A DNA stretch of 64,000 nucleotides from Cladocopium goreaui (taxonomy: Eukaryota; Sar; Dinophyceae; Suessiales; Symbiodiniaceae), in the NCBI GenBank assembly GCA_947184155.2, contig CAMXCT020001471.1:62328-126327 (forward strand), read 5' to 3'. The notes beneath the pieces are model-generated. The model had not been told where the DNA came from. It made no database searches and was given only the letters and a program-made list of their open reading frames with translations. Each line of letters starts with the position of its first letter. Position 1 is the first letter of the stretch. Shown here piece by piece: positions 1-64,000 of this stretch. The translations under genes and the position numbers were made by a program.

Positions 1-885
1 CCGAGCACCAACTCTTTTCCCCTTCTTGGCCGTGTATCGCCACACAGTTAGCACCAAGCCCACGCGCCATGACTTTTGTCTCGGAGGAACATAAAGAACA
101 ACCTGCCCATTGGCAACTTCAACAGAAGCATCTGACCAGTCGCATTTTTTCTTCAAACCTGCTGCCAAATTCCTCCACGCCTCTGCACGGCTGGTCCGTT
201 TGGCCGGAAGGCCAGCGATTGCTCTGATGATGGCAGCTTGCTTTTCTGCCAGCTGGTGCCAATTCAGTTTTGCCTTGGACACACGGACTTTCTCGGGACA
301 TGGAATCAGATGCCCGTCGCTTCCAGCTCTCAGATTGATCAAGCACTGCCACAGATGGTCCATGGCTGGATCCAGAGACTTGAGCTCCTGATTGCCCAAA
401 CGAACCTTTTTGAAAACTGCAGATAAGGTGAGAAGATCACCCGGACATGGTGGTGCATCACCCCCTGCCGGTTCTGCAAGGATTTCATCCCATGCCCCCT
501 TGTCCAATTCCTTGCGCGGCAAAACTTTTTGGCCATAACGGCTTGCTTCCCCTTCAGGGAGTTCCACTGAAGCTTCGCCCTTGGCAATGCTTTCCCATGT
601 CACCTTGTCAGCTTCATGTCTGGCCTTGATCTGCTGAAGCAAATCCCAGCAGTCGCGATCAGCACCTTCCAAAGGAACCTGAAAACCAGAAGCATCAACC
701 TCTTGCTCAATGTCCGTTTCTGGCTCATCTAGATCATCGGACAGCTCCTCCACATCTGCCGCCATCTCTGCCTCGAACTCCTGCAGACGGAAAAAAGCCA
801 GATCTGCATCAGCCATCATCTCTGCCTCCAGCTGTTCATTGCCACCAGCGCAAGACTCGACATATTTCTGGAGCACTTCATTCAT
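1..885 (-). CDS. Partial unknown protein, runs off the left edge
   Basis: Reading leftward from an ATG at 885, the frame stays open for all 295 codons to base 1, so the C-terminus lies outside the window. I translated it codon by codon and found no stop. The protein starts MNEVLQKYVESCAGG. Its first 75 residues are acidic (many Asp/Glu), and the rest is mixed Lys/Arg-rich with tryptophans, ending in a basic stretch (AKKGKRVGAR). I recognise no domain. It lies 330 bases downstream of, and in the same direction as, the transposase-like exons, so it is either a second ORF of the same element or a tandem gene. Codon usage is GC-rich like those exons. The start is the first ATG of the open stretch; a 5' exon cannot be excluded. 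Confidence 0.6.
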   Translation of the reverse strand, partial: MNEVLQKYVESCAGGNEQLEAEMMADADLAFFRLQEFEAEMAADVEELSDDLDEPETDIEQEVDASGFQVPLEGADRDCWDLLQQIKARHEADKVTWESIAKGEASVELPEGEASRYGQKVLPRKELDKGAWDEILAEPAGGDAPPCPGDLLTLSAVFKKVRLGNQELKSLDPAMDHLWQCLINLRAGSDGHLIPCPEKVRVSKAKLNWHQLAEKQAAIIRAIAGLPAKRTSRAEAWRNLAAGLKKKCDWSDASVEVANGQVVLYVPPRQKSWRVGLVLTVWRYTAKKGKRVGAR

Positions 886-1214
886 GGTGTGCCTCAGATT
901 TCGCGAGATTTCGGGAACCGAATTTTGTCTAAGATACATACGAATTTTGTCTAAGATACATAAGATTCTGAAACAAAAAAAGTCCGAAGATGTTGACACA
1001 ATGACTTTGTCTGAATGAGTGTGGATTGTTCCATGCAACTGGATGAAACTCCATGTGTTAAGCTTTCTGTCCAAGCAATATCAAGTCAACCATGAGTGCT
1101 CAATGCCTGGCAGCTTGCAAAGGGGCCATCATCTAAACGTCAGCCAACTGAATTTCATCCACCATTCACCCCGAAAACCAAACACTTTGGAACACCATTG
1201 AAAGATTTGAAAGG
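886..1214. other. Intergenic gap with a short tandem duplication
   Basis: No coding frame is evident. A 22-base unit, AATTTTGTCTAAGATACATA plus two bases, is tandemly duplicated at about 920-963. A GAATTTCATCC word, common across the first 20 kb, lies near 1150. No promoter or poly(A) signal is recognisable; dinoflagellates usually lack AATAAA signals. Confidence 0.4.
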
Positions 1215-1888
1215 TTAGGCCACCAATTCATTGCAATTAAACAATGGGAAGAACATTCCAGTAGAACAAGGGTGCATTCGCCTGATATCCTGATCAAGTG
1301 GCTCAGAAGAACAAGCCATCAGCTTCGTAGCAGATGTCAAAGCTCGCTCGGCGCACCTTGCAAATGCTTCTTCGCACACTGGTTGCGCAAAAGCATGACC
1401 ATCATCATGCAACAAGCATCCGTTCTTGGCCTTGTTCTGTGCCTCGAACATGCACCTGGTGGCTGCATACATGTAGTCCCTCATGCGCATTTGGCTTGAA
1501 GAGAACTGCTTTCTGAGAGATCCAAAAAATTGCTCTAAGGGCAATTCAGAACTCCTGTGCGGGCACCAAGGCATGTTGCCTGGCAGCCCCATGGCTGCTA
1601 TGCACACCAGTGCACACAAGCTTTGCAAGCATTCATGTGTCTGTGGCGCCAGCCAATTGGTCCCCTTCCTCAAGCCATTTCTCTGGGACGACTCATTTGC
1701 CATGAGCCTGCCGATGTCAAGGCAAATGTAGGCAGAAAGCGCATTCTCGACTCGTTCCTCCGGGGACAACTGAGGGTGGAAGGAAGATCCGATGGCCAAG
1801 GCACCGATCAAGTTGATCACAAGAAACCCACGTAGGCACCACGGGATTTGCATCCCAGTCTGGGTCAGATCATTCTTCAACAGGTAGC
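1215..1888 (-). CDS. Last exon of transposase-like gene (C-terminal catalytic region)
   Basis: This exon begins after a CAG acceptor (intron 1889-2186) and ends at TAA (1217-1215). Joining it to exon 2374-2187 gives a continuous frame reading N-G-Y-L-L-K-N-D-L across the junction. It contains ELPLEQFFGSLRKQF followed by a helix-rich segment (RMRDYMYAATRCMFEAQ). This resembles the 'E-x2-F(F/S)G-x-(I/L)R' block near the last catalytic Glu of P-element/THAP9-like RNase H-fold transposases. That family link is my recognition of pattern, not an alignment. The frame is intact within the exon. It could instead be a domesticated gene; nothing here shows terminal inverted repeats. Confidence 0.5.
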
Positions 1889-2186
1889 CTGATATGCAAA
1901 GATGTTACCCACTTCAAGATACCTCAGGCCTACTGAATTTCAAACGACCCCAAGAAACCTCTACGAAGCTGATGGCTATGCACCCTTGTCTTACGCTGTT
2001 GCTTCGCTTTGGGAGATTCTTACCATTGTCATTCTTTACTAGAACCTCAGGCCAATGAATTGTATCCACCATGCATCATGCACCCCTCTACTATCATGCA
2101 TAATCTTCGAAAAACACATGATATAGAAGAGAGACTAAAAGCAGAAGATTCCACACTACATAAACTATTGCACATTGCCAAAGAGC
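1889..2186 (-). other. 298-nt intron with GC donor
   Basis: On the minus strand the exon ends ...CTG AAC G, followed by the donor GCTCTTTGG. The intron ends TTGCATATCAG, followed by GCTACCTG. The join is in frame (phase 1) and gives the G|GC...AG|G context. GC donors are known to be common in dinoflagellate introns. It contains TGAATTTCA and near-matches of the GGATGAAATTC word seen in other gaps of this gene. Confidence 0.6.
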
Positions 2187-2374
2187 CGTTCAGCAGCACA
2201 GCTGCCTCTCGATCCGACATCGGATCGTACCCGATGAAGCTCGAAGGCGGGAGGCCAAGGTCAAGCAATGGTGACAAATCCACCCAATGCTTCCCCCACA
2301 GAATCGTCCTCACAGGGGACCGCAGGTTGCTCACGAAGTTTTTTTGAATATGCGCTGCACCGTTCAAGCCGAAC
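2187..2374 (-). CDS. Internal exon of transposase-like gene
   Basis: This 188-nt exon lies between a CCCCAG acceptor (2375-2380) and the GC donor at 2186. It encodes FGLNGAAHIQKNFVSNLRSP then RTILWGKHWVDL and GLPPSSFIGYDPMSDREAA. The 'H-x2-K-N-x4-L-R-S' segment is like the block following the second catalytic Asp in P-element/THAP9 transposases ('D-x2-H-x2-K-x-x-R'), but the Asp position reads Asn-Gly here. If that alignment holds, the copy may be catalytically dead or the Asp may come from the preceding exon. One base at the 5' end completes a split codon, so the upstream exon must end in phase 2. Confidence 0.5.
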
Positions 2375-2602
2375 CTGGGGCAATGATTCACTGGCTGACT
2401 GGACGCCCTGGGGCTGAGGATTAAAACCTTTGGTATATGAAATTAATCTAGCAAAAACCATGATGGCAATCACTTTTAGATCTTTTGGATCATTTTACAT
2501 CCCCATTTGCAATCCTCTGTAGAGTTCAGACCTCCCTCCATTGAATTTCATTCGACGTGTCCTGTAGCTGACCCACACAGAAATCTACAACATCAGGTGT
2601 GT
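2375..2602 (-). other. Probable intron of the transposase-like gene
   Basis: This non-coding stretch lies between exon-like segments. It contains TTGAATTTCATTCG near 2535, another member of the dispersed word. It ends at the CCCCAG acceptor used by the exon at 2374. The donor is not resolved. Confidence 0.35.
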
Positions 2603-2865
2603 TCAAATCCAACGATACCAGTACAGGACCGGGAGAACAACAAGTTCCAATGGACGGTCCAGAACCACAAAACATTTAAAGTCACAACGTTTGATACGTT
2701 TGTGAAGAAAAGCTGGCATGTCAAAGGATTTCAATTCTTGACAGATCTTCTCAGGGACCCATGGTAAATGTGCCAAAAAAACGTTGGTTCCTTGGAAATT
2801 CATCTCTGGCATTTGTCTGCTGATTTGAACTGCCTCAAAGCACTGAATTCTGCCCTTCAGAGAAG
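2603..2865 (-). CDS. Possible internal exon, weak
   Basis: From 2865, just after a GTGTCAG acceptor, a frame stays open to about 2603 (SLKGRIQCFEAVQISRQ...). Its phase matches a GT donor at 2909 at the end of the exon at 2910-3954, which would make a very short 44-nt intron. The translated segment has no motif I recognise and low coding character towards its end. It may equally be intron sequence that happens to stay open. Confidence 0.25.
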
Positions 2866-2901
2866 CTGACACCCATCATTCTCATCATTCTGAGCTTAAA
2901 A

Positions 2902-3954
2902 CTAATGACAGCCAGGGAGCAAGGCATCTGCGCCGATGTATGGTCTGCTGTACGGAAACTTGGGCATGCATGTCTCTGGAAAATTGACAAACTCCAACCT
3001 GCTCCAAAAAGGCAATGATTCCAGCACCTCCTTGGGCAGCACATTGGGCTTTCCCAAAAGCATGGCCTTGATCAAGTTGTGGTTGGACTGGTTGTCAAAG
3101 ACAATCGTGCGGATGTGCGCACCTCCCTCCTCCAGCACATGGCCCAGAAGCCTCAGCATCTGAAGCTTGTCGATTTCATAGGAAAGGGGAATTGAACAAG
3201 CGCTCATCTTTGGGAGGCCTTTCAGCGATGGACACCACATCAAGAACTCGCAAACCTCTGTGGCCAGATCCACCTTTGCAGCGTCCCAACTGTCATCCTG
3301 AGCATTGTCGCCCTCGTCGAGCTCTATCGGCACTGGCTCTGTTTCTGGCGGATCCCAGCCAGGTGCATTGAGAATGTCTTTCTCATCTTTTTGACCAAGT
3401 AGTGGCAAGAAGCCAGAGAGTTGCTTGGAATCACCTTGCCCCTGGTTGAGCTCAAGCGAAGCGATGTCAAACGCTGCGCCGACGTAACCTTTTCCGACCC
3501 TGATCTGGACTATGTCAAGGCCTTTGATCAGGTATGTCTTGTCGAAGGCAAGTGACAATCTTCGAGGGTTGACCTGGATGTCCTCGTTGCGCGTCTTGCA
3601 CTGGAGCATGTCAGAGATGATAGATGCATTTGTTGAGAGAATGTTGTCCTGAGCCACCGAAAGGAAGGGTTCAGGGAGGCCCTTCTCATGCAACCTTGCC
3701 AATGGGAGGTGAGGCAGCGCCCACGCCAGGCCGAAAGCCTTCAGCAAGTGCTTGTTACAAGCTGCTGCACTCAGCATCACGCCTGCTTCACTCATGCGGC
3801 TCAGTTCCAGCTCGCTCACCTTGAGCCCTTTCATGGATTCCACGCCGTGTTCAAGGCGCTTCTGCTGCTCCAAGGCCGCAATCAGGATGCCTTGAACTAG
3901 AGGATGGCTGTTCAGCTGGCCTGCATCAGGGGCTACTTTTGAAACAAACCACAT
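2902..3954 (-). CDS. Exon of transposase-like gene (first catalytic Asp regions)
   Basis: This is a long open segment of about 350 codons. In order it carries a Lys/Glu-rich helical N-part (GILIAALEQQKRLEHGVESM), then LSLAFDKTYLIKGLDI with an Asp in a beta-strand context, then an acidic linker (DEGDNAQDDSWD). Near the end comes IRTIVFDNQSNHNLIKAMLLG, a strand ending in Asp followed by a helix. The spacing of these strands and the block order match the first half of P-element/THAP9-like RNase H-fold transposases (inference from pattern). The exon probably starts after an AAAG or GTAG acceptor near 3940. The most likely donor is GT at 2909-2908, which would cut off the last two residues. No frameshift is seen. 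Confidence 0.5.
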   Translation of the reverse strand: MWFVSKVAPDAGQLNSHPLVQGILIAALEQQKRLEHGVESMKGLKVSELELSRMSEAGVMLSAAACNKHLLKAFGLAWALPHLPLARLHEKGLPEPFLSVAQDNILSTNASIISDMLQCKTRNEDIQVNPRRLSLAFDKTYLIKGLDIVQIRVGKGYVGAAFDIASLELNQGQGDSKQLSGFLPLLGQKDEKDILNAPGWDPPETEPVPIELDEGDNAQDDSWDAAKVDLATEVCEFLMWCPSLKGLPKMSACSIPLSYEIDKLQMLRLLGHVLEEGGAHIRTIVFDNQSNHNLIKAMLLGKPNVLPKEVLESLPFWSRLEFVNFPETCMPKFPYSRPYIGADALLPGCH

Positions 3955-4400
3955 AGCAAAGAAACGCCCATAACTATCGATAATTCAATGACGTTAACAT
4001 CATCAAGCATGTCCGCATGATCCAACAATTCCGCTCCACTGGCACCTGCTGCTACGGCACACCCCATCTTCATGTTCAAATCCTCCAGCGAGGATAGGTT
4101 CCCAGAGCGCAGCTTGTGGGCAATGTCATGCGCCTGCGTGACCACTGTCCCGGACCAGCCAGAAGTGGCCACCTGCACGCACGGAAACACCTTGCCGCTG
4201 ATGAAATCCTGCAGTTGGCAACTCCTGTGCCGCGCAGGTATGCAAAGGAACTGGGTCTTGACAAACCTTTGCAATCGGTTGGTGTCTGCAGCGATGATTC
4301 CTTCTGCTTCATCACCAAAGCCATACTTGCAAACTGGGCTCGCTCTGATCTCATCCACAACCGACTGGGTCTCATCAGTCTGGAATAGCTTGGCAGACAA
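3933..4400 (-). CDS. Upstream exon-like segment, unknown domain
   Basis: An open frame of about 150 codons encodes LFQTDETQSVVDEIRASP, then CKYGFGDEAEGIIAADTNRL, then a segment ending ELLDHADMLDD. It overlaps the next segment by 22 bases in another frame, so a short intron (donor GTTAAC near 4000, acceptor AAAG or GTAG near 3940, about 60 nt) probably joins them; I could not find a canonical pair that keeps phase. It has the same amino-acid character as its neighbours. It is likely the N-terminal half of the transposase-like protein. Confidence 0.45.
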   Translation of the reverse strand: MSAKLFQTDETQSVVDEIRASPVCKYGFGDEAEGIIAADTNRLQRFVKTQFLCIPARHRSCQLQDFISGKVFPCVQVATSGWSGTVVTQAHDIAHKLRSGNLSSLEDLNMKMGCAVAAGASGAELLDHADMLDDVNVIELSIVMGVSLLCGLFQK

Positions 4401-4679
4401 GAGGCCTCACTGGGCGAAGGACAGCCGGATAGTTTTCCAGGAATTGAGGTTCAAGCCATTAGTTTCCAGAATCATTTGCGCTCTCTCTTTTGTATCGTGT
4501 ATCTTATGTATATTATGCATCCTAAATATCCTAAGACATGTCTCCATGGCATGAATAGGGTTCCAGGTAATGAGGTGTGGGACCCACACATCTAACACCA
4601 CGAGGAAACCCTGTCCAAGTTGAAGATGTTAAAATTTTGAAACATATCTTGATGGAAGGGTTGACATCACAAATCAAAC
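4401..4679 (-). other. Probable intron between zinc-finger-like and transposase-like exons
   Basis: The exon at 4680-5777 ends ...ACT GAG, followed by GTTTGATTTG, a good GT donor. Candidate acceptors are CGCCCAG and GTGAG just before the segment at 4400. AT-rich stretches with short repeats (TATCTTATGTATATTATGCATCC) lie within. Phase does not match with the obvious acceptors, so either an extra exon or decay is possible. Confidence 0.35.
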
Positions 4680-5777
4680 CTCAGTGACCAGAATTCCATC
4701 CCCATCCCAGCATGCTTGTGCCAAGGCACGCGTTGCTGCATGTTTCAAGTAGAAGCGAGCAACCATGCGGAGTACACTTCTGTCGTTCGAGAGCGAGCTG
4801 CATTTGGCACACACTGGGCGGGACTTCGGAGAAAACGGTAGAAGAGGTTGTGCACAGGACTGGTGCCTGATGGCATGACTGTCGGTCCTGATGTCATAGG
4901 TGTAGGTGTGACCAAACTCTTCCTGCTTATCCTTCCAGGCGGACTGGATGCCCCTGCTGGAGTTGTACGCAGCCCAAAGCTTGTAGGCATTCTGCATTTC
5001 GTACAACTTGCTGCCTTCGCAATGAGGAAGGGATAGACCTTCACACGGCACGAAACCAGGAGTTCCTGATGCTCCGGCAGTCAAGTCGACCGGGACCTGG
5101 TTTGCCTGCCATTCAGCCAACTTTGCACGATGAGTGTGCGTTTTCAGATGCTGTCGCAACATCTTGGCCTTCTTCAGATTGACCAAGTCGAAAATAGCAT
5201 GCGCCCTGCTGTGCTTTCGAAAGCAAAGGTTGCATTTGACCGGAAATCTTCTTTTGTGGCTGTTTTCGGGGAGCAACTCCAGGTGCGGGTTTGCCCGGAC
5301 CTGGTCCAGTACTGACCCCTCATTACCCTCAGTCTCATCATCTTGGTCTGCATCTTCTGCACGGTGTTGGTCTTGTGACTCCACCACTTGTACCTCCTGA
5401 TCAGCTTTGTCCTCCTTGAAAAGAGTCGTTGTGGCAGGGTTCACATCTCGCTGGAAATCTTCCATCTTGAAGTCCGCTTTCTCCAAGAGTTTGCGGCACT
5501 GAGCACAATCAACGGGAACTTCTCCATCTAGCAGTTTCCATAGCAGCTTGTGCCAGCCTCCATTCTTGCAGTCTGGCGCTCCTCGCAGCACCTTGTTTTT
5601 GGAATGCGCACTCAGGAAGGCTGCAGAGTGCACACGTAATTCAGCACAGTGGCTCCGAGCAGCATTCAATCTCCAAGCTTTGTTCTTCTTCTCAATGCGC
5701 ACACTGAGATCCTCTCTTGAAGTCTGTTTTCGCTTGCTCTTCTTGGTCTTGGTTTTGCCATCCTGATCTGAGCGAAG
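4680..5777 (-). CDS. Zinc-finger-like exon with basic N-terminus
   Basis: This open segment of 366 codons starts after a GAAAG acceptor (5782-5778) and ends at a GT donor. The start adds a lysine-rich stretch (KTKTKKSKRKQ) that could be a nuclear signal. Around the middle, KCNLCFRKHS followed by RQHLKTHTHRAKL gives a C-x2-C ... H-x3/5-H pattern, suggesting a zinc-binding DNA-recognition domain. An acidic linker (EDADQDDETEGNE) precedes it. A second Cys pair (VCAKCSS) lies near the end. It lies immediately upstream of the transposase-like exons on the same strand, which fits a DNA-binding N-terminal domain of that protein. The name is based on Cys/His spacing only. Confidence 0.5.
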
Positions 5778-5779
5778 CT

Positions 5780-6440
5780 TTCAAAACAAAAGAACACAAA
5801 ACCCCTGAGCAACATGTTTCAAATCAATGGTACCAGGGATGAGATTCATGGAGGCAAGGTGTTACAGTGTATGATATCAAAACATGACAAAAACCTGACA
5901 CCTCCTGCACACCTGCACAAATAAACCCAGACCCACCATATATGTGATATCTCAATCCGTGGAATTTCATCTCAGCTGCAGACATGTGTCCTCAGGCCCG
6001 GGAACTTAATCTTTTGAATTTCCAGGATATCGGCAATATGTTCTGCATTGGTGCAGCTGCGGCCACCCACCCGCTGCTGTCAAGGCACTTCGGAAATCTC
6101 CTCCTTCACTTTCACACCTGGCTGCTGCATAAATGCAAGCCCGTGCTGGATGGGGTCGATTGCACCAGCCTGAGTTCATCAAGAAACTGGAAAAGACTGC
6201 AAAAATCCAAGACATATGTATATTTGAAACCGGATCCAATTGGATGAAATTTGTGGAATGAAATCCATGGGTGCAAGGTTTGACACAATGACGACGCGGC
6301 ACAAATAATATACATCACTCGCAGAAGCATAGTTCGTTGCATACTTCTCAAGTCTATCATTTTCATCCATGTCAAAAAAGATTCATCCTCATGTCATGGA
6401 ATTTCATCCATAACTATCACTCTATTTCATCCCAATGCCA
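5780..6440. other. Gap rich in the GGATGAAATTC-type word
   Basis: No gene is seen. At least four copies of the word occur (about 5960, 6245-6265, 6395-6415, 6420-6430), in both GGATGAAATT and GAATTTCATCC orientations. This separates the OTU-like ORF from the zinc-finger-like exon and may be an intergenic region or intron. Confidence 0.4.
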
Positions 6441-7460
6441 TCAAAAAGCTTCCAGAATCCCCTGCTTTGGCGCTGACACACCAGGTTCCAGCTTCACCTT
6501 CACATCCTTCACCTCTGTCTGAATGCTCGCTGAAGTAGGCAAGGTTTTGCTCAGAGGAAGGGCAGGACCATCAGCAAGTCTCGGTCGCACCAGGCCTGCA
6601 CCAGGTCGTGCGTGGGAAGGCTTTGGCACTCTGGGTGGTGTGAAATTTTTGTAGACAGACTCCAGGCGTTGTTTTCTCTCAGGCGTCATTTCCATTTTTT
6701 CCACAAGATCATCCTTGTCAGGTTTGTCAACACCTTCTGCTCGAACACCTGGGTTGGCTACATCGCTGGCCATCAAACCATACAGCTTTCCCCAAGATTC
6801 GTCTGATGCCACCGAAAGCCATGCAAAGCTCAACTGTTGCCTCAAGGATTTCATCTCATTCATGTCTGACTCAGTAGCATCAGGAGCACTTGGAGATTTG
6901 AGCAATTGTTCCATGCGGGCTTGACACATAAGAGACATGAAGGCCCACAAGCCACAATTTCCGTCTGCACCAACATCACAAGGAAACAAGCCGGAGGAAG
7001 AGTGCACTCTTCTGGTGAACTTCTGGAGGTTGTTCAATCGGTCAGTGGCATGCTCTTTTTCAGTCAACAAGCTTTCGACCACTGTTTCATCCTCAGTGTG
7101 TTGCACTTGCTCCAGGTAGAAACGAGACAGTCTCTCACCTTCTCCTTGCAGTAGCAAGATACGATCTGCCAACTTCAACTCACTACTGGGCAAACATGCG
7201 ACCCAGTGGTTCCAAGCACAAGGGTCATCTGATGCTCGAAAGTCTCTGCGCGTCAGAGCAAAAGCAAATGTGGCACAGGAGTCATCCCACCAATGTGCAC
7301 TGGCAGGACAGTCTGGGCCCAAAACTTTCGATACATACTCATCCGCTGGCTCGGCATCCTGTATGTCAGCCTCTGTGTTCAATAAAAAGACAGGCTTCAC
7401 AGCAAGCCGCTGGCACCACAAAAGGACATCGACTAGTTCCACGTAGGTGCCACACTTCAA
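6441..7460 (-). CDS. OTU-like cysteine protease domain protein
   Basis: This 339-codon frame ends at TGA. At about residues 159-174 it reads FPCDVGADGNCGLWAF, matching the OTU signature 'D-G-N-C-L-(F/W)-x-(A/S)' with candidate catalytic Asp166 and Cys169. OTU proteins remove ubiquitin, and OTU domains also ride on some transposons. The His of the catalytic triad is not obvious downstream: the following 100 residues look helical, then a Pro/Arg-rich tail includes VKLEPG, a sumoylation-like motif. Upstream residues (AWNHWVACLPSSELKLADR) are intact but unrecognised. The start is uncertain because an upstream exon is possible; the left end of the 245-bp satellite begins about 30 bases upstream. 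Activity is doubtful without a His. Confidence 0.5.
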   Translation of the reverse strand: MKCGTYVELVDVLLWCQRLAVKPVFLLNTEADIQDAEPADEYVSKVLGPDCPASAHWWDDSCATFAFALTRRDFRASDDPCAWNHWVACLPSSELKLADRILLLQGEGERLSRFYLEQVQHTEDETVVESLLTEKEHATDRLNNLQKFTRRVHSSSGLFPCDVGADGNCGLWAFMSLMCQARMEQLLKSPSAPDATESDMNEMKSLRQQLSFAWLSVASDESWGKLYGLMASDVANPGVRAEGVDKPDKDDLVEKMEMTPERKQRLESVYKNFTPPRVPKPSHARPGAGLVRPRLADGPALPLSKTLPTSASIQTEVKDVKVKLEPGVSAPKQGILEAF

Positions 7461-7489
7461 GACGTTCTGGGCATGACGTTGTATGGGTC

Positions 7490-8245
7490 CTGTAGGGGCA
7501 TTGTGAGGGGGACCCTTGCCAGGCCCAAAATCATTGCCAAATTAGTAATTTTTAGTAGGAACTTTATACAAGAAAAATCGGCAAGTACTTTCTAATTTTT
7601 TTTGATGGTTGATGATGGATTTCATGTATTTAGCCAAACCTCAACACTGAATTTCATCCTAGGGCACCTAAGGGCCATGAATTTCATTTGAAGGACCAGA
7701 ACCTGATTTCATATGATTTCATGGCATTCTGTGGCTCCAGGAGCGGCATTGTGAGGGGGACCCTTGCCAGGCCCAAAATCATTGCCAAATCAACAATTTT
7801 TAGTAGGAACTTTATACAAAAAAAATCGGCAAGTGCTTTCTAAATTTGTTGATGGCTGATCAAGGATTTCATGTATTTAGCCATACCTCAAACACTGAAT
7901 TTCATCCTAGGGCACCTAAGGGCCATGAATTTCATTTGAAGGACCAGAACCTGATTTCATATGATTTCATGGCATTCTGTGGCTCCAGGAGCGGCATTGT
8001 GAGGGGGACCCTTGCCGGGCCCAAAATCATGGCCAAATCAACAATTTTTAGTAGGAACTTTATACAAAAAAAATCGGCAAGTGCTTTCTAAATTTGTTGA
8101 TGGCTGATCAAGGATTTCATGTATTAGCCATACCTCAACACTGAATTTCATCCTAGAGCACCTCAAAACCATGATTTTCATTCAAGGAACCTGATTTCAT
8201 GGCAAACTGTGGCTCCAGGAGCAGCATTATGAGGGGGACCCTTGC
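7490..8245 (+). repeat. 245-bp satellite, array 1 (about 3 copies)
   Basis: Units begin GGCATTGTGAGGGGGACCC at about 7497, 7743, 7993 and a degenerate one at 8223. Each unit includes TCGGCAAGT, GTTGATGG, and two or three GAATTTCAT words. The first copies are near identical and the last is shortened. The same family returns at 12640-13065 and 14470-14985. Confidence 0.85.
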
Positions 8246-8271
8246 CAGATTTTCTAGACCCAAAATCATTG

Positions 8272-8685
8272 TCAAATCATCTGACCGTAGGGACTATGAA
8301 ATTCATTTGGGAAGCATAGCATTGCGGCCTGCAAAAGTGTTTTCACGTCTTCAATGCTGAACATGTTTCCCCGTCCTGAAACTGCCGGTTCTTGGCAATT
8401 GCTAATCGGGGTCGCAGGATGGGATTGCCCAGAATTCCTTCTCGGTGTCGAGGGATTGGATTGTTCTGGTGCAGCTGGTTGATCTTGTTGCCGGATCATG
8501 TGGTCAAAGCGGTTGAGGTGTGCATCAAAGTTGTCCCACTTGTCCGGACGCCGTGTCTTCTCTGGCGTCAAGACCATCTCGCTGGTCTGGTGGAGATTTG
8601 GCACCTGGTTCGCTGAGCAGGGATGCTTGAGGCCCCTACCCATCTGAACTTCATGATGTGGCCACAGAAACTGGAAATCTACCAT
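8272..8685 (-). CDS. Possible orphan exon, Pro/Ser-rich
   Basis: An open minus-strand frame between two satellite arrays reads EMVLTPEKTRRPDKWDNFD, then a Pro/Ser/Thr-rich stretch (STPRRNSGQSHPATPIS), then FSIEDVKTLLQAAMLCFP. The middle has protein-like composition unlike the satellites. Acceptor and donor are not defined. No family is recognised. Confidence 0.35.
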   Translation of the reverse strand: MVDFQFLWPHHEVQMGRGLKHPCSANQVPNLHQTSEMVLTPEKTRRPDKWDNFDAHLNRFDHMIRQQDQPAAPEQSNPSTPRRNSGQSHPATPISNCQEPAVSGRGNMFSIEDVKTLLQAAMLCFPNEFHSPYGQMI

Positions 8686-10952
8686 CTGTGAATTTCATCC
8701 AGGCCAAAAACAACAATTGGCACCTCAAACCTTGAAGCACCTGGATTTCATCCCAAAAGCTTTTTTTTGGCATGCATAAAGATTTCCAAGATGGACACAT
8801 GTCTACTTTTTTGTCTCCAATCCCGTCCAAAAATTCCCACCATCTTCACCATGATCTGAAACCCTAAAGATGATGAGAAAACAAATCAAAGATATCAAAG
8901 ATCATCTTGACATCTAGAAGCGTCCACATCGGATGACCTGTGGCGACTCTCGATTCTTCAATGGCGCGGCTTCAACATCATTTGCCACCTGCCCCACAAC
9001 CCCCAAAGATACTTTGGAAAAGGGATTCCTGAAACCTACCATGATTGAAATTCATCCAGACCAAAAACAAACAATTGGCACCTCAAACCTTTAAGCGCCT
9101 GGATTTCATCCCAAGTCCCCTGTTACATCTTTTACAGGCATCAAGATAATATGAGCTTTAAGATGCCCAAGCTTGACCAAGGTCCACCGCTCAGTCTGCA
9201 ATTCAATCCAGCAATGTTCATGATGGTCTAAAACCCCGAAGTCCGTTAAAGTTTTGAACCCGGATCGTCTGCCTCACACACGAAAGATCACCTTGACACC
9301 TGGAAACTTCTGAAAAATCTAAACCGTCCCCATCGAATGACCTGTGGGATCTCTGGCTTCGTCGATGGCATGGCTTCTGCAGCATCTGGCACCTGCACCG
9401 CAAACCCCACTGAGATCTTGGAAAAGGCATTCTGGAAACCTACCATCTTTGAATTTCATCCAGGCCAAAAACAAACAATGGGCACCTCAAACCTTGAAGC
9501 GCCTGGATTTCATCCCAAGTCCCTTTTTACATGCATCAAAATACATGATTTAAGATGTCCAAGATTGACAAAGGCTCACCACTCAGTCTGCAAAGTCTGA
9601 CAATGTTCATCTTGATCTAAAACCCCGAAGTCTGAAGTTTTGGAATCCGGATCATATGAAAGATCACCTTGATACCTGGAAACTTCTAAAGATCTGAATC
9701 GTCCACATGGAATGACCTGTGGCATCTCCAACTTCGTCGATGGCGCAGCTTCTGCAGCACTGACCACCTGCCACACAATCCCCGCTGAAATCTCGGAAAA
9801 GGCATTCTTGAAACCTACCATCTGTGAATTTCATCCAGGCCAAAAACAACAATTGGCACCTCAAACCTTGAAGCACCTGGATTTCATCCCAAAAGCTTTT
9901 TTTTGGCATGCATAAAGATTTCCAAGATGGACACATGTCTACTTTTTTGTCTCCAATCCTGTCCAAAAATTCCCACCATCTTCACCATGATCTGAAACCC
10001 TAAAGATGATGAGAAAACAAATCAAAGATATCAAAGATCATCTTGACATCTAGAAGCGTCCACATCGGATGACCTGTGGCGACTCTCGATTCTTCAATGG
10101 CGCGGCTTCAACATCATTTGCCACCTGCCCCACAACCCCCAAAGATACTTTGGAAAAGGGATTCCTGAAACCTACCATGATTGAAATTCATCCAGACCAA
10201 AAACAAACAATTGGCACCTCAAACCTTTAAGCGCCTGGATTTCATCCCAAGTCCCCTGTTACATCTTTTACAGGCATCAAGATAATATGAGCTTTAAGAT
10301 GCCCAAGCTTGACCAAGGTCCACCGCTCAGTCTGCAATTCAATCCAGCAATGTTCATGATGGTCTAAAACCCCGAAGTCCGTTAAAGTTTTGAACCCGGA
10401 TCGTCTGCCTCACACACGAAAGATCACCTTGACACCTGGAAACTTCTGAAAAATCTAAACCGTCCCCATCGAATGACCTGTGGGATCTCTGGCTTCGTCG
10501 ATGGCATGGCTTCTGCAGCATCTGGCACCTGCACCGCAAACCCCACTGAGATCTTGGAAAAGGCATTCTTGAAACCTACCATCTTTGAATTTCATCCAGG
10601 CCAAAAACAAACAATGGGCACCTCAAACCTTGAAGCGCCTGGATTTCATCCCAAGTCCCTTTTTACATGCATCAAAATACATGATTTAAGATGTCCAAGA
10701 TTGACAAAGGCTCACCACTCAGTCTGCAAAGTCTGACAATGTTCATCTTGATCTAAAACCCCGAAGTCTGAAGTTTTGGAATCCGGATCATATGAAAGAT
10801 CACCTTGATACCTGGAAACTTCTAAAGATCTGAATCGTCCACATGGAATGACCTGTGGCATCTCCAACTTCGTCGATGGCGCAGCTTCTGCAGCACTGAC
10901 CACCTGCCACACAATCCCCGCTGAAATCTCGGAAAAGGCATTCTTGAAACCT
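8681..10952 (+). repeat. 1136-bp tandem duplication of ~370-400-bp satellite monomers
   Basis: The segment 8681-9816 is repeated at 9817-10952 with an offset of exactly 1136 and only a few differences (for example GGCATTCTGG versus GGCATTCTTG). Each 1136-bp unit holds three diverged monomers sharing GACCTGTGG, CTTCGTCGATGG, TTCTGCAGCA, TTTCATCCAGGCC, TTGGCACCTCAAACC, GGATTTCATCCCA and CCGCTCAGTCTGCAA. The near identity implies a recent duplication or homogenisation. Confidence 0.9.
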
Positions 10953-12320
10953 ACCATCTGTGAATTTCATCCAGGCCAAAAAACAACAATTGGCACCTCA
11001 AACCTTGAAGCACCTGGATTTCATCCCAAGTCCCTTTTTACAAACATCAAGATATCCAAGACAGATAAGACAGACAACCCCTGAAGATCTTAAGGATCTT
11101 AAGGCCCAAACGCGATGAATTTTCATGTTTTCAACACTTTCTGAATCGCCTTTCACAGATGCACTGCTCCACGTCTTTTTCCCAAGCTTTCAATCAGGAG
11201 ATGTGTCTCAAATGTCTCAATCTTGGCTGATATGTGTGAATCCATCCAGATCATCCAGGAGATGTTTTCTAGCCAAAGCACTTTGTACAAAGAGGGATCT
11301 TCCTGGGGCTCTTCATCCCACTGCACACCGGCCGCTTATGACACATACCTGACTGTGACAGGTAAAAAACGGGCGAAATGGGCGAATCAAACATATCAAT
11401 CACGTTGGCGACACCGTCTCCATTGAATTTATGACCAGTTTTCCCCTGCTTTCTGGAACAAGATGTTCTGTCGCCCTGGGAAGATGCTGGAAGTGCTGGG
11501 CTGCTTGCCATCTTGCACAACAAGAATTGCACCATCAGGGTGGCGGTCACCCCGAAACACACTCCAGGAGCCAGAATGGAAACAAAGAAGAGCACATCAG
11601 CTAGCTCCATTGCAGTGTCTAGTGTCCGCGACTCGAATCACAAACTGGTCCGAACTTGAGAATCTTGTGCTTGCTGAGGGCTGCATGTCTGTGAACTTGG
11701 ACCGCAACGTTTACAACATGTTCAACCTCAAAACCTGGAAGCACCTGGATTTCATCCCAAGTCCCTTTTTACAGAAATCAAAATATATGATTTAAGATGC
11801 CCAAGCTTGACCAAGGTCCACCGCTCAGTCTGCAATTCAATCCAGCAATGTTCATGATGGTCTAAAACCCCGAAGTCCGTTAAAGTTTTGAACCCGGATC
11901 GTCTGCCTCACACACGAAAGATCACCTTGACACCTGGAAACTTCTGAAAAATCTAAACCGTCCCCATCGAATGACCTGTGGGATCTCTGGCTTCGTCGAT
12001 GGCATGGCTTCTGCAGCATCTGGCACCTGCACCGCAAACCCCACTGAGATCTTGGAAAAGGCATTCTTGAAACCTACCATCTTTGAATTTCATCCAGGCC
12101 AAAAACAAACAATGGGCACCTCAAACCTTGAAGCGCCTGGATTTCATCCCAAGTCCCTTTCTACCCACATCAAGATATATGATTTAAGGTCAAAAGGTCC
12201 ACCGCTCAGTCTGCACAATCTGGCAACCTTAATCGTGATCTAAAACCCAGATGTCTGAAGTTTTGGAACCCGAATCATGTGAAAGATCACCTTGACACCT
12301 AGCAACTTCTGAAATATCTG
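10953..12320 (+). repeat. Further monomers of the same satellite, interrupted
   Basis: A partial third unit starts at 10953 and stops near 11080. Monomers resume at about 11725 and run to 12320; 11795-12160 is almost identical to 9160-9530 and 10295-10660. The interruption (11085-11725) is non-satellite. Confidence 0.8.
11085..11725. other. Unique insert inside the satellite
   Basis: A non-repetitive segment of about 640 bases. On the minus strand, 11610-11269 is open and starts with a hydrophobic stretch (ADVLFFVSILAPGVCFGVTA) that could be a membrane segment, followed by Ser/Lys-rich residues. No family is recognised; it may be a stranded exon or chance. Confidence 0.25.
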
Positions 12321-12426
12321 AAACGTCCACAAAGCGGGACAAAATGGCATGTGCATCAGCATCGATCTTTCTGTACACCAAATCTGCCACCATCTGTGCT
12401 TGCATGGTGGGGTCAAAGGCGTGCAT
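12229..12426 (-). CDS. Possible short exon
   Basis: An open minus frame includes FDPTMQAQMVADLVYRKIDA then DAHAILSRFVDVSDIS before running into satellite sequence. The first 45 residues have good protein character (amphipathic helices) and the DNA is not part of the satellite monomer. No family is recognised and the splice sites are not defined. Confidence 0.3.
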   Translation of the reverse strand: MHAFDPTMQAQMVADLVYRKIDADAHAILSRFVDVSDISEVARCQGDLSHDSGSKTSDIWVLDHD

Positions 12427-12635
12427 CTTTGGCCATGTGAGAAAACATCATTGTGAGAAACTGTCAGCAAACTTGGCTGCACAGAGGTCTGGAACGATTA
12501 AGCTCTCAAGGGTTTTTCAGAGCTTGGAAAGCAGCTTTCCACACAAAGAAGACCTGGTGTGCAAACTGTCTCGGATAGGTGGCGGTGCTTCCAAGGTCTT
12601 TCCCACCTGTCACCCTTCCATCAGCACTTTTCCTG

Positions 12636-13065
12636 GAGCGGCATTGTGAGGGGGACCCTTGCCAGGCCCAAAATCATTGCCAAATCAACAATTTTTAATA
12701 GGAACTTTATATTAAAAAAATCGGCAAGTACTTTCTGAATTTGTTGATGGCTGCTGATTTATTTCATTCGTAGAGCCAAACCTCAAACACTGAATTTCAT
12801 CCTAGAGCACCTAAGGGCCATGAATTTCATTTGAAGGACCAGAGCCTGATTTCATATGATTTCATGGCATTCTGTGGCTCCAGGAGCAGCATTGTGAGGG
12901 GGACCCTTGCCAGGACCAAAATCATGGCCAAATCAGCAATTTTAAATAAGAACTTTATATTAAAAAAATCGGCAAGTACTTTCTGAATTTGTTGATGGCT
13001 GCTGATTTATTTCATTCGTATAGCCAAACCTCAAACACTGAATTTCATCCTAGAGCACCGTTATG
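12636..13065 (+). repeat. 245-bp satellite, array 2 (about 1.7 copies)
   Basis: Units begin GGCATTGTGAGGGGGACCC near 12642 and 12889, with the same internal words as array 1 (TCGGCAAGTACTTTCTGAAT, GTTGATGGCTGCTG). Confidence 0.8.
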
Positions 13066-14465
13066 TATGTGCCTTTTGAGCTTTCTGGAATCTCCCAGAT
13101 CTCCCAGGACACCTCCAGTCTCTCAGTTTCATCAGTTTAATCTGAATGCATTCTGTCATCGTAACAGGAACACAGAAAGGGCATGCAAGAACCCCAAACC
13201 CAGGCGACTACCGACCCTACAGATCCTACAGATACTAGAAGGCATGCGAGACACAATCATACAAACACCTGCCCAGTCCTGTAGTAGACCTTCTTTGAAC
13301 CGCCTTGAGCCTGAGCCCTCTTATTCATTTTCCGCTTGCGCAAGGCAATGGCCTTCTTTTGCTGCATGGTCAACTTCCGCTTAAGCCTCAGCAGCTTTCA
13401 AATGAATCCAAATCCCTCCATAGCCCAAGGATCTTAGACAAGAAGGCTACTTACACATATTGAACCTAGCAAGGTGGTCAGTGGTCACTTGAAAGATGTC
13501 ACAAGCCTTTCCTTCCAACGACGTTGCTTACAAATCTTACAATATGTTCCAGAACAGGACAAAGGACCTTGAGCTGTTCGGGATATTGTTCATGAGTTTC
13601 GTCCCTTTCCAGAGCACATGACCAAAGCATCCCATCCACGTGGTAGTGAGCCACAACCCCCACATCTGCAACGCCTCGTCCATCTCGGGCACAAGGAACA
13701 TCTGGCTTGATGTGGGTTGCTCGATGATCCAGAAAAGAGGTCGAATAAGGTGGATCTTTTTCAGGAGCCAAACCTTACAACAACTGAGGGCACCCCATCG
13801 TCGGGATCGTCGTGAAACACTTGAAATTCAATCAATTATATCAATTGTGGCAGCTTTTGTGTGCCCAAAACCTCAACCTCTGAAATTCAAACCCAGCGAC
13901 AAAGTTTCTGACAATCGCATTGGACATGCGAATGGATAAATACTTTGTGTTGCCATAGATGTCATGTCCATGGCTTAACCTGGAATGCGTTCCGCGTGAG
14001 ATCCACACGTATAAACTGCACGGCGGACCTGCAACTACAAGAGCATTGTCTCTCCTGGGCAGTCCAGAAAAAATGACATATGACCTTTGGCCCTTTGAAT
14101 TTCATTAGCCGCACCTGTCAACTAGATGTAAATATGCAAAATATGTAAGTAATGCTTTGTTTTTATCGACAAACATGCTCGAAGGAATCAAAAAGAAACC
14201 AAACAAAATAACATAGGCATTCTGGATTCAATTGCAGTAGGTGGTCCAAGTAATTGAACCATCCGCGCTGGGTAAGCACGTCCATGTCCTCCTGGCCGAT
14301 CAGAATGTCCAAAGCCGCAGATCTAAACCCACGAGAGGCAAAAACGTTGGCGACCGTTTTGCTGGCTCCGAACAAGTCCAAAGCATAGAGTGTCTGCCTG
14401 CCTGGAACAACTGACGTTCAAATTGTTCGATAAAAAAACTTTGAGATCTTTGAGACACACCTAGC
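13066..14465. other. Non-satellite island with two candidate minus-strand exons
   Basis: This 1.4-kb stretch is unlike the arrays either side. On the minus strand, 13771-13499 reads HIKPDVPCARDGRGVADVGV... through LKVLCPVLEHIVRFV. On the same strand, 14381-14163 reads DLFGASKTVANVFASRGF then ALDILIGQEDMDVLTQRG and LDHLLQLNPE. The latter resembles a dinoflagellate exon family whose proteins start with a 'sulphur/SAM-like G-x-G' segment followed by 'D-I-x-G-F-L-x-x-L-x-x-V-L'; I recognise the shape but cannot name it. The remainder shows no signal. Confidence 0.35.
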
Positions 14466-14469
14466 AACT

Positions 14470-14985
14470 TCTGAACTTGTTGATGGCTGATGATGGAATT
14501 CATGTATTTAGCCAAACCTCAAACACTGAATTTCATCCTAGAGCACCTAAGATACCTAAGGGCCATGAATTTCATTTGAAGGACCAGAACCTGATTTCAT
14601 ATGATTTCATGGCATTCTGTGGCTCCAGGAGCGGCATTGTGAGGGGGACCCTTGCCAGACCCAAAATCACTGCCAAATCAGCAATTTTAAATAAGAACTT
14701 TATATTAAAAAAATCGGCAAGTGCTTTCTAAATTTGTTGATGGCTGATCAAGGATTTCATGTATTTAGCCATACCTCAAACACTGAATTTCATCCTAGAG
14801 CACCTAAGATACCTAAGGGCCATGAATTTCATTTGAAGGACCAGAACCTGATTTCATATGATTTCATGGCATTCTGTGGCTCCAGGAGCGGCATTGTGAG
14901 GGGGACCCTTGCCAGACCCAAAATCACTGCCAAATCAACAATTTTAAATAAGAACTTTATATTTAAAAAATCGGCAAGATAATTT
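14470..14985 (+). repeat. 245-bp satellite, array 3 (2 copies)
   Basis: Two near-identical units of about 257 bases, each carrying the extra AAGATACCT insertion relative to array 1, ending TCGGCAAG. Same family as arrays at 7490 and 12636. Confidence 0.85.
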
Positions 14986-14989
14986 TACA

Positions 14990-15430
14990 TTTTTTGATGG
15001 CTTTTGTATCTCGACATGGAGAGGCATGATGCTCATTCATGCTTTGGGTTTCATGGATGCTGGCCTCCCCAAGTCTCAATATATGAATCAATGTGCTCGA
15101 TGTGCTGGCCCGGGTCAAACCAATGATGCTCTGGTTGAGAAGCAAACGTGTCCATGTACCGTGTGCGCTCTTTAGCTCCACACACTGGACTCGCATATCG
15201 AAACGCCAGCAGCACCAGCACAAAAAGGCGAAATATGCCCATCATCATGGCGCACTGAGCAAATATCTGCAGGTTCCAGCCTATTCACACCTGACTAAAA
15301 AATGGCCTCGATCTTCCACATCTTCCACGCAACTCTTGAAATTCATGCTGAGCGTATGGAAAATCCATTCGACAAACTGGAAAAGTCAACTTCGAAAGTC
15401 AATTTTGACACCTAGCAACTTCATAAACGT
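14990..15430. other. Short non-satellite segment with a possible minus-strand exon
   Basis: The minus frame 15248-15051 encodes GAKERTRYMDTFASQPEHHW then a short acidic end (ETWGGQHP). It may be a stranded exon of the same vanished gene as the island at 13-14.4 kb. No family was recognised. Confidence 0.25.
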
Positions 15431-18400
15431 CTAAAGGGCCCGCATCGGATGACCTGAGGCATCTCGAACTTCGTCGATGGCGCAGCTTCTGCAGCGTCTG
15501 GCACCTGTCCCGCAATCCCCACTGAAATCTTGGAAAAACCATTCTTGAAACCTACCATCTTTGAATTTCATCCAGGCCAAAAACAAACAATGGGCACCTC
15601 AAACCTTTAAGCGCCTGGATTTCATCCCAAGTCCCTTTCTACCCACATCAAGATATATGATTTAAGGTCAAAAGGTCCACCGCTCAGGCTTCGAATGACC
15701 TGTGGGATCTCTGGCTTCGTTGATGGCGCGGCTACTGCAGCATCTGGCACCTGCCCCAAGAACACCATTTCGACATTGTTGAAACCTACTATCTTTGAAA
15801 TTCATCCAGACCAAAAAACAAACAATTGGCACCTCAAACCTTGATGCACCTGGATTTCATCCCAAGTCCCTTTGTACATGTAAAACATCAAGACATATGA
15901 GATTTAAGATGTCCAAGATTGACAAAGGTCCACTGCTCAGCCTGCAACCCAATCCAACAATCTTCATGCTGATCTAAAAACCCAGAAGTCTGTTGAAGCT
16001 TTGAACCCGCATCGTCTGCCTCACAAATGAAAGATCACCTTAACACCTAGCAACTTCTGAAAGATCTGAAAGATCTGAATCGTCCACATCGAATGACCTG
16101 TGGGATCTCTGGCTTCGTCGATGGCGCGGCTACTGCAGCATCTGGCACCTGCCCCAAGAACACCATTTCGACATTGTTGAAACCTACTATCTTTGAAATT
16201 CATCCAGACCAAAAAACAAACAATTGGCACCTCAAACGTTGATGCACCTGGATTTCATCCCAAGTCCCTTTGTACATGTAAAACATCAAGACATATGAGA
16301 TTTAAGATGTCCAAGATTGACAAAGGTCCACTGCTCAGCCTGCAACCCAATCCAACAATCTTCATGCTGATCTAAAAACCCAGAAGTCTGTTGAAGCTTT
16401 GAACCCGCATCGTCTGCCTCACAAATGAAAGATCACCTTAACACCTAGCAACTTCTGAAAGATCTGAAAGATCTGAATCGTCCACATCGAATGACCTGTG
16501 GGATCTCTGGCTTCGTCGATGGCGCGGCTACTGCAGCATCTGGCACCTGCCCCAAGAACACCATTTCGACATTGTTGAAACCTACCATCTTTGAAATTCA
16601 TCCAGACCAAAAACAAACAACTGGCACCTCAAACCTTGAAGCATCTGGATTTCATCCCAAGTCCCTTTGTACATGTAAAACATCAAGACATATGAGATTA
16701 AAGATGACCAAGATTGACAAAGGTCCACTGCTCAGTCTGCAATCCAATCCAACAATCTTCATGCTGATCTAAAAACCCAGAAGTCTGTTGAAGCTTTGAA
16801 CCCGCATCGTCTGCCTCACAAATGAAAGATCGCCTTAACACCTAGCAACTTCTGAAATATCTGAAAGATCTGAATCGTCCACATCGAATGACCTGTGGGA
16901 TCTCTGGCTTCGTCGATGGCGCGGCTACTGCAGCATCTGGCACCTGCCCCAAGAACACCATTTCGACATTGTTGAAACCTACTATCTTTGAAATTCATCC
17001 AGACCAAAAAACAAACAATTGGCACCTCAAACCTTGATGCACCGGGATTTCATCCCAAGTCCCTTTGTACATGTAAAACATCAAGACATATGAGATTTAA
17101 GATGTCCAAGATTGACAAAGGTCCACTGCTCAGCCTGCAACCCAATCCAACAATCTTCATGCTGATCTAAAAACCCAGAAGTCTGTTGAAGCTTTGAACC
17201 CGCATCGTCTGCCTCACAAATGAAAGATCACCTTAACACCTAGCAACGTCTGAAAGATCTGAAAGATCTGAATCGTCCACATCGAATGACCTGTGGGATC
17301 TCTGGCTTCGTCGATGGCGCGGCTACTGCAGCATCTGGCACCTGCCCCAAGAACACCATTTCGACATTGTTGAAACCTACCATCTTTGAAATTCATCCAG
17401 ACCAAAAACAAACAACTGGCACCTCAAACCTTGAAGCATCTGGATTTCATCCCAAGTCCCTTTGTACATGTAAAACATCAAGACATATGAGATTAAAGAT
17501 GACCAAGATTGACAAAGGTCCACCGCTCAGTCTGCAATCCAATTCAACAATGTTCATGCTGATTTAAAAACCACACAAATAAAGGGAAGATCAGCATGAC
17601 ATAAATGACATCTAGAAACTTCTGAAAGATCTGAAGCGTCCACATTGAATGACCTCTTGCGTCTCTAGCTTCGTAGAGGGCGGAAGTTCTGCAGCATCTG
17701 GCACCTGCCCCACACTCCCCACTGAAATCTTGGAAAAACCATTCTTGAAAACCTGGAAACCTGCCATCTTTGAAATTCATCCATAACAGAAACCAACAAT
17801 TGGCACTTCAAACCGTGAAGCTTCTGGATTTTATCCCAAATCACTTGCCGGACAAATGTCTATGTCTAATGTCTAGTGTCTAAACCCGGAGTCTGTTGAA
17901 ATTTTGGAACCCCACCATCAAACACACAAATAAAGGGAAGATCACCATGACATAAATGACATCTAGAATCTAGAAACTTCTGAAGAAGCATCCATATCCG
18001 AATCATCGGGTGACCTGGGGCAATTCTAACTTCGCCGATGGCGCAGCTTCTGCAGCACTGGCCACCTGCCCCACAATCCCCGCTGAAATCTCGGAAAAGG
18101 CATTCTTGAAACCTACCATCCTCGAAATTCATCTAGACCAGAAACCAACAATTGGCACCTCAAACCTTAAGCACCTGGATTTCATCCCACGTCCCTTTTT
18201 GGATTTTTTACAGGCATCAAGATATATGAGATTTAAGATGTCCAAGGCTGACCAAGGTCCACCGCTCAGTCTGCAACCCAATCCAACAATGTTCATGTTG
18301 ATCTGAGACCCAGAAATCTGTTGAAGTTTTGAACCCGGATCGTCTGCCGAGATTACCTCAACACCTAGCAACTCCTGAAAGGTCTGAAGGCGTCCACATC

Positions 18401-18760
18401 GAATGACCTGTGGGATCTCTGGCTTCGTCGATGGCGCAGCTTCTGCAGCGTCTGGCACCTGTCCCGCAATCCCCACTGAAATCTTGAAAAAGGCATTCTT
18501 GAAACCTACCATCTTCGAAATTCATCCCGAGAAAAAACAAACAATTGTCACCTCAAACCTTGAAGCATCTGGATTTCATCCCAAGTCCCTTTTTACATTT
18601 TTTAACAGACATCAAGATATATGAGACTTAAGATGACCAAGATTGACCAAGGTCCCCCGCTCAGTCTGCAATCCAATCCAACAAAGTTCATGTTGATCTA
18701 TAAAAACCGAGAAATCTGTTGAAGTTCTGAAAGATCCGAAGGCGTCCACATCGAATGACC
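15430..18760 (+). repeat. ~397-bp satellite with dimeric higher-order repeat
   Basis: Tandem monomers share GACCTGTGGGATCTCTGG, CTACTGCAGCATCTGGCACC, CCAAGAACACCATTTCGAC and GGATTTCATCCCAAGTCCC. Between about 15690 and 17580 there are five monomers. Adjacent ones are about 397-398 bases apart, but copies 795 bases apart match better, for example 16193 with 16988 and 16491 with 17286. This is a higher-order dimer. Diverged monomers continue to 18760. It shares ancestry with the arrays at 8.7-12.3 kb. Confidence 0.9.
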
Positions 18761-18960
18761 TGTGGCATCACCTCAAACAGTTGGCACCTCAGTTCCAACA
18801 GCACCTGGCTCCTGGCGCAATCTCTGGCATTCACAATGGAACCTCTGACCACATGAATTCCAATTTGATTGCAGGTACAACAAGATCGTAAGATAATGTA
18901 AAATTGTATAAAATTGTAAAATACATGTTTGCAATCACATCCAATTTCAAGAACCTCCGC

Positions 18961-19227
18961 CTATTGTTTCCCCAAAGCCTTGTACATCTTGTACGGTTCT
19001 GAAGCTACATCATCAAATCCATCTGGGAAATATTCATAGCAGGTGACTGCTGAATCTTCTGAAGAGATGAAATTGGATGGCCTTTGGTTTCTCTGGTGTC
19101 GAGGCCGCAGCTTTCCCTTCAGCTGCCGCCTGACGCTCAGAAAAAACAGCTTCTGATCTTCCGACCCCACATCTATGAAATTCATCCAAGTCATCCTGAC
19201 CAAGACATCCAAGAAATCCAAGAACAA
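18961..19227 (-). CDS. Possible C-terminal exon of the SET-domain gene
   Basis: A minus frame ends ...SEDSAVTCYEYFPDGFDD, VASEPYKMYKALGKQ then stop. A second, diverged version of the last block (YQMYKAF on the minus strand) occurs near 20430-20445, so the exon may have been duplicated. It is co-oriented with and downstream of the SET-like exons. Splice sites are unresolved and the N-terminal part of the frame is doubtful. Confidence 0.35.
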   Translation of the reverse strand: MFLDFLDVLVRMTWMNFIDVGSEDQKLFFLSVRRQLKGKLRPRHQRNQRPSNFISSEDSAVTCYEYFPDGFDDVASEPYKMYKALGKQ

Positions 19228-19509
19228 ACAAACAATCTGAACCTGGAACCTTGGACCATCTGAAATTCATCCCCAACTTGTTTTCAGGTACAAAATGGTT
19301 CTTGGATCTACTAGATCGACTAGGCTGCAATGAATAACAACCGAAAGACGCCTGTTTTCCAGCTTCCACTTTCTCAATCCGAATTGCCTCAACTGCCTGG
19401 AGCAGAGGGGGCTTTGCAAGGATTCAGAAACATTTTCACACTGTGTTTTTAACATTTTCCCCAGAGATTGTGAATAAGTATCATGGAAATAATTTTCGAA
19501 CAGAAAAAT

Positions 19510-19824
19510 CTAGCTTTCACAAAAAAACTGCCGCTGGAACAAGCAGGCCTTTGTCATGCCACGTGGACAGCCCTCACCCAGCCATTCGCCATTGAGGAAG
19601 ATGCTCTTGTGTGCGTCGCTCCGCTTGCACGAGCAACTCCACATCGACACCTTTTTGGACCAGAGAAGCTTCCCAAACTTCGGGTGAAGGCAGCTTCTCG
19701 CCCCGCACTCCACCGGAAGTTCTGGTCGGCAGGTCTCAGCGCCGCACAGGCATGGGCTTGGCTTGTTGCCCTTGTAGTCCACGGTGAGCTCATCTCCAGC
19801 TTTGATTCCGCTCAGTGCTTGCAC
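19510..19824 (-). CDS. SET-domain C-terminal exon
   Basis: The exon opens after a CGCCCAG acceptor with VQALSGIKAGDELTVDY, which is the conserved 'I-x-x-G-(D/E)-E-L-x-x-D-Y' end of SET lysine-methyltransferase domains. KPSPCLCGAETCR follows, a post-SET-like Cys cluster (C-x-C-x4-C). The next residues carry further Cys (ECGARSCLHP, WSCSCKRSD). The SET Tyr (DELTVDY) is present. Upstream on the same strand is the NHSCKPN exon. The end of the exon is unclear: the frame stays open to 19510. Confidence 0.6.
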   Translation of the reverse strand: MQALSGIKAGDELTVDYKGNKPSPCLCGAETCRPELPVECGARSCLHPKFGKLLWSKKVSMWSCSCKRSDAHKSIFLNGEWLGEGCPRGMTKACLFQRQFFCES

Positions 19825-20161
19825 CTGGGCGGATTGTGATCCACTGGATAAAATTCAGAAACCTTACGTTGCTCAGTCAAATCAAAATAAAGGTCTGGTG
19901 AGTATTTCATACTGGCAACCTGGCTTTCAGCCAACACTCAGGGCTGAAAAAGCATTTAAGAAAAACGGTGTGTGTGTGAGGTACAAAATCCAACCAATAA
20001 AATCCGTTGCTTGACGTTTCTGGTATCACCAGAGTTGCAAAACATATGCAGAAATAAAAAACCCAACCCCTATGATCAAACAGAAATAAGATGTAATACC
20101 TTGCCTCCAAGGTTTTCATCCCAAAACATTCGTTGCAGACAAAGAATAAAAATCCCTGCAG
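19825..20161 (-). other. Intron between the two SET-like exons, donor unclear
   Basis: Protein logic requires ...FVSVPR to continue as VQALSG. The acceptor is CGCCCAG at 19825-19831. The donor would be CTGCAGGG or ACTGCAGG after CCCAAGA, neither GT nor GC, so the boundary is non-canonical, sequence has changed, or a small exon is missed. Confidence 0.4.
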
Positions 20162-20356
20162 TCTTGGGACCGAGACGAAGGCTCCTCCACCGTGATCTGT
20201 GCAAACCACGTTTGGTTTGCAGCTGTGGTTCAGCTTTGAAGCAGGGACTGCAGCGGTGTCACCTGCGCAAAGGTCCTCAAGGACGAAGACACCGCTGCCT
20301 TTCCCTCCACAAGCAAGCACAGCCACTGCCATCCCCAGATCGACTGGCTGGTGCAA
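20162..20356 (-). CDS. SET-domain exon with NHSC motif
   Basis: After a TTTTTTTCAG acceptor, the frame reads through GGKGSGVFVLEDLCAGDTA and SKLNHSCKPNVVCTDHGG to FVSVPR. NHSC-x-P-N is the S-adenosylmethionine/knot motif of SET domains. However, normal SET domains have about 70-80 residues between the 'G-x-G-V-F' start and NHSC, and here there are about 20. The domain is therefore shortened or an exon has been lost, which argues for a fragment or a divergent SMYD-like protein. Histone methyltransferase activity should not be assumed. Confidence 0.55.
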
Positions 20357-20830
20357 AAAACTGAAAAAAAGTGTTAGCTGCAGCTATTGAGAACATGCAG
20401 GATTTTGAACTTCGTCATCGTTTAATGCATGAAAGCCTTGTACATCTGGTACCGATTTCAGAGTACATACAGCGTGGGGCAGGTTTGATATCATATGATT
20501 GCTTCATTTCATTTCTAAATGTTTTCTTTCAACAGCACTTTCGTTTCCAGCAACATCATCACATTCATGTTGAGGCAAAATTGCCATCTTGAACCGGGAT
20601 GGTTACCCATTGGCAATGGTACGGGCGCAAAAATTGATCCCCATTTCATGATCCCCGTGTGTGCTGCTTACGGGGCGGTTGTACCCAAATTTATCCCGGA
20701 AAAAATTCTTGGGGCCAAGTTTTTTTTGCAATAAATTTCCATTCCCAAAAAAGGGCACAACCCCCAGGCGTACATGGTACACAAAAAAACATATCCAGAA
20801 TCAAATTTGGGAACATTGCGGGGGCGTCCC

Positions 20831-21000
20831 TGGATAAAATTCATGGAGACCAGGTAAGTGAATATAGAATGTTTGGAGCAAGTGCCGGTGGATAAAATTC
20901 ATGGAGACCAGGTAAGTGAATATAGAATGTTTGGAGCAAGTGCCGGTGGATAAAATTCATGGAGACCAGGTAAGTGAATATATGATGTTTTTAAAGGTGT
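20831..21000 (+). repeat. 58-bp tandem repeat, about 2.9 copies
   Basis: Copies start at 20831, 20889 and 20947 (TGGATAAAATTCATGG). Each contains CCAGGTAAGTGAATAT, a perfect splice-donor-like string. Copies 1 and 2 are identical; the third diverges after AATATATGATG. Confidence 0.9.
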
Positions 21001-21420
21001 TTTTGGATATAATTCTCGTGGTGAGGTAGGAGTACCATTGGTATAACTGATAGGGCCTAGTGGCCCTGGATTTTTTTTGGGCCAGACCCCCCGAATCCTA
21101 TCCAGGGACGCCCAACGGGGATCCATAACTCAGTGTCCACCTGGTTTAATTTAGCCAGTGCAAGGGATATAAAAAACAAATAAAGAAATAAAAAAGGTAA
21201 AGGAATATATGAACAAAACAAATACAATAAAAATCCGCCGACCCCGGCCTTCGCCAAGGCAGGGGTGGCGCCTGGGACCACCGGAGGTGTGGAACCTGCT
21301 TTGTCACGGCCATGGCCCTCACATTGTCCAAGGTCGTTCCAGCAACAATTGCTTGTCTGTGTTTAAGCGGTCTGCCAAGCCCCAAAGGCCTCAAACGCGA
21401 CGCGGCAGCTCCCAAAACCA
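21001..21420. other. No gene seen
   Basis: A mixed segment with a T-rich run near 21070 and A-rich runs near 21180-21230. No coding frame with protein-like composition is seen; it leads into the GC-rich minisatellite. Confidence 0.4.
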
Positions 21421-22160
21421 AACCCTCCCGCAGGCTTTTCCACGGCAACTCTCGCAGCTACACGCCCCAGCCATCTGTTTTTAAGGGCGTTCACGCCTGC
21501 CGTTTGCCCGCCCTCAAACCCTCCAAACCCTCCCGCAAGCCTTTCCACGGCAACTCTCTTAGCCACACGCCCCAGCCATCTCTTTTTAAGGGCGTTCAAG
21601 CCTGCCGTTTGCCCGCCCTCAAACCCTCCAAACCATCCAAATCCTCCAAACCCTCCCGCAAGCCTTTCCACGGTAACTCTCGCAGCCACGCCCCAGCCAT
21701 CTGTTTTTAAGGGCGTTCAAGCCCGCCCTCAAACCCTCCAAACCCTCCAAACCCTTCCGCAGGCCTGTCCACGACAACTCTCGCAGCCACACGCCCCAGC
21801 CATCTGTTTTTAAGAGCGTTCAAGCCTGCCGCTTGCCCGCCCTCAAACCCTCCAAACCCTCCAAACCCTCCAAACCCTTCCGCAGGCCTTTCCACGGCAA
21901 CTCTCGCAGCTACACGCTCCAAACCCTCCCGCAGGCCTTTCCACGGCAACTCTCGCAGCCACACGCCCCAGCTATCTGTTTTTAAGGGCGTTCAAGCCTG
22001 CCGTTTGCCCGCCCTCAAACCCTCCAAACCCTCCAAACCCTCCCGCAGGCCTTTCCACGGCAACTCTCTTAGCCACACGCCCCAGCCATCTGTTTTTAAG
22101 GGCGTTCAAGCCTGCCGTTTGCCCGCCCTCAAACCCTCCAAACCCTCCAAATCCTCCAAA
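21420..22160 (+). repeat. ~105-bp GC-rich minisatellite, block 1
   Basis: The tandem unit contains GCCTTTCCACGGCAACTCTC, GCAGCCACACGCCCCAGCCA, TCTGTTTTTAAGGGCGTTCA, AGCCTGCCGTTTGCCCGCCC and a variable run of CCCTCCAAA. Because unit length is often a multiple of three, both strands stay open for long stretches. Unit length varies through the number of CCCTCCAAA words. Confidence 0.9.
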
Positions 22161-22735
22161 CCATCCCCTTGTGGTGCACGCAGGTGGGGTAGGACCCCTG
22201 AGAAATATAATGAAATCATAGGTACCCAGGCTACCGAACCCAAATTGCAAAAATGAAAGCTGGGGGGTTCAACCCCACATGTTGCGCAAAGAGAAAATCA
22301 TCAGTCATCCAACTGAGGGATTTGCAAAATTAAATCAAGAGGTTCCAGAGATAGAATTAATAAGATTCCAAGTCAGCATCCACATGTTCCAGAAATAAAA
22401 AGAAAAGGTTCCAGGTCAGCATCTGTCTGTCTCAGTTTTCTCTCCCAATGCTGATGGCAGAGGGCAGTTTGTTTTCCCTGTGTTGGTGGCATGTCAAGTT
22501 TGGTAACAGGGTGAACTTTCAATTTTTTCCACAAAAAAGGTAAGCACAACACAAAAATAAAATCCAGAGGGACCCAACCTAAAGCTACTCCCATCTGCTT
22601 TTTGGACAGCACTTTTCATGACCCATGTCTAAAAAATGAAATCATAGGGATCTGATTTACTCAAAACTTATGATACACACCTTGAAAAATAAATCTAAAA
22701 ATAGTTCAGGGCCAAGCCCATTGATTTAATTTTTG
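22160..22735. other. Unique spacer between minisatellite blocks
   Basis: This is a unique segment with no convincing gene. It contains repeats of 'AGGTTCCAG(A/G)...' (22340-22410) and an A-rich tail. It may be an insertion into a once continuous array. Confidence 0.4.
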
Positions 22736-24525
22736 AGCACCTCCCCGTGCGCAAGCCTTTCCACGACAACTCTCGCAGCTACACGCTCCAAACCCTCCCG
22801 CAGGCCTTTCCACGGCAACTCTCGCAGCCACACGCCCCAGCCATCTGTTTTTAAGAGCGTTCAAGCCTGCCGTTTGCCCGCCCTCAAACCCCCAAACCCT
22901 CCAAACCCTCCCGCAGGCCTTTCCACGGCAACTCTCGCAGCTACACGCTCCAAACCCTCCCGCAAGCCTTTCCACGGCAGCTCTCGCAGCCACACGCCCC
23001 AGCCATCTGTTTTTAAGGGCGTTCAAGCCTGCCGTTTGCCCGCCCTCCAACCCTCCAAACCCTCCCGCAGGCCTTTCCACGGCAACTCTCGCAGCCACAC
23101 GCCCCAGCCATCTGTTTTTAAGGGCGTTCAAGCCTGCCGTTTGCCCGTCAAACCCTCCAAACCCTCCATGACCCTTCCGCAGGCCTTTCCACGGAAACTC
23201 TCGCAGCTACACGCTCCAAATGCCTTTCCACGGCAACTCTCGCAGCCACACGCCCCAGCCATCTGTTTTTAAGGGCGTTCAAGCCTGCCGTTTGCCCGCC
23301 CTCAAACCCTCCAAACCCTCCAAACCCTCCCGCAGGCCTTTCCACGGCAACTCTCGCAGCTACACGCTCCAAACCAACTCTTGCAGCCACACGCCCCAGC
23401 CATCTGTTTTTAAGAGCGTTCAAGCCTGCCGTTTGCCCGCCCTCAAACCTTCCAAACCCTCCCGCAGGCCTTTCCACGGCAACTCTCGCAGCTACACGCT
23501 CCAAACCCTCGCGCAAGCCTTTCCACGGCAACTCTCGCAGCCACACACACCAGCCATCTGTTTTTAAGGGCGTTCAAGCCTGCAGTTTGCCCGCCCTCAA
23601 ACCCCGCAGGCCTTTCCACGGCAACTCTCGCAGCCACACGCCCCAGCCATCTGTTTTTAAGGGCGTTCAAGCTTGCCGTTTGCCCGCCCTCAAACCCTCC
23701 AAACCCTCCCGCAGGCCTTTCCACGGCAACTCTCGCAGCCACACGCCCCAGCCATCTGTTTTTAAGAGCGTTCAAGCCTGCCTTTTGCCCGCCCTCCAAC
23801 CCTCCAAACCCTCCCGCAGGCCTTTCCACGGCAGCTCTCGCAGCCACACGCCCCAGCCATCTGTTTTTAAGGGCGTTCAAGCCTGCCCTTTGCCCGCCCT
23901 CAAAGCCTGCAAACCCTCCAAACCCTTCCGCAAACCTTTCCACGGCAACTCTCGCAGCCACACGCCCCAGCCATCTGTTTTTAAGGGCGTTCAAGCCTGC
24001 CGTTTGCCCGCCCTCAAACCCTCCAAACCCTCCTCCAAGCCCTTCCGCACGCCTTTCCACGGCAACTCTCGCAGCCACACGCCCCAGCCATCTGTTTGCC
24101 CGCCAAAGCCTCCCGCAGGCCTTTCCACGGCAACTCTCGCAGCTATTACACGCTCCAAACCCTTCCGCAGGCCTTTCCACGGCAACTCTCGCAGCCACAC
24201 GCCGCAGCCACCTGTTTTTAAGAGCGTTCAAGCCTGCCGTTTGCACGCCCTCAAACCCTCCAAAACCTCCCGCAGGCCTTTCCACGGCAACTCTCGCAGC
24301 TACACGCTCCAAACCCTCCCGCAGGCCTTTCCACGGCAACTCTCGCAGCCACGCCCCAGCCATCTGTTTTTAAGAGCGTTCAACCCTGCCGTTTGCCCGC
24401 CCTCAAACCTTCCAAACCCTCCAAGCCCTCCAAACCCTCCCGCAGGCCTTTCCACGGCAACTCTCGCAGCTACACGCCCCAGGCATCTGTTTTTCAGGGC
24501 GTTCACGCCTGCCGTTTGCCCTTGA
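22735..24525 (+). repeat. ~105-bp GC-rich minisatellite, block 2
   Basis: The same unit as block 1, with about 17-20 copies. A shorter variant lacks the middle section and joins TCGCAGCTACACGCTCC to CCCGCAGG. Both strands show frames of more than 300 codons (plus 23587-24525; minus 24363-23443), which follows from unit length and base composition. Coding is not supported: frames break wherever the CCCTCCAAA count changes. Confidence 0.9.
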
Positions 24526-24639
24526 AGCATCAACGAAATGGTGAATCCCCCAGTCATTACCATCTTTATAGGTGGTATTTTGACCATTCCCAGTCATGGG
24601 TGGTCTATTATCATTTTTTTACCAACATTAAAATATACA

Positions 24640-26290
24640 TGCGCTTCCCCCCCTCCATCCTTAAAGGGGGTCGGCGGCGGGGCGTTAGCCCATTTATAAA
24701 TCCGGCGATGCCTCGCCGTTTGGTGGTGTTGCTAAGCGCATAGCTTTAGCTACCCGGGGGCGCGCCCCTGCCGCCGACCTTTTCAAAAATCCTTCAGGGT
24801 GCTGGGGGTTTCACGTTTTTGGGGGTTCGGGGTGGGAAAAAAGATGGTAAAATTGGAAGATGCGTTTCGGAGGTCCTTGTTGGGCGTTTTTTGGTCGCTT
24901 TTTGGTGGATTTTTCATGTTTTTTTTGGTGCTGTCCATGCGTAAAAATCGTGTAATTTATAATGTTTTTGTGCCTTTGGCATCTACAAAAAGCTTGTGAC
25001 AACATGCTGGAAACTGCGTAAATACAAGTGTTTTTGCTAGGCCTGGGCCACAAAACACTGTAAATACCGTGATTTTTGCTAGCAGAGGCTCAAAACCTCG
25101 TAAATACCGTCGTTTTGCGTTGGCGCGGAGCCAAAAACATTTGTATTTACTGTGTTTTTTGGTTCCGAGAACGTGAAAAATCGCGCAAGCACCGCCTATT
25201 TGACGCTTTTTGGGGGTTTGCAAAAACCGTCGGTTTGACGATTTTGGGGGGTTTGCAAAAAGTACCAGCTACAAAGATAACAACGACAACGACAACAGGA
25301 CCAAGCAGCAACAGCTATAACAACAATAACAACAACGACGACGACGACGCCGCCGCCGACGACTAAGACGACGACAACAACGAAAACGACGACAATGACG
25401 ATTCTTACCTAGTTCAGATGAAATCCCCCTCTCTCTTTCCCTCCCCCCGGCCCCTACAGGCATCGCCGGTGTGCGAAGCTCTACAATAAGTCCGGCGATG
25501 CCTCGCCGTGCAGTGGTGGTTGCTAAGGATAGCTTTAGCTACCTGGGGGCGCGCCCCTGCCGCCGACCCTTTCCGAGAATCCTTCAGGGTGCTGGGGTTT
25601 TCACGTTTTTGGAAGTTCGGGGTGGGAAAAAAGAGGGTAAAATTGGAAGATGCGGTTTGGACTTGTTGGGCGTTTTTTGGTCGATTTTTGGTCAAGTCAA
25701 TTTGTCATATTTTTTTGGTACTGTCCACGCGTAAAAATCGTGTAATTTACAATGTTTTTGTGTCTTTGGCATCCAAAAAAAGCTTCTGACAACATGCTGG
25801 AAACTGCGTAAATACCAGTGTTTTTGCTAGGCCCGGGCCACAAAACACTGTAAATACCGTGATTTTTGCTAGCAGGGGCTCAAAACCTCGTAAATACCGT
25901 GGTTTTGCGCTGGCGCGGAGCCAAAAACATTTGTATTTACTGTGTTTTTTTGTTCCGAGAACGTGAAAAATCGCGCAAGCACCGCCTATTTGACGCTTTT
26001 TGGGGGTTTGCAAAAACCGTCGGTTTGACGCTTTTGGGGGGTTTGCAAAAAGTACCAACTACAAAGAGAACAACGACAACGACAACAGGACCAAGCAGCA
26101 ACAGCAACAACAACAATAACAACAACAACAACAACGACAACGACGACGACGACGCCGCCAACGACGACGAAGACGACGACAACAACGACAACACCGACAA
26201 TGACGACAACGACGACAACAAGGACAACGACAACGACAACGACCCTCTCTCTTTCCCTCCCCCGACCCCTACAGGCATCGCTGGGCGAAG
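24640..26290 (+). repeat. ~790-bp tandem duplication ending in ACA/ACG codon-like runs
   Basis: The segment 24690-25460 recurs at 25480-26270 with an offset of about 790. Each copy has GGCGATGCCTCGCCGT, GGGGGCGCGCCCCTGCCGCC, then several spaced words of the form GTAAATACCGTG-TTTT-GC, and finally a run of ACAACGACAAC. The run differs in length between copies. A 329-codon plus frame (25866-26855) crosses it, with poly-Asn/Asp from the run; I do not regard it as a gene. Confidence 0.85.
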
Positions 26291-26310
26291 CTCTACAATA
26301 GATAGATATA

Positions 26311-28451
26311 ATGAAGGGACATGGCGTGGAAGGTTGTTTTCGTACAGTTACGCGGTCCCATTTCCAGGGATAGGTTCCGAGCATCATGTCAAGCCAAGGC
26401 GCCCCCGTTTGGGCAAATTCCGTGATACAACGTTTTCCTCCAAAATCACTCTGGCGCCTTTTCCGCCCGTCCTCCTCCCTCACCCTCCCGGCGTCCGCGC
26501 AGTCGCAGGTGTCCGAAGGCGGCGTCCGCAGGCATGGACTGGACGCCTGCAAAGTCCACACAGTTGGATTGGGCGTCCCAAGCAACCGCGCAGTGGCAGG
26601 GCATGCCACAGTGAGCGGCCCACCGGCAAGGATTGGGCGTCCATAACGTCTGCTCGTTGGCAGGGCGCGAGATTGATTTTGTTCGTTTCGCGGCGTGCCA
26701 GGCAGAGCTCGGCCCGAAGGATTGGGCTTATCCGTAGTTCACTGTCTCCTTGCTATGTGTTTGGCCCGCGCAGGCAATTGCACATGAGACCCGGTTCTGG
26801 AAACGGGCCCCTTAACGAGGCATATTTTAACCTTCTACAGCGTGTACCGTCATAGTATCATTGATTGCCCGCCCGCATTGGCGGCAGCACATGTACCAGC
26901 GTATCCTTCCTTGCTGCCTATACGGAGCTCGATGTAGCCGCTCGTGTGTGTGTGTTTTGCGACCCCGAAAAGAGGGCCAGGTTCAGGACCCAGAAATGGG
27001 GCCGCAACTCAAGATTTACAAGCCCGGCCTCCAAATTCGTGGCCCCATTTTTGGGCCCATGGCCTGGGCGCCCGCCTGTCCGTAAAGTGCATGCTTTTTT
27101 GCGCTTGGTTGCGAAGATATTGGTTTCACAATGAGGGGACCTGGCATGGAAGGGCTAGGTTCCGAGCATATCCGAGCATCATGTCAAGCCAAGGCGCCCC
27201 GTTTGGGTAAATTCCGTGATACAACGTTTTCCACCAAAATCACTCTGGCGCCCTTTCTGCCCCGTCCTCCTCCCTCACCCTCCCACCGCCCCCGTTGCAC
27301 CATGTTGCATTTAACTTAGTAAGGCTCAAACGGCGTCCGCAGCATTCCGCAGCGTCCGCGCAGTCGCAGGGCGTGCCCGAAGGGGCCGCGTCCGCAGCGC
27401 GCACGCAGTTGGATTGGGCGTCCGCAGCATCCACGCCGCAGCAGGGCTTGCCACAGCGAGCGGCCCACAGGCAAGGACTGGGCGTCCATAGCGTCCGCTC
27501 ATTGGCAAGGAGCGAGATTGATTTTGTTCGTTTCGCGGCGTGCCAGGCAGAGCTCGGCCCGAAGGATTGGGCTTATCCGTAGTTCACTGTCTCCTTGCTA
27601 TGTGTTTGGCCCGCGCAGGCAATTGCACATGAGACCCGGTTCTGGAAACGGGCCCCGTAACGAGGCATATTTTAACCTTCTAGATTCTAGAGCGTGTACC
27701 GTCATAGTATCATCTGATTGCCAGTTCACATTGAAATGGCGGCAGCACATGTACCAGCTCGTGTGTGTGTTTTGCGACCCCGAAAAGAGGGCCAGGTTCA
27801 GGACCCAGAAATGGGGCCGCAACTCAAGATTTACAAGCCCGGCCTCCAAATTCGTGGCCCCATTTTTGGGCCCATGGCCTGGGCGCCCGCCTGTCCGTAA
27901 AGTTTACGCTGGACGGCGGCAATTGACGCTAAAAATTCAATGCTTTTTTGCGATTGGTTGCGACATGTTGCGAAGATACTGGTTTCACAATGTGGGGACA
28001 TGGTGTGGAAGGTTGTTTTCGTACAGTTACGCGGTCCCATTTCCAGGGCATAGGTTCCGAGCATCATTTCAAGCCAAGGCGCCCCGTTTGGGCAAATTCC
28101 GTGATACAACGTTTTCCTCCAAAATCACTCTGGCGCCCTTTCCGCCCCGTCCTCCTCCCTCACCCTCCCACCGTCCCCGTTGCATTTCCCTTAGCAAGGC
28201 TCCTATACGGCGTCCGCAGCGTCCGCGCAGTCGCAGGGCGTGCCCGAAGGGGGCGTCCGCAGGCATGGATTGCGTCCGCCGCGTCCAGACAGTCGGATTG
28301 GGTGTCCGCAGCATCCGCGCAATGGCAGGGCATGCCACAGTGACACAGGCAAGGACTGGGCGTCCATAGCGTCCGCTCATTGGCAGGGCGCGAGACTGAT
28401 TTTGTTGGTTTTGCGGCGTGCCAGACAGACCTTGCCCGAAGGATTGGGCTT
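26311..28451 (+). repeat. 0.82-0.86-kb tandem repeat, three copies (third split by an LTR element)
   Basis: Copies start near 26311, 27131 and 27991 (GGACATGG-GTGGAAGG). Shared blocks are AAGCCAAGGCGCCCC, TCCGTGATACAACGTTTTCC, many GCGTCCGC words, GGATTGGGCTTATCCGTAGT and GGTTCTGGAAACGGGCCCC. The third copy is cut at GGGCTT (28446-28451) and resumes at 31704. Confidence 0.85.
26728..26862 (+). other. Conserved ~130-base block (copies at 27574-27714 and 31707-31838)
   Basis: The block from TTATCCGTAGTTCACTGTCT to GTGTACCGTCATAGTAT is nearly invariant in three copies, while neighbouring GC-rich parts differ. It contains a possible stem (CCCGGTTCTGGAAACGGG). I checked by eye for snRNA, SRP and tRNA signatures and saw none. 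Confidence 0.4.
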
Positions 28452-28676
28452 GGAAGAATCGAGGTCCCAAATCACCAAGCTTCGCATCTCTTCCAAGTTG
28501 ATCGGCAGCAGCAATGTTTCGTCAGCAGCCAAAGGTCTTCGCTTTCGAGCTTGAAACGTTATAGCTACAGCAGCCGCAAAATGTGAGAAAGAAATCTTGC
28601 ATGTAAATTGGATGACATGTCTGAATTGAAATGACAAGTATGTCAAATTGATAAAAATAGGGTATGCCATTCAGCA
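28452..28676 (-). repeat. 3' LTR of the copia-type element, with ~25 extra bases
   Basis: Bases 28676 to 28477 align with the 5' LTR. Beyond GAAGCTTGGT the element continues about 25 bases (GATTTGGGACCTCGATTC...) to the GGGCTT target duplication; these are absent from the 5' LTR. Confidence 0.75.
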
Positions 28677-28686
28677 CTCCCCCTTG
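28677..28686 (-). other. Polypurine tract
   Basis: CAAGGGGGAG on the minus strand is immediately 5' of the 3' LTR start TGCTGAATGG, the expected position for plus-strand priming. Confidence 0.7.
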
Positions 28687-29297
28687 GGTGTTTCGTCAGG
28701 CTACACCAAATTTTTCCTTTACAGCTCAAACTACCGTAGCCGTTGTACTCTGTACAGTACATGCATCCCCTGAACTCTCTGCTGTTCTCGGTTCTGGGGC
28801 AGCTCGGATCCGTGTGAACAGTTTGACCTGACATCAGCAGCAAAAGTGGACTTCCAGGGATCGGCCTTCCACGCGTTCGCATCGCCACTTCTTTGCAAAG
28901 CGTGCACCAAGCGAACTGCCTCGCATATCCAGTTCTCGGCCCTTGGAGTTGAGTGCATCCACGGCTGGAACGATATATCGTCCCATACGGTGTTCTGAAC
29001 ACCTGGAATCCAAGTTCTGCTCCGCTGTGATCTTCTGGTGCCTGGGGAAATTGACGATTTCGTCATCCAAAGCGATCTCACGAATCGCTGTCTCGATTCC
29101 AGCTGCCATGTCATCTGAGGAACTTCCATAGGACGAGCTGGAAGTTCATGGGCCACCTTGAGATGGGGCAGCCTTTGATTTCGGCTTTGGCATTTGGCGG
29201 GGGAGCCTTCATTGGCCATCTGCCATTGGCGCATCCTCCTTTGCGGGACACTTCGGTCGTGGCTGAGAAACATTCCCGTCAAGTTCCGCACCTACTC

Positions 29298-29546
29298 CTA
29301 CCTTCCACAGACCTTAGGCCATTCTTCTTCATCATTTTGAGCTCGTGATGCTGACAACGTGGCCGCCATGGTGATGAGCTTGAGGGCCATCATTGTGACC
29401 AGTTTTGAGCTGGTCTTGATTTCCTCCTCATCCTTGTCTGGAATTGAAACCTCTTTTTTGGCTTGAGCCGTTCCCATGCCCATCATCTTTTTCAAAGCTT
29501 CCATTCGGGTCGAAGCCAACGCCTTCGTGCCCAAGTCAGCCAGCAT
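29298..29546 (-). pseudogene. C-terminal tail of the copia-type polyprotein
   Basis: MLADLGTKALASTRMEALKK is the usual end block after RNase H in copia polyproteins ('LAD-x-x-T-K-x-L'). A hydrophobic run (LVTMMALKLITMAATLSA) follows. Downstream to 28690 the minus strand holds further open but unrecognised sequence (IETAIREIALDDEIVNFP). Confidence 0.6.
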
Positions 29547-29550
29547 CCTT

Positions 29551-30057
29551 TCACCAGGAACATGGCGTATACCTGCCAGCCCCGTCGCAGCACTGATTGA
29601 CGCGCGATGCCCATCTCAAATGAAGATGCCTCGTTCTCAAGCTTCCTCCTTCAGCGACCAAAATGGCCAGAGCAGCCTGAGAATCGCACAATGCCACCTT
29701 ATTGACATCGCCGAGCAATTCAGCCAGCACCACAAAAACTGATTCACCGGCAACCATCGCTTCCACCAGCCCCATCAGCTCTGATTCCGCAGTGCTCAAG
29801 GTGATCGTACCCTGTCTGACCATGACCACAAATGATCCATGCGATTCATTTGACTCAGGAGCAAAGCTGGAGCCTGAGTGCACATACAAAGTGATGGGAT
29901 CTTCGATCTTTTCCTTGTATCGAAGGCCCTCACCTGCAGTTCCTTTGAGGTATGATCTCATCTGCGCAGCTGTTTCTTTGATGCAATTGGCGGCCTTCAA
30001 AACGTTGGCGCCCACTCTGGAAACTCCAAACATCAAACCTTGTCTGCTTCTGGTCAC
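29551..30057 (-). pseudogene. RNase H domain of the copia-type element
   Basis: The frame contains YLKGTAGEGLRYK, SSFAPESNESHGSFVVM, GTITLSTAESELMGLVEAM and CDSQAALAI-...-RTRHLHLR, in the order of copia RNase H. The first catalytic Asp, normally in '(Y/V)-x-D-A-S-(F/W)-A', is replaced: the sequence reads VHSGSSFAP. The Glu of AESEL and Asp of CDSQ are present. The loss of the first Asp suggests an inactive enzyme. The frame ends by frameshift beyond HLHLR, and the coding sense resumes at 29546 as LADLGTKALASTRMEALK. Confidence 0.8.
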
Positions 30058-30183
30058 CAGCCAGAGAAGTTCGCCGATGACTTTCTATGAAAATTTGACA
30101 TCGTCGCAGAAGGAGAAATCACATCCGGTGGCATTGAAGCTTGATCTCTGGTGATGGGAATCTTCCTTGGCTTCCCTTTCTCC

Positions 30184-30930
30184 TCATAGCGACCAAGCAA
30201 GTCCTTGATGTATGACTTCTGAGAGGGACCATTGGACTTTCTCCTCCACCTCAATCTGATGGCAAGCCACCTCCAGGCCAAGGAACCTCACCGGCGTTTC
30301 ACCCACCCATTCTGGTTGAGTGGTGGCCCATGTGTCCTGAAACCTCTGGGCAAGCGTCTTGGCGACATTCTCCTCTGCCACAATGAAAATGTCATCAACA
30401 TACGTCATCACAAGTCCAATGACGCGGCCATTGGAAATCAGTTCTTCCTCTGCTTCTTGAAAATCTTCTCTGACCAAAACCATCTTCCAAAGATTCTGTT
30501 CTGACTCCATGGGCTTCAGCTCCAAACTTTCACAGCGGCCTGCAATGACCACCTTGATGTCAAAGGTCTTCATCGTGCTCCTTTGGGGTCTTGAACCCTG
30601 CAGCCTCAGGGAGGAATGGTGGTCTTGCAGCCTCCTTGAAAGGGGGTCTATCAGCCTCCTTAGATGGGGGTCTATCAGCCTCCTTCGATGGGGGTCTGTC
30701 AGCCTCCTTTGATGGGGGTCTATCAGCCTCTCAAATCCTGGGCTGGCTTTGTCGGGCTGTTCCTCAGAAGTTGCAAAATTCTCTTCTATCAACAGCTGAA
30801 TTTGTCCCCTGCATTCCTCTTTCTCTTCTTGATCTCTCATCGCTTGCATTCTCAAAAACTCCATGCCCCTCTCTTGCTGGGCCCTGGTGGTCCTAGCTGC
30901 ATCGCTATCCAAAAAATCAGGATGTGAAAG
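30184..30930 (-). pseudogene. Reverse-transcriptase fragment with YVDD
   Basis: After the gag-like part and a short tandem repeat, the frame reads RVIGLVMTYVDDIFIVAEEN, the catalytic YxDD box of Ty1/copia reverse transcriptase. TWATTQPEWVGETPVRFLGL follows, also typical of the family. The fingers region and everything before it (protease, integrase, early RT) are absent. Near 30230 the coding sense jumps frame to KSYIKDLLGRYEEKGKPR, so at least one frameshift is present. It cannot be functional as it stands. Confidence 0.8.
30650..30745 (-). repeat. 24-27-bp minisatellite inside the retroelement
   Basis: Four copies of a unit containing GATGGGGGTCT(A/G)TCAGCCTCCTT encode LIDPHxRR repeats on the minus strand. 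It lies at the deletion joint between the gag-like part and RT. Confidence 0.8.
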
Positions 30931-31475
30931 AACAATTGAAACAATGGAGGGCCATACAACCATGCGGCTTGTCCTTGCAGTGCAGCAAAGTTTCTCAACT
31001 GTTCCTCAGAAAACAGTGGAGAGTGAGGAACTTGCCCATGCCCTCGGCCTGCATCGTCACCTGCAAGCTGTCCTGGAGAAGTTGTACTCTTCCTTGCAGA
31101 TGTGCCATCAACATTCTTGCCATCGCCTTTGTCGACGGACATATTCTTCTCAGTGAAGCTCACCAGATCTTGACGTGAAGGGTCAACAGGAGGATCGGGA
31201 GGAGGTTGTGTAGGAGGTTGCAATGCCTTGACGCCTGAACCCTGATTGGAGCTCTTTGCCGGGGTGCCTTTTAAAGGTTCATCTCTCTTATCCCCTTTCG
31301 GTGGAGATGGTTCCCCTTTCCGTTTTTCCTCAGGTTCATCTTCAGGCCCATTGTGTATTGGCAATTCGCCCCTACTTTCAGCTTCAGATTTCATTCTTTC
31401 ATCTGCTACCTTCATCTCCCTCTGACCCTGTTCTAATTCCCCTCTAGTTGCTCTCCTTCTTTGAAAGCCACTCAT
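30852..31475 (-). CDS. gag-like ORF of the copia-type element
   Basis: This 207-codon frame starts MSGFQRRRATRGELEQG about 20 bases after the primer-binding site. It is charged and Pro/Lys-rich through residue 100 (KGEPSPPKGDKRDEPLK). A segment FSEEQLRNFAALQGQAAWLY then fits the capsid-like region of dinoflagellate copia elements. No CCHC zinc knuckle is seen. The frame shifts near 30930: the following coding sense (AQQERGMEFLRMQAMRDQEE) continues in another frame. Capsid function is inferred from position and composition. Confidence 0.5.
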   Translation of the reverse strand: MSGFQRRRATRGELEQGQREMKVADERMKSEAESRGELPIHNGPEDEPEEKRKGEPSPPKGDKRDEPLKGTPAKSSNQGSGVKALQPPTQPPPDPPVDPSRQDLVSFTEKNMSVDKGDGKNVDGTSARKSTTSPGQLAGDDAGRGHGQVPHSPLFSEEQLRNFAALQGQAAWLYGPPLFQLFFHILIFWIAMQLGPPGPSKRGAWSF

Positions 31476-31492
31476 TGCCCAGGAAGCCGTTT

Positions 31493-31505
31493 GGGCTCAT
31501 AACCA
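31493..31505 (-). other. Primer-binding site
   Basis: TGGTTATGAGCCC on the minus strand lies directly after the 5' LTR. TGG plus a tRNA-like complement is expected here; it resembles the TGGTATCAGAGC (initiator Met) sites of plant copia elements with small differences. Confidence 0.55.
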
Positions 31506-31703
31506 AGCTTCGCGCCTCTTCCAAGTTGATCGGCCGCAGCAATGTCTCGTCAGCAGCCAAAAGTCTTCGCTATTGAGCTTGAAAGGGCAGCTACGGCAGC
31601 CGCATAATGTGAGAAAGAAATCTGGCATGTAAATTGGATGACATGTCTGAATTGAAATCACAAGTATGTCAAACCGGTAAAAATAGGGTATGCCATTCAG
31701 CAG
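31506..31703 (-). repeat. 5' LTR of the copia-type element
   Basis: About 198 bases, starting TGCTGAATGGCATACCC on the minus strand at 31703. It matches the 3' LTR at 28477-28676 with scattered substitutions. Confidence 0.8.
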
Positions 31704-31840
31704 GGCTTATCCGTAGTTCACTGTCTCCTTGCTATGTGTTTGGCCCCCGCAGGCAATTGCGCACGAGACCCGGTTCTGGAAACGGGCCCCTTAAAGAGGC
31801 ATATTTTAACCTTCTACAGCGTGTACCCTCATAGTGTATT
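31704..31840 (+). repeat. Remainder of the third 0.84-kb repeat copy
   Basis: It resumes exactly at GGGCTTATCCGTAG after the LTR element and ends at GTGTACCCTCATAGTGT, matching 26724-26862. Confidence 0.85.
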
Positions 31841-32240
31841 TATATATATATATATATTTGTGAGGTACCTTCCACAACCCACGGTTTCCCTACTTTCACT
31901 GATATGTACGATGTTTCCTTTGAGCCAGAACAAACTGTTGAATTTTGAGTCGCAATACGTGGGTGCTACACGTGACACACATGCAAAAAGACAAATGCTC
32001 TAGGTTACGGTATGTATATGTATAGGTATCTCTCTCCATCGCCTTCTCATACGTATTTGTATATGTATAGGTATAGGTGTATGTATATGTATATGCATAT
32101 GTATATGTATATAAGGTATTGGTAGGGTACAGTATGGTATAGATGTGTGCATGTGTGCATGTGTGCATGTGTGTCTGCCTACCTGTGGGTCTGTCTGGGT
32201 GCGCATGCATGTCCATGTGTCAATATATACATGGGGTCCC
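31841..32240. repeat. TA and GTATAT/GTGTGCAT simple repeats
   Basis: A TA run at 31842-31857, a GTATATGTATATG run at 32050-32115 and a GTGTGCATGTGTGCATG run at 32140-32175. No gene is present. Confidence 0.85.
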
Positions 32241-33000
32241 GCACTTTGCTCTTTAATCCTCACCTGCTTGGTTGGCTCTCACATGATTGCAAACCCTTGC
32301 GAGATTGCAAGCAGCCATGGATTGGTGATTGGAGATTCAAGACCGAAAGCAGTCAGATTTTCTTCCGTGAATGTTCCGTTTTGAATCCTGACCTGCTTGC
32401 AAGCGCTTGCAGGTACTCATGCTGAAAGTGGAGGCATGCGTCTAGGTTCGGAGATGCGCAGACTTGGAAAGATCCATGTAAGTCTGTTGTTTCCGTTTTG
32501 GTTTTTGTGATCTGCTAAAGTGTTTCTTCTAAGCTACTATTGTTTGCACACTAGGCCTGCACTTTTTGGCTTTGTTCTCAAGGTTTTTGTAATTTCATGT
32601 AATTTCATGATCCATGCGGTTTGCATATTGCTTTGGTTTTCTCAAGGCTTTACCCTGTCACGAAGCATCGTCTTCTTGCAAGGGCGCATTTAAGGTCCAA
32701 TTTTCCTTAGACTGGTAGCAACTCTGTCAAAACTTGAGCATTCAAAGGAAGACTTGGAAATCTGCAATATTCCTTTACATAAAAACATAAACAGTATTAT
32801 TCTTGCCAAAATGAACCAGCTCTTTAGACATGCTCAGCTTCTTTCACTAGGGTCGAACATTCCTTGGAACCCATGCAGTGTCTGCTTGGTGTATATACGA
32901 CTACTCTACATTACTTTACATTGCTTTACATTACTCTAAATTATCAAAGGAAGTTGGGAAGCAATGCTTCCGTGTTACGGACAAATAGAACTCTGAGACT
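32240..33000. other. No gene seen
   Basis: A mixed segment without a convincing frame. TTTACATT/TTACTCTA words at 32908-32940 lead into the 60-bp array. Confidence 0.4.
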
Positions 33001-33002
33001 TG

Positions 33003-34190
33003 AAATGATGAAGGGTGGTGCGCGACTGAGACTTGACCTTGATGAAGGGTGGTGTGAGACTTTACACTACATAACAATACATCACAAAAGGATTGACCTT
33101 GATGAAGGGTGGTGTGAGACTTTACATTACATAACAATACATCACAAAAGAATTGACCTTGATGAAAGGGTGGTGTGAGACTTTTCACTACATAGCAATA
33201 CATTACAAAAGGATTGACCTTGATGAAGGGTGGTGTGAGACTTTACATTACATAACAATACATCACAAAAGGATTGACCTTGATGAAGGGTGGTGTGAGA
33301 CTTTACATTACATAACGATACATCACAAAAGGATTGACCTTGATGACGGGTGGTGTGAGACTTTACACTACATAACAATACATCACAAAAGGGTTGACCT
33401 TGATGAAGGGTGGTGTGAGACTTTACATTACATAACAATACATCACAAAAGAATTGACCTTGATGAAAGGGTGGTGTGAGACTTTTCACTACATAGCAAT
33501 ACATTACAAAAGGATTGACCTTGATGAAGGGTGGTGTGAGACTTTACATTACATAACAATACATCACAAAAGGATTGACCTTGATGAAGGGTGGTGTGAG
33601 ACTTTACATTACATAACAATACATCACAAAAGGATTGACCTTGATGACGGGTGGTGTGAGACTCTACATTACATAACAATAAATCACAAAAGGATTGACC
33701 TTGATGAAGGGTGGTGTGAGACTTTACATTACATAACAATACATCACAAAAGAATTGACCTTGATGAAGGGTGGTGTGAGACTTTACACTACATAACAAT
33801 ACATCACAAAAGGATTGACCTTGATGAAGGGTGGTGTGAGACTTTACATTACATAACAATACATCACAAAAGAATTGACCTTGATGAAGGGTGGTGTGAG
33901 ACTTTACATTACATAACAATACATCACGAAAGAATTGACCTTGATGAAGGGTGGTGTAAGACTTTACGCTACATAACAATACATCACAAAAGGATTGACC
34001 TTGATGAAGGGTGGTGTGAGACTTTACATTACATAACAATACATCACAAAAGAATTGACCTTGATGAAAGGGTGGTGTGAGACTTTACATTACATAACAA
34101 TACATCACAAAAGGATTGACCTTGATGAAGGGTGGTGTGAGACTTTAAATTACATAACAATACATCACAAAAGGATTGACAATGAAGTGG
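33003..34190 (+). repeat. 60-bp minisatellite, about 19 copies
   Basis: The unit contains GGATTGACCTTGATGAAGGG, TGGTGTGAGACTTTACATTA and CATAACAATACATCACAAAA. At 60 bases it encodes 20-residue repeats (RIDLDEGWCETLHYITIHHK) on the plus strand and stays open on the minus strand too. Copies with one extra G (GAAAGGGTGG) sit at about 33165, 33466 and 34067, and 33149-33210 recurs almost exactly at 33450-33511, giving a ~301-bp higher-order period. The extra base breaks the frame, so a protein is unlikely. Confidence 0.95.
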
Positions 34191-35545
34191 TGGGGAAAGG
34201 AAGTGGTGAGGAAGGGAAGTGGTTGCGCTGTGAGCTGCATGAATGTTGCATGGGCTTTGTGTTGGGGAGGAAGCCGGAGCACGAAACCTTGTGTTTTTCC
34301 GTGTAACGTGGCTGCAGCCGGCGATGAAAGGTACCTCGTCTGTGCGGCGGTTGCGGCTGCGGTCGTTTCTGTCGCGAATTGTTCCTCCTATGTGTTTTGN
34401 NNNNNNNNNNNNNNNNNNNNNNNNNNNNNNNNNNNNNNNNNNNNNNNNNNNNNNNNNNNNNNNNNNNNNNNNNNNNNNNNNNNNNNNNNNNNNNNNNNNG
34501 CCACGTCCGTAGATAGGTGCAGGTTTGCTACGGGATGCTGCGAAACGCAGTGTAATGGCTGCATGAATGTTGCATAGGCTATGTTGTGGGGAGGAAGCCG
34601 GAGCACGAAACCTTGTGTTTTTCCGTGTAAAGTGGCTGCAGCCGGCGATGAAAGGTACCTCGTCTGTGCGGCGGTGCGGCTGCGGTCTTTTCTGTCGCGA
34701 ATTGTTCCTCCTATGTGTTTTGCAACGAGTGGTTGTTCCTGTGTGCGTAGTTCTATGCGTTTCTTGAAGCTGTGGTGGCAGATCGCATTGGAATGGCTGC
34801 ATGATTGTTGTCATTTGGTGTTGCCACGTCCGTAGATAGGTGCAGGTTTGCTACGGGATGCTGCGAAACGCAATGTAATGGCTGCATGAATGTTGCATGG
34901 GCTATGTTGTGGGGAGGAAGCCGGAGCACGAAACCTTGCGTTTTTCCGTGTAAAGTGGCTGCAGCCGGCGATGAAAGGTACCTCGTCTGTGCGGCGGGTG
35001 CGGCTGCGGTCTTTTCTGTCGCGAATTGTTCCCCCTATGTGTTTTGCAATGCAACTAGTGTTTTTTTCCTGTGTGTGCGTAGTTCTATGCGTTTCCTTTC
35101 TTGAAGCTTGGTGGCAGATCGCTTGGAATGGCTGCATGATTGTTGTCATTTGGTGTTGCCACGTTCGTAGATAGGTGCAGGTTTGCTGCGGGATGCTGCG
35201 AACCGCAGTGTAATGGCCGCATGAATGTTGCATGGGCTATGTTGTGGGGAGGAAGCCGGAGCACGAAACCTTGTGTTTTTCCGTGTAAAGTGGCTGCAGC
35301 CGACGATGAAAGGTACCTCGTCTGTGCGGCGGTTGCGGCTGCGGTCGTTTCTGTCGCGAATTGTTCCTCCTATGTGTTTTGCAACAAGTGGTTGTTCCTG
35401 TGTGCGTAGTTCTATGCGTTTCTTGAAGCTGTGGTGGCAGATCGCATTGGAATGGCTGCATGATTGTTGTCATTTGGTGTTGCCGCGTCCGTAGATAGGT
35501 GCAGGTTTGCTACGGGATGCTGCGAAACGCATTGTAGTGGCTGCG
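34190..35545 (+). repeat. ~330-bp tandem repeat, about 4 copies (one with a gap)
   Basis: Units share GCATGAATGTTGCATGGGCT, GAGGAAGCCGGAGCACGAAA, GCAGCCGGCGATGAAAGGTA, GTCGCGAATTGTTCC and GTAGATAGGTGCAGGTTTGC. Starts lie near 34238, 34562, 34886 and 35221. The first copy contains the assembly gap. Confidence 0.9.
34400..34499. other. Assembly gap (100 N)
   Basis: Exactly 100 N, a conventional unknown-size gap inside a tandem array; the copy number here is therefore not reliable. Confidence 1.
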
Positions 35546-36350
35546 TCAAGGTTGCTCGGTGCTGCGGCTGCACGCGTAATACTATTGTCTTTTGCAGCTG
35601 AAGATCGTAAATCGCATTGGAATGGCTTGGTGCAGCGGCTGGATGGGTAATACTATTGTCTTTTGCAGCTGAAGATCGTAAATCGTATTGGAATGTTTGC
35701 ATCAAGGCTGCGAAAGTGAATTGTCAGCAGATTTTCTCCATTTTGGCGCTAATAATTTTCCTTTTAAAATTCCTTTTAAAAAGTGGTTCAAAATCGTCTT
35801 TTTGCCGCTTTGGCGTCGAGATCCGGTTTTGGAGCTGCAATTTCCGACGCCATTGCACGTAGTTCTATTGTGTTTTGCAACTCAGTCTCTGCAGATCGCA
35901 TTGTAGTGGCTGCGTCAAGGTTGCTTGGTGCAGCGGCTGCATGCGTAATACTATTCTCTTTTGCAGCTGAAGATCGTAAATCGTATTGGAACGGCTGCAT
36001 CAAGGCTGCGAAAGTGATTTGTCAGCAGATTTTCTCAATTTTGGCGCTAATAATTTTCCTTTTAAAATTCCTTTTAAAAGTGCTTCAAAATCGTCTTTTT
36101 GTCGCTTTGGCGTCGAGATCCGGTTTTGGAGCTTCAATTTCCGACGCCATTGCACGTAGTTCTATTGTGTTTTGCAACTCAGTCTCTGCAGATCGCATTG
36201 GAATGGCTGCGTCAAAGTTGCTTGATGCCGCGGCTGCATACGTAATAGTCTTGTCTTTTGCAGCTGAAGATCGTAAATGGTATGGAGTGGCTGCATCCAG
36301 GCTGCGAAATGGCTTTGTCAGCAGATTTTCTCCATTTTGGCGCTAGTGAT
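35545..36350 (+). repeat. ~305-bp tandem repeat, about 2.6 copies
   Basis: Units share TTTGCAGCTGAAGATCGTAA, GGCGCTAATAATTTTCCTTT, CGTCTTTTTG-CGCTTTGGCG, TCGAGATCCGGTTTTGGAGC and CAACTCAGTCTCTGCAGATC. The words GTAGTTCTATG(T/C)G and GATCGCATTGGAATGGCTGC link it to the adjacent 330-bp family. Confidence 0.9.
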
Positions 36351-36379
36351 TTTCCTTAGTAGAAGTACTGGGAAGTAAT

Positions 36380-36770
36380 TCATGAAAGCTTAGATGACAT
36401 ATGAGAAGAGATGAGATGAGAAGAGATGAGCTGGGATAAGGTGAGAAGAGCTCAGATGAGATGAAGTGTGGAGTGTGAAGAGTGCAGTGTGAAGTGTGGG
36501 GCGTGAAGAGTGCAGTGTGAAGTGTGGAGTGTGAAGTGTGGACTGTGAAGTGTGGAGTGTGAAGTGTGAAGTGTGGACTGTGAAGTGTGAAGTGTGGAGT
36601 GTGAAGTGTGAAGTGTGGAGTGTGCAGTGGGAAGCGTGCAGTGTGAAGTGTGAAGTGTGGAGTGTGAAGTGTGAAGTGTGGAGTGCGCAGTGCGCAGAGT
36701 GCAGTGTGAAGAGTGCAGTGTGTAGTGTGGAGTGTGAAGACTGTCAAGTGTGAAGTGTGACGTGGAGCTT
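36380..36770. repeat. GAGATGAGAA and GTGAAGTGTGGAGT simple repeats
   Basis: A purine-rich run (36395-36470) is followed by a 7/14-bp minisatellite of GTGAAGTGTGGAGT words to 36755. Confidence 0.9.
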
Positions 36771-37055
36771 CAAATGTGACATGTGAAACAAGACACCAGT
36801 TTCGCAGAGTGCACGCACGCACGGGCTTCGCTGGCGCACGGCGCATGCAAGTTCTATAGATGAGAAAGGTCTTATATATATCTTTAAGGCAACTTCCGCC
36901 CCGCCTCGTGCGGATACTACTGGTATGTTAATTAAAGGACCAGATAACCCCACATGGCAACTTCTGCCAATAATGAGCACCAAATGTTGTAGCGGGGACG
37001 GGGAAGAAAGGAAAGACAAAGGAGGTGGTGGAGGATCGAGAAGTAAAACAAAGGG
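36771..37055. other. Unique spacer
   Basis: No convincing gene. The phrase 'AACTTCCGCC(C/A)...TGCGG(A)TACTACTGGTAT' (36890-36925) recurs near 61540-61575, a short dispersed repeat. Confidence 0.4.
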
Positions 37056-38758
37056 GTGTGTGTGTGTGACAAAGTTGTATGGGAAAGATGGTGTGTGTGA
37101 CAAAGTTGTGTGTGAAAGAGAGCGTGTGACAAAGTTGTGTGTGAAAGATGGTGTGTGACAAAGTGGTGTGTGAAAGATGGTGTGGCGAAAGATGGTGGGT
37201 GACAAAGTGGTGTGTGAAAGATGGTGTGGTGAAAGATGGTGTGTGACAAAGTTGTGTGTGAAAGGTGGTGTGGTGAAAGATGGTGTGTGACAAAGTGGTG
37301 TGTGAAGGATGGTGTGGTGAAAGAAGGGGGTGTGTCAAAGATGGTGTGTGACAAAGTTGGGCGTGAAAGATGGTGTGTCAAAGATGGCGTGGCGAAAGAT
37401 GGTGGGTGACAAAGTGGTGTGTGAAAGATGGTGTGGTGAAAGCTGGTGTGTGACAAAGTTGTGTGTGAAAGATGGTGTGGTGAAAGATGGTGGGTGACAA
37501 AGTGGTGTGTGAAGGTTGGTGTGGTGAAAGATGGTGTGTGACAAAGTTGGGCGTGAAAGATGGTGGGTGACAAAGTGGTGTGTGAAAGATGGTGTGGTGA
37601 AAGCTGGTGTGTGACAAAGATGTGTGTGAAAGATGGTGTGGTGAAAGATGGTGGGTGACAAAGTGGTGTGTGAAGGTTGGTGTGGTGAAAGATGGTGTGT
37701 GACAAAGTTGGGCGTGAAAGATGGTGTGTGAAAGAGGGGGTGTGTCAAAGATGGTGTGTGAAAGATGGTGGGTGACAAAGTGGTGTGTGAAAGATGGTGT
37801 GTGAAAGATGGTGGGTGACAAAGTGGTGTGTGAAAGATGGTGTGGTGAAAGCTGGTGTGTGACAAAGTTGTGTGTGAAAGATGGTGTGGTGAAAGATGGT
37901 GGGTGACAAAGTGGTGTGTGAAGGTTGGTGTGGTGAAAGATGGTGTGTGACAAAGTTGGGCGTGAAAGATGGTGTGTGAAAGAGGGGGTGTGTCAAAGAT
38001 GGTGTGTGAAAGATGGTGTGTGACAAAGTGGTGTGTCAAAGATGGTGTGTGAAAGATGGTGGGTGACAAAGTGGTGTGTGAAAGATGGTGTGGTGAAAGC
38101 TGGTGTGTGACAAAGTTGTGTGTGAAAGATGGTGTGGTGAAAGATGGTGTGTGACAAAGTGGTGTGTGAAGGTTGGTGTGGTGAAAGATGGTGTGTGACA
38201 AAGTTGGGCGTGAAAGATGGTGTGTGAAAGAGGGGGTGTGTCAAAGATGGTGTGTGAAAGATGGTGGGTGACAAAGTGGTGTGTCAAAGATGGTGTGTGA
38301 AAGATGGTGGGTGACAAAGTGGTGTGTGAAAGATGGTGTGGTGAAAGCTGGTGTGTGACAAAGTTGTGTGTGAAAGATGGTGTGGTGAAAGATGGTGGGT
38401 GACAAAGTGGTGTGTGAAGGTTGGTGTGGTGAAAGATGGTGTGTGACAAAGTTGGGCGTGAAAGATGGTGTGTGAAAGAGGGGGTGTGTCAAAGATGGTG
38501 TGTGAAAGATGGTGGGTGACAAAGTGGTGTGTCAAAGATGGTGTGTGAAAGATGGTGGGTGACAAAGTGGTGTGTGAAAGATGGTGTGGTGAAAGCTGGT
38601 GTGTAACAAAGTTGTGTGTGAAAGATGGTGTGGTGAAAGAAGGGGGTGTGTCAAAGATGGTGTGCGAAAGATGTTGTGAAAGATGGTGTGTCAAAGATGG
38701 CGTGGCGAAAGATGGTGGGTGACAAAGTGGTGTGTGAAAGATGGTGGGTGACATCAGC
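37056..38758 (+). repeat. GTGTGTGAAAGATGGTG minisatellite with 248-bp higher-order period
   Basis: Short words (GTGACAAAGTGGTG, GTGAAAGATGGTG, GTGGTGAAAGCTGG) alternate. The pattern repeats at 248 bases: similar blocks start at 37745, 37993 and 38241. On the minus strand it stays open for up to 288 codons (HTIFHTPLCHPPS-like), an effect of composition and not a gene. Confidence 0.9.
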
Positions 38759-38950
38759 GCCACGCCTGCCACGCAAAACGAACGTCGATGTCACCAAGTG
38801 CCGCGCCTGCCACGCAAAGTGGAGGTCGATGTCACCAACGCCTGCCACGCAAAGAGCGGCGGCGTCCACGGCATCAACTGGGAACCAAGCGCGCCACCAG
38901 AGCCAGCCCAGTGCCATCAGTGCCACACCTGCCACGCAAAGTGCAGCTGG
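38759..38950 (+). repeat. CCTGCCACGCAAA word cluster
   Basis: Five copies of CCTGCCACGCAAA, spaced about 30-50 bases, with GTCGATGTCACCAA(G/C) between some. The reverse complement TTTGCGTGGCAGG appears in the terminal repeat at 63.5 kb. Confidence 0.8.
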
Positions 38951-38954
38951 ATGT

Positions 38955-39395
38955 CGTGTGAAGACAAGTTGTGTGTGGACAAGTTGTGTGTGAGAAAGTT
39001 CTGTGTGGACAAGTTGTGTGTGGACAAGTTGTGTGTGGACAAGTTGCGTGAGGACAAGTTGTGTGTGGACAAGTTGTGTGTGGACAAGTTGTGTGTGGAC
39101 AAGTTGTGTGTGAGCAAGTTGTGTGTGAACAAGTTGTGTGTGAGGACAAGTTGTGTGTGAGCGAGTTGTGTGTGGACAAGTTGTGTGTGGACAAGTTGTG
39201 TGTGAGCGAAGTTTTGTGTGAACAAGTTGTGTGAGGACACGTTGTGTGAGGACAAGTTGTGTGAGGACAAGCTGTGTGCGAGCAAGAGCAAGTTTTGTGT
39301 GGACAAGTTGTGTGAGGACAAGTTGTGTGTGGACAAGTTGTGTGTGAGCAAGTTGTGCGTGAGCAAGTTGTGTGAGGACAAGCGGCGGGAGGAGG
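38955..39395 (+). repeat. 15-bp minisatellite GACAAGTTGTGTGTG
   Basis: About 28 tandem copies with substitutions (GAGGACAAGTTGTGT, GAGCAAGTTGTGTGT). It ends in a GGAGGAGGCGG run to 39425. Confidence 0.9.
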
Positions 39396-39425
39396 CGGCG
39401 GGAGGAGGCGGGAGGAGGAGGCGGG

Positions 39426-40200
39426 ATACAGAACCAAAAACAAGAACCCCACACAAAGATGTGGGGAACTATAAGGAGGATGGTTGATATGAAAATAAGA
39501 GGACACGCTGTTAGTATGATTGAACACAAGACAGTGAAAGCAACAAACCGATGCTAGAACAATATTGTGCATCATGATATTGCAAGAATATGTTCCCAAT
39601 TCTCAACCATAAAAGACCATGGGATGTATCAGACCAGTGGTGAATTCTAATGTTTTGTTGGGAGTCCCATCTCATGCGTATAACAAATCCAACATCCCCA
39701 CCCTCCCCGACTAGTCAAACCTATGGATAATTTTATTAGAGTGTATTTAGTATTATAATATAGGGTTCGATTGTTTTCAACAAAAAACGTGGTTAACTTC
39801 AAAACCGATCAACATCTTTTTTGAAATTTTAATATATTGCCAAACAAATTGGATTTCGAAGCCTGCCCTTTCAAACTAAGCCCTAAACCTCAAAAATTAC
39901 CTTACATGTTAATAAGCCATCCATTTTGAGGAAAGGCGATGAAGTGGGCATGGTGGAAATGGATGGTGATCGGATGGCGAAGAGTGGACAATTCAGAAAG
40001 ATACAGATCAAGAAATAGATACAGAGAAAAGGCAAAAGAAGCAAACAAAAATAAAGACATAGGTGCAAAAGGAAAGGAAGACAGATAGATAGGTAGGTAG
40101 ATAGATCGACAGACAGACAGACAGACAGACAGATGGATAGATATATGTGAATCAGGTTTGGAAGGCTTGGGTTTTCACAAATCATTTATCAAGTCCTCAT
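39426..40200. other. AT-rich spacer with GATA/GACA simple repeat
   Basis: No gene is seen. A hairpin CCCCACA-CAAAGA-TGTGGGG lies at 39448-39467. A GATAGATAGGTAGG and GACAGACAGACA run covers 40080-40145. Confidence 0.5.
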
Positions 40201-40209
40201 CCTTTTGAT

Positions 40210-40222
40210 ATTTTGGCTCAAG
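40210..40222 (+). other. Possible spliced-leader relic
   Basis: ATTTTGGCTCAAG matches the last 13 bases of the conserved dinoflagellate spliced leader. It lies about 90-180 bases upstream of the tyrosine-recombinase-like pseudogene on the same strand, where relics of re-integrated mRNAs are expected. Confidence 0.5.
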
Positions 40223-40299
40223 TGCCTTGACCCCAAATAGCAAGGTTTTTCTGTTTCCATTGGCGTGGAGTGACCACGTATATGGCCTTTCCCAAGGGT

Positions 40300-41588
40300 T
40301 CCCATGCTACGGCTGTGGAGGTACTCCACCTTGCAGCCTGGATCGACATGGTGGATCTGCTCAGCCAATGAGCGCGAGCGGTCTGGGGACTGGTGGTTGA
40401 GACCTTGCTCTGTGGAGTCTCGCCTGGCATGGATGAGGGTTGGATCATTCCGGAGTTACCGGATTTGTATTCAGTCCCATGTCAGGCCGTCTTGTTCCAA
40501 GCAGCGGCAGTCGAAGCGCTGCCTGTGAGGTGGCTCAACCGTGGTCGGGCCATTCATGGAGGCTGTTGCTGGGAGCAGTGGAAGCCGAGGCATCCTTCCG
40601 ATGTGCAGGCTATGTGGGGTGCCCGCCTGGGATACCTGCGCGCCTGTGAAACCGAGTGCTGTGAGGCATGCAGGGGCGGAGGCACCGCCTGTGATCTTTG
40701 CACAGTACCAGAGCTCGAGACGGACCAGTGAGGCGGCAGTGAGGGCTGAGGGTCGAGGGAAGGCCACAATGCAGTATGAGGTCGCCCCCGAGTTGTGGTT
40801 CAGTTTGCAGTCAAGTTTGGCAGCCTGAGGTGGCGGTGAAGTTTACGGCATGGCGCAAGTTTGTGCATCAAGCAGTAGTCACTCAGTAGTCTTTGCGGCG
40901 GCTGCCATTGCCTTCCAACCAGGGCGCTACGCTGTGGAGTCTGGCGCCGCTGAGCCCGACGCTGAGAGCAATCTTGCCCGGGTTCAGGTAGCCCGTGTGA
41001 GGGAGTTCCGCGAGAAGAACCTCCTGTTGGCAGATGAGGACTTCGCCTATATGCCTTTGCTTCCTACGAGGAGGCGGTTTTGGCTGGGGGCGACTTCCTT
41101 GCTCAGGAATGGGCGCGCATCGGGTCTGATCAAGACCGTGGGTTGATGGCGGCGGGAGCTGTGGCGGTGGAGGAACCATCGTCCTCAGCTTTCAGGCCTG
41201 CACCTTCGAAGCCATATGTTGCACCGGGCACCGGTCAAGAAGCCAGTAGCGCGGCTTGCGCCGGGAAGCGAGGCCCCTGAGCAGATCATCCAGCGGGTCG
41301 ACATATGCTGACCAATGCGTTCAGGGCTATGGGAGTGATGCGGCCGGCTGCATCGCCTATGTCAAGGCAGCTGCTCAGCGATTGGTCTCAGACCATGAGG
41401 TGCCTAGCGCAGGAGAAAGTCACAAAGTCTGACAAAGCCACGATTGTGAATGCATTGAGGACGTGGAACGAGTTCGAAGAACACCTGGCTACGCGAGACA
41501 GGGACCTGCCGCCAGATGCGGTGGACGTTGACACTTTTTTCTCCATGGGGGCACCCAAGCTCCTTCCGGCTAAGCGCTCCTCTCGCCG
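40300..41588 (+). pseudogene. Tyrosine-recombinase-like pseudogene, 5' part
   Basis: Coding sense runs through several frames. Pieces are PELPDLYSVPCQAVLFQAAA (near 40460), SRRTSEAAVRAEGRGKAT and LWFSLQSSLAA (to 40828), NLLLADEDFAYMP (to about 41060), then after a shift ASYEEAVLAGGDFLAQEWAR, and finally 41305-41588 with LSDWSQTMRCLAQEKVTKSD and NALRTWNEFEEHLATRDRDL. The last piece looks like the N-terminal core-binding domain of a tyrosine recombinase. Stops and frameshifts mean it is broken. It ends at a GT donor (41589). Confidence 0.6.
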
Positions 41589-41619
41589 GTAATCGCACAG
41601 CGCGAAAATTGCAAAACCA

Positions 41620-41870
41620 AAAGTCAAAAAGTCAAAAAGTTTTCGACTTTTCGAATTTTTCGAATTTTTCGATTTTTTCGACTTTTCGCGCAGAAATCTC
41701 CTGGAATGTATTGGAATGTGAACTTTTCGACTTTTCGACTTTTCGAATTTTTCAATTTTTTCGATTTTTTCGACTTTTCGACTTTTCGAATTTTTCGATT
41801 TTTTCGACTTTTCGAGCAGAAATCTCCTGGAATGTGAACTTTTCGACTTTTCGACTTTTCGGGTGAAACT
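41620..41870 (+). repeat. GACTTTTCGA repeat, 5' end of the intron
   Basis: Tandem TTTTCGACTTTTCGAATTTTTCGAT words, interrupted three times by GCAGAAATCTCCTGGAATGT-like segments. The same combination recurs at 45540-45675. Confidence 0.9.
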
Positions 41871-42169
41871 TTTCTACCACGGTTGGAGTTTTCAGCGAAA
41901 AGTTGCGTTTGAACCACCCAAACAATACACCAAACTGGATACGCAAGGGTTCCTGTCTTATCATCTATCCTCAACCAGAAGGCAAGCGAGGTCCAGGTTT
42001 TGTGGGTCGCGAAAATGCCTAGCCAGAAACCCGCAAAAATAGTTGTTCACCGATTCGCGCAAATGCATTGATAGACACCAAACCATACCTGCTGTTTGAA
42101 GCCCAAGTCGGTCCTGGCACAGGAAGATGGCCGCATCGATTTGGGTTGAGATGGGTAGTTGTTAAATGG

Positions 42170-42800
42170 ATGTGCAAATAAAGTAATAATATCCCCGGTA
42201 AGGCTACACATATAATACTATACCATGTTATTTTATATAATTTGACATTAAGTTGCATTATGCTACATTATGAAATATTTTTCTATAACACACAACACAT
42301 CACAATACCATATCATTCTATATGACATCCCATGATGTTATGTTATATTGCATTTTTTTTATCGCATTATAACTAAAATAAATTATGTATAAACATATTT
42401 TACCCATGGTATTTTATTATATCGTATCAGATGATATTTTACCATATTATATTATACTATGCTATATTATATATTTTTGAATTATATAGGATCTTGTATT
42501 TTTTTTATATTATATTATGTAATAGATAAAAAATAGTATATTATAGTACAATTTATTTTTTCTTGTACTATATTATAGTATATTTTTTATTATATTATAT
42601 ATCATTTCATAATATATTAATATTTACTATATTAAATTATATTATATTGTAATATATTTTATTGTATTATATTGTATTAAAATAAATTATATTATACTAT
42701 TTTATATCATATTTTTAAATATGTGATATTAAATTCTATTATATTATATTTTTTAATGCTAGTCAATATATATATATATATATTGATTAATATTTACATT
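42170..42800. repeat. AT-rich block (TATTATAT-type)
   Basis: Strongly AT-biased low-complexity DNA of degenerate ATATTATATTATA words, ending in a TA run at 42767-42783. No gene. Confidence 0.85.
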
Positions 42801-42984
42801 ATCAGTATCATGACAACTCAGAACTATGCAACTGTTCCTTATTTATTGTTATTATTTTATCAAGAACGCATACATGACTTTCAAAGTCCAGTTTTGTTGA
42901 ATATGAAGTGCATTGCGCATGTCATGTCCAAGCAAGATCAGTGGACTTTTATATATTTTGTTATTCTTTTTTTGCCACGCTACT

Positions 42985-44450
42985 GAAATTTCTCTTGAAC
43001 TTTCCACGCGTACGTCATGCTACGCTACTGTAAGTTCTCCTGAGGTCTTGAACTTGCCATTCATGCGTCATGCTACGCTACTGTAAGTTCTCTTGAACTT
43101 TCCACTCATGCGTCATGCTACGCTACTGAAAGTTCTCTTGAGCTTTCCATGCGTATGCTACGCTACTGTAAGTACTCTTGAACTTTCCACTCATGCCTCA
43201 TGCTACGCTACTTTAAGTTCTCTTGAACTTTCCACGCATATGTCATGCTACGCTACTGAAAGTTCTCTTGAACTTTCCATGCGTACGTCATGCTACGCTA
43301 CTGTAAGTACTCTTGAACTTTCCACTCATGCCTCATGCTACGCTACTGTAAGTACTCTTGAACTTTCCATTCATGCGTCATGCTACGCTTGTAAGTTCTC
43401 TTGAAGTTTCCACTCATGCGTCATGCTACGCTACTGTAAGTTCTCTTGAGCTTTCCATTCGTGCCTAATGCCACGCTACTGAAAGTTCTCTTGAACTTTC
43501 CACGCCCATGTCATGCTATGCTACTGTAAGTTCTCTTGAACTTTCCACTCATGCGTCATGCTACGCTACTGTAAGTTCTCTTGAGCTTTCCATGCGTATG
43601 CTACGCTACTTTGAGTTCTCTTGAACTTTCCATTTATGCGTCATGCTAGGCTACTATAAGTTCTCTTGAAATTTCCATGCATATGTCATGCTACGCTACT
43701 GTAAGTTCTCTTGACCTTTCCATTTATGTGTCATGCTACGCTACTGTAAGTACTCTTGAACTTTCCATTCATGCGTCATGCTACGCTACTGTAAGTACTC
43801 TTGAACTTTCCATTCATGCGTCATGCTATACTGTAAGTTTTCTGGAACTTTCCACGCATATGTCATGCTACGCTACTGAAAGTTCTCTTGAACTTTCCAT
43901 GCGTACGTCATGCTACGCTACTGTAAGTACTCTTGAACTTTCCACTCATGCCTCATGCTACGCTACTTTAAGTTCTCTTGAACTTTCCACTCATGCGTCA
44001 TGCTAGGCTACTATAAGTTCTCTTGAACTTTCAATGCATATGTCATGCTGCGCTACTGTAAGTTCTCTTGAACTTTCCACGCCCATGTCATGCTATGCTA
44101 CTGTAAGTACTCTTGAGCTTTCCATTCATGTGTCATGCTACGCTACTGTAAGTACTCTTGAAGTCTCCATTCATGCGTCATGCTACGCTACTCTAAGTTT
44201 TCTGGAACTTTCCATGCATACGTCATGCTAGGCTACTGTAAGTTCTCTTGAACTCTCCATGCATACGTCATGCTACGCTACTGTAAGTTCTCTTGAACTT
44301 TCCATTCGTGCGTCATGCTACTCTACTGTAAGATCTCTTGAACTTTCCATGCATGCGTCATGCTACGCTTGTAAGTTCTCTTGAAGTTTCCACTTATGCG
44401 TCATGCTACGCTACTGTAGGTACTCTTGAACATTCCATTCGTGCGTCAAA
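42985..44450 (+). repeat. ~45-bp minisatellite, about 32 copies
   Basis: The unit contains CATGCTACGCTACTGTAAGT, TCTCTTGAACTTTCCA and (C/T)(T/G)CATGCGT. AAGTTC-TCTT-GAACTT can form a 6-bp hairpin, and TACTGTAAGT is splice-donor-like. Shortened copies occur (for example near 43150, 43600 and 43825). The plus strand stays open for over 100 codons in places because 45 is a multiple of three. Confidence 0.95.
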
Positions 44451-45535
44451 AGATGACGCAAAACATGTCACGTCGAATTAGTTTCAGAATCGGCAAAAAA
44501 CGCAAAAATGTTAGTTTCGTCTAGGCGAAATGCCTGTTTTTGTAAAACTGCACCAGAATAAGGGGTTAACGGCCTTACATATCACATCAAACAAATTCCT
44601 ATTTGCACGAGCACATCAAATATGATCCATGACACCCCGTTGATCACAAAAAACCCACGGCCTTCTAGAGGCCGTGCTCCTAGTTAGTAGTTGTAGGTGC
44701 GATACCACCCACGGATATGGTATGGTATAAATATACATATATATATATATGTGTGTGTGTGTGCATGTATGTACATATCTATATGCATGCGACAATATTG
44801 TTATATATATATATATATCGGTACAGTACATTACAACAGAATATCAATGAATATCACATGTTTAAAAAATGCACCATAATACGACATCTGTTTTTACAGG
44901 ATGGCAATTGGATTATGACCCCTAACCCCAAGTGGGAAAACTCTCTAACCCAGGATCATCCCACCCTGCAAATTTGACTGGTTCAGCATTTTCTTAGATG
45001 AAGCAGCTTGAAGGAGGCCCATTGTCAGCACAACAGGTCGCCAAAAGATGAAATGCACATAATTTTCCTGCACTATGTTATGTGAGTGTAGAATAGCGCA
45101 GTGACTACCATATTTTAAATTATATACGCGTGGCTCATATCAAAACATTGTTTGATGGTAGGCAACGCTACTGCGTTTCCTTTCAAAATTACACAAGAAA
45201 TTATATCTCTGATGCGTCCCCCTGGTGGCCCTGAGCCAAATACCTATTCAGCAGTTTTGTGGGTTTTCAGTATCCAGCTTTCAAAAACCCACAAAATCAA
45301 CACACAAAAATAAAGAAACCCAGTAAATGAGCGACACAAAATCTAATCCTTATACATTGATTGCAGGTTTCCTGCTCCCCTGGAAAATAACCAAAAATTC
45401 GACCAGGAAAGAGCAACCAAACAACAATAAAAAACCCTGTGCGTGGATACTGCCTTTGCTCCAATGCCTCCAAAACCCCACGCGGTTTATCACTCTGCCA
45501 GGGAAAATTTTGGCAAAAAGTCATAAATTCAAAAA
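44451..45535. other. Intron interior, no gene seen
   Basis: Unique DNA with TA and TG runs at 44725-44820. GGCCTTCTAGAGGCC (44660-44674) is a short palindrome. Nothing codes convincingly. Confidence 0.5.
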
Positions 45536-45690
45536 ATCAAAAACTTTTCGACTTTTCGAATTTTTCGATTTTTTTGACTTTTCGACTTTTCGACTTTTCG
45601 AATTTTTCGACTTTTCGAGCAGAAATCTCCTGGAATGTGAACTTTTCGACTTTTCGACTTTTCGACTTTTCGCGGTCAAAAAAAGTGATT
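45536..45690 (+). repeat. GACTTTTCGA repeat, 3' end of the intron
   Basis: The same words as 41620-41870, including GCAGAAATCTCCTGGAATGT followed by GAACTTTTCGACTTTTCGAC. It lies about 40 bases before the acceptor. Confidence 0.9.
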
Positions 45691-45728
45691 TTCACGGTGT
45701 GACCGCTACCAGCCAGAAGAGCACACAG

Positions 45729-46808
45729 GATCCGGGCACTCAACGCCTTGCGCTGGCTCAACAACCAAGGGAAGTTGGGGTGGCCCCTGGACCGATTCAC
45801 GGCCCCCGAGCCGAAGGACAAGACCCAGCAGAAGCATCAGCAAGCTATAGTCCTTGAGCCCCCGATGTTGGCCCACTTGGAGGAGAAGATCGAGCGGTTG
45901 CAGCGGGTGAAGGATCCTGCCTGGATGGCGTTGTTGGGGTCGTGGTTGGTAGGTGCAGGATGGCTGAGGTACCGATCAGCGCACCCCGTAAGGTGACGCT
46001 CCACGCCTACTCTTGCCAGGGAAAGCAGGCGCAGAACAGGGAGGGGTTCTACTGGTGTGTGCCGTCCACCTTCACCACAGGCTGTTGAGGGTTGGCTGGA
46101 GAGGTACTCCAGCTTGGCTGAAGGGCAGAAAGCCTCATGCGGCCTGACCTTCGACGCCAATGGAGTGGCATTCAGCCTCAATGATGTGGCGAGGGCCACG
46201 CAGCATTACTTTCAGGGGCTTCGCGACTTGACTTCATATTCGTTTCGCCGTTTGGGCCCGACGCTGGGACACATGCTCCATCTGGAGCCAGAAGAACTCT
46301 CTTGGCGATGGGAGACTGGCAAGATCGCGGTGAGGTGGCAGCAGCGAAGGCGTCGATGCCTTTGCACTACAGCGCAGCGCGCTACACCCAGTCGCTGCGG
46401 ATCAAACATCGGATGCTTCTCCTGGTGAGCGAACTTACAACTTTTGAGGCTTGGGAGATGGTGCCAGAGGAAGTCTTGAAAGCCGCGGATGCCAATAAGG
46501 CAGTGGCAAGAGACCGGCATGTGGTTTGGTCATCTCCAGTGACAGAGGAGGAAGCTCAGACGAGATTCAACCTGTCAGAGGAACTGACCGCCAGTGCGGC
46601 TGCCCGTAGAGCCAAAGGGCCAGCACAGGGCGAAGAAGCTATGCCGGCTCAGCTCAAGAATTTCCTCAAGAATGGAGCGCGCCTCTGTGCCGCCTTCAAC
46701 GTCCATGAGTGTCAGTTGGGCGAGGATGCGTGAGGCAACAAGCATCTTTGTGCGGTGGTTTTGCAGACAGGCCGAGCTTGCGGCGGTCGACATCCGGCAT
46801 CAACATGT
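45729..46808 (+). pseudogene. Tyrosine-recombinase-like pseudogene, 3' part
   Basis: From the acceptor the sense reads IRALNALRWLNNQGKLGWPL, then EEKIERLQRVKDPAWMALLG; this frame stops at 45996. It resumes in another frame with SCGLTFDANGVAFSLNDVAR and LTSYSFRRLGPTLGHMLHLE, where YSFRR probably carries the box-II Arg. A shift near 46295 leads to GDWQDRGEVAAAKASMPLHY then SAARYTQSLRIKHRML, with the candidate nucleophile Tyr. After a stop at 46734, the end HLCAVVLQTGRACGGRHPAS completes a Cys/His-rich tail with LCAAFNVHECQ. The 6.97-kb transposon starts directly after this tail. Family assignment is pattern-based. Confidence 0.65.
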
Positions 46809-46845
46809 CCCTGAGCATCGGATATTGATTACAATCAAGAAACTT
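46809..46845 (+). repeat. Left terminal inverted repeat
   Basis: It begins CCCTGAGCATCGGATATTGA and continues TTACAATCAAGAAACTT. Paired with 53746-53782. Confidence 0.9.
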
Positions 46846-47038
46846 CCTATTTTTCTAATTGATTTTGATTCAATTGATTTTTTTAGTTTTGAATCAATTG
46901 ATTTTTGTATTGATTTTTTTTTTGATTTGGGATATTGATTTTGGGGGTTGAAACTTTTGATCCTTTTTTTTGGTGGCTGCCAGCTGTTTTGGCTCTCAGC
47001 TGTTGGAAAAAAGATTTAGAAAAAATAGGTAACTCCTG
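46846..47038. other. Left subterminal region
   Basis: T-rich, with repeated (A)ATTGATTTT words and short inverted repeats (GATTCAATTGATT, GAATCAATTGATT). A similar region lies at 53580-53745, a plausible place for transposase binding. Confidence 0.5.
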
Positions 47039-47105
47039 CCTTGAAAAAGGCTTGTGCCTTGAAAAAGGAGACTGCCTTGAAAAAGGAGAGTGCCTTGAAG
47101 AAGGC

Positions 47106-48129
47106 ATGGCTGGCAAAGGGGGTGCCAGACATTTCAGCAAACCTCTGATAGACCAGGGGTTGCTGTACCAAGTCTTTGCTGAACACAAGGACTTGGTATT
47201 TAATTTGAAAGGGTATGAATTGTTGTCGAGAAATTCTGCCCACAACCCCTTAGCCATGCATCAAGTTTTGCCCCTCATTGATGCTTTGGTAGACTTGGAA
47301 AGTTCAGCTGAAATTCATGCCCAGACAATGAGATCAGCTTTGCTGCATCTCATTACTAGGGAGCCTGAGCTGAATACCAGCGACTACAATGGTAGTGTCT
47401 TTGTAAATCTGAGAGCTGACAGGATTTCAGTGGTACTGCACCATGTCAGAAGGCTGGCAAGGGCAAAGACAATGCCCAGCAGTGTCATTGGTAGCCTGAC
47501 AGCTACTCAATTTAAAGAGCTCAACAAGACCTTGAAAAAGGTGGTGTTGAGAGATGTGCCCCAGGAAGATGCCTTGAAAAAGGATGAGGGCCAGAAAGCT
47601 GGAAGCAGTAAAGACACCTTGAAAAAGGTGCCCCAGGGAAATGCCTTGAAAAAGGATGATGGCCAGAAAGCTGGAAGCAAAGAGACCTTGAAAAAAGTAA
47701 GCACAGAGAAAAAGAACACATCCTTGAAAAAGGTAAAGAAGGAAATTTTGAAGAAAAAAGAGAGAACCTTGAAAAAGGGCGACAGCCCCTTGAAAAAGGA
47801 AGCTGTAGAAAATGCCATAGTGCCAAAGGGAAGGTCATTAAAGGCCAGAGTGAGTGATGTCTCCCTGGACTCTGATGGCTTCCCCAAGGTTTTGGCCAGC
47901 CCACAGAAAGGGGCAAGCCCACCAAGGTTGTGGAAGAAAAAGAGGGGCAACTTTCAGCCACAAGCTTCTGCAGAAGTGCATGGTGGTTTGAAAGATGCCA
48001 TGGGTGTCTTGAAAAAGCCATCTGCCAAACAGGCCTCCTTGAAAAAGGAAAAGTCTAAAAAACCAGCCTTGAAAAAGGTTGCTAAGAATGAAGCCTTGAA
48101 AAAGGTTGAAGCCACAGAGAGAAAGCCTT
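47106..48129 (+). CDS. Transposon ORF1, Lys-rich, C-terminus lost in gap
   Basis: The frame starts at the first ATG after four hairpin words (MAGKGGARHFSKPLIDQG). It is open for 341 codons to the assembly gap at 48130. The frame is also open upstream to 46935, but without an ATG. Residues 1-140 look globular (LLYQVFAEHKDLVFNLKGYE, then DYNGSVFVNLRADRISVVLH). From about residue 145 the protein is a Lys-rich, low-complexity tail built around LKK from hairpin words (TLKKV, ALKKD, SLKKE). No family is named. It could be a nucleic-acid-binding accessory protein of the transposon. The end is unknown. Confidence 0.6.
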
Positions 48130-48229
48130 NNNNNNNNNNNNNNNNNNNNNNNNNNNNNNNNNNNNNNNNNNNNNNNNNNNNNNNNNNNNNNNNNNNNNNN
48201 NNNNNNNNNNNNNNNNNNNNNNNNNNNNN
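48130..48229. other. Assembly gap (100 N)
   Basis: Exactly 100 N inside ORF1; true length is unknown. Confidence 1.
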
Positions 48230-48545
48230 ATTAATACAGTAAATATAATGTAAGTATTTAAATTTATTTATTTAGATTTTTGAAACTATATTTATTTATA
48301 TTTTTTGAATATATATTTTTAAAAAACTATATAATTATATATAGTTTCAAATATTTTTCTTAAAGTATTTAGTTATATTTTTTGAATATATTAAAGAACA
48401 AATATATAAAGAAAATTATTTAATAATTAAGAACTATAATAAGGGTTTAGGGTTTTAGGGTTCAGGGATAAGAATACCTTTTAAAGTAAACATACATGTA
48501 TATATCTATATTTGTTTTAAAAAAAACTATCTTTCAATAAAAAAA
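48230..48545. other. AT-rich segment between ORF1 and ORF2
   Basis: A/T-rich with ATATATTT words. A telomere-like phrase GGGTTTAGGGTTTTAGGGTT occurs at 48443-48462, only about three units. No gene. Confidence 0.5.
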
Positions 48546-49065
48546 ATTGAACTCCACAGTTGAAGTTTTTTTTTTTGAAAGGGCCTACCTTCACTGAACT
48601 CTCCAGTTCAAATTTCTGTGTTGGAAGGACCCAAATTCACTCAACCCCCCAGTTTTTTTTGAAAGGACCCAACTTCACTTCACTGAACTCCCCAGTTGAA
48701 GTTTTTTTTTGGAAGGACTTCACTTCACTGAACTCCCCAGTTCAAAATTTCATTTGGAAGTACTTCACTTCACTGAACTCCCCAGTTGAAGTTTTTTTGG
48801 AAGTACTTCACTTCACTGAACTCCCCAGTTGAAGTTTTTTTGGAATGATTTCACTTCACTGAACTCCCCAGTTGAAGTTTTTTTGGAATGATTTCACTTT
48901 ACTGAACTCCCCAGTTGAAGTTTTTTTGGAATGATTTCACTCAACTGAACTCCCCAGTTTAAAGTTTTATTTGGAAGGGCTCCACTCCACTAAACTCCCC
49001 AGCTCCATTTTTTTGGAAGGACTTCACTCCACTGAACTCTCCAGTTCAAGTTTTGTTTAGACAGT
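48546..49065 (+). repeat. ~40-bp repeat built on ACTGAACTCCCCAGTT
   Basis: About 12 copies of a 35-60-base unit: CTTCACTGAACTCCCCAGTT followed by GAAG and a T run, then TGGAAG. AACT-CCCC-AGTT, or TGAACT-CCCC-AGTTCA in the best copies, is a hairpin with a C-rich loop. Spacing varies. Confidence 0.85.
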
Positions 49066-49210
49066 TTCAAGACCAATGGCCTTTCAGATTGATAGTTTTT
49101 ATTTTTTGAGAACACAGTTCAAAAATTCAAACTCTGTCTTCTCCCTTTATGAATGAACTTCTCTTGGATGAATTATTTTATTTAAACATTTTTTTATTTA
49201 AAAAAAAAAA

Positions 49211-49333
49211 CGCAAAAAATGAAAAGTGATGAAAAGTGATGAAAAGTGATGAAAAGTGATGAAATCATCACTTTTCATCACTTTTCACTTTTCATCACTT
49301 TTCATCACTTTTCATCACTTTTCATTTTTTGTG
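49211..49333. repeat. Long palindrome of ATGAAAAGTG units
   Basis: Four direct GAAAAGTGAT units are followed, after the centre GATGAAATCATC, by about five inverted ATCACTTTTC units. The outer arms CAAAAAATGAAAAGTG and CACTTTTCATTTTTTG also pair. Arms of about 50-60 bases could extrude a cruciform. One inverted unit is shortened. Confidence 0.9.
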
Positions 49334-50059
49334 ATTTTTGGATTCCAAATAGTTTTGGTTGTCAAAAAAATGAAATTTGAATGATTTCTTTGGTAATAAA
49401 AATATTCCCTAAAACATTTTTCTTGATAATAAACATAAAAGTTTTTGGAAATAAATTGTTTTGAAATATATATATATATAAATATTTTTAAAAAACCATG
49501 AAACAAATTCACAAAAACACAAATATATATATAAGAATTATAAAACATATTTTGTGAAAATATATGATATTGTTTTTTTATTGTTTTGTTTTGTAAATAA
49601 ATTGAAAAATAAAATATACAATTATACAATTATTATTGAAAAATATTATATATTAGAGGTATTAAACAATGTGAAAATTTAGAATATGGTTTACTTATTG
49701 TTTTGGTTTGTAAATTAATTGAAAAATAAAATAAAAAAAATATATATTCAATCAAACATGAATATGCCCTCTGAAAATTATTATTTTAATGTATATATAT
49801 TTTTTTGATTTTCAAAATATTTTTTAATTAAAAAATTTGGCATGAATATGTAAAATGTATTTGGGAACAAAATATGAAAACACCGACACAAATCTATGAA
49901 ATAGATATAACATAAAAATGAAACATTAAAACAAAATGAAATCTTAAATGATTATAAAAACATAGATTATATAAATTGTTCCACAAAACCGATATACATG
50001 TCTGCCTCTGTAGCTGTTTTGGATTTGTCAGTTGTAGTTTCAGTAGCAAACCTTATAGG
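49334..50059. other. AT-rich segment upstream of ORF2
   Basis: A/T-rich with no coding frame. It ends with a CCTTATAG/GATGAAG junction, a possible acceptor just before the ORF2 ATG. Confidence 0.45.
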
Positions 50060-51202
50060 ATGAAGAGGCCAGCTATGGCAATGAAAGCCTTGAAAAAGGT
50101 CAAGCAGAAAGGATCCTTGAAAAAGGACCAGGAAGGATCCTTGAAAAAGGACCAGACACTGAATAAGGGCAACTTGAAAAAGTTGGGGGAGCTCAGCCTG
50201 AAGGATAAAATCCTGAAGGCAGCTGAAGAGCACCCAGATAATGAGGAGACCCAAGCCCTGGTGCTTCAGGAATCCATGTCACCTGTTGACAAAAGCAATG
50301 CATGGAACCAGCACCAAGTCCACTTGAAAAAGAAGGGCAATGAATCCTTGAAAAAGGAGTTCGATGAGATGGACAAGAAGGGCAAGGGGCTGAGCACTGC
50401 TTTGTTCTTGCTGAAGAAGAACAAAAGCTTGTTTGCCAGTGTCTCCAAGGGTGTCAGCCAGGAAGTCTCCTTGAAAAAGAGAGAGAAATGGCTGACCCAG
50501 AAGGAAGTGGATGCCAAGTGGACTGATCAGGAACTTGAAGTCCACTTGGCATCAGGTCGGCTGATCTACAGAGAAGCTGGCCACAATGTCTGGGAATACC
50601 AGGACACCCAGGACATTGAGAAGACTGTTGCAGGTAAGAGGTCCCTGCAATACCAGTTTGGGCAGGAGTATGAGCTGGAGGAAGGGGATGAGGCAGAGTG
50701 GTGCAAAATGTTGGAAAAGGATTTGCACAGCATTTTGCTGGGAGGCCTTGAAAAAGGCAAAGGCTCTGCCAAGGGCTCTGGCCTTGAGAAAGGCAAAGGC
50801 AAAGGTAAAGCCAGGGCCAAGCCCAAGCCCCAGCCCCTTGAGGATGCTGATGAGGAGTCTATGGACCTGGCAACTGCCTTGAAAAAGGCAAAGAAGACCA
50901 GGGACATGCTCACCAGCACCTCCAGCAACTTTGAGGAAGCCTTGAAAAAGGTGGAAAAGAGCCCTTACCTGAGCAAGCAATCCTTCAAGGACAAGCAAGG
51001 TGTTCTGGATGGCCTCCATGAAATGGTGAAGAAAACCAAAAAACTCCTCGGGAGGGGAGGGAAGGACAAAGTGGAGGTTCTGAAGGAGCACATCCTGGAG
51101 GCATGTGCTTGCATGAAGGATGCCAAGGAGGAAGCCAAAGAGCTTGTACAGATTAGCTTTAAAGCTGTGAGCAAGGCTGCTTCCTCCAAGGCCAAGAAAT
51201 GA
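50060..51202 (+). CDS. Transposon ORF2, Lys-rich protein of a dinoflagellate family
   Basis: The ATG at 50060 (MKRPAMAMKALKKVKQKG) is chosen because the frame upstream lacks protein character; 380 residues end at TGA. After a Lys-rich start comes LSLKDKILKAAEEHPDN, then SNAWNQHQVHLKKKGNE, FDEMDKKGKGLSTALFLLKK, then WLTQKEVDAKWTDQELEVHL with SGRLIYREAGHNVWEYQDTQ. I recognise this block order from proteins common in Symbiodiniaceae genomes, usually unnamed. The C-terminal third is Lys/Glu-rich, with coiled-coil character (KVEVLKEHILEACACMKDAK). Hairpin words supply the LKK and LEKG strings. It is co-oriented with ORF3 370 bases downstream; a DNA- or RNA-binding partner of the transposase is plausible. 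Confidence 0.65.
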   Translation: MKRPAMAMKALKKVKQKGSLKKDQEGSLKKDQTLNKGNLKKLGELSLKDKILKAAEEHPDNEETQALVLQESMSPVDKSNAWNQHQVHLKKKGNESLKKEFDEMDKKGKGLSTALFLLKKNKSLFASVSKGVSQEVSLKKREKWLTQKEVDAKWTDQELEVHLASGRLIYREAGHNVWEYQDTQDIEKTVAGKRSLQYQFGQEYELEEGDEAEWCKMLEKDLHSILLGGLEKGKGSAKGSGLEKGKGKGKARAKPKPQPLEDADEESMDLATALKKAKKTRDMLTSTSSNFEEALKKVEKSPYLSKQSFKDKQGVLDGLHEMVKKTKKLLGRGGKDKVEVLKEHILEACACMKDAKEEAKELVQISFKAVSKAASSKAKK

Positions 51203-51571
51203 TCCTTGAAAAAGGATCTAAGTCCTGGGACACCTTGAAAAAGGTATCTACATCCTTGAAAAAGGTTAATTCAGCCTGTAGAATAGCTGTGCTTTTGAAG
51301 CTTGTGGAAAAGCTGGTTTTTGAAAGGCAGTGAAAATCTGTCGATCATGAATCTACCGTATGAGGCAAAGACAACAGTTGGAAGCTGCCCTGCATGAGTG
51401 GGGTTTAAGGCCACAGGGAAGCATTGCATGTCAGTGGTAGCTTTGTTTTGGCTCAAACAGTAGAGAAAAAAATAGGAAATTTTGTTTTTCACCCCTGCAC
51501 CTTGAAAAAGGTTTGTCATACACCCCTTGAAAAAGGAGCTTTGACACACCCCTTGAAAAAGGAGGTTTGCA
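51203..51571 (+). other. Spacer with six hairpin words before ORF3
   Basis: Three words follow the ORF2 stop at once (51204, 51233, 51254), and three lie just before the ORF3 ATG (51500, 51525, 51551; spacing 25-26 bases). The remainder is unique. Words here are non-coding, which shows that they are kept independently of protein. Confidence 0.75.
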
Positions 51572-53416
51572 ATGGCCAAGAGACTCAGGGGCTTTCACCT
51601 TGAAAAAGCCTTGCAAGTCCCAAAGAAGGTGCCTAAAAAGACAGTTGGTAGTGCATTGGCTACTGCTTTACTGTCTTTGTGGTGCCATGGCAAAGTGTCA
51701 GGTACTACCATGAGGTGGCTGGCTGAGAGTGCACTTCTGGATGGGGCACAGCATGATGAGCTTGTCAAAATTGCAAAATGTGGTTCCCATGGGCTTCACC
51801 CTGGTAACATACACAGGGATCTCATGGCAACCTTTTGCAAAGGCTTGGACATGCCAACCCCCTTTGAACTTGAAAAAGTTCCATGCAAAAACCCCAAGAC
51901 CTTGAAAAAGGATGGGGACACAGCTGCCATGCTGCTGCCTCACCAGATGTTTGCCAAGCTTTTCACCTATAATGCCTTTGAAGTCATTTTCCCACTTGAA
52001 AAAGTGGAATCCTTTTGGAACCAAGCCCTTGAAAAAGGTGATGACAGGTTCAAAAACCACCCAGCCCTGGATGGCAGGATGTGGAAAAAAACTACACTAC
52101 CTCTGTTCTTGCATGGAGATGGTGTAGAATACCAGACTAGAGATAGTTTGATGATCTACTCTTCGGGGAGCCTGTTGCAACAAATGTCAAGCTTGTCTTC
52201 ACATTTTTACATTGCATCCTTCCCCAAGAGCTGCACTGTGCCAGAGACATGGGACACCATGCAAGAATGGATCTGTTGGTCATTTGCAGCACTGCAAAAT
52301 GGCTACCATCCATCTCATGATCCCTGGGGAAAACCTTTGAAAAAAGATTCCCCTTTTTTCCTTGAGAAAGGAAAACCTCTGGCAAAAGGACTTAAGGGTG
52401 TCCTTTGGTCCATACAGGGGGACCATGAGTTTTTCTCAAACTCCCTGAAGTTACCACATTGGGCCAGCAAGAGCCCCTGTTGGGAATGCTCTTGCAGCAA
52501 AACCCTTGAAAAAGGGAAAAACATGTGGTACAAAACCCTTGAAAAAGGGAAGCAAGGCTGGAAAGTTTCATCCCATGAGGAGTGCTTGAAAAAGCCTAAA
52601 AGCACACATGCTTTGTTCTCTGGGGTGATTCCAGGCTTGAGCACCAAAATGGTGAGGGGTGATTGCCTCCACATTTTGTTTTGCAAAGGTGTGCTGGGCC
52701 ACCTTCTGGGATCTATCATTCACTATTTTCTTTATTATGATGGTGTTGGTGTTGCCCAGAAAGTGCCCCCTGAAAAGAGGCTAGGTACAATTTTTGAAGC
52801 TGTACAGAAAGAGTATGTCTTGAAAAAGATATCTCAAAGGGTGACAAACCTTCGACTCAGCATGGTTTGCAACCCCAAAGAGCCTCATAAGACCTTTGCT
52901 CAATTAGATTTGAAAGGCTCAGAAACCAAATGGTTTCTCCAAGCTTTTGCCCCAGTTCTGGCAGAGCTTGTGTCTCTTGAAAAAGAGCATGAAGCAGCCA
53001 TGCTGGATGCTGTGAATGACATGGCAGCTCTCATTCATTTGTTTGATGAAGCTGATGTCTTCTTGACAAATGATGAGTGGCTACAGGCCATGGAGCTGGG
53101 AGACAGCTTTTCCACCCACTACAGCCATCTCTCAGGCTGGGCCCTTGAAAAAGGGAGAACCTTGTTTAACATTGTGATGAAACATCACACATTCCAACAC
53201 TTGCTTGAGAATGCAAAGTTTTTAAATCCAAAAACCCACTGGACATTTAGTTCAGAGGATTTTGTTGGAAAAATGAGCATTCTCACAGCAAGTGTTAGTC
53301 CTGGGGTTAGCTCCACAAGGTTGAGCCTTAAGGTAGCTCCTAAATACAGGATCTTGTTTCACTTCTTGCTGACCAGAGAAGGGATGCAGGAAGCTGGTAT
53401 GAACATTGATCCTTGA
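51572..53416 (+). CDS. Transposon ORF3, transposase-like protein
   Basis: The 614-codon frame starts MAKRLRGFHLEKALQ and is intact. Candidate catalytic and structural blocks in order are LPLFLHGDGVEYQTRDSL (Asp183), WSIQGDHEFF (Asp284), a zinc-knuckle-like SPCWECSC (303-308), RGDCLHILFCKGVLGHLLGS (Asp364, His367), SETKWFLQAF (Glu451), then KHHTFQHLLENAKFLNPKTH and SEDFVGKMSILTAS near the end. Asp-rich strands with a Cys insertion suggest a DDE/D RNase H-fold transposase; the terminal inverted repeats support that. I recognise the C-terminal 'F-L-N-P-K ... E-D-F-x-G-K' block from many dinoflagellate proteins. Hairpin words encode LEKG/LEKV/LEKE or LKK. The stop TGA lies inside a hairpin word (CCT TGA AAAAGG). 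Confidence 0.7.
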   Translation: MAKRLRGFHLEKALQVPKKVPKKTVGSALATALLSLWCHGKVSGTTMRWLAESALLDGAQHDELVKIAKCGSHGLHPGNIHRDLMATFCKGLDMPTPFELEKVPCKNPKTLKKDGDTAAMLLPHQMFAKLFTYNAFEVIFPLEKVESFWNQALEKGDDRFKNHPALDGRMWKKTTLPLFLHGDGVEYQTRDSLMIYSSGSLLQQMSSLSSHFYIASFPKSCTVPETWDTMQEWICWSFAALQNGYHPSHDPWGKPLKKDSPFFLEKGKPLAKGLKGVLWSIQGDHEFFSNSLKLPHWASKSPCWECSCSKTLEKGKNMWYKTLEKGKQGWKVSSHEECLKKPKSTHALFSGVIPGLSTKMVRGDCLHILFCKGVLGHLLGSIIHYFLYYDGVGVAQKVPPEKRLGTIFEAVQKEYVLKKISQRVTNLRLSMVCNPKEPHKTFAQLDLKGSETKWFLQAFAPVLAELVSLEKEHEAAMLDAVNDMAALIHLFDEADVFLTNDEWLQAMELGDSFSTHYSHLSGWALEKGRTLFNIVMKHHTFQHLLENAKFLNPKTHWTFSSEDFVGKMSILTASVSPGVSSTRLSLKVAPKYRILFHFLLTREGMQEAGMNIDP

Positions 53417-53745
53417 AAAAGGACACAGCTACATCCAGAACCTTGAGAAAGGATCACCCAAAACCTTGAGAAAGGATATCAGCAAGACCCAACACCTTGA
53501 AAAAGGTCATGCATGTGTACATAGTATGCTGATGCTACAAGAAAAAATGCTGCTGCAGCAGGGAGATCTGGAAGTTGGGATAATGGATTTTGTATTGATT
53601 TTTTGATTTTTTTATTGTTTTTTTTTGCTTTTTTTGGTGATCTGATATTGATTTTTGAATGGAAACTTTGGCCTCCACAGATTGATTTTTTTTTGGAGAA
53701 ATCAATTCAGAAATATTGATTTTTTATACAAATCAAAACTCTCAA
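53417..53745 (+). other. 3' region and right subterminal region of the transposon
   Basis: Four hairpin words (53411, 53441, 53464, 53495) lie within 100 bases after the ORF3 stop, then T-rich sequence with ATTGATTTTT words before the right terminal repeat. Confidence 0.6.
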
Positions 53746-53782
53746 AAGTTTATTGATTGTAATCAATATCCGATGCTCAGGG
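53746..53782 (-). repeat. Right terminal inverted repeat
   Basis: Inverted copy of 46809-46845 with one difference. The flank TACCATGATG follows at 53783. Confidence 0.9.
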
Positions 53783-53805
53783 TACCATGATGCTTCGACC
53801 TCAGA

Positions 53806-55067
53806 TGATTCCAAAGTGGCCACCGCGCCAGCCGGGATCTTATGGAATGGGAAGGACTACTATATGACTCCACATCCCCCATCTCTGCCACAGAGCTGGA
53901 CTATGTCTCAACCGTTCCCACCGGTTCCACCATTCATGCCTCCACCATCCACGTTCGCTGCCTCTGAAGCCCGGCTTGTCACCATCCCAACCAAAGTCAG
54001 CGGGCACTCCTCATCGCTCACCATCCAACTCTGGTACGACAGAGGCACCCAAAGTCTATGGCTTCACTGCGGCAACGAAAAGGTCAATGGCTTGACCTTC
54101 CCAAGAGTGATCTTCAGCCTTCACTCAAAAGCTTGGCATTGGAGGATGTGATCCTCTTGCTCTCCCAGCGGCAGCCTTGCTCTACCAACAGGCCAACAAT
54201 CATTGGCTTCGGAAACTGGCCCATGGGCGAGAGCTGTACCTCATCCCTAGCTACGGGGGATGTTGCGGCCGTGGTGTTTGCGACGGAATTGCTTTCTCAG
54301 TTGAGGAATGGAGGGATCGACCTTGACCGTGTCTCCCAGGTCAGGGCCAGACAGGATGGGAAGACATTGGACAAAACTTCGAACACCAAATATTCAGCAC
54401 AGATCATTGCCGAGCACATTCAGGGATGGCTTCCACTTCGTTCTACCGACCCAGACTCCCAGCACGAGATCGCACAACTCCGAAGTCAGTTGGAAGAATT
54501 ACGTCAACGATTCGGAAAAAAATGTCAGATGTATCCACTCCACCTCGCGCGGGTCAACAAAGCTCCTGCTCTCAATCCACACCCATCCGACGTGCCCTGA
54601 TGGGTTCCGGTGCCCCTTCACCAGCTCCTGCTTTCGCTTACCGACAATTTGCCGTCAGGCCTTGCTGATCACACTTTTGCCCAGTGGCTCAAAGATCTCC
54701 CCGTCTCCGATGCCCAGCGCAATGTTCTCGTCTCTAACATTGCCAAATCCGACACATGGTGGTCAAATCAACCTGCCGATGCTGTGGAAACCATCCAAAA
54801 GGTTGCAGTGATGATGGGCATTCCTGTCTGTCAACTACAAAAGAATTTCAACGCCATGAATCTCATCAAGGATTTGACAGTGGCGATCACTATGACAAAT
54901 TGACTAGCTCCGCTTCTCCGGAAGAAACTCCAGCACAAAGTCCTTCAATCCTACCTTCACCTTACGCATGCGATGATCCTGGTGCTGTACATTTTGATTC
55001 CCTTCGCCATGTCACCCACCATCTCTCTTTTTCTAGGGCTCCGCATCACGCAAACCCGTCCGTCTGA
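53806..55067 (+). pseudogene. Retroelement 5' region (gag-like), frameshifted
   Basis: Coding sense moves between frames. Pieces are GILWNGKDYYMTPHPPSLPQ (53838 on), LALEDVILLLSQRQPCSTNR and VFATELLSQLRNGGIDLDRV then HEIAQLRSQLEELRQRFGKK (54143-54520), and SGLADHTFAQWLKDLPVSDA with DAVETIQKVAVMMGIPVCQL (54655-54840). I recognise the order from a reverse-transcriptase element common in dinoflagellates. The shifts near 54140, 54530 and 54610 show decay. Confidence 0.55.
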
Positions 55068-55085
55068 TGGTCTTGTCCATCATCC

Positions 55086-56135
55086 ATGGCCTATAGGCCC
55101 AATCCCAAGCTGAAGGCAATTTTGGAAGGATGTGCCAATCTTGACCACTTGTGGGGTTCGCCACTGTCCTCCCACAATCTCTTTTCGAAAGATTTTTTCC
55201 TTCCCAATTGTGTATATATCCGATTCACCCACATCACCAACATGCAACCCAAACTTTATAGATATTGGGTCTGCCATGCACCATGTCTTGGATCGGGAGT
55301 ACAGTCGTTCCAGCAAAACCTTCAACTCAGTAACGACAAGGTGGTGCAAGCTGAACTGGCCCTTCGGTACTGGCGTGAACATCAGAACCTGTACGTTTGG
55401 GCCCTAATCCCTCTTTTTGTCTGTCGTGCTGACTACCGATGCCTCGAACTTGCTCTCATCCAAGAGTGGCAACCTCGATGGAACTACACGTTCATATGTC
55501 AGTTTTTCCATCCCCCGAAAGGGCTTTTGAAGAAATCTTGCATGAACACCAATGCCCACTTTGGGCTCGCTACGCTCTGGAGACGTGCCAACACAAATTC
55601 ACGCCTCAAGCCGTCAAAGACATCCTTTCTTCCGAACGGTTCCAAAACCGTCTTGAACTATGGCACGCCATCCACGAATACTAAGGCCAGGTTCGAAACC
55701 ACCAAAATGTTAAGGTCAAACTCCGGAGGTCTTACCCTTTGCCACACGCTATGGCGTCTGAGCAACAATATCCAGGAGCCTTATCGCACCTGGTCTTTGC
55801 AAGCCATCGACGCTTCCATCAAATGGTGGAAAGGGAAACCTGCACCACGTGCATCAGCCTTACGGGCACCGTGGTCACTCAGCCCAGATCTTCCAAGAAG
55901 CTTCAAAAAATTTTGGCGCCAATGGCATTTACATGCCTTGGCACACCAAGGTCCATGCACATACCGTCGTTCAAGACCATCTTCGTCAAACACTCGTCCG
56001 TGCTGGACCAACTTTGCAACCACAAACAGGCTGTCACAACATGGTCCACAGAAGCCCAAGCAGAATGCCGGTGTAAAAACTGGTCCGGTTACAAGAAAGC
56101 AGCGCTCAATCCTTATCGGGCTCCTTGCTCACTGA
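55086..56135 (+). pseudogene. GIY-YIG-like region of the retroelement
   Basis: The first 150 codons are well preserved: NPKLKAILEGCANLDHLWGS, then FFLPNCVYIRFTHITNMQPK and LYRYWVCHAP, LALRYWREHQNLYVWALIPL, LELALIQEWQPRWNYTFICQ. The strands around CVYIRF and YRYWV, the Arg, and the Glu before 'P-x-x-N' fit a GIY-YIG endonuclease-like fold (inference); such domains accompany Penelope-like elements. Beyond about 55530 the true sense leaves this frame (for example HKFTPQAVKDILSSERFQNR), so the remaining length of this frame is not meaningful. Confidence 0.5.
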
Positions 56136-56960
56136 CCTTCTACCACCTGAGCTCGCTGTGATCGCTGAAGGTTCTCTGCTGGACAAGGTCTTCTCGGTGA
56201 AGAAGGACTACCTAGCCGTGCTCACACGGGATCTTTGCAAGTGGACCAAAGACAACGGTCTTCCTTCCATGCCAAAGTCACAGATCGCAGACCTCGTTCA
56301 ACTCTTATGGCAACAACCCTCACAACCTTCAAAAACCACATCACCAAAACGACGATCGCAGCCCTTGAATCTACATTCGATGGTGCCATCTTTCACTGTG
56401 AAGCCTCTTCTTTGCGCATCTTCTGTCCCTGTCTCTATTTTCAAGCCATGGAGACAACCTTTACAGACACCTCGGTCTGTGAGACCATCCTTCATGAGCC
56501 TCAAGACCTTGTGACGGACCTCGTTTCCACCCTTCAACGAGGTCATGTCTTACCCATGGGCCATTGAAAAGGGTCGTCAACTCCCTTCCGGCTACATCTT
56601 GGAAAAGAAGAAGGCCTACCAAAGTGGACGACCTATCATTTATTATCATTTCCTTTGTCGGCTCTCCATTTCGACCGATGCTCAACGTCCTTGCACGGAT
56701 GATCTGTCTACACACTCTTCGAAATCCTATGTGAAGCTCCCGAACATGGTGACCTCACCCTGTTCAACCAGGATCTAACGGGTTTCTTCACTAGGCCCAT
56801 GGTAGATGAACCAGCGCCAAATTCACTATGGCCAGGGCTTTAAAAACTACATCGAAGGCTCCCGGCGATTTGTTGAGCCTGCCATCGACTATAGGAAGTT
56901 TCTGAACCTCCGCCTCATCACCAAACTACTATGCTGCCACCACCGCCCCATCACACCCAT
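56125..56960 (+). pseudogene. Reverse-transcriptase region, truncated
   Basis: Pieces in different frames are VLTRDLCKWTKDNGLPSMPK, then ALESTFDGAIFHCEASSLRI with FCPCLYFQAMETTFTDTSVC, then YPWAIEKGRQLPSGYILEKK and AYQSGRPIIYYHF (the 'G-R-P-I-I-S' fingers box), then LTLFNQDLTGFFT (first palm Asp). Sense is lost after 56800 and no YxDD box follows. The enzyme is therefore truncated and frameshifted. Confidence 0.6.
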
Positions 56961-57030
56961 AGCCGCCATCTTCATACTTTTGTACCCATGCCGAGCATGC
57001 CATCCTCATCGTCTGCCTTGATGATATCTC

Positions 57031-57717
57031 ATGGTGACTCATGGTGGCCTGCCCACCCACATGGTGTTGAATCCTGAACCGCACATGCGTCCCATGGCCA
57101 AGCACACCTGCCATTCCTGTGAATCCGCGCGCTCAAAACGCCATGACGCCGCTATCTTTGTGGGAAGGCTTCCTAACCGCTCCTCTTCGTCAGTGGTACC
57201 AACTCTGAACCCACCGACCTCGACTCCAGCAGTGGCAAATCCGGAAGCCCGACCGAAGAAAAGACAGAGGGTACACGCCCCGACCCAGATCACGACCGTC
57301 CTGTCCCTCCTTCTTCGGACACTGTACCACCTGGGGACATGGGGGCCCTCTGTGGTGGCATTGGCTTTGCAGAAGACGATGATTCTGCCACAGACCATGG
57401 TCTTCCTATTCACCGATCTTCACCCTCGGCACCTGCTCCGGCTCCTGTTCCTGTTGACCCTGTTGGCCCTCATCGTGAACCTGATCATGAACCGCCATGG
57501 CGTGCACCCAGTGATCAACATGGGCAACCGACCTTGGCCAGAGGCAGATGACAATGAATTCATTGGTTACAAGCTTGACGCCCGATCTCGTCCTTCATGG
57601 AAGACGATTGGCCAACGCATGCGTAGTTCAGCCGACTCTCTCAAAGCTCGCTGGCAATGGTTGAAGAATACCAGACCTGATCTGTTGACTCGTGCCGACA
57701 ATGAGGCCGAAGATTAG
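57031..57717 (+). CDS. Myb/SANT-like domain ORF
   Basis: A 228-codon frame ends at TAG. The last 60 residues read RPWPEADDNEFIGYKLDARS then WKTIGQRMRSSADSLKARWQ, with three spaced tryptophan positions, typical of a Myb/SANT DNA-binding helix bundle. A basic patch ARPKKRQRV lies near residue 75. The middle (residues 100-160) is hydrophobic and probably out of frame, because the +1 frame there is acidic and Pro-rich (AEDDDSATDHGLPIHRSS). It may be a gene with a frameshift or a two-exon remnant, possibly part of the same retroelement. Confidence 0.45.
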   Translation: MVTHGGLPTHMVLNPEPHMRPMAKHTCHSCESARSKRHDAAIFVGRLPNRSSSSVVPTLNPPTSTPAVANPEARPKKRQRVHAPTQITTVLSLLLRTLYHLGTWGPSVVALALQKTMILPQTMVFLFTDLHPRHLLRLLFLLTLLALIVNLIMNRHGVHPVINMGNRPWPEADDNEFIGYKLDARSRPSWKTIGQRMRSSADSLKARWQWLKNTRPDLLTRADNEAED

Positions 57718-58008
57718 ACTTTCTTACACATCGGGAAAAGTTTTCTGCCGTTTCTCTTGCTTGATTCACCGGTTCCACTTCTTTTTCCGCCTCAGCTTCT
57801 TGCTGAATTTCGCAATTTCCACGTTGTTGGCTCTTAGAACAGTATATACCCTCATGTTGTATTGCCTCCCTCCATAAGCTATGGCTCGCTCCCGATCTTG
57901 TCCCCGAAGTGCTCTTCACACTTCTGCCCATGATGACTTCTTCGGCATGCCTTCGGTTCCGGATACTACACCTACGATTCGACGTCTCCGACGCGTTTTG
58001 GTCATCAG

Positions 58009-58542
58009 GTGACTCGTTGCAATCTTCTCCCTGTACTGACTGGAACGGAGGAAACAGCTCTCTTTACATGTTCTAGGCTACTCCCTGTGTCCAAGCTTCT
58101 TCGTGTGACGCCGGGAGACCTTATCTCTAATGTCAGTGACCAAATCTCGGTAACTTGGGATGTTCAGATTGACCCTGACGAGTTGGATCTTCGATGGCAT
58201 GATAGCTCGGGTGACACTTTCGTCCTGAGCACACCATCAACACTTGCCACCTGCTTAGTATCCATCGACCTCAATGGTGCCGACAACAGGACACGGGCAC
58301 TTTGTTCCCAACCAGGCCTTTCACTGATTTCAAGCAGCCGTACATCATGCGTCTCTGTTGCCACAGAGCCCTTCCTGCTAGATACTTGCCATAGACTGCG
58401 CGACAGGCTCAAAACATCGCTTACTCACTTTGTCAACTGTTGTCGTTTTAGCTTCTTTCTTGTCGCTCTGCTTTCTTTCGGTTGTCCTATACCATCTCTT
58501 TTCATGTTCTGCCATTTCAGCTCTCAATATGACAAAACGTGA
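58009..58542 (+). CDS. Unrecognised ORF, weak
   Basis: 177 codons. The first 120 (ISVTWDVQIDPDELDLRWHD, TFVLSTPSTLATCLVSIDL) have plausible beta-rich protein character. The C-terminal part is hydrophobic (FSFFLVALLSFGCPIPSLFM) and could be a membrane anchor or chance T-rich DNA. No family or start support. Confidence 0.3.
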   Translation: MTRCNLLPVLTGTEETALFTCSRLLPVSKLLRVTPGDLISNVSDQISVTWDVQIDPDELDLRWHDSSGDTFVLSTPSTLATCLVSIDLNGADNRTRALCSQPGLSLISSSRTSCVSVATEPFLLDTCHRLRDRLKTSLTHFVNCCRFSFFLVALLSFGCPIPSLFMFCHFSSQYDKT

Positions 58543-58599
58543 CTCCATCACGGCCAACCTACCTTCCCCGCGGGATCTTCGCATGGCTTCGAGACGGAC

Positions 58600-59118
58600 G
58601 TGCCTATGACTGGCCTGGATCGCACTGATACAGCGTCCGGAAAAACAAGTCAGCCGGTACCAATTCCCATGCTGCTTTCATCCAGCTCTTCTGCACCAAA
58701 TTTGGAGACACAAGCTCCTCTTCAACCAACTCAGTGGCGCCAAAGAATTGTCCATACTCGCACCTTCAAGATCTATGAGTACGGCAATGGGCCTGCAGAA
58801 TTGGTTGTGGAAGAAGTTGACTCTTCGGGTCATTCTCACGGAAGGTCCTTGGAATATTTCTTCAATGGAATCGTTGGTCATGTCCGGGATCAACATGGAA
58901 AGCAAGTGGATGGCTGGCACCAAGCAGCCCAGTTGGCCAACTATTGGCGCCGTCATTTTGGCGTACCTAGGAAGATTCCCATCCATACCATGATTACAAT
59001 CCCGATGACAGGGCTGTGCAACGGATGTGAATCCTCCCATGTCACAAACGCCGGTCCCAATCGCCCAGCTCGCCTGGCTACTACACAGCATTCTGTGCCA
59101 GGATCCAGCAGGCAATGA
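58600..59118 (+). CDS. Unrecognised ORF
   Basis: 172 codons. After a Ser/Pro-rich start it reads RQRIVHTRTFKIYEYGNGPA, LVVEEVDSSGHSHGRSLEYF and GWHQAAQLANYWRRHFGVPR, which looks like a folded domain. No family was recognised. The start is uncertain and it may be an exon of a longer gene with the segment at 57.9-58.5 kb. Confidence 0.4.
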   Translation: MPMTGLDRTDTASGKTSQPVPIPMLLSSSSSAPNLETQAPLQPTQWRQRIVHTRTFKIYEYGNGPAELVVEEVDSSGHSHGRSLEYFFNGIVGHVRDQHGKQVDGWHQAAQLANYWRRHFGVPRKIPIHTMITIPMTGLCNGCESSHVTNAGPNRPARLATTQHSVPGSSRQ

Positions 59119-59119
59119 T

Positions 59120-60290
59120 TCTATTTTATCGGCTTTGAGCACGGCATCACCGGTTTAATGTACAAAGCATCATTTCCACTGTGGAACGAGACAATGGCAA
59201 GGGACAAATCCACCACATGCCACATGCACATGGCGTTATTTGAAAGGGTCGGAGCAATTGAAGCAATCGAACTACTATAGTATATAGGTTGAGAGATTGG
59301 GGGCCTTTGAATCTGCTTGAAGGCCTGCTTCTTACCAGCCCAATCGATATCAAAATCCAGCGCAGAGAGTTTAAACAAATGGTGGTGGGTTTCGTGGGAG
59401 CATTGGGCGCACATGTTCTTACAACCGGGTACCATGCATTAGGGGCCTGCATGATTTGGTCACGGGGTTTACTGGTCATAATTTCGGACCGCTTGGCTCT
59501 GGTTGGAACTTGTCTAACTTGTATAGTTTGTGGTTTGCTTTGGTAAATTTGGGCTTGCTTTGGTTCTAGTCGGTGTGCAGATGGGGCCAGTGCTGCAAAG
59601 GGCTGGGGGGAGGGGTCCTTTTGGGCTTGGTGGGATAAAATTCACGAGAAATGCTTACTGAGGGCTTCCGTTTCCTTTCATGCCCTCGTCGTTCCTTTCT
59701 CCCCATGGCCTCTTATGTATTTGTCTGCACCCCAACCTGCGTAATTAAGCATATATGAATGGCTCCTGCTGTATTTCTTGTCGCTTTGTATTCCTATCTT
59801 TTTGTTTCCCATTGAACTGTCCCTATCAGGCCACACCCAACACCCTAAATGCTTCTTATTGGTGTTGTTTCTTTCTTGTTTCGCAATTCTGCCTTTGTAT
59901 AACCCATTCCCACCCTAAATTTCTTAATGGTTCTGAAGGTTCTTGTGAAATTGTTTTCTCTCTTGGTTTATCTTTCTTTTCCCACTTGTTTTCCCTTTGC
60001 ACAACGCCCCGAATGGTCAATGTTGGTGACTTTATGGTACGTTCGTTCTTTTCTGACCAGACTTATTTAATTTAGGACCAAAGCGATCTCATTTACCACC
60101 AAAGAAGCTCAATTGATCACCAGAGCGATCCCATTTACAATCAAAATGGTCGAGTTTATGACCCAAGTAATCCCCACCTCCACCTTCAAGGCCGAAGACA
60201 AGTTTGCATGATTCTGCCTCTGCTTTCTCACACATCTGCACTGCACTTGATTCACCTATTGTCCAAGGAAGTCTAGAAGTCAAACTTCCG
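59120..60290. other. No gene seen
   Basis: Mostly T-rich unique sequence. GGGATAAAATTCACGAG (59632-59648) resembles the GATAAAATTCATGGAG start of the 58-bp repeat at 20.8 kb. AATTGATCACCAGAGCGATC phrases (60070-60160) are weakly repetitive. Confidence 0.4.
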
Positions 60291-60324
60291 ACAATATGGA
60301 CAGATGGAAAAGCAGAGGTGGGAA

Positions 60325-60400
60325 GAGTCAGAGAAGAGAAGAGAAGGGAAGAGAAGAGAAGAGAAGAGAAAGAAGATCAGAGAAGAGAAATAGTCAGAAG
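60325..60400. repeat. GAGAAGAGAA purine run
   Basis: Simple GAGAA/GAAGG repeats of about 75 bases. Confidence 0.9.
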
Positions 60401-60439
60401 AAAGAAGATGCAGGCGCGCAAAAAGGTAGAAAAGTCGCC

Positions 60440-61025
60440 ATTCACTGTGTTTTTCCGATGATTTGTGGCTCCCGGGGGTCGAGCCATCTGGCCAGATGAG
60501 AGATGAAAAATTGCCCGCCGTTTTGGCGCGAAGCACGTTTCCAAGTCAAAAGTGTTAAAAACTGACGGTCTTTTGGACATTCTGATGTCGCTTCGCATGG
60601 CAGGCGCAAGGGATTGTGCACCCTGCCCAAAGTGAGAAAAACATGAGGGGTTTGTCGCAAATTCCAAAAACGATGCAGGCGTGGGAAGGAGCCGCAAATC
60701 TGCATTTCGCGTGGCAGGCACAGTAAAGAGACATGTTCATGAGAGTTGTTAGGAGGTCAGGGCATTGATTTCCTGAGACGGTCGCTTTTTCGTGGTGGCG
60801 CACTACTTAGACACATTGGAATGGAAAATCTGCAAAACGCATTGGTACGAGGCCGTCAACTCTGCACTCAGCTTTCCATTTTTGAAGGAAGTCTCGCATA
60901 ATTGCTTCGTTTTTGATGTTGTCAATTCCGAAAATTGAGGAAGTCTCGCAGACTTGTTTCGTTTTTGACGTTGTCAAGTTCAAAAATTGAGGAAGTCTCG
61001 TAGAATTTCTGCGGTTTCAAGCTTG
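60440..61025. other. Spacer with a ~56-bp triplicated phrase
   Basis: GAGGAAGTCTCG-x-AATTTGTTTCG-TTTTTGA(T/C)GTTGTCAA is repeated about three times at 60888-61015. CGCATGGCAGGCGC and CGCGTGGCAGGCAC (60594, 60706) are related to the TTTGCGTGGCAGG word. No gene. Confidence 0.5.
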
Positions 61026-61039
61026 GAGATAGACAGGCA

Positions 61040-61380
61040 GATAGACAGATAGACAGATCAACTACACTACAGCTACAACTACCACTACCACCACAGCTAC
61101 AACCACAACTACAACTTCAATTTCAATTTCACCTTCAACTTCAACTTCAACTACATTACAACTACAACTACAACTACAAGTACAACTACAACAGCAACTA
61201 CAGTACAACTACACTACAGCTACAGCTACAACTGCAACCACAACTACAACTGCAAGTACCACTAAACTACACACTATTCTACACTACAACCACAACTAGA
61301 ACTACAAGTGGAACTGCAACTACAACTACACTGAACAACACTAAACCTACAACTACAACTACAAACTACACCACACCACA
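61040..61380. repeat. ACTACAACTACA simple repeat
   Basis: A degenerate CAACTA run with AGACAGATAGAC at its left end. Confidence 0.9.
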
Positions 61381-62175
61381 CCGCACTACATTCAGAAGTT
61401 GTGGGTGCAGGGTTGACCACTGCAACTGCTGCAGCCACTCCAAAAACACAACTCCAACCACGTTTCGGTCCATCAGTGGATTCGCTCTGCCATCCATGCA
61501 TCACAACAACTCACCTGTCCTATAGGTATCCTATTTTTGAAACTTCCGCCACCGCCTTGTGCGGTACTACTGGTATTCTGCACAAAAGAATATAAAAACA
61601 TATATATATATATACATATACATATATATATATATATACACAAAGATGTAAATGTATATGAGTACACATGTGAAACAGAGAAAGAGAGAGAGAGAGAGAT
61701 GTGATATGTGCCGATTCTTCGCATTTGGGGAGAAACAGTGTTCAGCTCTTGTTGAGTGTAGAGGCGATTGGGCCGAATGGGTTTGCAGGATCTGGCAAGG
61801 CAGAATTTCGCAGCAAAGGCAACTGCAGTTTCGACGTCAAAGCAAACCGACATGAACAGACAAACCAATGGAAGTCGGTAGCCAGTCGTGGTCAGTGGTA
61901 GTCAGTGGTAGTCAGTGGCAGTCAGTGGTAGTCAGCAGCATTCACGGGAAATAAATCGCAATCATATAGCGATTCTTCCTGATGAAGAGCTTCCTTCAGG
62001 TTGAAGGGGAGCTCGGTGCCGACAAGGGAGATGTCATTGAAATGCGTTTGCAGCAGTGACCACCCAGACATTTTTTGAAAAGAGTCTGATGTTGATTTTT
62101 CCCCACATTGACGTGTGGGGTTTTTGTTTTTAGTGCTGCATCCGCTCCTTCCTTCTCCTCCTCCTGCCTGTCCTC
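61381..62175. other. Spacer with TA, GA and 10-bp repeats
   Basis: TA run at 61598-61640, GA run at 61679-61700, and a 10-bp repeat AGTCAGTGGT at 61886-61935. CCCCACATTGACGTGTGGGG (62101-62120) is a strong hairpin. No convincing gene. Confidence 0.5.
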
Positions 62176-62886
62176 CCAATCCTCCAATCACTTCACTCAC
62201 ACACACACATCACTTACACACACACACACACATCCCACTCCCACCATCCTCCCACACTCACTCGCTCACTCCCTCCCTCCCTCACTCACTCACTCACTCA
62301 CTCACGCACTCACTCGCTCGCTCACTCACTCACTCACTCACCCACTCACTCTCACCCTCCCTCCCTCCCTCCCCTCCCTCTTCCCTACCACCAACTCACT
62401 AACTCACTTCACCCAACCTACCAACCCACTTCACTCTCACTCTCACTCTAACTCTCACGTTCATCAACTATCACCTCTCACTCGCACTCTCAACTACTTC
62501 ACTCTCACTCTTCGCTACTCTTCACTCACTCTCACTCACTCTCAACACTCGGAACTCAACTCTCACTCTCCACTCTCATCACTCACTCTCACTCAACATC
62601 TCACTCTCACCTCTAACCTCTCAATCCACTCTCACTCTGCACTCACTCTCACTAACTTCACTAACTCTCACTCACTCTCACTCACTTCACCTTCACTCTA
62701 CTCTCACTCACTCACTTCCACTCTCACTCTACTCACTCACTCTCACTCACACTCACTCACTCTCACACTCACTCACTCACTCACTCACTCACTCACTCAC
62801 TCACTCACTCACTCACTCACTCACTCACTCACTCACTCACTCACTCACCGCCCACACACACACACACCCACACACCCACCCACCCA

Positions 62887-62918
<32 letters not shown>

Positions 62919-63441
62919 CTCACTCACTCACTCACTCTCACACTCACTCACTCACTCACTCACTCACACACTCACTCTCACTCTCACACTCACNNNNNNN
63001 NNNNNNNNNNNNNNNNNNNNNNNNNNNNNNNNNNNNNNNNNNNNNNNNNNNNNNNNNNNNNNNNNNNNNNNNNNNNNNNNNNNNNNNNNNNNNTCACACA
63101 CTCACTCACACACTCACTCACACACTCACTCACACACTCACTCACACACTCACTCACACACTCACACACTCACTCACACACTCACTCACACACTCACTCA
63201 CACTCTCACTCACACACTCACTCACACACTCACTCACACACTCACTCACTCACTCACTCACTCACACACTCACTCACACACTCACTCACACACTCACTCA
63301 CACACTCACTCACACACTCACTCACACACTCACTCACACACTCACTCACACACTCACTCACACTCTCACTCACACTCTCACTCACACTCACACTCACACT
63401 CACTCACACTCACTCACTCTCACTCACTCACTCACTCACTC
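62176..63441. repeat. TCAC/CACA simple-repeat tract
   Basis: About 1.25 kb of CTCACTCACTCA and CACACACTCACT runs broken by the assembly gap. Confidence 0.95.
62994..63093. other. Assembly gap (100 N)
   Basis: Exactly 100 N inside a simple repeat. Confidence 1.
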
Positions 63442-63447
63442 AGTCAG

Positions 63448-64000
63448 GTGCGGCACTTGGTGCTCTGCAAGGGGTCGGATGTACGCCCTGGCGTCCCTTG
63501 GTCTCCACCGGTCGGCCGGTGGCTTTTGCGTGGCAGGTCGGATGTACGCCCTGGCGTCCCTTGGTCTCCGCCGGTCTGCCGGTGGCTTTTGCGTGGCTTG
63601 GTGCTCTGCAAGCGGTCAGATGTACGCCCTGGCGTCCCTTGGTGCGGCACTTAGTGCTCTGCAAGGGGTCGGATGTACGCCCTGGCGTCCCTTGGTCTCC
63701 GCCGCTCTGCCGGTGGCTTTTGAGTGGCAGGTGCGGCGCTTGATGCTCTGCAAGCGGTCAGATGTACGCCCTGGCGTCCCTTGGTCTCCGCCGGTCTGCC
63801 GGTGGCTTTTGCGTGGCAGGTGCGGCACTTGGTGCTCTGCAAGGGGTCGGTATGCCCTGGCGTCCCTTGGTCTCCGCCGCTCTGCCGGTGGCTTTTGCGT
63901 GGCAGGTGCGGCACTTGGTGCTCTGCAAGGGGTCGGATGTACGCCCGGGCGTCCGTTGGTCTCCGCCGGTCTGCCGGACGCCCTGGGCGTCCCTTGGTCT
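63448..64000 (+). repeat. GC-rich tandem repeat with TTTGCGTGGCAGG
   Basis: Units contain TGCGGCACTTGGTGCTCTGC, AAGGGGTCGGATGTACGCCC, TGGCGTCCCTTGGTCTCCGC, CGGTCTGCCGGTGGCTTTTG and CGTGGCAGG. About six copies with lengths of 75-117 bases; some lack the TGCGGCACTTGG part. It runs off the right edge. Confidence 0.9.

Follow-up and report, generated by a model that had tools for sequence, protein, structure and literature searches.

What keeps a short word recurring through a single mobile element of the dinoflagellate Cladocopium goreaui, genes included? In the window, by which we mean the whole 64-kb stretch of DNA analysed here, the 12-mer CCTTGAAAAAGG occurs in 33 exact plus-strand copies, all at 47039-53506, and in none in the other 57 kb. 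The initial annotation had put the number at about 33 with none outside the element, and the counts bear this out; chance, given there as about 0.01 copies, amounts to a mean of 0.04 (largest value 1) in 100 dinucleotide shuffles. The shorter core CTTGARAAAG appears 48 times in the 64 kb, always on the plus strand, and 47 of these copies lie inside the element, the lone outsider at 18483 being part of another repeat. Among all 10-mers that can form a 3-bp Watson-Crick stem around a 4-nt loop, CTTGAAAAAG had 26 plus-strand copies with distinct flanks, against 4 for the runner-up that is not purely A/T. Between 47030 and 53510, 43 perfect CTTGAAAAAG cores stand against six with one mismatch (four with a GAGA loop, one with a GAAG loop and one with a broken C-G pair), which argues for recognition of the sequence itself. 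Loop variation is almost solely between GAAA and GAGA, much as had been reported. Two-mismatch variants number eight in the element region, with 3.2 expected by chance in shuffles, and three of the eight are paired variants in the spacer; at 52335, a two-mismatch hit has both sides of one core pair changed in a compensated manner.

Terminal inverted repeats mark the carrier as a DNA transposon. They are 37 nt long, lie at 46809-46845 (plus strand) and 53746-53782 (minus strand), match at 36 of 37 positions (97%) and agree with the earlier description of an element bounded by terminal repeats. Allowing up to three mismatches, the first 22 nt of the left repeat match nothing in the window except the right end. 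The adjoining subterminal regions (46846-46990 and 53570-53745, plus strand) carry short ATTGATTTT repeats, with five copies counted in 46809-46990, four in 53570-53782, none in the middle of the element and two in the rest of the window; these are perhaps DNA sites of the transposase. Terminal inverted repeats and subterminal short repeats are both as in CACTA/Plavaka-like transposons, but the short target-site duplication of that group was not seen by eye beside the ends (flanks ...AACATGT and TACCATG...), and we do not file the element under a transposon superfamily. Three plus-strand open reading frames lie in the interior. ORF1 (47106-48129; 341 aa or more) runs open into a gap of 100 N, is lysine-rich in its second half and holds 11 core words; an additional word with a broken C-G pair is present at 47686. 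Just upstream of its ATG are four words (47039-47104, starting at 47039, 47057, 47075 and 47093, the last with a GAAG loop). An AT-rich spacer (48230-50055), with 43-bp tandem repeats, a 55-nt inverted repeat and three paired A-T variants, ATTGAAAAAT, is followed by ORF2 (50060-51202; 380 aa, lysine-rich), which has 11 words, nine in the LKK frame and two in the LEK frame, and by three words immediately 3' of its stop codon (51204-51265). Another three (51500-51562) lie immediately 5' of the ATG of ORF3 (51572-53416; 614 aa), the presumed transposase, with nine words in the LEK frame and three in the LKK frame, 12 in all. Four words (53411, 53441, 53464 and 53495, the middle two with GAGA loops) lie at or after its stop codon, at 53411-53506. 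Of the 47 core words, 34 are within the three ORFs and 13 outside coding sequence. Their spread is uneven: the exact core is missing from the AT-rich spacer, from 51266-51499 and from the element ends, and no word is present in two intragenic intervals, 47105-47529 and 50952-51203.

The words appear to lie within three mRNAs. The first words of each gene come after a plus-strand leader that resembles the dinoflagellate spliced leader, the reference sequence being that given in PMC6616646 and PMC12014239. The leader of gene 1, AGCTGTTTTGGCTC (46982-46995), has a local score of 20, reached by 0.98% of background windows; that of gene 2, GTAGCTGTTTTGG (50010-50022), scores 18, where 20 is reached by 0.98% and 16 by 8.9% of the background; and that of gene 3, GTAGCTTTGTTTTGGCTCAA (51437-51456), scores 23, reached by 0.09%. 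The background comprised 4496 windows of 100 nt. Window-wide the resemblance is weak, with 3 of 21 shuffled decoys reaching 26 somewhere in the whole window, and TGTTTTGG recurs in the spacer (49699) and, on the minus strand, at 20121. ORF2 and ORF3 are readable without any intron.

On the coding strand the unit has the hairpin form N2 N1 C T T - G A R A - A A G N1' N2', in which the loop and the three closing pairs are near-invariant and the two outer pairs are free in sequence and strongly biased toward pairing. The pair at -1/+1 is Watson-Crick in 43 of the 47 copies (permutation mean 31.3) and missing from 4; that at -2/+2 is Watson-Crick in 24 (permutation mean 11.6) and missing from 23, or from 17 if G-U is counted. 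The four Watson-Crick types occur at the second outer pair in similar numbers, and the covariation is in exact register, weakening by the third and fourth outer pairs. A covariation check on the copies and their flanks, as the initial annotation had proposed, gave a score of 0.234 against 0.088 after shuffling, with 0 of 500 shuffles as high and slid registers at 0.05-0.10. Because the copies are repeats within one molecule and 11 of the 47 are near-duplicates, they are not fully independent; among the 36 de-duplicated copies, the first outer pair is formed in 32 (21.0 expected, p 2e-5) and the second in 20 (9.0 expected, p 4e-5). The earlier statement that variants keep pairing is true of part of them: six of the ten copies with an outer pair other than C-G are still paired, but those at 48008, 50323, 50470 and 51599 are not. 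Stems extended to 5-7 bp, also reported, do occur, the longest having 7 bp (51201-51218) and even 8 bp (in 52355-52375). RNA folding in a 100-nt context returned a mean pair probability of 0.63, which falls to 0.43 after right flanks are swapped between sites; the value is not above 0.5 in 17 of the 47 words, and RNAalifold predicts the inner four pairs only. At the second outer pair, G-U wobbles show no enrichment over expectation (GT 5 vs. 4.5, TG 1 vs. 1.6), and since such an enrichment would favour RNA over DNA, this counts against an RNA reading. Overall, flank bases change jointly in a way that preserves pairing, a pattern that points to the hairpin, not the protein, as the conserved thing.

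The coding words likewise support base pairing, not the peptide, as the conserved property. The 34 words in ORFs compare with 3.4 under synonymous shuffling (maximum 10 in 2000 shuffles), and this excess together with the flank covariation upholds the earlier claim that pairing overrides the amino acid. In ORF3, the residue after LEK had been said to track the preceding wobble base in eight of nine cases, which is exact for the nine LEK-frame words, the exception being at 51599. A recurrent peptide motif (LKK or LEKG) written with biased codons might be supposed from the lysine-rich ORF1 and ORF2 and from the 27 occurrences of LKK, coded by TTGAAAAAG in 23 of them, against at most three of any other xKK tripeptide. 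However, such a motif has next to no chance of being the cause: a peptide is strongly contradicted by the use of two frames (LKK and LEK), by the synonymous shuffling, by the 13 non-coding words, by the flank covariation and by the TGA stop codon of ORF3, which sits within the word at 53411. Template switching in replication is a known process that sharpens imperfect palindromes and makes flanks complementary, and 646 other hairpins in the window, outside the element, do show an excess of pairing at the first outer position (0.33 vs. about 0.25, z 4.6; 0.27 at the second). Yet this excess is far below the 0.91 and 0.51 of the words, and neutral sharpening does not account for a single core that recurs with an unchanging loop on one strand; on the background comparison we reject it as the main cause and regard any such origin as very unlikely.

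The initial annotation had pointed to selection or copying at the nucleic-acid level. The pairing constraint speaks for the general claim, while the copying it had in mind, a tiny self-spreading palindrome, is less well supported. A 12-base unit that copies itself to new places would keep the frame, 12 being divisible by three, and it would suit the abundance of near-identical copies, of which 36 of 47 differ clearly in their flanks, as well as the word-bearing local tandem duplications with periods of 18, 24, 26 and 72. We nevertheless find it unlikely, given that all copies share one orientation, that neither the element's own spacer nor the remaining 57 kb of the window contains the 12-mer, that bases beyond the 12-mer (the second outer pair, in four pair types) covary, and that the C-G pair within it is swapped for another pair in 6 of 10 cases. 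Improbable too, in our estimate, is a hairpin or oriented site acting as DNA, be it single-stranded DNA bound by the transposase or a mark for replication or recombination. Here the Watson-Crick (not G-T) enrichment at the second outer pair and the DNA transposon as carrier are in favour, but exact words are missing from the ends and spacer, where transposase sites are expected, the ends have ATTGATTTT repeats of their own that the middle lacks, orientation follows the genes in 47 of 47, and a double-stranded dimer site should not make free flanks covary. We see a small chance that the words are another kind of RNA signal, read by the host in splicing, trans-splicing, exon marking or protection from RNA silencing; their place within presumed mature mRNAs, clustered at gene ends, and leaders resembling spliced-leader relics are in keeping with this, whereas ORF2 and ORF3 need no intron and linear splicing enhancers are not usually under a pairing constraint.

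We give about an even chance to a reading in which the element, a DNA transposon with terminal inverted repeats, has its mRNAs tagged for recognition by many copies of a sense-strand RNA hairpin that is specific in loop and closing pairs. That RNA is the acting form, that a protein reads it and what purpose it serves we infer; RNA is favoured because the words follow the sense strand and lie within presumed mRNAs. The reader would be either encoded by the element (the lysine-rich product of ORF1 or of ORF2) or by the host, and would recognise the GNRA-type loop together with the C-G, U-A and U-A pairs that close it, while the lower stem need only be paired. With many sites on each mRNA, binding could be multivalent and so mark the element's transcripts as its own, and the mark might be used, for example, in stability, export, control of translation or the assembly of a particle together with proteins that the element encodes. 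To fit, the coding sequence would have been bent, LKK and LEK being the two amino-acid readings that the word leaves open. We tentatively go further and consider it possible, if somewhat doubtful, that about 50 hairpin copies mark all the mRNAs, coding parts included, and that an element-encoded protein collects or selects its own transcripts through this multivalent RNA identity code. With similar reserve, the copies inside coding sequence may be seen as a cost in amino-acid choice.

Searches for relatives place neither the proteins nor the words. ORF3 has no match, to a DDE transposase domain or otherwise, in Pfam, NCBIfam, PHROGs or PDB sequences; ORF1 and ORF2 gave sub-threshold protein-family matches only, and ORF2 two weak matches among PDB sequences. 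In viral_contigs, no relatives of ORF3, ORF2 or the N-terminal part of ORF1 were found (11 pattern hits from one search, 0 confirmed), nor any terminal repeat or three cores close together. A degenerate LPHW-PCW pattern had one match there, confined to 13 residues, and paired nearby 12-mers had two, judged to be chance (a 21-base repeat and terminator-like stems). In genome_contigs, three cores lie close together in at least 115 stretches. Among the 40 strand-rows richest in distinct flanks, out of 118 loci, dispersed many-copy words with covarying flanks were not seen by eye; these rows are mostly arrays of fixed or near-fixed period with at most nine copies and eight distinct flank patterns, and the remaining rows have at most three distinct flanks. 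Rfam 15 has no match at gathering score in the window; in 46800-53800 a cut-off of E 10 gives 30 matches, all below that score, the strongest being to the inverted repeat at 49.2-49.3 kb.

Some known systems offer partial parallels. Lambda boxB, bound by N protein, has a stem of about 5 bp and a five-base GNRA-like loop and is present in few copies; the words share the stem length, the GNRA-like loop and the sequence-specific loop and closing pairs, but have a four-base loop closed by U-A and about 50 copies. Rickettsia palindromic elements are short palindromic in-frame units inside genes, longer than the words and spread genome-wide. The words are similarly short, palindromic and frame-keeping within genes, but are confined to one element within the window and have covarying flanks. 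Viral packaging signals are degenerate, whereas the copies here are almost identical and are carried by a DNA transposon, with no known coat protein or particle. In single-stranded RNA viruses such as phage MS2, dispersed RNA packaging signals are described as contacted by one protein (PMC6281560, PMC4751978), and here too many hairpins with a common motif lie across coding and non-coding parts. Dinoflagellate introner elements, described as hairpin-forming repeats in genes (PMC7789003), are introns, unlike words that lie in or beside open reading frames. The 3'-end stem-loops of LINEs and SINEs, which may be recognised by the element's own enzyme (PMC5135761, PMC6510757), stand singly at the end of a retrotransposon RNA, in contrast to the some 50 words distributed over the three genes of this DNA transposon. 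The scaffold hairpin of the Cas9 guide RNA contains the same core, ACTTGAAAAAGT (PMC6189203), in a single copy and an unrelated system, a likeness that we take as chance. Going by titles and the starts of abstracts, we found no report of such words among the papers listed in our literature searches and no precedent there for a DNA transposon with a multivalent RNA identity code.

If true, the tag reading would point to an RNA-protein pair of possible use as a tagging tool, and would be a clean natural example in which the structure of a nucleic acid dictates the protein sequence of three different genes at once. If the hairpins do mark the element's own messages, a DNA element can tell its RNA from that of its host, an ability which to our knowledge is established for RNA viruses and retroelements but not for DNA transposons.

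Counts of the words agree with those of the initial annotation: the word CCTTGAAAAAGG is present 33 times within 47039-53506, with every copy on the plus strand and 0.04 expected. Its core, CTTGARAAAG, is found 47 times in the transposon and once elsewhere in the window, at 18483, as part of another repeat. When all 10-mers able to form a 3-bp stem around a 4-nt loop were scanned, CTTGAAAAAG had 26 distinct-flank plus-strand copies, and no other such 10-mer that is not AT-only exceeded four. Within 47030-53510 there are 43 perfect cores, six with one mismatch (0.3 expected from shuffled letters; four have GAGA) and eight with two (3.2 expected). One of these eight, at 52335, has T-A in place of C-G, both sides having changed, and could be of chance origin; the word at 47686 has one core pair broken. 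Among the matches listed from contig searches, prokaryote loci L005, L039, L065, L070, L090 and L112 carry the core with a period of mostly 32-33 bases, its flanks often near AAAACTCC and TGTA, TGCA or TTGC; L022 (Moorena bouillonii) and L114 hold arrays of 34-base units with CCCC-CTTGARAAAG-GGGG stems.

The element (46809-53782; 6974 bp) encloses the word-bearing region and is bounded by terminal inverted repeats of 37 nt each, matching at 36 of 37 positions. Of the ATTGATTTT repeats, five are subterminal on the left and four on the right, with two more elsewhere in the window and none in the element's middle; the flanks of the element show no visible target-site duplication. Its genes all lie on the plus strand: ORF1 (ATG at 47106, at least 341 aa), ORF2 (50060-51202) and ORF3 (51572-53416). 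Searches of Pfam, NCBIfam and PHROGs gave no above-threshold match for any of the three, so that ORF3 is a presumed transposase; the viral contig collection yielded no relatives of the element. ORF1 is broken by an N run at 48130-48229, one of three of exactly 100 (also 34400-34499 and 62994-63093) that are likely scaffold gaps of unknown size. Elsewhere, 7497-20200 contains long repeats, both dispersed and tandem, that measure about 250-400 bp and carry TGAATTTCAT and TTTCATCCCA words, and large tandem arrays lie at 21418-24422, 33033-34180, 37062-38753, 43046-44448 and 62188-63977, with units including 105, 60, 44/248, 45, 4, 12 and 89 bp.

All 47 cores lie downstream of a spliced-leader-like leader, inside or adjoining an ORF. 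With boundaries chosen after the words had been seen, cores are absent from 48230-50055, 51266-51499 and the element ends; spacing within genes is uneven, 47105-47529 and 50952-51203 both being free of words. A single 8-mer, TGTTTTGG, is common to the 100 nt upstream of the first word in the three genes (67 of 20000 random window triplets share any 8-mer), and the motif around it is similar to the spliced leader of dinoflagellates (GTAGC..TTTTGGCTCAA). The three leaders score 20, 18 and 23 for this likeness; among 4496 background windows 0.98% reach 20 and 0.09% reach 23. Several results count against the likeness: 3 of 21 decoys reach 26 somewhere in the window, other sites in the window equal or exceed the three, and TGTTTTGG has two further copies, at 49699 and at 20121, the latter on the minus strand. 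Leader relics at 5' ends are described in PMC12014239 (see also PMC6616646) as a tag of dinoflagellate genes that went through mRNA. A dinoflagellate source for the DNA is suggested by the leader-like motif and by the initial annotation. The element is presumably transcribed as three mRNAs.

The AT-rich spacer between ORF1 and ORF2 (48230-50055) has no exact core. It holds three copies of ATTGAAAAAT (49601, 49635, 49718), two mismatches from the core and capable of pairing, which its AT richness may explain. At 48568-49055 stands a tandem repeat of 43-bp units, most containing another small hairpin (e.g., AACT-CCCC-AGTT or TGAACT-CTCC-AGTTCA), and at 49205-49339 a 55-nt inverted repeat, 96% complementary and built of TGAAAAGTGA units, which microRNA precursor models match with scores below their cut-offs.

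Could the words simply encode a peptide motif? The 34 coding words comprise 23 in the LKK frame and 11 in the LEK frame; the remaining frame, which contains a stop, is unused inside any ORF, but the word at 53411 provides the stop of ORF3. Thirteen words are non-coding, counting that at 53411 and leaving out a GAAG variant at 47093. LKK is encoded as TTGAAAAAG in 23 of 27 cases, and LEK as CTTGAAAAA in nine and CTTGAGAAA in two of 12. Shuffling synonymous codons within each gene gave 3.4 words (maximum 10 in 2000 trials), compared with the 34 observed. The two coding frames, the non-coding words and this excess over shuffled genes argue strongly against a peptide motif. All four flanking bases of the LKK words, and two of the four of the LEK words, occupy first or second codon positions, and therefore the proteins follow the hairpin. 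A codon-frame table likewise upheld the earlier observation that, in eight of nine LEK words of ORF3, the following residue depends on the preceding wobble base.

The proposal that pairing is under constraint is supported by covariation tests. At the first outer pair 43 of 47 copies are Watson-Crick (permutation mean 31.3) and at the second 24 are (11.6); pairing is weak at the third (17 versus 12.1, p 0.07) and no better than chance at the fourth (10 versus 9.7). Without 11 near-duplicates, the remaining 36 copies give 32 versus 21.0 and 20 versus 9.0. Among 25 left-right offsets the true register ranks highest (z 5.9 and 4.1; third pair 1.6), the best off-register offset, left 4 with right 5, reaching 2.5. 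Over six pairs the covariation score is 0.234, compared with 0.088 after shuffling (0 of 500 as high) and 0.05-0.10 in slid registers, in an alignment of the 47 copies and three variant words (50 rows, 49 distinct) for which RNAalifold predicts the inner four pairs only. That variants keep pairing is true of six of the ten copies with an outer pair other than C-G and fails in four. Hairpins in general do show a first-pair excess (z 4.6 for 646 hairpins of like geometry elsewhere in the window, with tandem arrays masked), at paired fractions of 0.33 and 0.27 for the two positions; 90 other hairpins inside the element give 0.33 and 0.29. This excess falls well short of the 0.91 and 0.51 of the words. 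We consider it highly probable that the structure of the hairpin is under constraint.

The evidence was also weighed on whether the words act as RNA or as a DNA site. The second outer pair (AT 7, TA 7, GC 5, CG 5) has no G-U excess, which is neutral or unfavourable to RNA. Nevertheless, the double-stranded site of a dimer should not force free flanking bases to covary, and the words all lie on one strand, the sense strand of the three genes, within presumed mRNAs, with a loop of the GNRA kind. In addition, their predicted RNA folding in context (mean pair probability 0.63; above 0.5 in 30 of 47) drops to 0.43 with flanks swapped. For these reasons an RNA hairpin is favoured over a DNA site, and we give an even chance to the whole statement that the words act as RNA hairpins recognised by a specific reader.

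In boxB-type protein-bound hairpins, an invariant loop and closing pairs stand above a lower stem that is free in sequence but paired. The words share this arrangement, and we put forward that they may likewise be bound by a protein. Since each mRNA would carry many words, binding may be multivalent, a mode proposed for the dispersed packaging signals of RNA viruses (PMC6281560). Candidate readers of the hairpin would be the products of ORF1 and ORF2, both lysine-rich, or else a protein of the host.
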